Positions 1 to 34,214 of a stretch of DNA of 34,214 nucleotides are shown piece by piece. Positions within the stretch are counted from its first letter, which is position 1, and each line of letters begins with the position of its first letter. Source of the stretch: Subtercola sp. Z020. Lineage in GTDB: Bacteria; Actinomycetota; Actinomycetes; Actinomycetales; Microbacteriaceae. Position numbers and translations under genes: made by a program. The DNA lies in assembly GCF_002931235.1 (NCBI RefSeq), contig NZ_PSTT01000053.1, positions 1 through 34,214 on the forward strand, written 5' to 3'. The notes under the pieces were generated by a model that worked only from the letters and a program-made list of their open reading frames with translations, was not told the DNA's origin and did not search any database.

Positions 1-99
1 TCTCGGTCGCGAGCAGGGCGACGAGGCTGTTCGCCGCGGCGTAACTGTCGAGGGCGACGACGCTCTGCACCGGGCACTCCAGCCAGACGGCGGCGCGGG
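1..99. repeat. 99-bp exact direct copy of part of the RpiR gene
   Basis: Bases 1-99 are identical to 1044-1142, which lie inside the RpiR regulator gene on the minus strand (roughly codons 271-303 of 333). Identity stops at base 100, in a GC-only run. The copy is cut by the left edge of the window, so it may be longer. Read on the minus strand it would be a fragment of a second RpiR-like C-terminus; read on the plus strand it is open in frame with the NTP-transferase that follows. It is either a recent duplication with a 1043-bp period or an assembly artefact. Confidence 0.9.
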
Positions 100-136
100 G
101 CGCGGCGGCGCGGGGTCTCTGGGCGGAGACGCGCGG

Positions 137-988
137 GTGGCCGGGGTGCTGCTCGCGGCGGGCGCCGGCACGCGCATGGGCCAGCCGAAGGCGCTGGTGC
201 GGGGCGGGCGCGGCGAGGCGTGGGTCGTGCCGGGCGGGCGCGGCGAGGCGTGGGTCGTGCGGGGTGCGCGGGTTCTGTTGGACTCCGGATGCTCGCCCGT
301 CGTGGTGGTGATCGGTGCGGCCGCGGCAGACGTTCGCGCGGTGCTGGCGGCGGCGCTCGGCGCGGAGCCCCGACTCGTGGTCTGCGAGGCGGCGGACTGG
401 GCCGACGGTATGGGGGCGTCGTTGAGGGCCGGGCTCGGTGCGGTGGCGGCGAGTGCGGGCGCGGGTGCGGGCGAGAGCCCGGGCGCGGGTGCGGGTGGGG
501 GTGGGGGTGCGAGCCTGGACGCAGTCGCAGTCGCAGTCGCAGACGCAGACGCAGTCGCAGTCGCAGTCGCAGACGCAGACGCAGACGCAGCAGAATCGCA
601 GCCCGAGGTGGTCGGGGCGCTCATCACCCTCGTCGACACACCCTCGCTCCGCGTCGAGACGATCGCTCGGGTACGCGCGGAGGCCTTCCGGGGCGGCCGA
701 GGCCTCGCCGCGGTCGGCGACCACGCCCTGGTGCAGGCGACGTTCGACGGTCGGCCCGGGCATCCGGTGTTCCTCGGCCGGGCGCACTGGGCGCCGCTCG
801 CCGCTGAGTTGCACGGTGATTCGGGAGCCCGGCGGTACCTGCTCGCCCGCGGCGCCGCCCCGGTGGAGTGCGCCGACCTCGAACCGGGCCACGATGTCGA
901 CAGCCTGCGTCCGCCGTCGCGGGAGACGCAGGGGGCCGACGGCTCCGCAGGTCAGCGGGGCGACTCCAGCTCGTCGAGGTCGGTGTAG
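137..988 (+). CDS. MobA/MocA-like nucleotidyltransferase (molybdenum cofactor cytidylyl/guanylyltransferase family) with repeat insertions
   Basis: The N-terminus AGVLLAAGAGTRMGQPKAL is the nucleotide-binding signature of the MobA-like NTP-transferase family. Later come the family motif GMGASLRAGL (about residue 93), LVDTP, and the C-terminal pattern RPGHPVFLGR...DSGARRYL. These enzymes load CTP or GTP onto molybdopterin; a MocA role for a xanthine dehydrogenase upstream would suit the purine genes here, but that is inferred. The GTG start at 137 has GGAG about 8 nt upstream; the frame is also open further left. Two in-frame repeat insertions are present: a duplicated 30-bp block (about 204-263) and an Ala-Gly then Asp-Ala/Val-Ala tract (about residues 105-152) where relatives have a short loop. 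The last 37 bp overlap the end of the convergent RpiR gene. Confidence 0.75.
   Translation: MAGVLLAAGAGTRMGQPKALVRGGRGEAWVVPGGRGEAWVVRGARVLLDSGCSPVVVVIGAAAADVRAVLAAALGAEPRLVVCEAADWADGMGASLRAGLGAVAASAGAGAGESPGAGAGGGGGASLDAVAVAVADADAVAVAVADADADAAESQPEVVGALITLVDTPSLRVETIARVRAEAFRGGRGLAAVGDHALVQATFDGRPGHPVFLGRAHWAPLAAELHGDSGARRYLLARGAAPVECADLEPGHDVDSLRPPSRETQGADGSAGQRGDSSSSRSV
204..263 (+). repeat. 30-bp tandem duplication inside the NTP-transferase
   Basis: Two near-identical 30-bp blocks each encode GGRGEAWVV plus one residue. They lie just after the conserved KAL motif, where the family normally has about ten residues. The duplication keeps the frame. Confidence 0.8.
518..592 (+). repeat. Hexanucleotide coding repeat GCAGTC/GCAGAC
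   Basis: This is an array of 6-bp units GCAGTC and GCAGAC. It has a 30-bp higher-order unit encoding DAVAVAVADA, present twice, then a remnant. Changes in copy number would preserve the frame. It follows an Ala-Gly-rich stretch (about 450-510) that is also internally repetitive. Confidence 0.9.
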
Positions 989-1953
989 AGCCGGTTGATC
1001 GCGGCGATGCGGGTGCGCGTCGTGCGACTCGAATGGCCGAGGGTCTCGGTCGCGAGCAGGGCGACGAGGCTGTTCGCCGCGGCGTAACTGTCGAGGGCGA
1101 CGACGCTCTGCACCGGGCACTCCAGCCAGACGGCGGCGCGGGCGGCGTGACGCTCGGCGGAGTCGTCGGCGAGGAGGATGACGGGTGCGCCGAGTGCGGC
1201 CGCGGCATCCACGATCCGTGAGAAGCCGGCGGGGCGGCGGCGGAACCCGACGAGGACGACCGCGTCGGCGGCGGTCAGCCCACGGAGTTCTTCGGCGATC
1301 GACTGGCCGGGCTGGGGGGCGAGGCGAACGTCGGCGAGGCCCTGCACGAGTTGTTCGCGAAGGTGCAGGGCGACGGGGTAGGAGTTGCGGAGCCCGATGA
1401 CGACCACGCGGCGGGCCTGGGCGATCAGGCCGGCTGCGGCGGCGAGGCGCCCATCGGCGGCGAGGGCGAGCACGGCCCGGAGGTTGGCGAGCTCTCGCTC
1501 GAGGTGCGCTTCGAGCGTCGGCGTCGGGCTCGGGGTCGGGCCGGTGGCGGCGCCGCGCGCGATGCCGGGGCGCGCGGCCGCCGGTGCGATGGCCGCTGGC
1601 GCAGGGGCAGCCGGCGCTGGGGCCGCTGGCGCAGTGGCCGCCGATGCAGCGGCGGCGTGCGCCGAGCCGAGGGTGATGCCGCCGAGCGGAACGCCCTGGC
1701 CCCGCAGCGCCCGGGCATGGGCCCGCACCTCCTGGGCGTCGGCGTAGCCGAGACTGCGGAAGAGGCGGCTCACGGTGGCCTTCGACACTCCGCTGAGGCC
1801 CGCGAGCTCGCTGGCGTTGTAGACGGCGAGGTCGTCGAGGTGGTCGAGGATCACGTCGGCGGCGCGCTGCTCCTGCGGCGAGAGCTCACCGTACGCGTCG
1901 GCGATCCGCTGCCCGATGGGGGCGGGCACTGCGTCGGAGGCGGGCACGGTCAC
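952..1953 (-). CDS. RpiR/MurR-family transcriptional regulator (HTH + SIS)
   Basis: An N-terminal RpiR helix-turn-helix (about residues 10-85, with ELAGLSGVSKATVSRLFRSL as the recognition region) is followed by a low-complexity Ala-Pro linker (about 100-145). A C-terminal SIS sugar-isomerase-like domain (about 170-310) contains VVVIGLRNSYPVA and VLVGFRRRPAGF. RpiR proteins usually sense a phosphorylated sugar or other small ligand through SIS. The GTG start overlaps the stop of the upstream M20 hydrolase as GTGA, so the gene is the last of a translationally coupled series (amidase, pucG, hydrolase, rpiR). A local regulator of ureide use is the natural guess. The direct repeats before pucG (4621-4669) are candidate operators. 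The family call is firm; ligand and targets are inferred. Confidence 0.9.
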   Translation of the reverse strand: MTVPASDAVPAPIGQRIADAYGELSPQEQRAADVILDHLDDLAVYNASELAGLSGVSKATVSRLFRSLGYADAQEVRAHARALRGQGVPLGGITLGSAHAAAASAATAPAAPAPAAPAPAAIAPAAARPGIARGAATGPTPSPTPTLEAHLERELANLRAVLALAADGRLAAAAGLIAQARRVVVIGLRNSYPVALHLREQLVQGLADVRLAPQPGQSIAEELRGLTAADAVVLVGFRRRPAGFSRIVDAAAALGAPVILLADDSAERHAARAAVWLECPVQSVVALDSYAAANSLVALLATETLGHSSRTTRTRIAAINRLYTDLDELESPR

Positions 1954-3317
1954 GCGGGATGCGCTGCGACCAGCGCGCGCACGGCCGCCTCGAAGGCATC
2001 GGTTGCGGCGGCCACGTCTTCTGCCAGCACGTGCTCGTCGGGGTGGTGGCTGACACCCCCGCGGCAGCGGATGAACAGCATCGCGAAATCGGTGACGTCG
2101 GCCACAGCCATCCCGTCGTGCCCGGCGCGACTGAGCAGCAGCATCGGGTCGGTCTGGCCGGTGCTCCGGATGCCCGTTTCGATCGCCGCGCGGAGTCGGG
2201 GGCTGCAGGCGACGGCGGGGGCGCTGTGCGTCTGGCGGGATTCGACGGTGAGCCCCCGGCGCGCGGCGACCGCGGCCATGGCGTCGCCCAGCTGCTGCCA
2301 GACGCGGTCGCGGTCGTCGTCGAACTCCGCACGGAGGTCGAGGCTCAGTTCGACGCGGCCGGGAATCACGTTGACCGCGTTCGGGAAGACGTCGAGGTGG
2401 CCCACCGTGGCGATGAGCCCGGCGCCGCGCGCGGTGCTCTCGATGAGGGAGACGATCTCGGCCGCACCGGCCAGGGCGTCGTGGCGTCGGTCGAAGGGGG
2501 TGCCGGAATGGCCCGCCTGGCCGGTGACCGTGATGGCGAAACGGCGGGCTCCGGCGATGGACGAGACGATGCCGAGGGCGTGACCGGCCTCCTCGAGGTA
2601 CGGGCCCTGCTCGATGTGCGCTTCGAGGTAGCCGACGAGATCGTCGGGGCGCCGGGCGGCGGCGGCAAGGCCGGTCGGCGCGCTGGCGTCGGTCACGGCA
2701 TCAGGAGCCGGCGTTTCGAGCGTGGGATCGAGCCCGAACGCGGTGTACGCGTCACGGAGGGTGATGCCCTGCTCGTCGACGAGGTCGAGCCAGTCGGGGT
2801 CGAAGGTTCCGGCGAGCGCTCGGCTGCCGAGCAGGGCCCGGCCGAAGCGGGTGCCCTCTTCGTCGCCGAACGCGACCACTTCGAGCGCGAACGGAAGGTC
2901 GATGCCGCTGGAATGGATGCGATCGACTGTGGCGATGGCGATGAGGACGCCGAGGATCCCGTCGTAGCGCCCGGCAGCGGGAACGGTGTCGAGGTGCGAG
3001 CCGAGCAGCAGGGCCGGGAGCCCGGGGGTGCGGCCTTCGAGGCGGCCGCACTGGTTGCCTGCGGCGTCTTGCCAGGTGCGCATGCCGGCTTCGAGCATCC
3101 ACTTCGCGGCGAGCGCGTTGACGGCGCGATGCTCGTCGGTGAGGTAGACCCGGCGGATCAGGCCGCCGGGCAGGGTGCTGTAGGCGGCGAGTTCGTCGCA
3201 GCGGGCGAGCAGCGAGACGGCGCCGGTGCGGTCGAGGGGCCCGGTGGCGGGCGTCGCGTGCGGGGCTGCGGATTCGTACGGGGCTGCGGCTTCGAGCGGG
3301 GCTGCGGCTTCTGTCAC
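1950..3317 (-). CDS. allC: M20-family amidohydrolase, probable allantoate amidohydrolase
   Basis: This is a Zn-dependent M20 hydantoinase/carbamoylase-type hydrolase. Visible metal-site motifs are GSHLDTVPAAGRYDGILGV, FGDEEGTRFG, AHIEQGPYLEE and the C-terminal SHHPDEHV. The dimerisation-domain motif TGQAGHSGTPFDRRHDAL is also present. The family includes allantoate amidohydrolase (AllC), ureidoglycolate hydrolase and N-carbamoyl amino acid hydrolases. Sequence alone does not settle the substrate; the coupled PucG-type aminotransferase, which uses the ureidoglycine made by AllC, favours allantoate. The GTG start overlaps the pucG stop (GTGA). A short repeated Ala-rich N-terminus (AAPLEAAAPYESAAP) precedes the conserved fold and may be dispensable. 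An N-carbamoyl-beta-alanine role for the pyrimidine operon is less likely because that operon has its own enzyme. Confidence 0.85.
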   Translation of the reverse strand: MTEAAAPLEAAAPYESAAPHATPATGPLDRTGAVSLLARCDELAAYSTLPGGLIRRVYLTDEHRAVNALAAKWMLEAGMRTWQDAAGNQCGRLEGRTPGLPALLLGSHLDTVPAAGRYDGILGVLIAIATVDRIHSSGIDLPFALEVVAFGDEEGTRFGRALLGSRALAGTFDPDWLDLVDEQGITLRDAYTAFGLDPTLETPAPDAVTDASAPTGLAAAARRPDDLVGYLEAHIEQGPYLEEAGHALGIVSSIAGARRFAITVTGQAGHSGTPFDRRHDALAGAAEIVSLIESTARGAGLIATVGHLDVFPNAVNVIPGRVELSLDLRAEFDDDRDRVWQQLGDAMAAVAARRGLTVESRQTHSAPAVACSPRLRAAIETGIRSTGQTDPMLLLSRAGHDGMAVADVTDFAMLFIRCRGGVSHHPDEHVLAEDVAAATDAFEAAVRALVAAHPA

Positions 3318-4606
3318 AGGTCGACCGTCTCCAGGGCGGCCAGCTCCACCGCGCGCGCTTCGTCGGCAGCGCGTTCGTCGGCAGCGCGTTCATCGGAATA
3401 GAAGTCGAGGGCGGCGCCGACTCCCCCGCCGGCCGACACCCCGGCGCCTGCGCGGCGCAGCACCTGCTCGAGGGCGGCGAGCGTCGTGAGCACCGTGTCA
3501 CGCCGAGCGTTGTAGCCCATCGTGCCGATGCGCCAGACCTTGCCGTGCAGCGGGCCGAACGAGGTTCCGATCTCGATGCCGTAGTCGTCGAGCAGTTCCC
3601 CGCGCACCGCGTCGCCCGAGACCCCCTGCGGGATGTACACCGCCGTCACGTTGTTCATCTTGTGCGAGACGTCGCCGAAGACCTCGAGCCCGAGGCCGCG
3701 GAGGCCCTCGAGCATGGCGCCGCCGTGCATCCGGTGCCGTTCGACGGCGACGTCGATGCCCTCCTCGACGAGCAGGCGGGCGCACTCGCGCGCGGCGTAG
3801 AGCATCGACGTGGCCTCGGTGTGGTGATTGAGACGCTTCTCGCCCCAGTAGTCGAAGATCATGGCGAGGTCGAAGTAGTTCGACCGGATGGGTGCGCGGA
3901 GCACCTCGTCGCCGTCGGTGCGGATGCCCGCCTCGATGCTCTTGCGAGAGTCGATGAGCTCCACGGCGCGCGGCGAGAAGGTGGCCGGCGCAGATCCGCT
4001 CGGGCCGGCCAGGCATTTCTGCAGGCCCGCCGTGACGGCGTCGAGGCCCCAGGCATCCGCCTCGAAGGCGTTGCCGGCGAGGGATGCCGTGACATCCGTG
4101 TAGAAGATGACGCCGTGTTCGCGGCAGATCGCGCCGAGTTCGTCGAGGGGCTGGGCCATCGTGGTGGAGGTGTCGCCGTGCACGACCGCGAGGATCTTCG
4201 GTTGCGTCTCGCGTATGGCGCGCTCGATCTGCTCGGGCGTGAAGACGGTGCCCCACTCGGCCTCGATGACGTGCACCTCGGCGCCGGAACGCTCGGCGAT
4301 CTCGCGGAGCAGGTGACCGAACCGGCCGAAGACCGGCACGAGCACGCGGTCGCCGGGCTCGATCATGCTGATGAGGGCCGCTTCGATGCCGGCGCGCGAG
4401 GTTCCGTCGATGAGCAGCGTCTGTTCGTTCGCCGTGCGGAACACCTCGCGGTAGAGCGCCATGGTCTCGGTCATGTAGGCCGTCATCGCCGGGTCGTACT
4501 GGCCGAGCAGCTGGGCGGACAGGGCGCGCAGCACCCGGGGGTCGGCGTTGATCGGGCCCGGGCCCATGAGCAGGCGGCTGGGCGGGTTGATCGGCAGGCT
4601 GGCCAT
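3314..4606 (-). CDS. pucG: Class V aminotransferase, probable (S)-ureidoglycine-glyoxylate aminotransferase
   Basis: This is a fold-type I PLP enzyme of the alanine-glyoxylate aminotransferase family. LLMGPGPINADPRVL lies near the N-terminus, DVTASLAGN carries the PLP Asp, and GLQKCLAGPSG carries the Schiff-base Lys (about K197). Two positions look like the ureidoglycine type rather than AGT: Gln36 in LLGQYDP, where AGTs usually have His, and Asn260 in LNHHTEAT, where AGTs usually have Tyr or Phe. The reaction would be ureidoglycine + glyoxylate to oxalurate + glycine, directly after allantoate hydrolysis. The start at ATG 4606 is chosen for GGAGA about 5 nt upstream and because the fold begins there; an upstream ATG at 4657 lies within the direct repeats. 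The C-terminus carries a duplicated ERAAD stretch. The stop overlaps the next gene. Confidence 0.85.
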   Translation of the reverse strand: MASLPINPPSRLLMGPGPINADPRVLRALSAQLLGQYDPAMTAYMTETMALYREVFRTANEQTLLIDGTSRAGIEAALISMIEPGDRVLVPVFGRFGHLLREIAERSGAEVHVIEAEWGTVFTPEQIERAIRETQPKILAVVHGDTSTTMAQPLDELGAICREHGVIFYTDVTASLAGNAFEADAWGLDAVTAGLQKCLAGPSGSAPATFSPRAVELIDSRKSIEAGIRTDGDEVLRAPIRSNYFDLAMIFDYWGEKRLNHHTEATSMLYAARECARLLVEEGIDVAVERHRMHGGAMLEGLRGLGLEVFGDVSHKMNNVTAVYIPQGVSGDAVRGELLDDYGIEIGTSFGPLHGKVWRIGTMGYNARRDTVLTTLAALEQVLRRAGAGVSAGGGVGAALDFYSDERAADERAADEARAVELAALETVDL

Positions 4607-4620
4607 GGGGTCTCCGGATG

Positions 4621-4669
4621 CTCGTGAATCAGATGTTTCAGGGTAGCACTCGTGCAACAGATGTTTCAG
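4621..4669. promoter_or_regulatory. Two 21-bp direct repeats, candidate operator of pucG-allC-rpiR
   Basis: Two 21-bp copies (4621-4641 and 4649-4669) match at 19 of 21 positions and start 28 bp apart. Both begin CTCGTG and end CAGATGTTTCAG. They fill the 59-bp gap between the amidase gene and pucG, and the second copy covers the amidase stop codon. A spacing near 2.5 helical turns suits two regulator dimers. The RpiR protein of the same operon is the obvious candidate binder (inferred). Confidence 0.65.
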
Positions 4670-5754
4670 AGCGCGGCGAAGTCGGCGACGCGGATGCGGG
4701 CGTGCACACCCTTGACGATGTCGACCACCTGCGAGATGTTGAAGTCGGTCGCGGCGCTGAGGTACGCGTAGGCGAGGTGCGGATCCATGCCGTACCGCGC
4801 TCCGAGCAGCCCGATCGCTGCGCGCACGCAGTGCTGCACCGCCTCGTCGAGATCGACGCTCAGACCGGTCGGTACGAGGAACTCGCGGGTCTCGGCGAGC
4901 GGCCCGACGAGCCGGCCGAACTGCTGCAGGGCATCCTGCTGCTCGACGACGTCGAAGCGCACCGTCACCCGAAGCGACGCCTCCATCGCGGTGAGCGCGA
5001 CCTCGCCGTCGCCCTGCGCGAAGTGCGGATCGCCGACGTAGGCGAGGGCGCCCGGTACCTGCACTGGGAGGTAGAGCGCGCTGCCGGCGGTCAGCAGGTT
5101 GATGTCGATGTTGCCCCCGTGCGGGCCGGGCGGCACCGAGTGCGGGCGGGTGTCGCCCGAGACGGCGACGCCCATGATGCCGAGGAACGGCGCGAGGGGA
5201 AAACGCACCACCTGCGGGCCGCCGGGCGTGACCGGCAGGGTGCCGACCCGGCGGCCATCCGGATCTTCGTCGACCGCCGAGAAGACGCTCACCGTCTCGA
5301 GGTCGGCGGGGTACTCCTCCGGCAGGGCCCCGCGGCTGTGCCGATTGGAGATCACGCCGTACGGAACGCGGGGCAGCGCCTCGACGAGCGTCATCTGCAG
5401 GAGGTCGCCCGGGCGGGCGCCGCGCACGCGGATCGGGCCGGTCACCACATGCGGGCCGTCGGAGCTGCGATCACGGGGGTAGTCGGAGCCGGCGAGAGCG
5501 ATCGCGTCGTCGAGCACGTGGTCACGGTCGACGCCGTGGCCACGGAAGTAGCCGAGCGGGTCGCGACCCTGGTCTTCGAGGATGCCCTCGTGGCTCAGCG
5601 TGTCGATGGTGACCTCGTCGCCGGAGTCGACCTCGAGCACCGCCTCGTCTGCGGCGCAGGGCAGGCGGCCCCACAGCACGTTGCGGCCGGTGGCGGGCAG
5701 ATAGTGTGGGGACCGGATCGGGCCGCTCTGCGGCTGGAGCGTGTCGAAGTCCAT
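4666..5754 (-). CDS. Acetamidase/formamidase family amidohydrolase
   Basis: This is an FmdA/AmdA-type beta-sandwich amidase that hydrolyses short aliphatic amides to acid and ammonia. Visible family blocks are the N-terminal ...LPATGRNVLWG and EVDSGDEVTIDTLSHEG, the central GPIRVRGARPGDLLQ, and the conserved GGNIDINLL and DPHFAQGDGEV near residue 230. Length (362 aa) is normal. ATG at 5754 has GAGGGA close upstream. It is the first gene of the minus-strand series with pucG and the M20 hydrolase, so its substrate could be formamide or an amide made in ureide breakdown, such as oxamate or oxalurate; this is speculation from position. The promoter would lie in the divergent region shared with the YoaK gene. 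Confidence 0.85.
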   Translation of the reverse strand: MDFDTLQPQSGPIRSPHYLPATGRNVLWGRLPCAADEAVLEVDSGDEVTIDTLSHEGILEDQGRDPLGYFRGHGVDRDHVLDDAIALAGSDYPRDRSSDGPHVVTGPIRVRGARPGDLLQMTLVEALPRVPYGVISNRHSRGALPEEYPADLETVSVFSAVDEDPDGRRVGTLPVTPGGPQVVRFPLAPFLGIMGVAVSGDTRPHSVPPGPHGGNIDINLLTAGSALYLPVQVPGALAYVGDPHFAQGDGEVALTAMEASLRVTVRFDVVEQQDALQQFGRLVGPLAETREFLVPTGLSVDLDEAVQHCVRAAIGLLGARYGMDPHLAYAYLSAATDFNISQVVDIVKGVHARIRVADFAAL

Positions 5755-5882
5755 GTTCCCTCGTGCCTCTCGGTGCGTTCCAGGCCGGCTGCCCGGGGCA
5801 GCCGTTCGCCGGTCTTCTGCCGACCATCCGCCGACCCTTCGAGAGTAGTGCCGCGCCCCCCTGCGGCCGAGTGAGGAAACCG
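5755..5882. promoter_or_regulatory. Divergent promoter region with a 19-bp palindrome
   Basis: This is the 128-bp gap between the amidase (leftward) and YoaK (rightward) genes. A near-perfect palindrome at 5786-5804 has 9-bp arms CGGCTGCCC and GGGCAGCCG around one G. On the minus strand TACTCT (5842-5847) fits an actinobacterial -10 box for the amidase transcript. The palindrome could be an operator or a leader hairpin. Confidence 0.45.
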
Positions 5883-6641
5883 ATGCTCCGACGACTCAGC
5901 AGCAACACGCCGAAGCTCCACCTCGGGCTGATGCTCGCCCTGACCTTCTCCACCGGCGTCGTCGACGCGGTCGGCTACCTCGGGCTCGACCGCGTCTTCA
6001 CCGGAAACATGACCGGCAACGTCGTGATCCTCGGCATGGCACTGGCCGGTGCCGACGGCCTGCCGGTGATCGGGCCGGTGATCGCGCTGCTCAGCTTCAT
6101 GCTCGGCGCGGTGATCGCGGGGCGGGTTCTGCGGCCGATCAAGGAGGGCTGGACGCATCGCAGCACGACGTTGCTCACAGTGGTCGCGGTGATCATGGTC
6201 GGGCTGGCGATCGCGTTGCTGATCTACGGCGGCACTCCCCCGAAGCCGGCCGAGTACATCGTGACGCTGTTCCTGGCCATCGCCATGGGCATCCAGGCGG
6301 GAACGGCGCGGCACATCGCGGTGAAGGATGTCACGACCGTGGTCGTCACGTCGACAATCACCGGGTTCGCAGCGGACTCGCGCCTGGCGGGCGGGAAGGG
6401 CCAGCCGTGGTTCCGCCGGGCGGCGGCGATCGTGCTGATCGCTGCGGGTGCTGGAGTGGGTGCACTGTTGCTGCGGCTCGGGCTCGGCTGGGGGGTGTCG
6501 CTCTCGGCGCTCATCACGGTGGTGGTGGCGCTGCTCGGCCACGTCGGTGCGCGGTACTCGTCGGCGGCGGCTTCGGCCGCGGCTCTCGAGGCCGAGCGGG
6601 CGACTCCTGCCGACGACCCGCAGGCGCCGCGCCCCGTCTAG
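5883..6641 (+). CDS. YoaK/DUF1275 family membrane protein
   Basis: This is a small polytopic membrane protein of about 252 aa with five or six hydrophobic segments. The DUF1275 signature near the N-terminus is seen in FSTGVVDAVGYLGL and VFTGNMTGNVVILGMAL. A second hallmark, LFLAIAMGIQAGTARHIAVKD, is followed by VVVTSTITGFAAD in the middle. The family function is unknown; a transporter-like role is often assumed. The start at ATG 5883 is chosen for GAGGAA 5 nt upstream and because the conserved fold begins there; the frame is open further left but without family sequence. The stop TAG lies in the first copy of a 16-bp tandem repeat shared with the end of mutM. Confidence 0.85.
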   Translation: MLRRLSSNTPKLHLGLMLALTFSTGVVDAVGYLGLDRVFTGNMTGNVVILGMALAGADGLPVIGPVIALLSFMLGAVIAGRVLRPIKEGWTHRSTTLLTVVAVIMVGLAIALLIYGGTPPKPAEYIVTLFLAIAMGIQAGTARHIAVKDVTTVVVTSTITGFAADSRLAGGKGQPWFRRAAAIVLIAAGAGVGALLLRLGLGWGVSLSALITVVVALLGHVGARYSSAAASAAALEAERATPADDPQAPRPV

Positions 6642-6674
6642 GCCGCGCCCCGTCTAGGCCGCGCCCCGTCTAGG
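6627..6674. repeat. 16-bp tandem repeat, three copies, at convergent gene ends
   Basis: Three perfect copies of CCGCGCCCCGTCTAGG lie between the YoaK gene and mutM. Each copy holds CTAG, which reads as a TAG stop on both strands. The YoaK stop is in copy 1 and the mutM stop (CTA on the plus strand at 6670-6672) in copy 3. There is no obvious intrinsic terminator here. Confidence 0.9.
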
Positions 6675-7599
6675 CCGCGGGGCGGGGGCGCTTCAGGCGC
6701 TGGCAGTGGGGGCAGAAGTGCGAGGAGCGGTTCATGAACTGCTCGCGCACGATGAGGTGGCCGCAGCGCGGGCACGGCTTGCCCTGCTGCCCGTACGCAT
6801 TCAGGCTGTGCGAGAAGTAGCCGGAGGCGCCGTTGACGTTCACGTACTGCGCGTCGAAGCTGGTGCCGCCCTCGGCGAGCGCCTTCGTCACGACGAGGCG
6901 CACCTCGGCGAGCAGGCGGCGGGCGACACGCGGCCCGAGCGAGGCGGTCGGCTGCGCGTAGTGCAGTTTCGCAGCCCAGAGGGCCTCGTCGGCGTAGATG
7001 TTGCCGATGCCGCTGACGAGGGTCTGGTCGAGCAGCGCCCGCTTGATGCCGGTGCTCTTGCGCTGCAGCGCCCCGAAGAAGGTCGCCTCGTCGAACGCCG
7101 GGTCGAGGGGGTCGCGCGCGATGTGCGCGACCTGGCTGGGAATGAGGGCAGCCCACGCCGGGTCGAGAACGGCAGCCCCCGCGAACCCGGCCGCGCGACC
7201 GTCGGCGGTCGACACCAGCTCGTCGACCGCCATCGATCCGAAGATGCGCTGGTCGACGAAGTTCACCCAGAGCTCGCCGAGAGCGGGATGCTCGATGCTC
7301 ACGCGGATGCGGAGCAGCCCGTCTTCGACCGCGCCGGGCGCACGGAGGAGCACCTGCCCGCTCATGCCGAGGTGAGTCACGAGGGCCCGGCCCGACGACA
7401 GCGGGAACCACAGGAACTTTCCGCGACGCACGGCCGCGAGCATCCGGTGCCCGGTGAGAAGGTCGGCGAACGGGCCGACGAGGGGGCTGTGCCGCTTGAG
7501 GGAGCGCGGGTCGAAGACTTCGACGCCGGTGATGAGGGAGCCAGAGACGGCGGGTTCGAGGCCGGCCCGCACGACCTCGACTTCGGGGAGTTCGGGCAC
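6670..7599 (-). CDS. mutM: Formamidopyrimidine-DNA glycosylase (Fpg/MutM)
   Basis: This enzyme removes 8-oxoguanine and formamidopyrimidines from DNA and nicks the abasic site. The start MPELPEVEVVR gives the catalytic Pro2 and Glu3. RRGKFLWF holds the conserved lysine (about K61), and GIGNIYADEALW belongs to the helix-two-turn-helix. The C-terminal zinc finger is complete: CPRCG, then CPHC 20 residues on, followed by RLKRP. Length (309 aa) is typical. GTG start. It follows rnc on the same strand after 55 bp and ends the yceD-rpmF-rnc-mutM group, the usual actinobacterial order. The stop is inside the 16-bp tandem repeat. Confidence 0.97.
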   Translation of the reverse strand: MPELPEVEVVRAGLEPAVSGSLITGVEVFDPRSLKRHSPLVGPFADLLTGHRMLAAVRRGKFLWFPLSSGRALVTHLGMSGQVLLRAPGAVEDGLLRIRVSIEHPALGELWVNFVDQRIFGSMAVDELVSTADGRAAGFAGAAVLDPAWAALIPSQVAHIARDPLDPAFDEATFFGALQRKSTGIKRALLDQTLVSGIGNIYADEALWAAKLHYAQPTASLGPRVARRLLAEVRLVVTKALAEGGTSFDAQYVNVNGASGYFSHSLNAYGQQGKPCPRCGHLIVREQFMNRSSHFCPHCQRLKRPRPAA

Positions 7600-7654
7600 T
7601 AGCGGCGGCGTTCGATCACGGGTGGATGCACGCCGGCACGATTGCGAACCGGCA

Positions 7655-8359
7655 CTACGGCGTACCGGCGCTCAACAGCGCCTGCGCCTGGCGGGCCGCG
7701 ACCGACTCGGCCTGCTTCTTGCTCGACCCCTCGCCGGTGGCACGGGCGAGCGCGCCGACGGTGACGGTCGCGATGAACGTCTTGCGATGGTCGGGGCCGC
7801 TCTCGGTGACCTCGTAGACGGGCGCGTCTGCGCCGAGGGATGCCGCCAGCTCCTGCAGGCCCGTCTTCGGGTCCATCGAGCGACCGAAGGTGTTCGGGTC
7901 TGACACCAGCGGTTCGACGAGGCGGAGTACGAGCGCGGTGGCGACGTCGCCGCCGAGGCCGAGGTACGTCGCACCGATCAGCGCCTCGACGGTGTCGGCG
8001 AGGATCGAGGCCTTCGCACGGCCACCGGTGAGGTCTTCGCCGCGGCCGAGCATCACGTACTCGCCGAGCCCGATCGTCGTGCCGATGCGGGCGAGAGCCA
8101 CTGTGCTCACGAGACTGGCGCGGCGCTTGGCGAGCTCGCCCTCGTCGAGGTCGGGGTACCGCGTGTAGAGCATCACCGTGACGGCCTGGCCGAGCACCGA
8201 GTCGCCAAGGAACTCGAGGCGCTCGTTCGTCGGCACACCACCGTTCTCGTAGGACCACGAGCGGTGGGTGAGTGCCAGGTTCAGCAGGGCATCCGGAATC
8301 CCGACACCCAGGGTCGACAAAAGGTGCGCCCGGTCGGAACGTGCAGTCGTCTTGCTCAC
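7655..8359 (-). CDS. rnc: Ribonuclease III
   Basis: This is the double-stranded RNA endonuclease of rRNA and mRNA processing. The signature NERLEFLGDSVL (residues 45-56) gives E46, E49 and D53; ADTVEALIGA gives D122 and E125, completing the acidic metal site. The C-terminal dsRNA-binding domain starts near DPKTGLQELA (about 162) and ends with GEGSSKKQAESVAARQA. Length (234 aa) is standard. GTG start with GGAG and GAGG just upstream. It lies 68 bp after rpmF and before mutM, co-oriented. Confidence 0.97.
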   Translation of the reverse strand: MSKTTARSDRAHLLSTLGVGIPDALLNLALTHRSWSYENGGVPTNERLEFLGDSVLGQAVTVMLYTRYPDLDEGELAKRRASLVSTVALARIGTTIGLGEYVMLGRGEDLTGGRAKASILADTVEALIGATYLGLGGDVATALVLRLVEPLVSDPNTFGRSMDPKTGLQELAASLGADAPVYEVTESGPDHRKTFIATVTVGALARATGEGSSKKQAESVAARQAQALLSAGTP

Positions 8360-8427
8360 TGCCTCACTCCGACCCGGCGCACCCTGTGTGAAGACCGATC
8401 GCGTCGCCCGTCGGGCGCGCGGTCATC

Positions 8428-8631
8428 TCAGACGTCGGCGACCTTGCGGCCCTTGTACTCCAGGAACAGGGCGGTGCCTGCGGAGTCTTCGACGACCTTC
8501 GCGCGGTGCGGAAGGCTGTAGGTGGTCTTGCCGTTCTCGACGGTCTTGACCAGGGTCGGCGCGGTGGCCTTCCACTGTGCGCGGCGCATGCGGGTCGAGG
8601 CCCGCGACATCTTTCGCTTCGGAACAGCCAT
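8428..8631 (-). CDS. rpmF: 50S ribosomal protein L32
   Basis: [20 protein letters not shown] is the canonical L32 N-terminus. The protein is 67 aa and basic. The C-terminal half ([13 protein letters not shown]...YKGRKVADV) lacks the paired cysteines of zinc-binding L32, so this is a C-minus form, common in actinobacteria. It starts 3 bp after the yceD stop, so the two are almost certainly cotranscribed and coupled. Confidence 0.97.
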
Positions 8632-8634
8632 GAG

Positions 8635-9270
8635 CTAACTCTTTTCTCTCTCGGTGGGGCTCGCAGACGGAGTCTCACCGTCGGTTGCCGTGTCTGTGGA
8701 AGCTTCTCGATCCGTCTGATCTGACCCTGTCTCAGCGTGCGCACCGGAACCGGACTGGCCCAGCAGCCCGGTCAGCGCCGACCAGCGGGAATCGAACTCT
8801 TCCTGCGGTGCACGCTCGGGCAGATCTTCCAGCCGCTCACCCGTGACCGGGTCGAGTCCTGGGCAATCTGGCCGACAAACCGGCTGAAACGGGAGTGCGA
8901 GAACAACCGCATCCCTGATCAGAGGTTCGAGGTCGACATGGTCGGCCTCAACCTGATAATCAAAAGCTTCGTCAAGAGAATACGCGAAAAGCTCCGCAAA
9001 CTCGACTCGAACCGGCATTTCGATGTCTTTGAGGCATCTGCCGCACACTCCGGAGGCCTCGGTGTCGACTCGCACGGTCGCCAGGATGCCGTCGTGCAGG
9101 CTCTCGAGGCGCGCATCCACCTCGAGTGTGGCGCCTGCCTGAACGGCGACGAGGCCTTCGCCCATCTTCTCCGGCACAACGATGTCGAGTTCGCGTTCGC
9201 GGAGCTCGCCGGGCTGGTGCATCAGGTCCCAGACGTTGGCCGTGAACGGGGTCTTGTTGAATTTGCTCAC
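8635..9270 (-). CDS. yceD: YceD/DUF177 family protein
   Basis: This DUF177 protein is nearly always encoded next to rpmF and linked to 23S rRNA/ribosome assembly in plants and bacteria. Conserved elements are ESLHDGILATVRVDTEASGVCGRCL, the later CRPDCPGLD (a CxxC and CxxxC pair) and the acidic tail. The last 45 residues are Ser/Thr/Asp-rich low complexity. The GTG start has no Shine-Dalgarno, but TAAACT lies 6 nt upstream, which suggests a leaderless transcript. Codon use around 8880-9030 is less GC-rich than the neighbours. Confidence 0.9.
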   Translation of the reverse strand: MSKFNKTPFTANVWDLMHQPGELRERELDIVVPEKMGEGLVAVQAGATLEVDARLESLHDGILATVRVDTEASGVCGRCLKDIEMPVRVEFAELFAYSLDEAFDYQVEADHVDLEPLIRDAVVLALPFQPVCRPDCPGLDPVTGERLEDLPERAPQEEFDSRWSALTGLLGQSGSGAHAETGSDQTDREASTDTATDGETPSASPTEREKS

Positions 9271-9276
9271 CGAGGG

Positions 9277-9282
9277 AGTTTA
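9277..9282 (-). promoter_or_regulatory. -10 box for leaderless yceD-rpmF transcript
   Basis: TAAACT on the minus strand fits TAnnnT and ends 6 nt before the yceD GTG, so transcription would begin at the start codon. Its first three bases are also the TAA stop of the upstream 227-aa gene. Confidence 0.6.
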
Positions 9283-9963
9283 CCGTGCTGCGGCGGGTGG
9301 TCGGCGGGTCGCTCGGTCGTTTGCAAGCGACGACGAAGCAAGGAATACGGCACCGCGGGCCGCGAGCGGTTCGTAGGCCGGCTGTTCCGATGGAGCCTCG
9401 GCGATGTCGCGCGCGCCCGCCAGCTGCAGAGACGCCAAGGTGAGCCTCGCGGCACCAATCGAGTTGAGGTCTTCGACGGAATCATTCGAGAACATCCATC
9501 CTGCGGATACCACCAGATGATCGATGGTTTTAACCGCCGATGCTTCCGACGCGACCAGGCCAGAGGCGACCAGAACAAGGAGGAACTGGGCAACATCGAT
9601 TCCATATTCGTCAGTTTCGAAGGGGAGCAGCGACGCGAACTGAGACCAGAGCGCCGGAATGTTCTTCCTAGCCTTCCGACCACGGTGCGAGATGAGGAGG
9701 TCGCGCCCCTCTCGCCGCACCAGTCCCAGTCGTTCGGTCAGCACGACGAGAGAATCCACCAGATGATCGTGCGCGTCTTTCTCGTACGGAGGCAGCCAGC
9801 GGGCGTCCGAGTCGATCTTCGACGTCAGCAGGCGACCCGACGTTGCCGTCAACCGACCGTGGCGGGTCAAGGCGACTCGATTATGGTGAGCTTCCGAGAG
9901 GAGGAGCAGGAGGGGGTCCAAGCAGCGCCGTTCGTCCGTCGCTGTGGCGGTCGACGAATACAT
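9280..9963 (-). CDS. Hypothetical protein, unrecognised
   Basis: I do not recognise this 227-aa protein. It is soluble, with no signal peptide or convincing membrane span. The middle is mixed alpha-like sequence (LVDSLVVLTERLGLVRREGRDLLISHRGRKARKNI, given here only in part as LGLVRREGRDLLISHRGRKA) and a hydrophobic stretch FLLVLVASGLVASEASAV. The C-terminus is Ala/Arg-rich. GC is visibly lower than in neighbouring genes, which may mean recent acquisition. Two ATGs are possible, 9969 and 9963; I prefer 9963 because TAGAGT lies 7 nt before it and there is no Shine-Dalgarno for either. It ends 9 bp before yceD and starts 15 bp after the LysR stop. Confidence 0.6.
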   Translation of the reverse strand: MYSSTATATDERRCLDPLLLLLSEAHHNRVALTRHGRLTATSGRLLTSKIDSDARWLPPYEKDAHDHLVDSLVVLTERLGLVRREGRDLLISHRGRKARKNIPALWSQFASLLPFETDEYGIDVAQFLLVLVASGLVASEASAVKTIDHLVVSAGWMFSNDSVEDLNSIGAARLTLASLQLAGARDIAEAPSEQPAYEPLAARGAVFLASSSLANDRATRRPPAAAR

Positions 9964-9970
9964 GAGCATA

Positions 9971-9976
9971 ACTCTA
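9971..9976 (-). promoter_or_regulatory. -10 box for the 227-aa hypothetical gene
   Basis: TAGAGT on the minus strand fits TAnnnT and lies 7 nt before the ATG at 9963, just after the LysR stop codon. It supports a leaderless start and a transcript separate from the LysR gene. Confidence 0.5.
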
Positions 9977-9978
9977 GT

Positions 9979-10923
9979 TCAGGCGGTCGTGGGGTTGGCG
10001 GCGGCGATCGCGTCGGCCTCTGCCCGCAGCGCGTCGGCGACGGTGCGCACGGCGAGGCGCTCGGCGCGGTCGGGGCGCATCAGGGCGTAGATGTGCCGCT
10101 CGGCGCGCATGCCCGACAGTGGCCTGAGAGCGATGCGCTGCGAGAGGGTGCTCGAGGTGAGGTACGCACCGGCGGCGGTGTAGCGCGGGAGGATCGCGAT
10201 TCCGAGACCCGACGCGACGAGGGATTCGGTCACCCGCGTGTCGGCGAAGCGCTGCACGATGTCGACGGGGGCGCCGGCTGCGGCCGAGATGTCGTAGAGA
10301 GTGCGCTCGAACGGGTAGCCCCAGGGCACCCCGATCCACTGTTCGCCGATGAGGTCGGCCGGGCTCACGCTGGCCTGGTCGGCGAGTGGATGCCCCGGGG
10401 GAAGCGCGACGTCGAGAGGCTCGGTCATGAGGTGCACGATGCTGAGGCCGCGGCCGTACCAGAGCGACGGCGGGCGGGTCGGAGCATGGGCGACGACGAT
10501 GTCGAAGTCGTTGGTGAGGTCGGGGAACCCTTCGGAGACCGGATCGCGGTCGCTCGCGTGCAGCGTGAGGCCGGTCTGGCGGGCGAGACGGTGCAGCACG
10601 CCGGGGAGCAGCATCTGGCCGCCGGTCGGGAAGGTGGCGAGCGAGACCTCGCCCGTGGGGTCGTGGCGGAACTCGTCCCAGAGGGCGTCGGCGCGTTCGA
10701 GGGCGATGGCGACGTCGGTGGCGCTGCGGGCGAGGGCGCGGCCGGCATCGGTCAGCACGATTCCGCGGCCGGACTTCTCGGTCAGCGGCAGGCCGGCCTC
10801 CTTCTCGAGCACGCGGAGCTGCTGCGAGACGGCGGACGGAGTTCGGTGGGTGGCGCGCGCCACTTCGGTGATGCTGCCGCGCTCGGCGAGTTCGCGGAGC
10901 AGTTCGAGCCGGCGTACGTCCAT
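9979..10923 (-). CDS. LysR-family transcriptional regulator
   Basis: The N-terminal winged HTH (residues 1-65) reads MDVRRLELLRELAERGSITE and then ...TPSAVSQQLRVLEKEAGLPL, typical of LysR. A periplasmic-binding-protein-like effector domain follows (about 90-300) with the usual DFDIVVAHAP and GLGIAILPRY elements. Length 314 aa. It sits downstream of and co-oriented with the pyrimidine operon but is separated by 189 bp holding a strong inverted repeat. A TAnnnT box 6 nt before its ATG suggests its own leaderless promoter. Target and ligand are unknown; the adjacent aminotransferase operon is a candidate target. Confidence 0.92.
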   Translation of the reverse strand: MDVRRLELLRELAERGSITEVARATHRTPSAVSQQLRVLEKEAGLPLTEKSGRGIVLTDAGRALARSATDVAIALERADALWDEFRHDPTGEVSLATFPTGGQMLLPGVLHRLARQTGLTLHASDRDPVSEGFPDLTNDFDIVVAHAPTRPPSLWYGRGLSIVHLMTEPLDVALPPGHPLADQASVSPADLIGEQWIGVPWGYPFERTLYDISAAAGAPVDIVQRFADTRVTESLVASGLGIAILPRYTAAGAYLTSSTLSQRIALRPLSGMRAERHIYALMRPDRAERLAVRTVADALRAEADAIAAANPTTA

Positions 10924-10936
10924 GTAGCCACGCTAC
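10924..10936 (-). promoter_or_regulatory. -10 box and palindrome at the LysR start
   Basis: GTAGC-CAC-GCTAC is a perfect 5-bp-arm inverted repeat touching the ATG. On the minus strand it contains TAGCGT (10930-10935), a TAnnnT -10 box 6 nt before the ATG. Overlap of promoter and palindrome would suit autorepression. Confidence 0.5.
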
Positions 10937-11005
10937 TCGGTCGCGCGCCGATCGGGTGGCCACGTTCGCGGGTGAGGCGCGCCGCCGTGCGCGTGGGAGT
11001 GGCGC

Positions 11006-11078
11006 CCCCACCCGGACGGAGCTCAGGCAACGCGCCGCCGCTGTGGCGACGGTTTCGCTGGGCTCCGTCCGGGTGGGG
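11006..11078. terminator. 17-bp perfect inverted repeat between aminotransferase and LysR genes
   Basis: Arms CCCCACCCGGACGGAGC (11006-11022) and its exact complement (11062-11078) enclose a 39-nt loop that itself can pair in part. The repeat lies about 35 bp after the aminotransferase stop on the minus strand, the place for the operon terminator. There is no T-run; in high-GC actinobacteria such stems still often end transcripts. It fills most of the 189-bp gap 10924-11112. Confidence 0.55.
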
Positions 11079-11112
11079 ACGCGGCGCAGTGGGGACGGCG
11101 CGCGCCGCCGCG

Positions 11113-12450
11113 CTAGGCGTGCACGGCGGCCGACGCGAAGGCCTCGTCGAAGATGGTCAGCGCCTGGGCGACCTCCTCCTCGGTGACCACGCAGGGGGGC
11201 ACCACGTGCAGGCGGTTGTCGGCGAAGATCGGGAGAAGGCCGAGGGAGAGCAGCTTCGCCTTGAGGGCGCCGATCGTGGCCTGCGGGAGCGGCTCCCGGG
11301 TCTCGGGGTCGGCGACGAGGTCGAGCGCCCAGAAGACGCCCATGCCGCGCACCTCACCGATGGCTTCGTGCTTCTCGGCCAGTGCCCGGAGGCCCGGGCC
11401 GAGCACCTCACGGCCGATGCGCTCGGCGTGGGCGACGATGCCCTCCGCCTGCATGGCGTCGAGCGCTCCCACGATCGAGGCCATGGCGAGCGGATGCCCG
11501 GAGTACGTCAGCCCACCCGGGAACACCGTGTCGTCGAAGGCTTCGGCGATGTACGGCGGGATGATGACCCCGCCGACCGGAACGTAGCCCGAGTTGACGC
11601 CCTTCGCGAAGGTGATGAGGTCGGGTACGACGGTCTCGCCCTCGACATGGCCGAGCGCCTGGAACGCGAACCACCCTCCCGCTCGGCCGAAGCCGCACAT
11701 CACCTCATCGAAGATCAGCATGATGCCGTATGTGTCGCAGAGGGCCCGCACTCCGGCGAGGTAGCCGGGCGGGGGAACGAGGATGCCCGCCGTGCCCGGG
11801 ATCGTCTCGAGCACGATCGCGGCGATGCCCGAGGCGCCTTCGGAGATGATGACCCGCTCCAGGTGGTGCAGTGCTCGCGCGCTCTCCTCCTCGGGGCTCG
11901 TCGACCAGAATTCCGAGCGGTAGGCGTAGGGGCCGAAGAAGTGCGCGTGGCCCCGTGCGTACTCGTTCGGGATGCGGCGCCAGTCGCCGGTCGCGACCAC
12001 GGCGGCACCGGTGTTGCCGTGGTACGAGCGGTAGGTCGACAGGATCTTGTCGCGGCCGGTGTACAGGCGCGCCATGCGGAAGGCGTTCTCGTTGGCGTCT
12101 GCTCCCCCGTTGGTGAAGAACACCTTGCTGAAGCCGTTGCCGGCCCGCTCCAGGATGCGCTGGGCGGCCTTGCCGCGCGCGAGGTTGGCGGCGGCGGGTG
12201 CGATCGTGGTGAGCACCTCGGTCTGCTCCCGGATGGCGGCGGTGACCGCCGGGTGCTGGTGCCCGATGTTCACGTTGATGAGCTGGCTGGAGAAGTCGAG
12301 GTAGCGGTTACCGTCGAAGTCCCAGACGGTGCTGCCGAGCCCCCCGGCGATGACCATCGGTGTGAGGGCGGCCTGCGCCGACCAGGAGTGGAACACGTGG
12401 GCGCGGTCGAGTTCGTAGGCGAGGCGGCCGTCGTCGGGGTTGAGGTTCAC
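11113..12450 (-). CDS. Class III (omega) aminotransferase, probable beta-alanine/beta-aminoisobutyrate transaminase
   Basis: This is a PLP fold-type I class III aminotransferase. FFTNGGADANENAFRMAR binds the cofactor phosphate, SYHGNTGAA is the family aromatic-His motif, IFDEVMCGFGR carries the PLP Asp, and FAKGVNSGYVPVGG the Schiff-base Lys (about K283). The family includes beta-alanine-pyruvate and related omega-amino acid transaminases. In this operon it would convert beta-alanine or 3-aminoisobutyrate, the products of beta-ureidopropionase, to semialdehydes. The start at GTG 12450 is chosen for AAGAAGG about 9 nt upstream. It is separated from the lipoprotein gene by a nested hairpin that may lower its expression. 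Substrate is inferred from context. Confidence 0.88.
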   Translation of the reverse strand: MNLNPDDGRLAYELDRAHVFHSWSAQAALTPMVIAGGLGSTVWDFDGNRYLDFSSQLINVNIGHQHPAVTAAIREQTEVLTTIAPAAANLARGKAAQRILERAGNGFSKVFFTNGGADANENAFRMARLYTGRDKILSTYRSYHGNTGAAVVATGDWRRIPNEYARGHAHFFGPYAYRSEFWSTSPEEESARALHHLERVIISEGASGIAAIVLETIPGTAGILVPPPGYLAGVRALCDTYGIMLIFDEVMCGFGRAGGWFAFQALGHVEGETVVPDLITFAKGVNSGYVPVGGVIIPPYIAEAFDDTVFPGGLTYSGHPLAMASIVGALDAMQAEGIVAHAERIGREVLGPGLRALAEKHEAIGEVRGMGVFWALDLVADPETREPLPQATIGALKAKLLSLGLLPIFADNRLHVVPPCVVTEEEVAQALTIFDEAFASAAVHA

Positions 12451-12483
12451 AGGTGGTGCCTTCTTCTTCCTAGGGGTGCAGCC

Positions 12484-12525
12484 GGGCATCCATTCTCCGC
12501 CTGCGGAGACGGCGAGTGGATGCCC
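12484..12525 (-). terminator. Nested hairpin between lipoprotein and aminotransferase genes
   Basis: Outer arms GGGCATCCA and TGGATGCCC (12484-12492, 12517-12525) enclose an inner hairpin CTCCGC-CT-GCGGAG (12495-12508). It lies 15 nt after the lipoprotein stop in the minus-strand transcript. It may act as a partial terminator or RNA-stabilising stem that sets binding protein above aminotransferase. Confidence 0.5.
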
Positions 12526-12539
12526 ACAGCGGCTCTGCT

Positions 12540-13697
12540 TTACTTGCCGCCCTCGGTGAGGGTGACTGTGATGGGTGCGTAGGAGGTTCCTGTGACGTCG
12601 ACACCCTCGCCCTTCAGCGCATCGAGCGCCTTCTGCACGTAGGTGTTGGTGTAGGCGTCGGAGTCGGGCTCCTTGGTGATGACCGTCGTTCCCTCGAGGT
12701 TCTTCGCGGTCATGGCGACGTCGACCGTCTGCTTCCAGGCGCTGTCGTCGATCATGCCGATTCCGTCGGGCGACGGCCAGATGAGCTTGTTGATCTCGTT
12801 GGTCTGCCAGAGCTGGTGGCTCGCACCGAGCTGCGAACCCTTGGCGACCACGATGTCCGACGCCTTCTGGGGGTTGTCGCGAGCGTAGATCCAGCCCTTC
12901 AGGGCGGCCGTCAGGAACTTGACGGTCTGGTCCTGGTAGGCCTGGTCGTTGTTCAGCTTGTCGGTGTTCGCCCAGATCGCATCCTGGAGCATGGCCGTGC
13001 CCTCGTCGTTCCAGTCGATGACGTTGAGGTCGCTCGGCTGGTAGAGCTTGCCTGTGGCCGGGTTGATCGTCTCCAGGATCTGCGCGTACTCGTTGTACGT
13101 CTCCGCCTGCGCCGCGTCGATGGAGCCGTCGAGCAGCCCGGATTCGTCGAAGGCCTGCTGCACGAGCTGCACGTCGGTCGCGGGATCGAGGCCGGCCTTG
13201 GTGATTCCGGCGAACATCTCGAACTCGTTGCCGTAGCCCCAGTTGCCGACGACCTTGCCCTTCAGGTCGGCAGCGGTCTTGATGTTCTTGTCGGCCATCG
13301 AGACCTGCAGGGTGCCCGACTTCTGCAGGATCTGCGCGACATCGGTGATGCCGGCGCCCTGCTCTCGGGAGGCGAGGGCCTTAGGCACCCAGGCCACGGC
13401 GTAGTCCACCGCGCCGTCGGCGAGCTGGGTCTGGGGCACGATGTCGGTGCCGCCCTCGACGATGGTCACGTCGAGACCCTCGTCGGCGAAGTACCCCTGG
13501 TCGAGCGCGGCGTAGTAGCCGGCGAACTGCGCCTGCGTGAACCACTGCAGTTGCAGCTTGACCGGGGTGAGGGCCGAGCCGTCAGTGGATGTCGCCGCGG
13601 AGGTCGTGCTCGACGAACTCGAGCATCCACTCAAAACGAGGGCAGCCGACGCGGCGAGGGCCGCCACGCCGAGGGTGATGCGTTTGCTGTGCTTCAT
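12540..13697 (-). CDS. NMT1/THI5-like ABC transporter substrate-binding lipoprotein
   Basis: A lipoprotein signal peptide ends in the lipobox LVLSGC (Cys25), followed by a Ser/Thr linker. The mature domain opens with PVKLQLQWFTQAQFAGYYAALDQG, the mark of NMT1/THI5-like (SsuA/ThiY) binding proteins, and keeps GYFADEGLDV and VVGNWGYGNEFEM. Relatives bind pyrimidine precursors of thiamine, riboflavin or similar small ring compounds. With dihydropyrimidinase in the same operon, uracil, thymine or a dihydropyrimidine is the likely ligand (inferred). Of two adjacent ATGs, 13697 is chosen because GGAGGA then lies about 4-5 nt upstream. It follows the permease gene after a 157-bp gap full of 17-bp repeats. 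Confidence 0.9.
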   Translation of the reverse strand: MKHSKRITLGVAALAASAALVLSGCSSSSSTTSAATSTDGSALTPVKLQLQWFTQAQFAGYYAALDQGYFADEGLDVTIVEGGTDIVPQTQLADGAVDYAVAWVPKALASREQGAGITDVAQILQKSGTLQVSMADKNIKTAADLKGKVVGNWGYGNEFEMFAGITKAGLDPATDVQLVQQAFDESGLLDGSIDAAQAETYNEYAQILETINPATGKLYQPSDLNVIDWNDEGTAMLQDAIWANTDKLNNDQAYQDQTVKFLTAALKGWIYARDNPQKASDIVVAKGSQLGASHQLWQTNEINKLIWPSPDGIGMIDDSAWKQTVDVAMTAKNLEGTTVITKEPDSDAYTNTYVQKALDALKGEGVDVTGTSYAPITVTLTEGGK

Positions 13698-13768
13698 CAT
13701 TTCCTCCGTTGGTTCTGGTGCTGGACGGGTGGTGCGGTGAAGTGGTGCGGTCTGGTGCGTGGTGCGGT

Positions 13769-13847
13769 GGTGCGGGTCGTGCAGTGGTGCGGGTCGTGCA
13801 GCGGTGCGGGTCGTGCGGTGGTGCGGGTCGTGCAGTGGTGCGGGTGG
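13769..13847. repeat. 17-bp tandem repeat in the permease-lipoprotein gap
   Basis: About 4.6 copies of GGTGCGGGTCGTGCAGT with one or two changes run through 13769-13847; degenerate copies extend left to about 13727. The 157-bp gap (13698-13854) between the permease stop and the lipoprotein start is mostly this array. It is not coding in any convincing frame. The unit is not a multiple of three. Confidence 0.9.
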
Positions 13848-13854
13848 AACGGTC

Positions 13855-14709
13855 TCAGGCTCGGCGCCGGCTGGCGAGCCGCTCGAGCAGCAGGGTCACC
13901 CCGTAGAACACGAGGCCCAGGATGATCGCGCCGAACACGTAGGCCCAGGCGCGGGGGTAGGCGCTGTTCGCGGCGGCCGAGGTGATGCGCGAACCGAGGC
14001 CGTTCTGCAGGCCGCCGAAGTATTCCGCGACGATCGCCGAGATGACGCCGAGCGGCGCGGCGATGCGCAGCCCGGTGAAGATGAACGGCACGGCGCCCGG
14101 CAGCGTGACGGTGCGGGTCAACTGCCAGTTCGAGGCGGCATAAGCGCGCATGAGGTCGCGGTGAACGGGCCGCACCTGCCGCAGACCCCGCAGGGTGTTG
14201 ATGAACACCGGTGCGAACACCACGATCAGCACGACGACCCGGCGCGGGGTGTCGGAGGTCGACCCGAACATCGTGTTCAGGATGGGCGCCAGGGCGACGA
14301 TCGGCACGACGGCGAGTGCCGCGACGATCGGCACGATCATCCGGTCGAAGACGGTGACGCGCGAGGCCAGCAGGGCCAGCACGATCGCGAGCAGCGAGCC
14401 GACCACCAAGCCGATGAGGGCGTTCAGGCCGGTGGCGAGCAGCGACGACCACAACAGCGGCAGAACGACGACGATCTGCCCCGCGATGTCGGTCGGGCTC
14501 GGCAGCAGGTAGGGCTTGATGTCGAACACCACCACGACGAGCTGCCAGAGCAGCAGGAACGCGACCCCCAGCACGAGCGGGGGCAGCACCGATCGCGCGA
14601 GCGAGCGACCGCGGGCGCCCCCCTCCCCCGCGCGGGCACTGGGCTGCTGCTGTGCCTCCGCCTCGGCGGGAAGCGAGAAGAGGGCGGGCGCGGTCGGATC
14701 GAGGCTCAT
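13855..14709 (-). CDS. ABC transporter permease (SsuC/ThiX type)
   Basis: This is an inner-membrane permease of the BPD_transp_1 family with about six hydrophobic segments beginning near residue 40 (LPPLVLGVAFLLLWQLVVVV). The cytoplasmic EAA-like loop LRQVRPVHRDLMRAYAASNW contacts the ATPase, followed by LPGAVPFIFTGLRIAAPLGV. The N-terminal 35 residues are polar and low-complexity. Its ATG overlaps the stop of the ATPase gene (ATGA). It is the second, diverged permease of the system, so the transporter probably uses a heterodimeric channel. Confidence 0.9.
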   Translation of the reverse strand: MSLDPTAPALFSLPAEAEAQQQPSARAGEGGARGRSLARSVLPPLVLGVAFLLLWQLVVVVFDIKPYLLPSPTDIAGQIVVVLPLLWSSLLATGLNALIGLVVGSLLAIVLALLASRVTVFDRMIVPIVAALAVVPIVALAPILNTMFGSTSDTPRRVVVLIVVFAPVFINTLRGLRQVRPVHRDLMRAYAASNWQLTRTVTLPGAVPFIFTGLRIAAPLGVISAIVAEYFGGLQNGLGSRITSAAANSAYPRAWAYVFGAIILGLVFYGVTLLLERLASRRRA

Positions 14710-15530
14710 CGGAGGTCAGCTCCGAGCGGCGCCACCGGAGAGCCGTGCAGGGCTTCGCGCACCGCGGTGACGCCCGCGAAGAACGCGGCATTCTCGCGCA
14801 GGGCGTCGCTCCGCTCGGTGCCCGGACCGAGGTTCACCGACACGATGTCGACGATGCGGCCGGGTCGGGGCGACATCACGACCACGCGGTCAGAGAGGAA
14901 GACCGCCTCGGGGATGGAGTGTGTGACGAAGACGACGGCGGCTCCCGTCTCCGAGCAGATGCGCACAAGTTCCTGCTGCATGCGTTCGCGCGTCATCTCG
15001 TCGAGGGCGCCGAACGGCTCGTCCATCAGGAGGAGCTTCGGCCGCTCGGCGAGGGATCGCGCGATGGCGACGCGCTGCTGCATGCCGCCCGAGAGCTGGT
15101 CGGGGTAGCGGGTGCGGAAGTCGCTGAGCCCGACCAGCTCGATGAGCTCTTCGGCGCGCGCCGCGCGCTCGGCCTTGCCCACGCCGTGGAGCTCGAGCGG
15201 CAGCTCGATGTTCGCCTGCACAGAGCGCCAGGGCAGAAGCCCCGCGCTCTGGAAGGCGATGCCGTACTCCTGGTCGAGCCGGGCCTGTCGCGCCGTCTTG
15301 CCGAAGACGAGGATCTCGCCGCTGGTCGCGGAGTCGAGGTCGGCGATCAGCCGGAGCAGTGTGCTCTTGCCACACCCCGACGGGCCGATCAGGGAGACGA
15401 ACTCCCCCGGCGCGACGGTCAGGTCGATGCCGGTGAGGGCCTGCACCTCCGCCCCCCGGGCGACGGAGAAGATCTTGCCGGCCGAGCGCACGGAGATGGC
15501 GGGCAGGGCGTTCAGAGCGGTGTCGGTCAC
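14706..15530 (-). CDS. ABC transporter ATP-binding protein (SsuB/TauB type)
   Basis: All nucleotide-binding motifs are present: Walker A GPSGCGKST (residues 49-57), Q-loop Gln94 in IAFQSAGLLPW, signature LSGGMQQR (146-153), Walker B LLLMDEP (D170, E171) and the switch His204 in VFVTHS. The GLLPW wording is typical of nitrate/sulfonate/taurine-type ATPases that work with NMT1-like binding proteins. It powers the import system formed with the two flanking permeases. GTG at 15530 overlaps the stop of the preceding permease (GTGA); the frame is open upstream but the sequence there belongs to the permease gene. Confidence 0.95.
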   Translation of the reverse strand: MTDTALNALPAISVRSAGKIFSVARGAEVQALTGIDLTVAPGEFVSLIGPSGCGKSTLLRLIADLDSATSGEILVFGKTARQARLDQEYGIAFQSAGLLPWRSVQANIELPLELHGVGKAERAARAEELIELVGLSDFRTRYPDQLSGGMQQRVAIARSLAERPKLLLMDEPFGALDEMTRERMQQELVRICSETGAAVVFVTHSIPEAVFLSDRVVVMSPRPGRIVDIVSVNLGPGTERSDALRENAAFFAGVTAVREALHGSPVAPLGADLR

Positions 15531-16426
15531 GAGGCCGCCTCCTGTCGGTTGAAGCGTTTGAGCGAGAGCCCGATGAGCGCGACGATCGCCGCCGAGACGA
15601 GGCCGAGCACGACCGCTCCGGCGATCGGGGCGTAGGCCTTGGCGGGGTCGGAGGTTCCGGACTGGGCGAATTCGATGATCATGCGGCCGATGCCGCCCTT
15701 GTAGCCCGTCGAGACCTCGGCGACCACCGTTCCGACGATGGCGCTGGCCGCTCCGAGCCGGAGCGCCGGCAGAAGGTACGGCACGCTGGCCGGCAACCTC
15801 AGCTTCAGCAGGGTGCGGAACCAGCCCGCGTTGTACGTGCGCATCAGCTCGACGTGGATCGCATCGGGCGACTGCAGGCCGCGGAGCGCCCCCACGGCCA
15901 CGGGGAAGAACGCAAGGTACGACGCGATGACGGCCACCGACATCCACCTGTCCCAGGAGAACGCACCGATCTGGATCTTGCCGCCCCAAGCGACGATCAC
16001 CGGCGCGAGGGCGATTAGCGGAACCGTCTGGCTGAGGATGAGCCAGGGCAGCACGGCGCGTTCGGCGACGTGCAGCCGCTGCATGAGCAGCGCGATGAGA
16101 AAGCCGACCACGGAGCCGACGGCCCAGCCGACCGCGGCCACGCCGAGGCTGTTCAGGGCGGCGCCGATCACCGCGACCCACACGGGCGGCGAGCCGGCCG
16201 AGGTGTTCACCGGCTCGATGGCGCGTGTCAGCATGTCGACGAGGTGCGGCATGGAACGGTCGTCGGTCTTCGGCAGGATGCTCGTGCCGAAGAGCTCCAC
16301 CCCCGCCACCGGGCCGACAGCCTTGTACCCCTCCCACAGCACGGCGAGCACCACGATGCCGAGCACCCCCCAGAGCACCGCGCTGGCGCGGCTCTTCGTG
16401 CGGTCGGCCCCCCTTGTCATCGTCAT
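15527..16426 (-). CDS. ABC transporter permease (SsuC/ThiX type)
   Basis: This is the first of two permeases. It has about six membrane spans, an N-terminal span at ASAVLWGVLGIVVLAVLWEG, and the EAA-like loop GALRGLQSPDAIHVELMRTY followed by KLRLPASVPYLLPALRLGAA. Length 299 aa. It starts inside the stop of the LLM oxidoreductase gene (ATGA) and ends inside the start of the ATPase (GTGA), so the catabolic and transport genes are translationally coupled. Confidence 0.9.
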   Translation of the reverse strand: MTMTRGADRTKSRASAVLWGVLGIVVLAVLWEGYKAVGPVAGVELFGTSILPKTDDRSMPHLVDMLTRAIEPVNTSAGSPPVWVAVIGAALNSLGVAAVGWAVGSVVGFLIALLMQRLHVAERAVLPWLILSQTVPLIALAPVIVAWGGKIQIGAFSWDRWMSVAVIASYLAFFPVAVGALRGLQSPDAIHVELMRTYNAGWFRTLLKLRLPASVPYLLPALRLGAASAIVGTVVAEVSTGYKGGIGRMIIEFAQSGTSDPAKAYAPIAGAVVLGLVSAAIVALIGLSLKRFNRQEAAS

Positions 16427-17439
16427 GCCGTGGCCGTGATGTGCTCTCGCATCGCGGGGATGACGGCTTCGCCGTACACCCGCAGGGTCTCTTCTTTGTT
16501 GTCGTGCTGCAGATAGCCGGCGAACTGGTCGACGCCGAGCTCCTTCAGGGCCTTCAGCTTCTCGATGTGCTGCGAGGCGTCACCGAGCAGGCAGAACCGG
16601 TCGACGATCTCGTCGGGCACGAAGTTCGCGTGCTCGTTGCCCGCGAGCCCATGCTGGTTGTAGTCGTAGCCCTGGCGCGCCTCGATGTAGTCGGTGAGGG
16701 CCTTCGGCACGTTCGAGTCGGTGCCGTACTTCGACACGATGTCGGCGACGTGGTTGCCGACCATGCCACCGAACCAGCGGCACTGGTCGCGCATGTGCTC
16801 CCAGTCGTTCCCGATGTACATGGGAGCCGCGACACAGAACTTGATCGCCATCGGGTCGCGCCCGGCTCGCTCGGCCGCCTCACGAACGGTCTTGATCATC
16901 CATTCGGCGATGTCGACGTCGGCGAGCTGCAGGATGAAGCCGTCGCCGACCTCGCCCGTGAGCTTCAGGGCGAGCGGGCCGTAGGCGGCCACCCAGACCT
17001 CGAGCTCTGAACCGCGGCTCCAGGGGAACTGCAGCGTCGCACCGTTGTACTCGACCGACCGGCTGTTCGCGAGTTCGCGGATCACGTGGATCGACTCTCG
17101 GAGCGTCTTCAGCGTGGTCGGCGCGCCGTTCGTCGTGCGCACCGCCGAATCGCCCCGGCCGATGCCGCAGATGGTGCGGTTGCCGTACATCTCGTTCAGC
17201 GTGGCGAAGATCGAGGCCGTGACGGTCCAGTCGCGGGTCGCCGGGTTGGTGACCATGGGGCCGACCTTGATGCGGTGCGTCTCGTTCAGGATCTGGCTGT
17301 AGATGACATAGGGCTCCTGCCAGAGCAGGTGGGAGTCGAAGGTCCATGCGTAGTCGAAGCCGTGCTGCTCGGCCAGCTTCGCGAGCGCGAGGGTGCGCGA
17401 CGCCGGCGGGTGGGTCTGGAGGACTGCTCCGAATTCCAT
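16423..17439 (-). CDS. LLM-class F420-type oxidoreductase (CPS_4043-like); candidate pyrimidine reductase
   Basis: This is a luciferase-like TIM-barrel protein of 338 aa. It starts MEFGAVLQTHPPASRTL and contains ATRDWTVTASIFATLNEMYG and GNRTICGIGRGDSAVRT, wording of the F420-dependent CPS_4043-type branch related to methylene-tetrahydromethanopterin reductase. The start at ATG 17439 is chosen for AGGAAG about 9 nt upstream; an upstream in-frame ATG lacks family sequence. It lies between dihydropyrimidinase and the importer, with its stop overlapping the first permease. No NAD(P)H dihydropyrimidine dehydrogenase is present, so it may reduce uracil/thymine with F420H2. An FMN-dependent oxygenase role, as in RutA, is the main alternative. 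Family call is firm, substrate is inferred. Confidence 0.88.
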   Translation of the reverse strand: MEFGAVLQTHPPASRTLALAKLAEQHGFDYAWTFDSHLLWQEPYVIYSQILNETHRIKVGPMVTNPATRDWTVTASIFATLNEMYGNRTICGIGRGDSAVRTTNGAPTTLKTLRESIHVIRELANSRSVEYNGATLQFPWSRGSELEVWVAAYGPLALKLTGEVGDGFILQLADVDIAEWMIKTVREAAERAGRDPMAIKFCVAAPMYIGNDWEHMRDQCRWFGGMVGNHVADIVSKYGTDSNVPKALTDYIEARQGYDYNQHGLAGNEHANFVPDEIVDRFCLLGDASQHIEKLKALKELGVDQFAGYLQHDNKEETLRVYGEAVIPAMREHITATA

Positions 17440-17478
17440 GTGGTGCTGCTTCCTGCGGTGGTGGTCGGGTTCGAACAC

Positions 17479-17500
17479 GACGCCGGGCGGGCCCGACGTC
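17479..17500 (-). other. Hairpin between dihydropyrimidinase and LLM genes
   Basis: GACG-c-CGGGC-gg-GCCCG-a-CGTC can fold just after the dihydropyrimidinase stop in the minus-strand RNA. It is the only strong structure in that 70-nt gap and could protect or separate parts of the operon message. Confidence 0.35.
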
Positions 17501-17509
17501 GCTGGTGGA

Positions 17510-18949
17510 TCAGATCAGGTACTGGCTCAGGCCGCGCTTGAAATACTTGCCGTCGCCCTTGCTGCCGAGGTAGGCGTTGTCGTCGACGATCACCTTGCCC
17601 CGGGAGATGACCGTGTCGACGTGGCCGTCGATCTCGTAGCCCTCCCAGGCCGAGTAGTCCATGTTCATGTGGTGCGACCGGCCCTCGCCGGTGCCGATCG
17701 AGGTGTGGCCCTTGGGGTCGTAGATGACGACGTCGCCGTCGGCCCCGGGCTGTATGACGCCCTTCTTGCCGTACATGCCGAACATGCGGGCGGGCGTGGT
17801 GGAGGTGAGCTCGACCCAGCGCGGCAGGGTGATCTCACCCATCACGACACCCTGGTAGATGAGGTCCATCCGGTGCTCGACAGACCCGATGCCGTTCGGG
17901 ATCTTCGAGAAGTCGCCGACGCCCATGTCTTTCTGGCCCTTCATGCAGAACGGGCAGTGGTCGGTCGAGATGACCTGCAGGTCGTTTGTGCGGAGACCCT
18001 GCCACATGTGGTGCTGGTGGCCCTCTGCCCGCGACCGGAGCGGGGTCGAACACACCCACTTCGCCCCCTCGAAGTCGCCCCATTCGGCACTGGATGCCCC
18101 CAGCTGCTCCTCGAGCGAGAGATAGAGGTACTGCGGGCAGGTCTCGGCGAACACGTTCTGGCCGCGATCGCGGGCGATGGCGATCTGCTCGACGGCCTGC
18201 TTGGCGCTCACGTGCACGATGTAGAGCGGCGCCCCCGTGAGGTTCGCCAGCATGATCGCGCGGTGCGTCGCCTCTTCCTCGGCCTGCCACGGTCGCGTGG
18301 TGCCGTGGAAGTAGGGAGACGTGTCGCCACGGGCGATCGACTGCTGCACGAGCAGGTCGATGACGCTGCCGTTCTCGGCGTGCATCATCATCAGCGCACC
18401 GTTCTCGCTGGCCCGCTGCATCGCCTTCACGATCTGGCCGTCGTCGGAGAGGAACACACCTTTGTAGGCCATGAAGAGCTTGAACGAGCTGACGCCTTCG
18501 TTCAGCAGTTCATCCATCGCGGTCAACGACGAATCCTGCACGTCGGAGAGGATCTGGTGGAACCCGTAGTCGATCGCGCAGTTGCCGGCGGCCTTCTGCT
18601 GCCAGAGCTGGTACTCGTCGAGGATGTTCTCGCCGGCATACTGCACGACGAAGTCGACGATGCTCGTGGTTCCGCCCCAGGCCGCGGCCCGCGTTCCCGT
18701 CTCGAAGGTGTCGGAGGCGAACGTGCCGCCGAACGGCATCTCCATGTGCGTGTGGGCGTCGATGCCGCCCGGTATCACGTACTTGCCGCGGGCATCGATG
18801 ACGCGGTCGACGTTGGCCGCGATGTCGAAGCCCAGAAGCGCCGAGCCCGGTGCGAGAACCGCCGCGATCGTCTCGCCGTCGATCAGCACGTCGGCTTCGG
18901 CTGTGCCGGTCGCGTTGACGACCGTTCCATTCGTGATGAGTGTCTTCAT
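17510..18949 (-). CDS. hydA: Dihydropyrimidinase (D-hydantoinase family)
   Basis: This cyclic amidohydrolase opens 5,6-dihydrouracil/dihydrothymine (or hydantoins) to N-carbamoyl-beta-amino acids. The binuclear metal site is complete: DAHTHMEM (H66, H68), the carbamylated Lys in SSFKLFMAYKG (K157), MHAENG (H190), IVHVSAK (H246) and STDHCPF (D330). Length (479 aa) is normal. ATG at 18949 has AAGGAG 8 nt upstream, a strong site. It follows the beta-ureidopropionase gene by 42 bp and precedes the LLM gene by 70 bp. Pairing with beta-ureidopropionase supports a true pyrimidine role over a generic hydantoinase. Confidence 0.94.
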   Translation of the reverse strand: MKTLITNGTVVNATGTAEADVLIDGETIAAVLAPGSALLGFDIAANVDRVIDARGKYVIPGGIDAHTHMEMPFGGTFASDTFETGTRAAAWGGTTSIVDFVVQYAGENILDEYQLWQQKAAGNCAIDYGFHQILSDVQDSSLTAMDELLNEGVSSFKLFMAYKGVFLSDDGQIVKAMQRASENGALMMMHAENGSVIDLLVQQSIARGDTSPYFHGTTRPWQAEEEATHRAIMLANLTGAPLYIVHVSAKQAVEQIAIARDRGQNVFAETCPQYLYLSLEEQLGASSAEWGDFEGAKWVCSTPLRSRAEGHQHHMWQGLRTNDLQVISTDHCPFCMKGQKDMGVGDFSKIPNGIGSVEHRMDLIYQGVVMGEITLPRWVELTSTTPARMFGMYGKKGVIQPGADGDVVIYDPKGHTSIGTGEGRSHHMNMDYSAWEGYEIDGHVDTVISRGKVIVDDNAYLGSKGDGKYFKRGLSQYLI

Positions 18950-18991
18950 CTGCGCTGCTCCTTCAGAGGTGCCGGGAGAGGGTGGTCGGGT

Positions 18992-19840
18992 CTACGGCTT
19001 CGGGATGGAGGTGTATGACTCCGGGCGGCGGTCGCGGTAGAACTGCCAGTCGTCGCGCATCTCCCGCACCATGTCGAGGTCGAGGTCTCTGATGAGGAGC
19101 TCTTCTTCTGTGCCCGAGCCGCGCTCGCCGATGAAGTTGCCCCGCGGGTCGATCGCCTGGCTGGTGCCGTAGAAGTCGACAGCCAGGTCGCCGTACTCGT
19201 TGTCCTCCCGGCCGACACGGTTCGGCTGCAGCACGAAGTAGCCGTTGGCGACGGCCGCTGCGGGGCCCTCGACCTCCCACAACCGGTTCGAGAGACCGGG
19301 CTTCGTCGCATTGGGGTTGAAGACCATGTGGGCGCCGTTCAGGCCGAGCTCCCGCCACCCCTCGGGGAAGTGCCGGTCGTAGCAGATGTAGAGGCCGATC
19401 TTGCCGACCGAGGTGTCGAAGACGGGGTAGCCCATGTTGCCGGGGCGGAAGTAGAACTTCTCCCAGAAGCGGTCGACGTTCGGAATGTGGTGCTTGCGGT
19501 ACTTGCCGAGGATCGTGCCGTCTGCCTCGACGATGACGGCGGTGTTGTAGTACACGCCCGTGATGTCCTCTTCGTAGATCGGCAGGATCATGACGAGCTG
19601 CAGCTCGGCCGCCAGCGCCGCGAAACGCTGCACGATCGGCCCGTCGGCGGGCTCGGCGTAGCGGTAGTACTTCTTGTCTTCGGTGATGCCGAAGTACGGG
19701 CCGTAGAACAGCTCCTGGAAGCAGATGACCTGTGCGCCGTCGGCCGCGGCATCCCGCGCGAACTGCTCGTGCTTCTGGATCATCGACTCGAGGTCACCCG
19801 TCCAAGTCGTCTGGGTGATCGCTGCTCGTACAACCGTCAT
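18992..19840 (-). CDS. Beta-ureidopropionase (nitrilase superfamily carbon-nitrogen hydrolase)
   Basis: The nitrilase-type catalytic triad is visible: E43 in FQELFYGPYF, K116 in GKYRKHHIPN and C153 in GLYICYDRHFPEGW. The wording around all three is that of N-carbamoylputrescine/beta-ureidopropionase-like amidases. It would hydrolyse N-carbamoyl-beta-alanine or N-carbamoyl-3-aminoisobutyrate to the beta-amino acid, CO2 and ammonia, directly after dihydropyrimidinase. Length 282 aa. ATG at 19840 with AAGGAA about 9 nt upstream. It is the first gene of the operon and is divergent from the MocR-type regulator across a 103-bp AT-rich promoter region. Confidence 0.9.
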   Translation of the reverse strand: MTVVRAAITQTTWTGDLESMIQKHEQFARDAAADGAQVICFQELFYGPYFGITEDKKYYRYAEPADGPIVQRFAALAAELQLVMILPIYEEDITGVYYNTAVIVEADGTILGKYRKHHIPNVDRFWEKFYFRPGNMGYPVFDTSVGKIGLYICYDRHFPEGWRELGLNGAHMVFNPNATKPGLSNRLWEVEGPAAAVANGYFVLQPNRVGREDNEYGDLAVDFYGTSQAIDPRGNFIGERGSGTEEELLIRDLDLDMVREMRDDWQFYRDRRPESYTSIPKP

Positions 19841-19943
19841 TGGCGCTGTTCCTTCCGAGGCCCGTTTTGTTATTATTCGTTGTGGACATTTCTCTCGTGT
19901 TTCAGACTGTGACGCAGGCGTAAAAATAAGTCAAGAGGTGTGG
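19841..19943. promoter_or_regulatory. Divergent promoter region of the pyrimidine operon and MocR gene
   Basis: This 103-bp gap is the most AT-rich short stretch of the area. TATTAT (19871-19876) fits a plus-strand -10 box; on the minus strand AATAAT/TAATAA lies about 20 nt before the beta-ureidopropionase ribosome site. CTCGTGTTTCAG (19894-19905) joins the two ends of the repeats found before pucG (CTCGTG...TTTCAG). MocR proteins usually bind repeats in such shared regions. Confidence 0.55.
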
Positions 19944-21311
19944 ATGATCGACCGCATCATCGGGGCTGTGGAGGGCAAGACGCCCGAAGCCATCGCCGCC
20001 GCCGTCTCACGCCTGATCCGTTCGGGCGGCATTGCTTCCGGAGACCGGTTGCCGACCGTTCGCGAGCTGGCCCGCGCGCTGGGCGTCAGCCCCGCGACGG
20101 TCTCGAACGCCTGGCAGGCCCTCGCGGGCGTCGGGCTCATCACCTCACGCGGTCGCGCGGGCAGTTTCGTGCTGCAGGCCGGAACCACGTGGATGCCCAC
20201 CCACTTCGCCGAGCTGGCGGGCTCCCACGTCGAAGCCCGGCTCGACCTCTCCAGCGGCACACCCGATCCCCGCCTGCTCCCCTCGCTCGGCGCCGCACTC
20301 TCGCGCGTGCCCGCCCGCGCCGACACGTCGAGCTACCTCACCCAACGAGTGCTGCCCGAGCTCGAACGGCACCTGCGGGCATCCTGGCCCTACTCCCCCG
20401 AGGGCCTGACGATTCTCGACGGAGCTCTCGACGCCATCTCCCGGTCGCTCGAGATGGTCGTGCGCTACGGCGACAGGGTGATCGTCGAAGACCCGTCGTT
20501 CCCTCCGTTCTTCGACCTGATCGAGCAGTTCGGCGCCGAGCGCGTGCCGGTGGCGGTCGACGCACACGGGATGAGACCGGATGCCCTGGCCGCCGCCCTC
20601 GCCACGAACCCCGCGGCGATCATCCTGCAGCCCCGTGCGCAGAACCCCACGGGCGCGTCGTTGACCCGGGAGCGGGCCGAGCAGCTCGTGCGCGTGCTGA
20701 AGGCGCATTCGCACCTCACCGACCCGGTCATCATCGAAGACGACCATTCGGGCGAGATCAGCTCGGCGCCGACGCTCAGCCTCGGTGCGTGGCTGCCGAA
20801 CCGGGTGCTGCACATCAGGAGCTATGCGAAATCGCACGGCCCAGACCTGCGGATCGGCGCGCTCGGCGGGCCGGCGGCCCTCATCGATCGCATCGTCGCC
20901 CGCCGCATGCTCGGGCCGGGATGGACGTCGCGGATGCTGCAGGTCATTCTCTACGAACTGCTCACGGCACCCGAGTCGGTCGAGCAGGTCGCCCGGGCAC
21001 GCGACACCTACCGGGCTCGGCAGCTCGCGCTCGCGGCCGCCCTCGAGCGCCACGGACTGCCCTTCGTGGCGGCAGACGGCATCAACGCCTGGCTTCCGGT
21101 GCGCGACGAGCGGGCAGCCATCGTGTCGCTGGCCGCAAGCGGGATCCGGGTGGCGGCGGGGGCGCCGTTCCAGGCGCGGGCCGACCGTGGCGAGCGACCG
21201 GATGCCGACGCGGGGCAGTTCGTGCGCATCACGGCCGGCATCGTGGAGAACGACGTCGACGGCGTGGCCGGGCTGCTCGCCGCCGCGTCGCGGGGCGACA
21301 GCGCGGCGTGA
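19944..21311 (+). CDS. MocR-type GntR/aminotransferase-fold transcriptional regulator
   Basis: A GntR winged HTH fills residues 1-75 (RLIRSGGIASGDRLPTVREL, then VSPATVSNAWQAL). A fold-type I aminotransferase-like domain follows, with AQNPTGASL (about N234), VIIEDDHSG (D266/267) and the PLP-type Lys296 in IRSYAKSHGPDLRIG. MocR proteins bind PLP and sense amino acids or amines such as GABA, taurine or beta-alanine-like compounds. It faces the pyrimidine operon, whose product would be beta-alanine or 3-aminoisobutyrate, so such a sensor fits. The start at ATG 19944 is chosen for AGAGG 5 nt upstream; the frame extends left but through the promoter. A catalytic aminotransferase role is less likely given the HTH. 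Confidence 0.9.
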   Translation: MIDRIIGAVEGKTPEAIAAAVSRLIRSGGIASGDRLPTVRELARALGVSPATVSNAWQALAGVGLITSRGRAGSFVLQAGTTWMPTHFAELAGSHVEARLDLSSGTPDPRLLPSLGAALSRVPARADTSSYLTQRVLPELERHLRASWPYSPEGLTILDGALDAISRSLEMVVRYGDRVIVEDPSFPPFFDLIEQFGAERVPVAVDAHGMRPDALAAALATNPAAIILQPRAQNPTGASLTRERAEQLVRVLKAHSHLTDPVIIEDDHSGEISSAPTLSLGAWLPNRVLHIRSYAKSHGPDLRIGALGGPAALIDRIVARRMLGPGWTSRMLQVILYELLTAPESVEQVARARDTYRARQLALAAALERHGLPFVAADGINAWLPVRDERAAIVSLAASGIRVAAGAPFQARADRGERPDADAGQFVRITAGIVENDVDGVAGLLAAASRGDSAA

Positions 21312-21343
21312 CGGATGCCGCGTCGCCGGGCGACAGCGCGGCG
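21282..21343 (+). repeat. 27-bp direct repeat at the end of the MocR gene
   Basis: Bases 21282-21308 recur at 21317-21343 with one change. The first copy encodes the last residues before the stop, the second is untranslated. The 100-bp gap to the next gene (21312-21411) otherwise holds the -10 box of the LLM gene. Confidence 0.75.
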
Positions 21344-21399
21344 AGACTGCTGCGTGGGCGCTGCCGGGCGCCCGGCCCGGCGGTGTCGGAGGTGCTCCC

Positions 21400-21405
21400 T
21401 AGACT
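21400..21405 (+). promoter_or_regulatory. -10 box for leaderless LLM-cofD transcript
   Basis: TAGACT fits TAnnnT and ends 6 nt before ATG 21412; no Shine-Dalgarno is visible. It separates the LLM-cofD unit from the MocR gene. Confidence 0.6.
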
Positions 21406-21411
21406 TGCCGC

Positions 21412-22320
21412 ATGCGTTTCGGAATCGTCATCCTGCCCCAAGAGCCCTGGCGCGCCCTCGAGCGCAAATGGAAGGCCGCCGAGCAGTACGGCTTCGACCA
21501 CGCGTGGACGTATGACCACCTCTCCTGGCGTTCGCTCGCCGACGAGCCATGGGGAGCGACCATCCCCACGCTGACGGCCGCCGCAGCAGTGACCTCGCGC
21601 ATCCGGCTCGGCACCTTCGTCTCGTCGCCGAACTTCCGCCACCCGGTGCCATTCGCGAAAGACGTGGCAACGGTCGACGACATCTCGGGCGGGCGGTTCC
21701 TGCTCGGCTTCGGTTCGGGCGGCACAGGGTTCGACGCGTTCGTTCTCGGCCAGCAGCAGCTCTCCGCGCGCGAGCGCCACGACCGCTTCGCCGAGGCCGT
21801 CGAGCTGCTCGACCGTCTGCTGCGGTTCGAGCAGGCTCCGGATGCCGCGGCTGCGGGCACGGCATCCGGAATCCACTTCGAGGGTCAGTGGTACACCGCC
21901 GTCGATGCGCGCATGGTCGGGCGGCCGGCGCAACTGCCGCGCGTGCCGTTCGTGCTGGCGGCCAACGGCCCGAAAGGGCTGGGCCTGGTGAGCCGGTTCG
22001 GGCAGGGCTGGGTGACGACCGGGGCCGACGGCGCGGTCGGCGAAGAGTGGTGGAGCGCGGTCGAGACCCTGGTGCACCGGCTGGAGGATGCCGCGACGGC
22101 GGCCGGGCGCGACCCGGGCGACATCGACAGGTACCTGTCGCTCGACTCCGGCGGCCAGGCGTCGCTGGCGAGCGTGGAGGCGTTCGAGGAGATGGTGGGG
22201 CGGGCATCCGGTCTCGGCTTCACCGATGTGATCACGCACTGGCCGCGTGCCTCCGGTGTGTATGCGGCGTCGGAGTCGGTTCTGGAGGAGGTGGTCTCGC
22301 GGATGCCGGGCTGGCGCTGA
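21412..22320 (+). CDS. LLM-class F420-dependent oxidoreductase
   Basis: This is a luciferase-like TIM-barrel protein of 302 aa. It starts MRFGIVILPQEPW and has FDHAWTYDHLSW, RIRLGTFVSSPNFRHPVPFA and GGRFLLGFGSGGTGFDAF, typical of actinobacterial F420-binding LLM reductases. It lies 42 bp before cofD, same strand, so the reductase and an F420 biosynthetic enzyme are probably cotranscribed. This context supports F420 over FMN. The substrate is unknown. A promoter box 6 nt before the ATG suggests a leaderless message. Confidence 0.88.
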   Translation: MRFGIVILPQEPWRALERKWKAAEQYGFDHAWTYDHLSWRSLADEPWGATIPTLTAAAAVTSRIRLGTFVSSPNFRHPVPFAKDVATVDDISGGRFLLGFGSGGTGFDAFVLGQQQLSARERHDRFAEAVELLDRLLRFEQAPDAAAAGTASGIHFEGQWYTAVDARMVGRPAQLPRVPFVLAANGPKGLGLVSRFGQGWVTTGADGAVGEEWWSAVETLVHRLEDAATAAGRDPGDIDRYLSLDSGGQASLASVEAFEEMVGRASGLGFTDVITHWPRASGVYAASESVLEEVVSRMPGWR

Positions 22321-22362
22321 GGCGGGGCGGTGGCGAGGGCGCTGGTCGTGTGAGGATGAAGC

Positions 22363-23484
22363 GTGAAGATAACGGTGTTGGCCGGCGGCGTCGGTGGAGC
22401 GAAATTCCTGCGGGGGCTGCGACAGCACCTGCGTGAGACCCTGCCCGATGGCGCGGGCGGCACGACGGCCACGGTGACGGTGGTCGTGAACACGGGCGAC
22501 GACCTGTGGTTGACGGGGCTCCGCGTCTGCCCCGACCTCGACTCCATCATGTACACCCTCGGCGGTGCGAACGACGAGGTGCGCGGCTGGGGCCGGCTCG
22601 GCGAGAGCGAGCGAGTGAGCGCGGAACTGACGGCCTACGGGGTGGGCTGGCCCTGGTTCACGCTCGGCGATCTCGACCTCGGAACGCACATCACGCGCTC
22701 GCATCTGCTGCGTGAGGGGCTGACACTCAGCGAGGCGACGGCACAGGTGACGGCGCGCTGGAACCTCGGCGTGACCCTGCTGCCGATGAGCGACCAGCCG
22801 GTCGAGACGCACGTGGTGGTTGCAGACGAGGAGGGCACTGAGCCCGGATCTGCTCCCGGGGCTGCTCCTGGTACCCGCACGATGCACTTCGAAGAGTGGT
22901 GGGTGCGCTACCGGGCGTCGCTGCCCGCGCTGCGTTTCGAGCAGCACGGCATCGAGACAGCCGTAGCTGCACCCGGTGTCGTCGATGCGATTCTCGACGC
23001 CGACGTGGTTCTGGTCGCGCCGTCGAACCCCGTCGTCTCGATCGGCACCATTCTGCCGGTGCCGGGAATGCGCGAGGCCCTTCTGACGACGTCGGCGCCG
23101 GTCGTCGGCGTCTCGCCGATCATCTCCGGGTCGCCCGTTCGCGGTATGGCGAAGGCGTGCCTCGACGCGATCGGGGTGGCGGTGGCGGCGGACGCGGTGG
23201 CGCTCCACTACGGGGCGCGCGGCGCGCGTTCGACGTCGGCGGGTGCTGACGCTGCCGGCACCGGTTCGAGCTCTGGCGGCGCCGGCTCCGGCTCCGGCTC
23301 CGGCATTCTCGACGCCTGGCTCATCGACGAATCGGATGCCGCGCTCGCCCCCGGAATCGAGGCCGCCGGACTCGCGGTCAGCGTGGTTCCGCTCTGGATG
23401 ACGACCGTCGACGCCACGGCAGCCCTGGCCGCCGCGGCCCTAGCGGCGGCAGACGGAGTGCGCCTCGCACACGCAACCGCCTGA
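22363..23484 (+). CDS. cofD: 2-phospho-L-lactate transferase (CofD/FbiA)
   Basis: This enzyme joins the phospholactyl (or phosphoenolpyruvyl) guanosine group to Fo, giving F420-0 or dehydro-F420-0. The N-terminal Rossmann-like motif ITVLAGGVGGAKFLRGL, the VVNTGDDLWLTGLRVCPDLD block and GWFTLGDLDLGTHI-type wording (here WPWFTLGDLDLGTH) are diagnostic, as is VLVAPSNPVVSIGTIL. A Gly/Ser-rich repeat (about residues 288-318) is inserted before the last helix. The start is GTG with GAGGA 6 nt upstream. It makes the substrate for CofE, encoded 3 kb away on the other strand. Confidence 0.95.
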   Translation: MKITVLAGGVGGAKFLRGLRQHLRETLPDGAGGTTATVTVVVNTGDDLWLTGLRVCPDLDSIMYTLGGANDEVRGWGRLGESERVSAELTAYGVGWPWFTLGDLDLGTHITRSHLLREGLTLSEATAQVTARWNLGVTLLPMSDQPVETHVVVADEEGTEPGSAPGAAPGTRTMHFEEWWVRYRASLPALRFEQHGIETAVAAPGVVDAILDADVVLVAPSNPVVSIGTILPVPGMREALLTTSAPVVGVSPIISGSPVRGMAKACLDAIGVAVAADAVALHYGARGARSTSAGADAAGTGSSSGGAGSGSGSGILDAWLIDESDAALAPGIEAAGLAVSVVPLWMTTVDATAALAAAALAAADGVRLAHATA

Positions 23485-23493
23485 GGCGCTTCA

Positions 23494-23516
23494 CGGCCCG
23501 GCGGGCTCGCCGGCCG
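23494..23516. terminator. Hairpin between convergent cofD and hydrolase genes
   Basis: CCGGCG-GGCT-CGCCGG with an added CGG/CCG outer pairing lies 10 nt after the cofD stop. It could serve both convergent transcripts. The rest of the gap 23485-23559 shows nothing else. Confidence 0.5.
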
Positions 23517-23559
23517 CGCCCTGATCTTCGTGCGCGGTAGGTTTCAGGCGCGCATCCAT

Positions 23560-24561
23560 CTATTCGAACAATCGCTCGAGCACCTCGACGGGGCGCTCGA
23601 TGTGGCCGAAGTGGCCGGCTCCCTCGATGACGCCGCCCTCGAAATCGGGGATCGTCGCCTCCAGCCGCGCCGCGTCGGCATCCGCGACGAACACATCGCT
23701 GCTCCCGCTCAGGGAGCGAACGGGGCACCGGATGCCAAACCAGCGCCGCGGGTCGTACTCCCCCGCGCGGGCCGAGGCGATCGCGAACGCCTGCGGGCGC
23801 GCCTCCGCGGCCAGCGCGCGGTAGACGCTCGGGTCGATGTGGCGCGGATCAGCGAACAGCGGACTCATCGACAGCCGGAAGAATCGCGTCTCTCCCATCG
23901 ATTCCACGAGGCGGGTGCCCAGCCGCCCGAGGTGCGCCAGCGTGCGCATCACCGCGAGCATCCCGACGTACGCGGGCAACGCGCGGAGCCCCCGCAGCGG
24001 GGACCGTACCGCCTCGATGACGCCGAACGTGGTCGGTGAGACGAGCAGCACGCAGCGGGTGGCCGCCGGTTCCGCGGCGGCCAGTTCGAGGGCGACGAAT
24101 CCGCCGAGCGAGTGGCCGACGATCATCCACTGCTCGTATCCGAGTGCGCGCGCGACATCAGCGACCGACGCGGCCACCGCTTCGATCGTCTGGTCGGCCG
24201 CGGCCTCGGCGAGGGGCGAGTCGCCCCAGCCCGGCAGGTCGGGGATGATGAGGTCGTCGAGCGCGGGAGCGCCCTGCGGGTCGGCGGCGGCGAGCGCGTC
24301 GGCGGCGGCGAGCAGCGGGGTGAAGGTGCTCCACGAACCGGCTGCGCCATGCAGCAGGATGATCGCACGCGCGTTCGGGCGCCCCGTGCGCCGCCCGTGA
24401 CGCACGCGAATCACGCCAGCCGAAGTCGGGACGTCGGTCGTCTCGAGATGCACCTTCGCCGGTTCGCTCGCGATCGCGAAGCGCCCGTAGGCGCGCGTGT
24501 CGGGGTGCGTCGGAGAGGCTTCCCGGCCGGGTTCTCTGTGCGCTGCTCGGTGGGTGGTCAC
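23560..24561 (-). CDS. Alpha/beta hydrolase fold protein
   Basis: A serine hydrolase triad is visible: the nucleophile in VGHSLGGFVALE, the acid in SGSSDVFVAD and the histidine in GAGHFGHIERP. The oxyanion motif HGAAGSW lies near residue 71. The family covers esterases, lactonases, haloperoxidases and C-C hydrolases, so no substrate is assigned. The first 35 residues are polar and unlike the fold; the GTG at 24561 lacks a ribosome site or clear -10 box, so the true start may be further in. It lies between cofD and a divergent spermidine-synthase-like gene. Confidence 0.85.
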   Translation of the reverse strand: MTTHRAAHREPGREASPTHPDTRAYGRFAIASEPAKVHLETTDVPTSAGVIRVRHGRRTGRPNARAIILLHGAAGSWSTFTPLLAAADALAAADPQGAPALDDLIIPDLPGWGDSPLAEAAADQTIEAVAASVADVARALGYEQWMIVGHSLGGFVALELAAAEPAATRCVLLVSPTTFGVIEAVRSPLRGLRALPAYVGMLAVMRTLAHLGRLGTRLVESMGETRFFRLSMSPLFADPRHIDPSVYRALAAEARPQAFAIASARAGEYDPRRWFGIRCPVRSLSGSSDVFVADADAARLEATIPDFEGGVIEGAGHFGHIERPVEVLERLFE

Positions 24562-24633
24562 CGGAGTGTTCGAGGCGGGCGGCCGGGTCGATGGGTTCTT
24601 CGGAGCTGAGGTTTATTCGGGTTATGATGGATC
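24562..24633. promoter_or_regulatory. Divergent promoter region, hydrolase / spermidine-synthase-like gene
   Basis: TATGAT at 24623-24628 fits a plus-strand -10 box and ends 5 nt before ATG 24634, near-leaderless. No clear minus-strand box was found for the hydrolase. Confidence 0.45.
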
Positions 24634-25803
24634 ATGGAAACCGGTTCGATCGTCTACCGCAGTTCGCTCCACGGTCAGGAGGCAGAGCTGCATCTCGTCG
24701 ACGCGCCCACGCAGACGTACCAGCTGAGGGTCGACGGCATCCTCCAGTCCGAGGTGTGCCTCGCCGACCCGACCGTGATCGGGTTCGCGTATGCCCGCCA
24801 CGTCGCTCGGTTCGTCGATGCGATGGCCGTGGAGGCCGCGGAGGCCGGTGCGGCTGGCGTCGGTGACGGCCCCGCGGGCGGTGGTGCGACGGCCGGTGGC
24901 TCGGCGGGAAACGGCCCTGGGGCTGGGGCTGGGGCTGGGATGACCGTCGCGCACCTGGGCGGCGGGGCGCTGACCCTCGCGCGCTACGTCGCCGACCGAT
25001 GGCCCGGAGCCGTGCAGTACGTGGTCGAGTCGGAGTCCGAGCGAACGACCGACCTGCTCGGCATCCTGCCCCTGCCCAACGGTGCCGACGTGCGCTTCCT
25101 GTTCGGCGACGCGCGCGCGGTCGTCGACGGCGGGATGGCCGGTGCCGGGCATCGTGCACCTTCAGGCGAGAGTGCAGACGCGGGCGCGGGTGCCGAGGTG
25201 AGCGGGAGCGCGCGTGGCACGCAGCTGGCGCAGCCGCCGTGGCGGGAGGCGACAGTGACCATCGTCGACCTGTGGGCGGGGGCGACGATCGCGGCGCGGG
25301 TCGCGAGCCTCGAGTTCTACGCGGGCATCGCGGGCGGGATGGCACGCGGCGGCGGGCTTGCAGTGAACCTGCTCGACGGGCCGGGCTTCGCGTGGTCCCG
25401 GCGGCAGGCCGCGACGCTGCGGCTGCTGTTCGAGCACGTCGTCGTGGTGATGGACGAACGGATGCTGCACGACGACCTGATCGGCAACGTGCTGGTCTTC
25501 GCCTCGGACCGGGCGCTCGACGAGATCGGGGAGCCCGGCTGGCCGCACGACCCCACGAGCGCGACCCACGTTCTGCACGGCGCGCGCCTGACCGACTGGA
25601 TCGGCGACGCCTCGGCCACGAGCGACGCCGATGCGACCGACTCCCCACCGCCCGATGCTGGCTACTTCGCTCCGTTCGCGAAGCATGCGGGAGGTCTCGT
25701 CGGCAACACGGGCGAGCGTGGCCGCAGCCACGAGCGCACCGACGATCGTCGCGGCATCCACCAAGGCGAAGGCCTGGACGATCTGCGTCGAGAGGCGGTC
25801 TAG
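24634..25803 (+). CDS. Spermidine-synthase-like (class I methyltransferase fold) protein
   Basis: The Rossmann core resembles polyamine aminopropyltransferases: VAHLGGGALTLARYVADRWP for nucleotide binding, YVVESESERT, VRFLFGDARAVV, and VTIVDLWAGATI followed by a hydrophobic strand. A Gly/Ala repeat (about residues 75-102) interrupts the fold just before the first motif, and a second low-complexity stretch lies near 170-190. Actinobacteria have many such spermidine-synthase-like proteins of unknown role, so polyamine activity is not claimed. The last 50 residues (after about 25660) are charged and unlike the family, which suggests an extended or shifted C-terminus. ATG start next to a promoter box. 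Confidence 0.75.
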   Translation: METGSIVYRSSLHGQEAELHLVDAPTQTYQLRVDGILQSEVCLADPTVIGFAYARHVARFVDAMAVEAAEAGAAGVGDGPAGGGATAGGSAGNGPGAGAGAGMTVAHLGGGALTLARYVADRWPGAVQYVVESESERTTDLLGILPLPNGADVRFLFGDARAVVDGGMAGAGHRAPSGESADAGAGAEVSGSARGTQLAQPPWREATVTIVDLWAGATIAARVASLEFYAGIAGGMARGGGLAVNLLDGPGFAWSRRQAATLRLLFEHVVVVMDERMLHDDLIGNVLVFASDRALDEIGEPGWPHDPTSATHVLHGARLTDWIGDASATSDADATDSPPPDAGYFAPFAKHAGGLVGNTGERGRSHERTDDRRGIHQGEGLDDLRREAV

Positions 25804-25918
25804 AGGGTACCCATGAGCGACACCGTCCTTTCGACTGAAGCAAAGCGAGTCGAAGCCGACTCAACAACTGAGCTTAGCTCATTCATGCCCGATCAGCGGA
25901 CCGCCGATTCGGCTGGTG
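25804..25918. other. Convergent gap with two hairpins and a possible short ORF start
   Basis: Two stems lie here: GAGTCG-AAGC-CGACTC (25847-25862) and the palindrome TGAGCT-T-AGCTCA (25869-25881). They are well placed as terminators for the facing spermidine-synthase-like and cofC genes. GC is much lower than around it. An ATG at 25813 has AGAGGG about 7 nt upstream and reads MSDTVLSTEAKRVEAD..., but continues antisense through cofC, so a real small gene is doubtful. Confidence 0.45.
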
Positions 25919-26551
25919 TCAGCGGGTGCGACCCCGCTGGAGCTCGGCACGGGTGTGCGCCCCGAAGGAGTCGGCGTCCACAGCGAGGTCGGCGGGGGTG
26001 TCGACATCCCGGCGCAGGGGCGAGTCGGACGGGACGGGGAGGGCGATCATCCCGCTCTCGGCGTGCGCGAGCGCCGAACCGACACCGAACCGCGGCGTGA
26101 GGTCGACGCCCGGCAGCGCCGCGATGGTGGTGGTGCCGGTCCCCTCGGCGTCGGGTACGAACGAGCGCGGGTGCTCCGCGGCCAGAGCCAGCGCGGCTTC
26201 GATCGCGCGGGGCGTCACCGCCGGGAGGTCGGCCGTGATCGCGGCGACGGCGGCTGCCGGGCGGCGGCGGCGAGCCTCTGCGATGCCCGATGTCAGGGCC
26301 GCGTTGAGTCCGCCGCCTGGGTCGGCGAGCGTGCTGGCGCCCAGTCGGGAGAGGGCGTCGGCCGATTCGGGGTCACCCGTCACGACGAGAACCTCGACCA
26401 CGCCGGCCGCCGCCCGCAGGGCTTCGACGGTGTCGAGCGCGAAGGCCAGGGCGAGACGCCGGCGCTCGGCGACGGTCGCCGGCAGTTCGGCGAGTCGCGT
26501 CTTCGAGAGGTCGGAACCCTTGACGGGCACGACGACGATCCACTCGGTCAC
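25919..26551 (-). CDS. cofC: 2-phospholactate/phosphoenolpyruvate guanylyltransferase (CofC/FbiD)
   Basis: This enzyme activates 2-phospholactate (archaea) or phosphoenolpyruvate (mycobacteria) with GTP, supplying the donor for CofD. The start [17 protein letters not shown] is the family nucleotide-binding motif. [12 protein letters not shown] and [10 protein letters not shown] carry the GTP and metal-site residues, and the C-terminus has [12 protein letters not shown]. Length (210 aa) is normal. GTG start overlapping the cofE stop (GTGA), so CofE and CofC are coupled. The chain order is Fgd-like LLM, cofE, cofC. Confidence 0.94.
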
Positions 26552-27543
26552 GGGCGCTCGGCTGCCCGCCCGGCGGCGTGCCCGGCCGCATACCCGGCGT
26601 CGTACCCCCGTGCGTATCCGTCGGCAGGGCCCGCAGCCGCACGCTCCGCCTCAGCCGCACGCTCGGCCTCAGCCGCACCCTCGGCCTCAGCCGCACGCTC
26701 GGCCTTAGCCGCACGCTCGGCCTCAGCCGCACGCTCGGCCTTAGCCGCACGCTCGGCCTCAGCCGCACGCTCGGCCTCGGCGGCCGCGCGGCCCGCGGCG
26801 AAACCCTCGGCATGCGCCTCGTCCGACCCCAGCCGGAACATGTCGGTCGGCCCGGTGCGGGTCAGCGCCCGCGCGGGAGTGTCGAGGTTCTCGCCGACGA
26901 ACGCGGCCAGTCCGCGCACCAGGGCCACCGGCATCCCGCTCGCCTTGCCCTTCACCAGGTCGGCTGCCGAAGCGATCTCGTCGGCGACGGCGATCTGCGT
27001 CACCTGCAGCAGCTGGCCGAACGTGTCGGTTCCGCCCCGCAGGTCGTCGACGACCTGCACCCCGGCCGAGCCGATCGCCGCATCGACCTGGCCCTCGCGC
27101 CAGGCGCGACCGAGGGTGTCGGAGATGAGGATGCCCACTCGCGCGCCGAGGCGCTCACGCAGTTGCGACGCCAGCCGCCGAGCCGAGGCGTCGGGGTCGA
27201 CGGGCAGCAGCAGAACGGTGCCTGCGGGGGTGTTGCTCGCGTCCACCCCCGCGGCGGCCTGCACGATGCCGAGGTGGTTCTCGACGATGCGGGTCACGCC
27301 GCCGGGATGCGCGCGGGTCGCCACCACGCGAACGGTTTCTGCCGTGATGGCGTCTTCACGATCATCCGCCGACACCGAACGCCCTTCGGACTTCGAGACG
27401 ATCTTGCTGGTCACGACCAGGATGTCGCCGTCGTGCGCGATGATGCCCTGCGCTTCGAGCGCGTCGACGATCAGGTCGTCGAGCGCATCTCCGGCGGCCA
27501 CTTCGCCCATGCCCTCGAGGGCGTAGACGTGGATCTCCGGCAC
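26548..27543 (-). CDS. cofE: Coenzyme F420-0:L-glutamate ligase (CofE) with repeat tail
   Basis: The CofE fold occupies residues 1-240: [59 protein letters not shown] and [24 protein letters not shown] are all diagnostic. The enzyme adds glutamates to F420-0. Mycobacterial FbiB continues with a nitroreductase-type domain that reduces dehydro-F420-0; here that domain is absent. Instead, about 85 residues of [12 protein letters not shown] repeats (about 255-305) and a Tyr/His-x-x-Gly tail ([17 protein letters not shown]) follow. GTG at 27543 lies 1 nt after the LLM stop; the frame is open upstream inside the LLM gene without family sequence. Confidence 0.94.
26633..26780 (-). repeat. 18-bp coding minisatellite in cofE
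   Basis: Eight copies of an 18-bp unit (plus strand GCCTCAGCCGCACGCTCG with small changes) encode AERAAE or AERAAK. E and K versions alternate in the middle, giving a 36-bp superunit. The predicted product is a charged alpha-helix. Confidence 0.9.
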
Positions 27544-27544
27544 G

Positions 27545-28546
27545 TCAGCGCGTGAGCTTCGGCAGAACGTCGCGGCCGAAGACCTCGATCCATTCGGCCT
27601 GGTTGCGGCCCACGTTGTGCAGGTAGATGCGGTCGAAGCCCAGGTCGACGAAGCGCTGGATGTACTCGCGGTGCACATCGGGGTCGCTGTTGATGATCAT
27701 GCGGCCCTCGAAGTCTTCGGGGCGCACGAGTTTCGCCATCTGCTCGAACTCGAACGGAGAGCGGATGTCGGCTTTCGGGAACTTCATGCCGCCATTCGGC
27801 CACTCGACCATGGCATTCGTCAGAGCCTCTTCGTCTGTGGCTGCCCAGGACATGTGCAGCTGCAGCACCTTCGGCATGGTCGACGGATCTTTGCCGACCT
27901 CGCGGGCGCCCTCGTCGAACTTCTTGAACAGGCCGTCGATCTTCTCGAGCGGGGCGCCGACGGTGATCAGGCCGTCGGTGAACTTGCCGGCGCGCTTCGC
28001 GGTGACGGGGCCAGCCGTGGCGACGAGGATCTCGGGCGGAACCTCGGGCATGGTCCAGAGGCGGGTCGACTCCAGCTTGTAGAACTCGCCGCGGTGCTTC
28101 ACGTCTTTGCCGGCGAGGGATGCTGTGAAGAGCTTGTTGATGATGTCGATGGCCTCGAACATGCGATTGATGCGTTCGGGGGTCTCGGGCCAGTACTGGC
28201 TGACGATGTGCTCGTTGAGCGCTTCGCCGGAACCGAGGCCGAGCCAGTGCCGCCCCGGGTACATCGCAGCCATGGTCGCGGAGGCCTGCGCGACCATCGC
28301 GGGGTGCCAGCGGAAGGTGGGCGCCGTCACGCCGGGGCCGAAGTCACCTTTCGTTCGTTCGCCGACGGCGGCGAGCACGTTCCAGACGAAAGAACTTTGG
28401 CCCTGTTGCGGCACCCACGGCTGAAAGTGGTCTGCGGCCATGACGCCGGAGAACCCGTGCTGCTCGGCGAGGGCCGACAGCCGCACGGCCTCGGTGGGGT
28501 GGAACTGCTCGAGCATTGCGGCGTAGCCGACGGAGAGGTCACTCAT
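27545..28546 (-). CDS. LLM-class F420-dependent dehydrogenase, Fgd-like
   Basis: This 333-aa protein resembles F420-dependent glucose-6-phosphate dehydrogenase. [14 protein letters not shown] places His40 and Trp44 exactly as in the mycobacterial Fgd1 active site, and [11 protein letters not shown] carries the Glu (E108, Fgd1 E109). Of the three Fgd1 phosphate-clamp residues, those matching K259 and R283 appear kept (K258, R282), while the K198 position reads VGAPLEK with no Lys. Hence the substrate may be another sugar phosphate or an alcohol. The start at ATG 28546 is chosen for AGGA about 8 nt upstream. It is 1 nt from cofE, so F420 ligation and F420 reduction are coupled. It probably supplies F420H2 (inferred). 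Confidence 0.88.
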
Positions 28547-28589
28547 GCACCCATCCTGCCACCTGCGGGCGGGCGGGGCGGCGACCGTT

Positions 28590-28619
28590 GTCGCGCCGCC
28601 CGCGCGGGGGCGGCGCGAC
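28590..28619 (-). terminator. coaD terminator hairpin
   Basis: An 11-bp perfect inverted repeat, GTCGCGCCGCC and GGCGGCGCGAC with an 8-nt loop, begins 1 nt after the coaD stop on the minus strand. A third arm GGCGGCG at 28577-28583 can pair with the same middle strand, so two exclusive folds exist. No T-run. Confidence 0.6.
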
Positions 28620-28620
28620 G

Positions 28621-29106
28621 TCAGACGGCCGACTCGAGGAAGGCGGCGACGGCGGCGGGCACGTAGGGGGTGATGTCGCCGCCGAGCGCGGCCACCTGGC
28701 GCACGAGTGAACTCGACACGTGGGCATGGGCCGGGTCGGGCAGCAGGAAGATCGTCTCGACGCCGGCGAGGTTGCGGTTCACGATCGCCATCGGCGTCTC
28801 GTAGGCCACGTCGACCTGCGAGCGGATGCCCTTGACCAGCACCTTCGCGCCGACCTCCTCGCAGTAGTCGACCAGCAGCCCCATGCTCCACGAGGTGACG
28901 AGCACGCTGCCCCCGACACCACCGTCGGCGAGGGCCTGCTGGATCAGCGAGACGCGCTTCGCGATCGGCAGCAGCGCCGACTTGTCGGGGTTGTGCACTA
29001 CGACGACGTGCACCTCGTCGAAGATGCCGGCAGCCCGCCGGATGACATCGATGTGACCCAGGGTGACCGGGTCGAACGAACCGGGCACGACGGCGATGGT
29101 CTTCAT
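28621..29106 (-). CDS. coaD: Phosphopantetheine adenylyltransferase
   Basis: This enzyme catalyses the fourth step of coenzyme A synthesis, ATP + 4'-phosphopantetheine to dephospho-CoA. The nucleotidyltransferase motif [14 protein letters not shown] gives T15 and H18; [13 protein letters not shown] and the C-terminal [11 protein letters not shown] (the ISSTxVR motif) are also present. Length (161 aa) is standard. ATG at 29106 has GAGGG close by and also TAGCCT 6 nt upstream, so a leaderless start is possible. It lies 26 bp after recG. Confidence 0.97.
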
Positions 29107-29112
29107 GCCCTC

Positions 29113-29118
29113 AGGCTA
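29113..29118 (-). promoter_or_regulatory. -10 box before coaD
   Basis: TAGCCT on the minus strand, preceded by TGA (extended -10), ends 6 nt before the coaD ATG. It would let coaD be transcribed apart from recG. Confidence 0.45.
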
Positions 29119-29132
29119 TCAAGGCAGAGAGG

Positions 29133-31322
29133 TCAACTCTTCTCGAGGAACGCCCTGTCGTTCTCGTCGAGCCGTCGCGACAGGGCGTCACGCAGCTCTG
29201 GATGCCCGACCAGCCCGGGATCGTCGGCGAGCACCTCCGCGGCCGCCTGCCGCGCCTCACCGATGAGGTCGCCGTCGGTCACCACCCGCAGAAGCCGGAG
29301 CGACGATCGACCGCCCGACTGGTTGCTGCCGAGCACGTTGCCCTCGCGGCGGAGTTCGAGGTCGATCTGCGCCAGTTCGAAGCCGTCGAGGGTGGAGGCC
29401 ACGGCATCCACCCGCTCCCGCGCGAGCGTCTCGGGCTCGGCGTGGGTGACGAGCAGGCAGAGCCCCGGCACACCGCCGCGCCCCACCCGGCCGCGCAGCT
29501 GGTGCAGTTGCGAGACACCGAAGCGTTCAGCATCCAGAACCACCATGGTCGACGCATTCGGCACGTCGACGCCGACCTCGATGACCGTGGTGGCCACCAG
29601 AACGTCGATCACTCCGGCGGCGAAGGCCTGCATGGTCTGGTCTTTCTCCTCTGCGCTCATGCGACCGTGCAGGGGCTCGATGCGGCGGTCGGCGAGCAGA
29701 GGATCGGCGCGGATCTGCTGCAGCACGCTCGAGACGGCGGAGAGCGGTCGCTTCGGCACGCCGTCGCCCGCGTCGTCGGAGGCTGAACCGCCCTCGAGGT
29801 CGTCGGCGGGCTCGGCGATGGCGGGCTCGATGGCCGGGCAGACGACGAACGCCTGGCACCCCTGGTCGAGCTCCTCTGCCGTGCGCTGCCAGATGCGCCC
29901 CTCCCAGCCGGGCTTCTCGGCGAGCGGCACGACGAAGCTCGAGATGCCCTGCCGCCCGGCCGGCAGCTCGGCGATGGTCGAGATGTCGAGGTCGCCGAAC
30001 ACCGTCATCGCCACCGTGCGGGGAATCGGGGTGGCGGTGAGCACCAGCACGTGCGGCGGCTGCGCGCCCTTCTGCCGCAGTGTCTCGCGCTGCTCGACTC
30101 CGAAGCGGTGCTGCTCGTCGACCACCACCAAGCCGAGATCGTAGAACTGCACGTTGTCGCTCAGCAGGGCGTGTGTGCCGATGACGATCTTCGCCTGGCC
30201 CGACACCATGCGCAGCAGCGCCTTGCGCCGGGCGGCGACCGGCAGCTGCCCGGTGTGCAGGGTCGGCACCAGTTCGGCCGCGAGATCGGGGCCGAGGGTG
30301 CGCACGATCGAGCGCAGGTGCTGGGCGGCGAGCACCTCGGTCGGGGCCAGCAGGGTGGACTGGCCGCCCGAGTCGGCGACGGCGAGCATCGCGCGGAGGG
30401 CGACCAGCGTCTTGCCCGAGCCGACCTCCCCCTGCACGAGCCGGTTCATGGGTTCGCTGCGCGCGAGGTCGGCGGCGATCTCGCTGCCGACGAGTTGCTG
30501 GTCGCCGGTCAGGGTGAAGGCGAGGGCACGGTCGAACCGATCGAGGTAGCCCCCGGGTTTCGGCACGCGCGGGATGGCCGCGAGGGCGTGCGCCGCCTGG
30601 CGCTGTTCGAGCAGGGCCATCTGCAGCACGAACGCCTCCTGGTAGCGCAGGGCGTCTTTCGCCCGCTTCCAGTCGCTGTCTTTCTGGGGCCGGTGAACGA
30701 GTTCGAGCGCTGTACCGAAGTCGACGAGCCCGCGTTCGGTGCGCACGTCGACCGGAACCGGGTCGCCGACCGGGCCCAGAGCATCCAGAACCAGCTCCAT
30801 CGACTTCGCCACCTGCCAGCTCGCCATCGTGCCACTGGCCGGGTAGATGGGGATGGGCATCTCTGCCCATTTCTTGGCCGAAGCGGTGCCGGTGTCGAGC
30901 TCGAGGTCGTCGAAGAGTTCGTAGTCGGGGTGGGCGAGCTGCAGGGCGCCACGGTACTCGGAGACCTTGCCGGCGAAGATGCCGCGAAGGCCCGGTCGCA
31001 GGTCTTTGGCACGCCACGACTGGTTGAAGAAGGTGAGGGTGAGGATGCCGCGGCCGTCGGAGATCGACACTTCGAGGATGGAGCCGCGCTTGGCGCGCAT
31101 GCTGCGCTCCTGCACCGAACGGATCTCGGCGACGATCGTGACGGTCTCGTTCAGGGGCAACTCGCTGAGCGCGGTGAGCTCGCCGCGGCGTGCGTACCGG
31201 CGCGGATAGTGGTTGAGCATGTCGGCGACGGTCACGATGCCGAACGACTTCTGCAGCGCCCCGGCGGTGCGGCCGCCGAGAACGCCGGAGACCTTCGCGT
31301 CGAGAGTGGCAGTGCCGGTCAT
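29133..31322 (-). CDS. recG: ATP-dependent DNA helicase RecG
   Basis: RecG is a fork-reversal helicase of recombination and replication restart. The N-terminal wedge/OB domain (about 50-160, VTIVAEIRSVQERSMRAKRG) is followed by helicase domain 1 with QGEVGSGKTLVALRAM (Walker A) and VVDEQHRFGVEQR (DEQH box). Domain 2 has RIEPLHGRMSAEEKD, VLVATTVIEVGVDVPNA and HQLRGRVGRG. Length about 729 aa, normal for actinobacteria. The start at ATG 31322 is chosen over a GTG at 31352 because TAGAAT lies exactly 7 nt upstream of it. Confidence 0.97.
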   Translation of the reverse strand: MTGTATLDAKVSGVLGGRTAGALQKSFGIVTVADMLNHYPRRYARRGELTALSELPLNETVTIVAEIRSVQERSMRAKRGSILEVSISDGRGILTLTFFNQSWRAKDLRPGLRGIFAGKVSEYRGALQLAHPDYELFDDLELDTGTASAKKWAEMPIPIYPASGTMASWQVAKSMELVLDALGPVGDPVPVDVRTERGLVDFGTALELVHRPQKDSDWKRAKDALRYQEAFVLQMALLEQRQAAHALAAIPRVPKPGGYLDRFDRALAFTLTGDQQLVGSEIAADLARSEPMNRLVQGEVGSGKTLVALRAMLAVADSGGQSTLLAPTEVLAAQHLRSIVRTLGPDLAAELVPTLHTGQLPVAARRKALLRMVSGQAKIVIGTHALLSDNVQFYDLGLVVVDEQHRFGVEQRETLRQKGAQPPHVLVLTATPIPRTVAMTVFGDLDISTIAELPAGRQGISSFVVPLAEKPGWEGRIWQRTAEELDQGCQAFVVCPAIEPAIAEPADDLEGGSASDDAGDGVPKRPLSAVSSVLQQIRADPLLADRRIEPLHGRMSAEEKDQTMQAFAAGVIDVLVATTVIEVGVDVPNASTMVVLDAERFGVSQLHQLRGRVGRGGVPGLCLLVTHAEPETLARERVDAVASTLDGFELAQIDLELRREGNVLGSNQSGGRSSLRLLRVVTDGDLIGEARQAAAEVLADDPGLVGHPELRDALSRRLDENDRAFLEKS

Positions 31323-31329
31323 ACGCCCG

Positions 31330-31369
31330 ATTCTAGGCGCCGCCCCCGACACCGGCGGGGCACTAGGGT
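31330..31369. promoter_or_regulatory. Back-to-back leaderless promoters of recG and rsmD
   Basis: On the minus strand TAGAAT (31330-31335) lies 7 nt before the recG ATG. On the plus strand TAGGGT (31364-31369) lies 7 nt before the rsmD ATG. The whole gap is 54 bp, so the two polymerase sites overlap and may compete. Confidence 0.6.
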
Positions 31370-31376
31370 GTCTTCA

Positions 31377-32036
31377 ATGACGCGCATCATCGCCGGTTTC
31401 GCCGGATCGCAGCGGCTCGCGGTACCTCCGTCGGGAACGCGGCCCACGAGCGACCGGGTGCGGGAGGCGATCTTCTCGGCGCTCGATGCGCGCGGCGTGG
31501 TCGAGGGTGCAGCGGTGCTCGATCTGTACGCGGGCAGCGGGGCGCTCGGGCTCGAGGCCGCCAGCCGCGGCGCCGCGGAGGTGACGCTGGTGGAGCGGAA
31601 CCCGGCCGCGGCGCGGGTGGCGAAGGGCAATGCGGCGGTGATCCTGAAGGCGGCGGGTGGGCGCGGGGGCGCGGCCGGTTCGCGTGGCGCGGCCGGTTCG
31701 CGTGGGCCCGGGGGCGCGCAGGCGTCGGGGGGTTCGCGCGGGTCGGGGGGCACCGGCGGTGCACCCCGCATCCATGTCGCCACCCAGACCGTCGCCGCGT
31801 TCCTGGCCGCCACCGTCTCCGATTTCGACATCGTCTTCGTCGACCCGCCCTACGACCTGTCGGAGGCAGAACTGGCCGATGGGCTTCGGATGCTCGGCAC
31901 CCACGTCACGCCGGGGGCGGTGATCGTGGTCGAACGAACGGCCCGCTCGCCCGAACCGACGTTGCCGCCGACGCTCGCGCTCGACCGGCGCAAGGACTAC
32001 GGCGAGACGACCCTGTGGTGGCTCACCGCGGAGTGA
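31377..32036 (+). CDS. rsmD: 16S rRNA (guanine(966)-N(2))-methyltransferase RsmD
   Basis: This methylates G966 of 16S rRNA using S-adenosylmethionine. The start MTRIIAGFAGSQRLAVPPSGTRPTSDR is the RsmD N-terminus. VLDLYAGSGALGLEAASRGA binds SAM, and FVDPPYDL is the N6/N2-methylase DPPY motif. A Gly/Ala/Ser-rich insert of about 36 residues (about 91-126), partly a duplicated AAGSRG, splits the fold in a loop where other RsmDs have a few residues. The start at ATG 31377 matches the family N-terminus and the -10 box 7 nt upstream; the frame is open far to the left only as the antisense of recG. Confidence 0.95.
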   Translation: MTRIIAGFAGSQRLAVPPSGTRPTSDRVREAIFSALDARGVVEGAAVLDLYAGSGALGLEAASRGAAEVTLVERNPAAARVAKGNAAVILKAAGGRGGAAGSRGAAGSRGPGGAQASGGSRGSGGTGGAPRIHVATQTVAAFLAATVSDFDIVFVDPPYDLSEAELADGLRMLGTHVTPGAVIVVERTARSPEPTLPPTLALDRRKDYGETTLWWLTAE

Positions 32037-32042
32037 GGCTGC

Positions 32043-32073
32043 GTGCCCCGATGTCTCGGGCGTCGTCGGGCAC
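32043..32073. terminator. Hairpins between convergent rsmD and DUF7882 genes
   Basis: The 37-bp gap holds GTGCCC...GGGCAC (32043-32048, 32068-32073), and inside it CCCGA-TGTC-TCGGG (32047-32060). These folds could end both transcripts. Confidence 0.45.
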
Positions 32074-32385
32074 CTAGCTGTGCGGCGCCTCGGGCTCGGG
32101 CAGCAGCTGCAGACCGACCGTCGTGCTCGCGCCGAGCATCAGGGCCTCGATCCAGGCGCGGTTCAAGACCGGCTCCTTGCTGCCGTAGAACTTGAACTGC
32201 AGGGGGATGGAGGGGTGCAACCAGAGCGACGCGTGCCCGGCGCCCGACTCGGGGCCGTACGCGTACTGCATGGTGAACGACTCGGCGCGCCGCAGCTTGG
32301 TGACGATGACGACCCGCAGGTGCGCGAGCACGCGGTCATCGAACTCGATTTCGACGCCTGGTGTGCCGTAGACCAATTTACCCAT
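32074..32385 (-). CDS. DUF7882 family small protein
   Basis: This is a 103-aa protein opening MGKLVYGTPGVEIEFDDRVL, then AHLRVVIVTKLRRAESF, SLWLHPSIPLQFKFYGS and NRAWIEALMLGA. This is a conserved small protein of Microbacteriaceae, sometimes misannotated by its occasional neighbour. Function unknown. The start at ATG 32385 matches the family N-terminus; the frame is open for 35 more codons upstream but without family sequence. The 83-bp gap to thiL (32386-32468) has no structure I can name. Confidence 0.85.
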   Translation of the reverse strand: MGKLVYGTPGVEIEFDDRVLAHLRVVIVTKLRRAESFTMQYAYGPESGAGHASLWLHPSIPLQFKFYGSKEPVLNRAWIEALMLGASTTVGLQLLPEPEAPHS

Positions 32386-32468
32386 GCGTGGGGTCACTCC
32401 GTTCAGCCCGGTGACGCGCCCTACGTTCGAGCCCGCCGCTATCAACAACTCTAACCGGGGATGGGCGA

Positions 32469-33989
32469 TCAGCCCGTGCCGCCGTTCCAATCGTCGAACG
32501 GATCCCAGCCCCCGGGTCGAACGTAGACCTCACCACCGACAGTGACCCACGGATGCCCGGCACTCCACGCGCGAACCTCGCCGATCACGCGAAAACCCTC
32601 CGGCACGGCCCGGTCGGGAGGGAACGTCGCCAGCAGGGAGTGATCCTCTCCTCCACAGAGAACGAAGTCGGCAGCTTCTGCACCGATCGTCGGATCGAGG
32701 CGTCGCAGGGCCTCTGCCTCGGCTTCGATGGCGTCATGGAACAGATCGAGAGCACAGCCACTCGCCCGGGCGAGGCGCCCCGCGTCGAGCACGAGCCCGT
32801 CGGAGACGTCAAGCATCGCGGTCGCGCCGCCGTCGGCTGCGGCCGGGCCGGCCCCGAGCGGAGACACCGGCGCGAGCTGCGCCTCGACGATGCCGGGGTG
32901 CTCGGCGCGGAGCAGCCGCGCCAGAGCCGCGTCGGGCGTGCGCTTGCTCGCTGCGGGCACGCCTGGCGTGCGCTGCTCGGCTGGCGTGCTCTGCTCGGCT
33001 GGCGTGCGCTGCTCGGCTGGCGTGCCCTGCTCGCCCTCATCGTCTCCGTCGCGCTGCCCCTCAGCGAACAGCAGGGCGATGCCCGCGCCCGCGCGGCCGA
33101 GGCTCCCCGCCACCGCGACCCTGTCGCCCGGGCGCGCGCCCGACCGCAGAACCGGCGCGCGACCTCCGAGGTCGCCGAACGCGGTCACCGCGATCATGAG
33201 CGTGTTCGACACCGAGAGGTCGCCGCCCACGACCCCGGTGCCGGGTGAGAGTGCAGCGCAGGCGTCGCGCAGACCGTCGGCGATGCCCTCGAGCGTGCTC
33301 ACCGGAGTGTTGAGCGGTGCCGCGATCGCGACGACCAGCGCCGTCGGCGTCGCGCCCATCGCCGCGACGTCCGACAGATTCGTCACCGCGGCCTTCCAAC
33401 CGAGGTCGTGCGGAGTCGACCAGGCGAGCCGGAAGTCAGGCCCGTGGATCATGGTGTCGGTCGTCACGACGAACCGCCCGTCGGGCGCCGCGACGACGGC
33501 ACAGTCGTCGCCCGGCCCCACGATGGCGGCGTCGGCCTGCGGCAGCCGCGGAAAGATGCGCGCGAGCGCGGCCACCTCCCCCACGGCGGCCAGCGTGTCG
33601 GCGGCCAGCGTGTCAGCGTCGGGCGCGCCGGTGGCCAGCGTGTCAGCGTCGGGCGCGCCGGTGGCCAGCGCGCCCGTGGCCAGCGTGTCAGCGTCGGGCG
33701 CGCCGGTGGCCAGCGTGTCGGCGTCGGGCGTGCTGGCGGCGGGCGTGCCGGTGGCGGCCCGCGTCGCAGCGGCTTCCAGCGTCTCGGCAGGGTCGACGCG
33801 AGCGGCAGCAGCGGTAGCGGCAACACCAGCGGGCGCCTGCGACCCGGGCGCCTGCGACCCGGGCGCCTGCGACCCGGGCGCTTGCGACGAGGGCGCCTGC
33901 GACTCGGAAGCTTGCGACCCCGGCGCTGCGGCCGCTGTGGCCGCGGCAGCCAGCGGCGGAAGCTGAGGGTCTGCCCCATGGGTGTGCAC
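32469..33989 (-). CDS. thiL: Thiamine-monophosphate kinase with low-complexity extensions
   Basis: ThiL phosphorylates thiamine monophosphate to the pyrophosphate. The core begins near residue 136 (VGEVAALARIFPRLPQAD) with VGPGDDCAVV, VVTTDTMIHG, NLSDVAAMGA, GVVGGDLSVS and MLDVSDGLVLDAGRLAR. The last motif set, FVLCGGEDHSLL, is also canonical. Relatives are about 310-340 aa; this is 506. The extra length is an N-terminal repeat region (GSQAP and DADTLATGAP units) plus an internal TPAEQR repeat (about 319-342). The GTG at 33989 is supported by TACCGT 6 nt upstream, so the repeat region is probably translated. An internal start nearer the core cannot be excluded. Confidence 0.92.
   Translation of the reverse strand: MHTHGADPQLPPLAAAATAAAAPGSQASESQAPSSQAPGSQAPGSQAPGSQAPAGVAATAAAARVDPAETLEAAATRAATGTPAASTPDADTLATGAPDADTLATGALATGAPDADTLATGAPDADTLAADTLAAVGEVAALARIFPRLPQADAAIVGPGDDCAVVAAPDGRFVVTTDTMIHGPDFRLAWSTPHDLGWKAAVTNLSDVAAMGATPTALVVAIAAPLNTPVSTLEGIADGLRDACAALSPGTGVVGGDLSVSNTLMIAVTAFGDLGGRAPVLRSGARPGDRVAVAGSLGRAGAGIALLFAEGQRDGDDEGEQGTPAEQRTPAEQSTPAEQRTPGVPAASKRTPDAALARLLRAEHPGIVEAQLAPVSPLGAGPAAADGGATAMLDVSDGLVLDAGRLARASGCALDLFHDAIEAEAEALRRLDPTIGAEAADFVLCGGEDHSLLATFPPDRAVPEGFRVIGEVRAWSAGHPWVTVGGEVYVRPGGWDPFDDWNGGTG
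32962..33033 (-). repeat. 18-bp coding repeat in thiL core
   Basis: Four 18-bp units (plus strand GCTGGCGTGCGCTGCTCG with single changes) encode TPAEQR/TPAEQS. They sit in a loop after the acidic GDDEGEQG stretch. Confidence 0.9.
33590..33750 (-). repeat. 30-bp coding repeat in the thiL N-terminus
   Basis: Four good copies and partial ones of a 30-bp unit encode DADTLATGAP. Some copies are joined by half-units (LATGA), which suggests unequal exchange. Confidence 0.9.
33831..33925 (-). repeat. 15-bp coding repeat at the thiL N-terminus
   Basis: Six or seven 15-bp units (plus strand GGCGCCTGCGACCCG and variants) encode GSQAP, with ESQAP and SSQAP at the edge. The run is right behind the first 25 codons. 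Confidence 0.9.
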
Positions 33990-33995
33990 GGCTCA

Positions 33996-34005
33996 ACGGT
34001 AACCT
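33996..34005. promoter_or_regulatory. Overlapping -10 boxes of thiL and the DUF3515 gene
   Basis: ACGGTAACCT holds two boxes sharing two bases: TACCGT on the minus strand (33996-34001), 6 nt before the thiL GTG, and TAACCT on the plus strand (34000-34005), 7 nt before the DUF3515 ATG. Both transcripts would be leaderless and could not start at once. Confidence 0.6.
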
Positions 34006-34012
34006 GTTGGTG

Positions 34013-34214
34013 ATGCTTCCCCGTAAACGCCTTCTGGTTCCGGGCGCCCTCGCCGCCACCCTGGTTGTCGCCGCGATCACCGGATGCGCCCCGACCGTCG
34101 CGCTCGACCCCGCGTCGAACGCGACCGACCCCGGCTGCGCCGAAGTGATGGTGCGCCTCCCCGAGACGGTGGCCGACCAGCCGAGCCGGGAGACCAACGC
34201 CCAGGCGACGGCCG
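34013..34214 (+). CDS. DUF3515-family lipoprotein, N-terminal part
   Basis: The reading frame runs off the window end. MLPRKRLLVPGALAATLVVA is a lipoprotein signal peptide ending in the lipobox AITGC, followed by APTVALDPASNATDPGCAEV and VRLPETVADQ. This is the start of the actinobacterial DUF3515 family, typically encoded beside thiL and often also near ddl. Function unknown; located on the outer face of the membrane. The start is supported by TAACCT 7 nt upstream. Confidence 0.8.
   Translation, partial: MLPRKRLLVPGALAATLVVAAITGCAPTVALDPASNATDPGCAEVMVRLPETVADQPSRETNAQATA

Follow-up and report, generated by a model that had tools for sequence, protein, structure and literature searches.

RutA is an LLM-class enzyme that opens the pyrimidine ring oxidatively with FMN and O2, and its products bypass dihydropyrimidinase. 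Many F420-dependent LLM enzymes, such as Adf and Fgd, are dehydrogenases. The reductive pathway of pyrimidine degradation has been described in NAD(P)H and ferredoxin variants (PMC7332683); F420 is never mentioned in the available text of that paper, nor was a mention found in the available part of PMC12305651. In uric acid clusters of Chloroflexota a putative F420-dependent yanthine reductase is given as a prediction only (available text of PMC12507026), and for mureidomycin/napsamycin a putative F420/FMN oxidoreductase, SSGG-03002/NpsU, is described whose target is the uracil ring (available text of PMC10714638). Among the literature matches listed, with subscription papers and preprints outside the scope, none linked F420 with uracil/thymine catabolism. 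Why some Proteobacteria make F420 is presented as unanswered in the available part of a 2021 review (PMC8498797), and F420-dependent pyrimidine reduction would bear on that question.

The locus described here lies in a 34,214-nt stretch of DNA of the soil-type actinobacterium Subtercola sp. Z020 (contig NZ_PSTT01000053.1), referred to below as the window. We propose, with a probability of roughly 0.84, that its operon imports pyrimidine bases and degrades uracil and thymine reductively, the TIGR03842 LLM acting as the F420H2-dependent reductase of the first step. Our best reading of the sequence evidence is that the reductive pyrimidine pathway exists here in a third variant, with F420H2 as electron donor.

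Gene content of the operon

The sequence-only reading had assigned a beta-ureidopropionase, a dihydropyrimidinase (DHPase), an LLM enzyme, an NMT1/THI5-type importer and a class III aminotransferase to one operon. All of these genes were found on the minus strand with the corresponding family matches. The carbon-nitrogen (CN) hydrolase gene (18992-19840; PF00795, 9.1e-64) is the proposed beta-ureidopropionase gene. The best PDB match of its product was 2vhh (4.9e-51), which we take to be Drosophila beta-alanine synthase, followed by N-carbamoylputrescine amidohydrolase 5h8i (1e-49) and human beta-ureidopropionase 8pt4/6ftq (about 7e-47). After a gap of 42 nt comes the DHPase gene (17510-18949), whose product matched dihydropyrimidinase 3sfw best in the PDB (1.2e-138) and scored 539.9 bits (cut-off 393.25) with TIGR02033, a model that does not separate D-hydantoinases from dihydropyrimidinases. 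The LLM gene (16423-17478), proposed to encode an F420H2:uracil/thymine 5,6-reductase, matched TIGR03842 (F420_CPS_4043 LLM) with 590.4 bits (cut-off 295.45). It is separated from the DHPase gene by 31 nt, as measured to its listed GTG; translation probably begins not there but at an internal ATG, position 17439 (residue M14).

Overlaps of 4 nt join the LLM gene to that of ABC permease 1 (15527-16426; PF00528), permease 1 to the ABC ATPase (14706-15530; PF00005; GTG start with AGGAGG immediately upstream), and the ATPase to permease 2 (13855-14709; PF00528). The genes for the NMT1-type substrate-binding protein (12540-13700; PF09084) and the class III aminotransferase (11113-12489; PF00202; PRK06062, 706.4 bits), a proposed beta-alanine/beta-aminoisobutyrate transaminase, are located further on. 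The ATPase is 50% identical to that in a preTA operon of Qingshengfaniella, and the binding protein is 34-37% identical to binding proteins from four hydA-linked loci. A LysR-type regulator gene (9979-10923, minus strand; PF00126/PF03466) is downstream of the operon and possibly linked to it. A MocR-type regulator gene (19725-21311, plus strand) is divergent; its family match starts near residue 82, so that the true start is probably at about 19960. MocR-type matches above 150 bits were present in 54/80, 11/40 and 3/40 related loci.

We infer the substrate, cofactor and reaction direction of the LLM and the specificity of the importer as follows. The ABC transporter would take up pyrimidine bases, and the LLM would transfer hydride from F420H2 to the C5=C6 bond, yielding dihydrouracil or dihydrothymine. 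DHPase would open the ring, the CN hydrolase would release NH3, CO2 and beta-alanine or beta-aminoisobutyrate, and the aminotransferase would produce malonate or methylmalonate semialdehyde. The last step would belong to a CoA-acylating semialdehyde dehydrogenase, encoded elsewhere in the Subtercola genome and within the cluster in many relatives. The Subtercola gene for a (methyl)malonate-semialdehyde dehydrogenase (MMSDH) is on contig C134, outside the operon (686.9 bits). F420H2 could be restored by an Fgd-like or an NADPH-dependent F420 reductase.

The LLM enzyme and its proposed cofactor

Both profile and fold comparisons placed F420-dependent Mer nearest to the operon LLM among solved relatives, with FMN enzymes ranking lower; the nearest solved fold was Mer 8qpl (TMq 0.75, 29% identity). 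Fold alignment A1 comprised 45 sequences (the window LLM and those of 44 of the 80 close-relative loci described below) and A2 comprised 16 hand-chosen ones. Residues G73, V76-P79, D110 and Q184 are invariant in 163 TIGR03842 sequences, as are the family-specific N242, H243, Y271-Y273 and H276; this count omits the L131 sequence (<280 aa), which comes from genome G094 in two pieces and may be frameshifted. Aligned manually, G73/V76-P79, D110 and Q184 correspond to the non-prolyl cis-peptide loop, Asp96 and carboxamide position of Mer, as given in the available part of PMC11094777. That the operon LLM is itself Mer was rejected: its score was 141.4 vs 348.7 bits for the Mer equivalog, and the catalytic Glu6 of Mer is replaced by V19, a difference that also counts against the proposed reductase reaction.

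F420 genes had also been claimed nearby. CofD (22363-23484, plus strand; TIGR01819, 312.6 bits), CofC (25919-26551, minus strand; TIGR03552, 151 bits) and CofE (26548-27678, minus strand; TIGR01916, 220.1 bits) each exceeded the NCBIfam cut-off and are encoded about 10 kb or less from the operon. The Fgd-like LLM (27545-28891, minus strand), a possible F420 reductase, was confirmed as a member of the TIGR03557 subfamily (281 bits, cut-off 210.4) and not as the Fgd equivalog (218.3 vs 420 bits). The product of 24634-25803, between CofC and CofD, was considered as an FO transporter and discarded, as it had no Pfam match and a simple hydropathy count showed no membrane segment. CofG at 1e-40 gave no match in the Subtercola genome or in its family members G094, G117 and G195; CofH gave none in the Subtercola genome, G094 and G117, and only 27.6 bits in G195. 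With no recognisable FO synthase (CofG/CofH) in the Subtercola genome, F420 there would have to be built on salvaged FO or on FO from an unrecognised kind of synthase. This counts against the F420 reading in Subtercola.

The Fgd-like family gene in the window and the dehydrogenases among F420-dependent LLM enzymes (Adf, Fgd) would suit an LLM running oxidatively, with a pathway intermediate reducing F420 and so supplying the cell with F420H2. We regard this as highly improbable: it leaves the dihydropyrimidine without a source, and pntAB and npdG on the Leisingera plasmids described below fit a supply of reducing power.

PreA, claimed to be absent from the window, was not found in the draft genome (98.73% complete) either, where the PreA model at 1e-60 gave no match. 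The only DHO_dh-family match, on C98, is probably PyrD, judging from its sequence and neighbours. A genome-wide check for rutA likewise detected no LLM above the RutA cut-off of 498.3 bits: two RutA-like LLMs scored 383.6 and 274.7 bits. An isochorismatase adjoining one of them had no NCBIfam match at 1e-20, RutB included. On these grounds a RutA route was rejected as the main route; a second, oxidative pyrimidine pathway may be present on C110. The operon LLM was not among the 16 places matched by the RutA model in the Subtercola genome, and RutA was absent from its 25 NCBIfam families. Could the operon LLM nevertheless be an FMN-dependent, RutA-like oxygenase that opens or hydroxylates pyrimidines oxidatively, next to F420 genes by chance? 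That RutA belongs to the LLM enzymes and that the Subtercola genome has no detectable FO synthase would agree with this. We consider it unlikely, as DHPase is the steady partner of the LLM although RutA products bypass that enzyme, FMN enzymes rank below Mer, and the LLM gene follows npdG in complete F420 operons of Leisingera and Paracoccus.

Linkage in Actinomycetota and Proteobacteria

Three sets of loci were compared. The best 80 of 567 loci were kept as the first set, which therefore represents close relatives. A class set of 40 loci was taken from 44 LLM-positive genomes (G000, G018, G057 and G112 were left out), and a phylum set of 40 loci from 79 LLM-positive genomes, 396 genomes having been sampled. 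There is at least one overlap between the sets, since L039 and L101 are on contigs of equal size (246,660). The TIGR03842 LLM was found in 44/197 class genomes and 79/396 phylum genomes; PreA was found in none of the 197 class genomes and none of the 79 LLM-positive phylum genomes.

The operon genes cluster far beyond chance. In 80/80 close and 39/40 class loci the DHPase and LLM genes are no more than 6 kb apart, and DHPase of either type was near the LLM in 28/40 phylum loci. Among the class genomes, 42 of the 44 with the LLM had DHPase vs 5 of the 153 without it (n=197; Fisher 9e-35, uncorrected for kinship). Partners swap around a constant LLM: a CN or Zn hydrolase, an ABC or NCS1 transporter. 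An MMSDH-like gene was in the cluster in 58/160 loci, namely 27/80 and 16/40 at >=300 bits and 15/40 phylum loci at >=200 bits. The query was taken from L135 (TIGR01722, 684.8 bits, cut-off 448.5), where MMSDH is located between DHPase and LLM. Antisense ORFs that had appeared as recurring neighbours were spurious products of the first gene caller; the second caller revealed MMSDH.

Several cases count against the uracil/thymine reductase reading. Genome G029 (locus L130) has the LLM and no DHPase anywhere, and in the LLM-positive G074 (84% complete) DHPase was under threshold. Five class genomes with DHPase have neither LLM nor PreA. Finally, 12/40 phylum loci lack a nearby DHPase: five of these retain other pathway genes (L144, L145, L159, L161, L171), L147 has NCS1 only, L165-L167 have MMSDH only, and L142, L148 and L153 have none.

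Leisingera plasmids carry cofGHDCE-npdG-LLM and a RutR-like gene beside pntAB, an AptA-like transaminase gene, a Zn hydrolase gene, hydA and NCS1. The F420 operon is complete, with NADPH:F420 reductase (npdG) and TIGR03842, and preTA was not seen in the plasmid stretch read around the pyd operon. Related operons of Qingshengfaniella, Roseinatronobacter, Burkholderia and Azospirillum contain preA and an NAD(P)-dependent oxidoreductase gene in the preT position; the Zn hydrolase and hydA products of Leisingera and of the Qingshengfaniella preTA operon share 74% identity. Because the ten plasmids from Leisingera are almost identical to one another, they leave few independent cases among Proteobacteria. 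Also against the reductase reading, Leisingera hydA at 1e-120 had no match on the Paracoccus plasmid that carries an F420-LLM operon, and 4/8 proteobacterial hydA neighbourhoods had neither preA nor LLM within 7 kb.

A Variovorax F420 operon combines a different LLM with an amidohydrolase and a CN hydrolase, which hints that related modules may serve other rings. The Subtercola operon might degrade hydantoins, imported dihydropyrimidines or other cyclic ureides, the LLM acting F420-dependently on that other substrate; D-hydantoinases and dihydropyrimidinases share one model and both rank high, and the CN hydrolase is almost as near to N-carbamoylputrescine amidohydrolase. This is improbable in our view. 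MMSDH and the AptA-family transaminase, which presumably functions on the beta-alanine/beta-aminoisobutyrate side, point to those products, the Leisingera plasmids combine a RutR-like regulator with hydrolases common to preTA operons, and NCS1-family symporters were present in 10/40 class loci (the family was assigned for one of them). The suggestion that the LLM is an F420H2-dependent uracil/thymine reductase is the best-supported interpretation of the sequence data; its F420 part is supported by the Leisingera F420-npdG-pyd plasmids, preA in related operons, and Mer as nearest fold.

Comparison with known systems

If correct, this assignment would give a function to the widespread, uncharacterised TIGR03842 family and supply DHPase-bearing Actinobacteria with their missing first enzyme; a textbook pathway would gain a third electron donor. 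We lean slightly towards a broader view, in which TIGR03842 would be the founding F420H2-dependent pyrimidine reductase, of a fold family unrelated to DHOD-type PreA/PydA, and Actinomycetota would reduce uracil and thymine mainly through it; Subtercola's family would use F420 made from scavenged FO, and some Alphaproteobacteria would have acquired the whole F420 pathway just to run this step, so that their F420 production would be accounted for.

The proposed route resembles the Pyd pathway (PreTA/PydA) in its dihydropyrimidinase and, as we assign the steps, in reducing the ring first and in having a putative beta-ureidopropionase, a beta-amino acid transaminase and a semialdehyde dehydrogenase; the transporters are related too and, in the Leisingera case, RutR-like regulators are shared. 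It differs in that PreA was not found in Subtercola and that the first step is assigned to an LLM proposed to draw on F420H2 where the described variants use NAD(P)H or ferredoxin. The Rut pathway shares the LLM fold and pyrimidine use, but opens the ring with FMN/O2 without dihydropyrimidinase, and the window LLM has no RutA model match. With Mer the TIGR03842 LLM shares the nearest fold, the loop motif and the D110/Q184 positions, whereas Val in place of Glu6, its own invariants and a catabolic gene context set it apart. As described in the available text, the Chloroflexota yanthine reductase is similar in that an F420/LLM gene is predicted in the place of a flavin reductase, with ring reduction ahead of an amidohydrolase; it belongs to a purine pathway of another phylum and was compared by description and not by TIGR03842 membership. 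SSGG-03002/NpsU, also compared by description, serves antibiotic tailoring and gave no product in an in vitro assay according to the available text of PMC10714638, yet it offers a parallel, being a predicted F420/FMN enzyme that reduces the uracil C5=C6 bond in vivo.

The operon and the known first enzymes

The operon claimed by the sequence-only reading is real. All named genes were confirmed in the window on the minus strand: a CN hydrolase (proposed beta-ureidopropionase), a dihydropyrimidinase (DHPase), a TIGR03842-family oxidoreductase (the LLM, 16423-17478), an NMT1-type ABC importer and a class III aminotransferase. The genome (3.53 Mb, 166 contigs, completeness 98.73%) is close to Subtercola boreus (Microbacteriaceae), and the two LLMs are 96% identical. 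Elsewhere in the window (1950-5754) an allantoate-amidohydrolase-like enzyme, a BhcA-like aminotransferase and an acetamidase/formamidase are consecutive, adjoined by an RpiR-type regulator; this row is possibly a second ureide/amide pathway.

The LLM had been proposed to replace the usual dihydropyrimidine dehydrogenase, PreA/PreT, and neither preA nor a RutA above cut-off was found in the genome. A PF01180 search returned a single gene, which we read as PyrD from its sequence and neighbours. The PreA model, which picked out E. coli and Deinobacterium from a set of 14 controls, was applied to the best few candidates per genome. At 1e-60 it found nothing in this genome or across 197 class genomes; in 396 phylum genomes there were three matches, two above cut-off, and none in the 79 genomes bearing TIGR03842. 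Two RutA-like LLMs, on contigs C1 and C110 (383.6 and 274.7 bits), are both under the RutA cut-off of 498.3. The one on C110 shares a cluster (L091:1544-5817) with an NtaA-like LLM, an NMT1 ABC importer and an isochorismatase; at 1e-20 the isochorismatase matched no NCBIfam model.

Conservation of the LLM neighbourhood

In the 80 top-ranked of 567 confirmed relatives, hence close ones, DHPase was within 6 kb of the LLM at every locus, and DHPase and CN hydrolase were both near it in 79. In a draw of 40 class loci the figures were 39 and 37, the exceptions being L107 (a 3.5 kb contig), L111 (close to a contig end) and L130, which lacks both. The L130 LLM is a TIGR03842 member, and its genome (G029) has no DHPase match anywhere. 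An ABC importer was near the LLM in 15/40 class loci and an NCS1-type symporter in 10/40. Across 40 phylum loci, a DHPase of one type or the other lay near the LLM in 28, and a hydrolase belonging to one of the two beta-ureidopropionase classes in 33; the corresponding counts were 22 for an aminotransferase and 15 for (methyl)malonate-semialdehyde dehydrogenase. Three phylum loci, L142 (6.0 kb), L148 (3.9 kb) and L153 (11.9 kb), had no pathway gene over threshold; L153 has a weaker, sub-threshold NCS1 match.

TIGR03842 occurs in 44 and DHPase over cut-off in 47 of the 197 class genomes, and both together in 42 (Fisher 9e-35, kinship not corrected).

Association with F420 genes

CofE was found in 42/44 LLM-bearing versus 120/153 other class genomes, and CofG in 39/44 versus 91/153. 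The association is real but modest; F420 genes are common in the class. At the thresholds used, 38 of 162 CofE-bearing class genomes lacked a detectable CofG, namely the present genome, G094, G117, G195 and 34 others. FO salvage is the simplest reading, with a divergent FO synthase as a possible alternative. One review (PMC8498797) does not use the terms 'salvage', 'uptake of FO', 'FO synthase' or 'excreted'. Between CofC and CofD, 24634-25803 encodes a 389-aa product without a Pfam match, which by eye looks methyltransferase-like.

Proteobacterial plasmids are more telling on the F420 link. In Leisingera caerulea and L. aquaemixtae, one arm carries cofG, cofH, cofD, cofC, cofE, npdG (191.4 bits against a cut-off of 149.8), TIGR03842 and a RutR-like regulator; the divergent arm carries pntA, pntB, an AptA-family transaminase that scores 749.9 bits against a cut-off of 500, a Zn hydrolase, hydA at 615.4 bits and an NCS1 symporter. 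This gene order comes from the annotation of 2 of 10 plasmids; searches found hydA, cofG and the LLM in all 10. RutR was the best model for the regulator (194.1 bits, under the cut-off of 368), and regulators of the compared preTA operons were likewise under it.

Qingshengfaniella and Roseinatronobacter have the Zn hydrolase and hydA together with preA, an ABC importer and a RutR-like regulator, and an NAD(P)-dependent oxidoreductase occupies the PreT position; Burkholderia and Azospirillum are arranged similarly at lower identity. No preA was found within 7 kb of hydA in Thalassospira, Sulfitobacter, Sinorhizobium or Aminobacter. As preA is near hydA in only 4/8 proteobacterial neighbourhoods, hydA without nearby preA is not by itself evidence for F420.

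On the Paracoccus alcaliphilus plasmid, an NMT1 importer comes after cofGHDCE-npdG-LLM, and there is no match to Leisingera hydA at 1e-120. On a Caballeronia sp. SBC2 plasmid (L139), a 128-residue LLM fragment, 75% identical to Leisingera, adjoins a Zn hydrolase, alanine dehydrogenase and pntB, and is a decayed relative of the cluster. A Variovorax sp. PBL-E5 plasmid (L140) combines cofGHDCE-npdG with a CN hydrolase, an amidohydrolase and an LLM that scores 202.7 bits, short of the 295.45-bit cut-off for TIGR03842; this may be an F420 module reducing another ring. An unannotated Rhodococcus sp. USK10 plasmid record (L096) encodes an LLM 35% identical to that of Variovorax, with cofH-like and CofC-like matches close by.

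Fold, proposed reaction and known systems

The AlphaFold model of the LLM (45 sequences, mean pLDDT 80.9) matched Mer with F420 best in Foldseek (8qpl, E 2.2e-22); ranks through 16 were F420 enzymes, with a luciferase at 17. Mer was also the best hmmsearch match (2.8e-48), followed by F420-dependent hydroxymycolic acid dehydrogenase, Adf and Fgd; luciferases scored no better than 8.4e-14. D110, Q184, N242, H243, Y271, D272, Y273 and H276 are invariant in 163/163 LLM sequences, and C296 varies once.

Alongside the demonstrated genes, their linkage, the PreA searches that found none, and the family and fold of the LLM, we propose that hydride would pass from F420H2 to C6 of uracil or thymine, and that an invariant residue near the ring would protonate C5. 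DHPase and then the hydrolase would act after ring reduction. In Leisingera, the gene order suggests F420H2 supply by NpdG and PntAB.

As we read the HMMER alignment, D110 and Q184 fall at Mer Asp96 and the carboxamide position; we count Mer chain position 178 as Asn, given as Gln178 in the published text. As available in part, PMC12507026, PMC10714638 and PMC7332683 do not describe an F420H2-dependent uracil/thymine catabolic variant. They do report PydA variants using NAD(P)H and ferredoxin (PMC7332683), a putative F420/FMN oxidoreductase that takes part in antibiotic uracil-ring reduction, as gene disruption showed (PMC10714638), and an F420 LLM predicted to be a yanthine reductase in Chloroflexota (PMC12507026).
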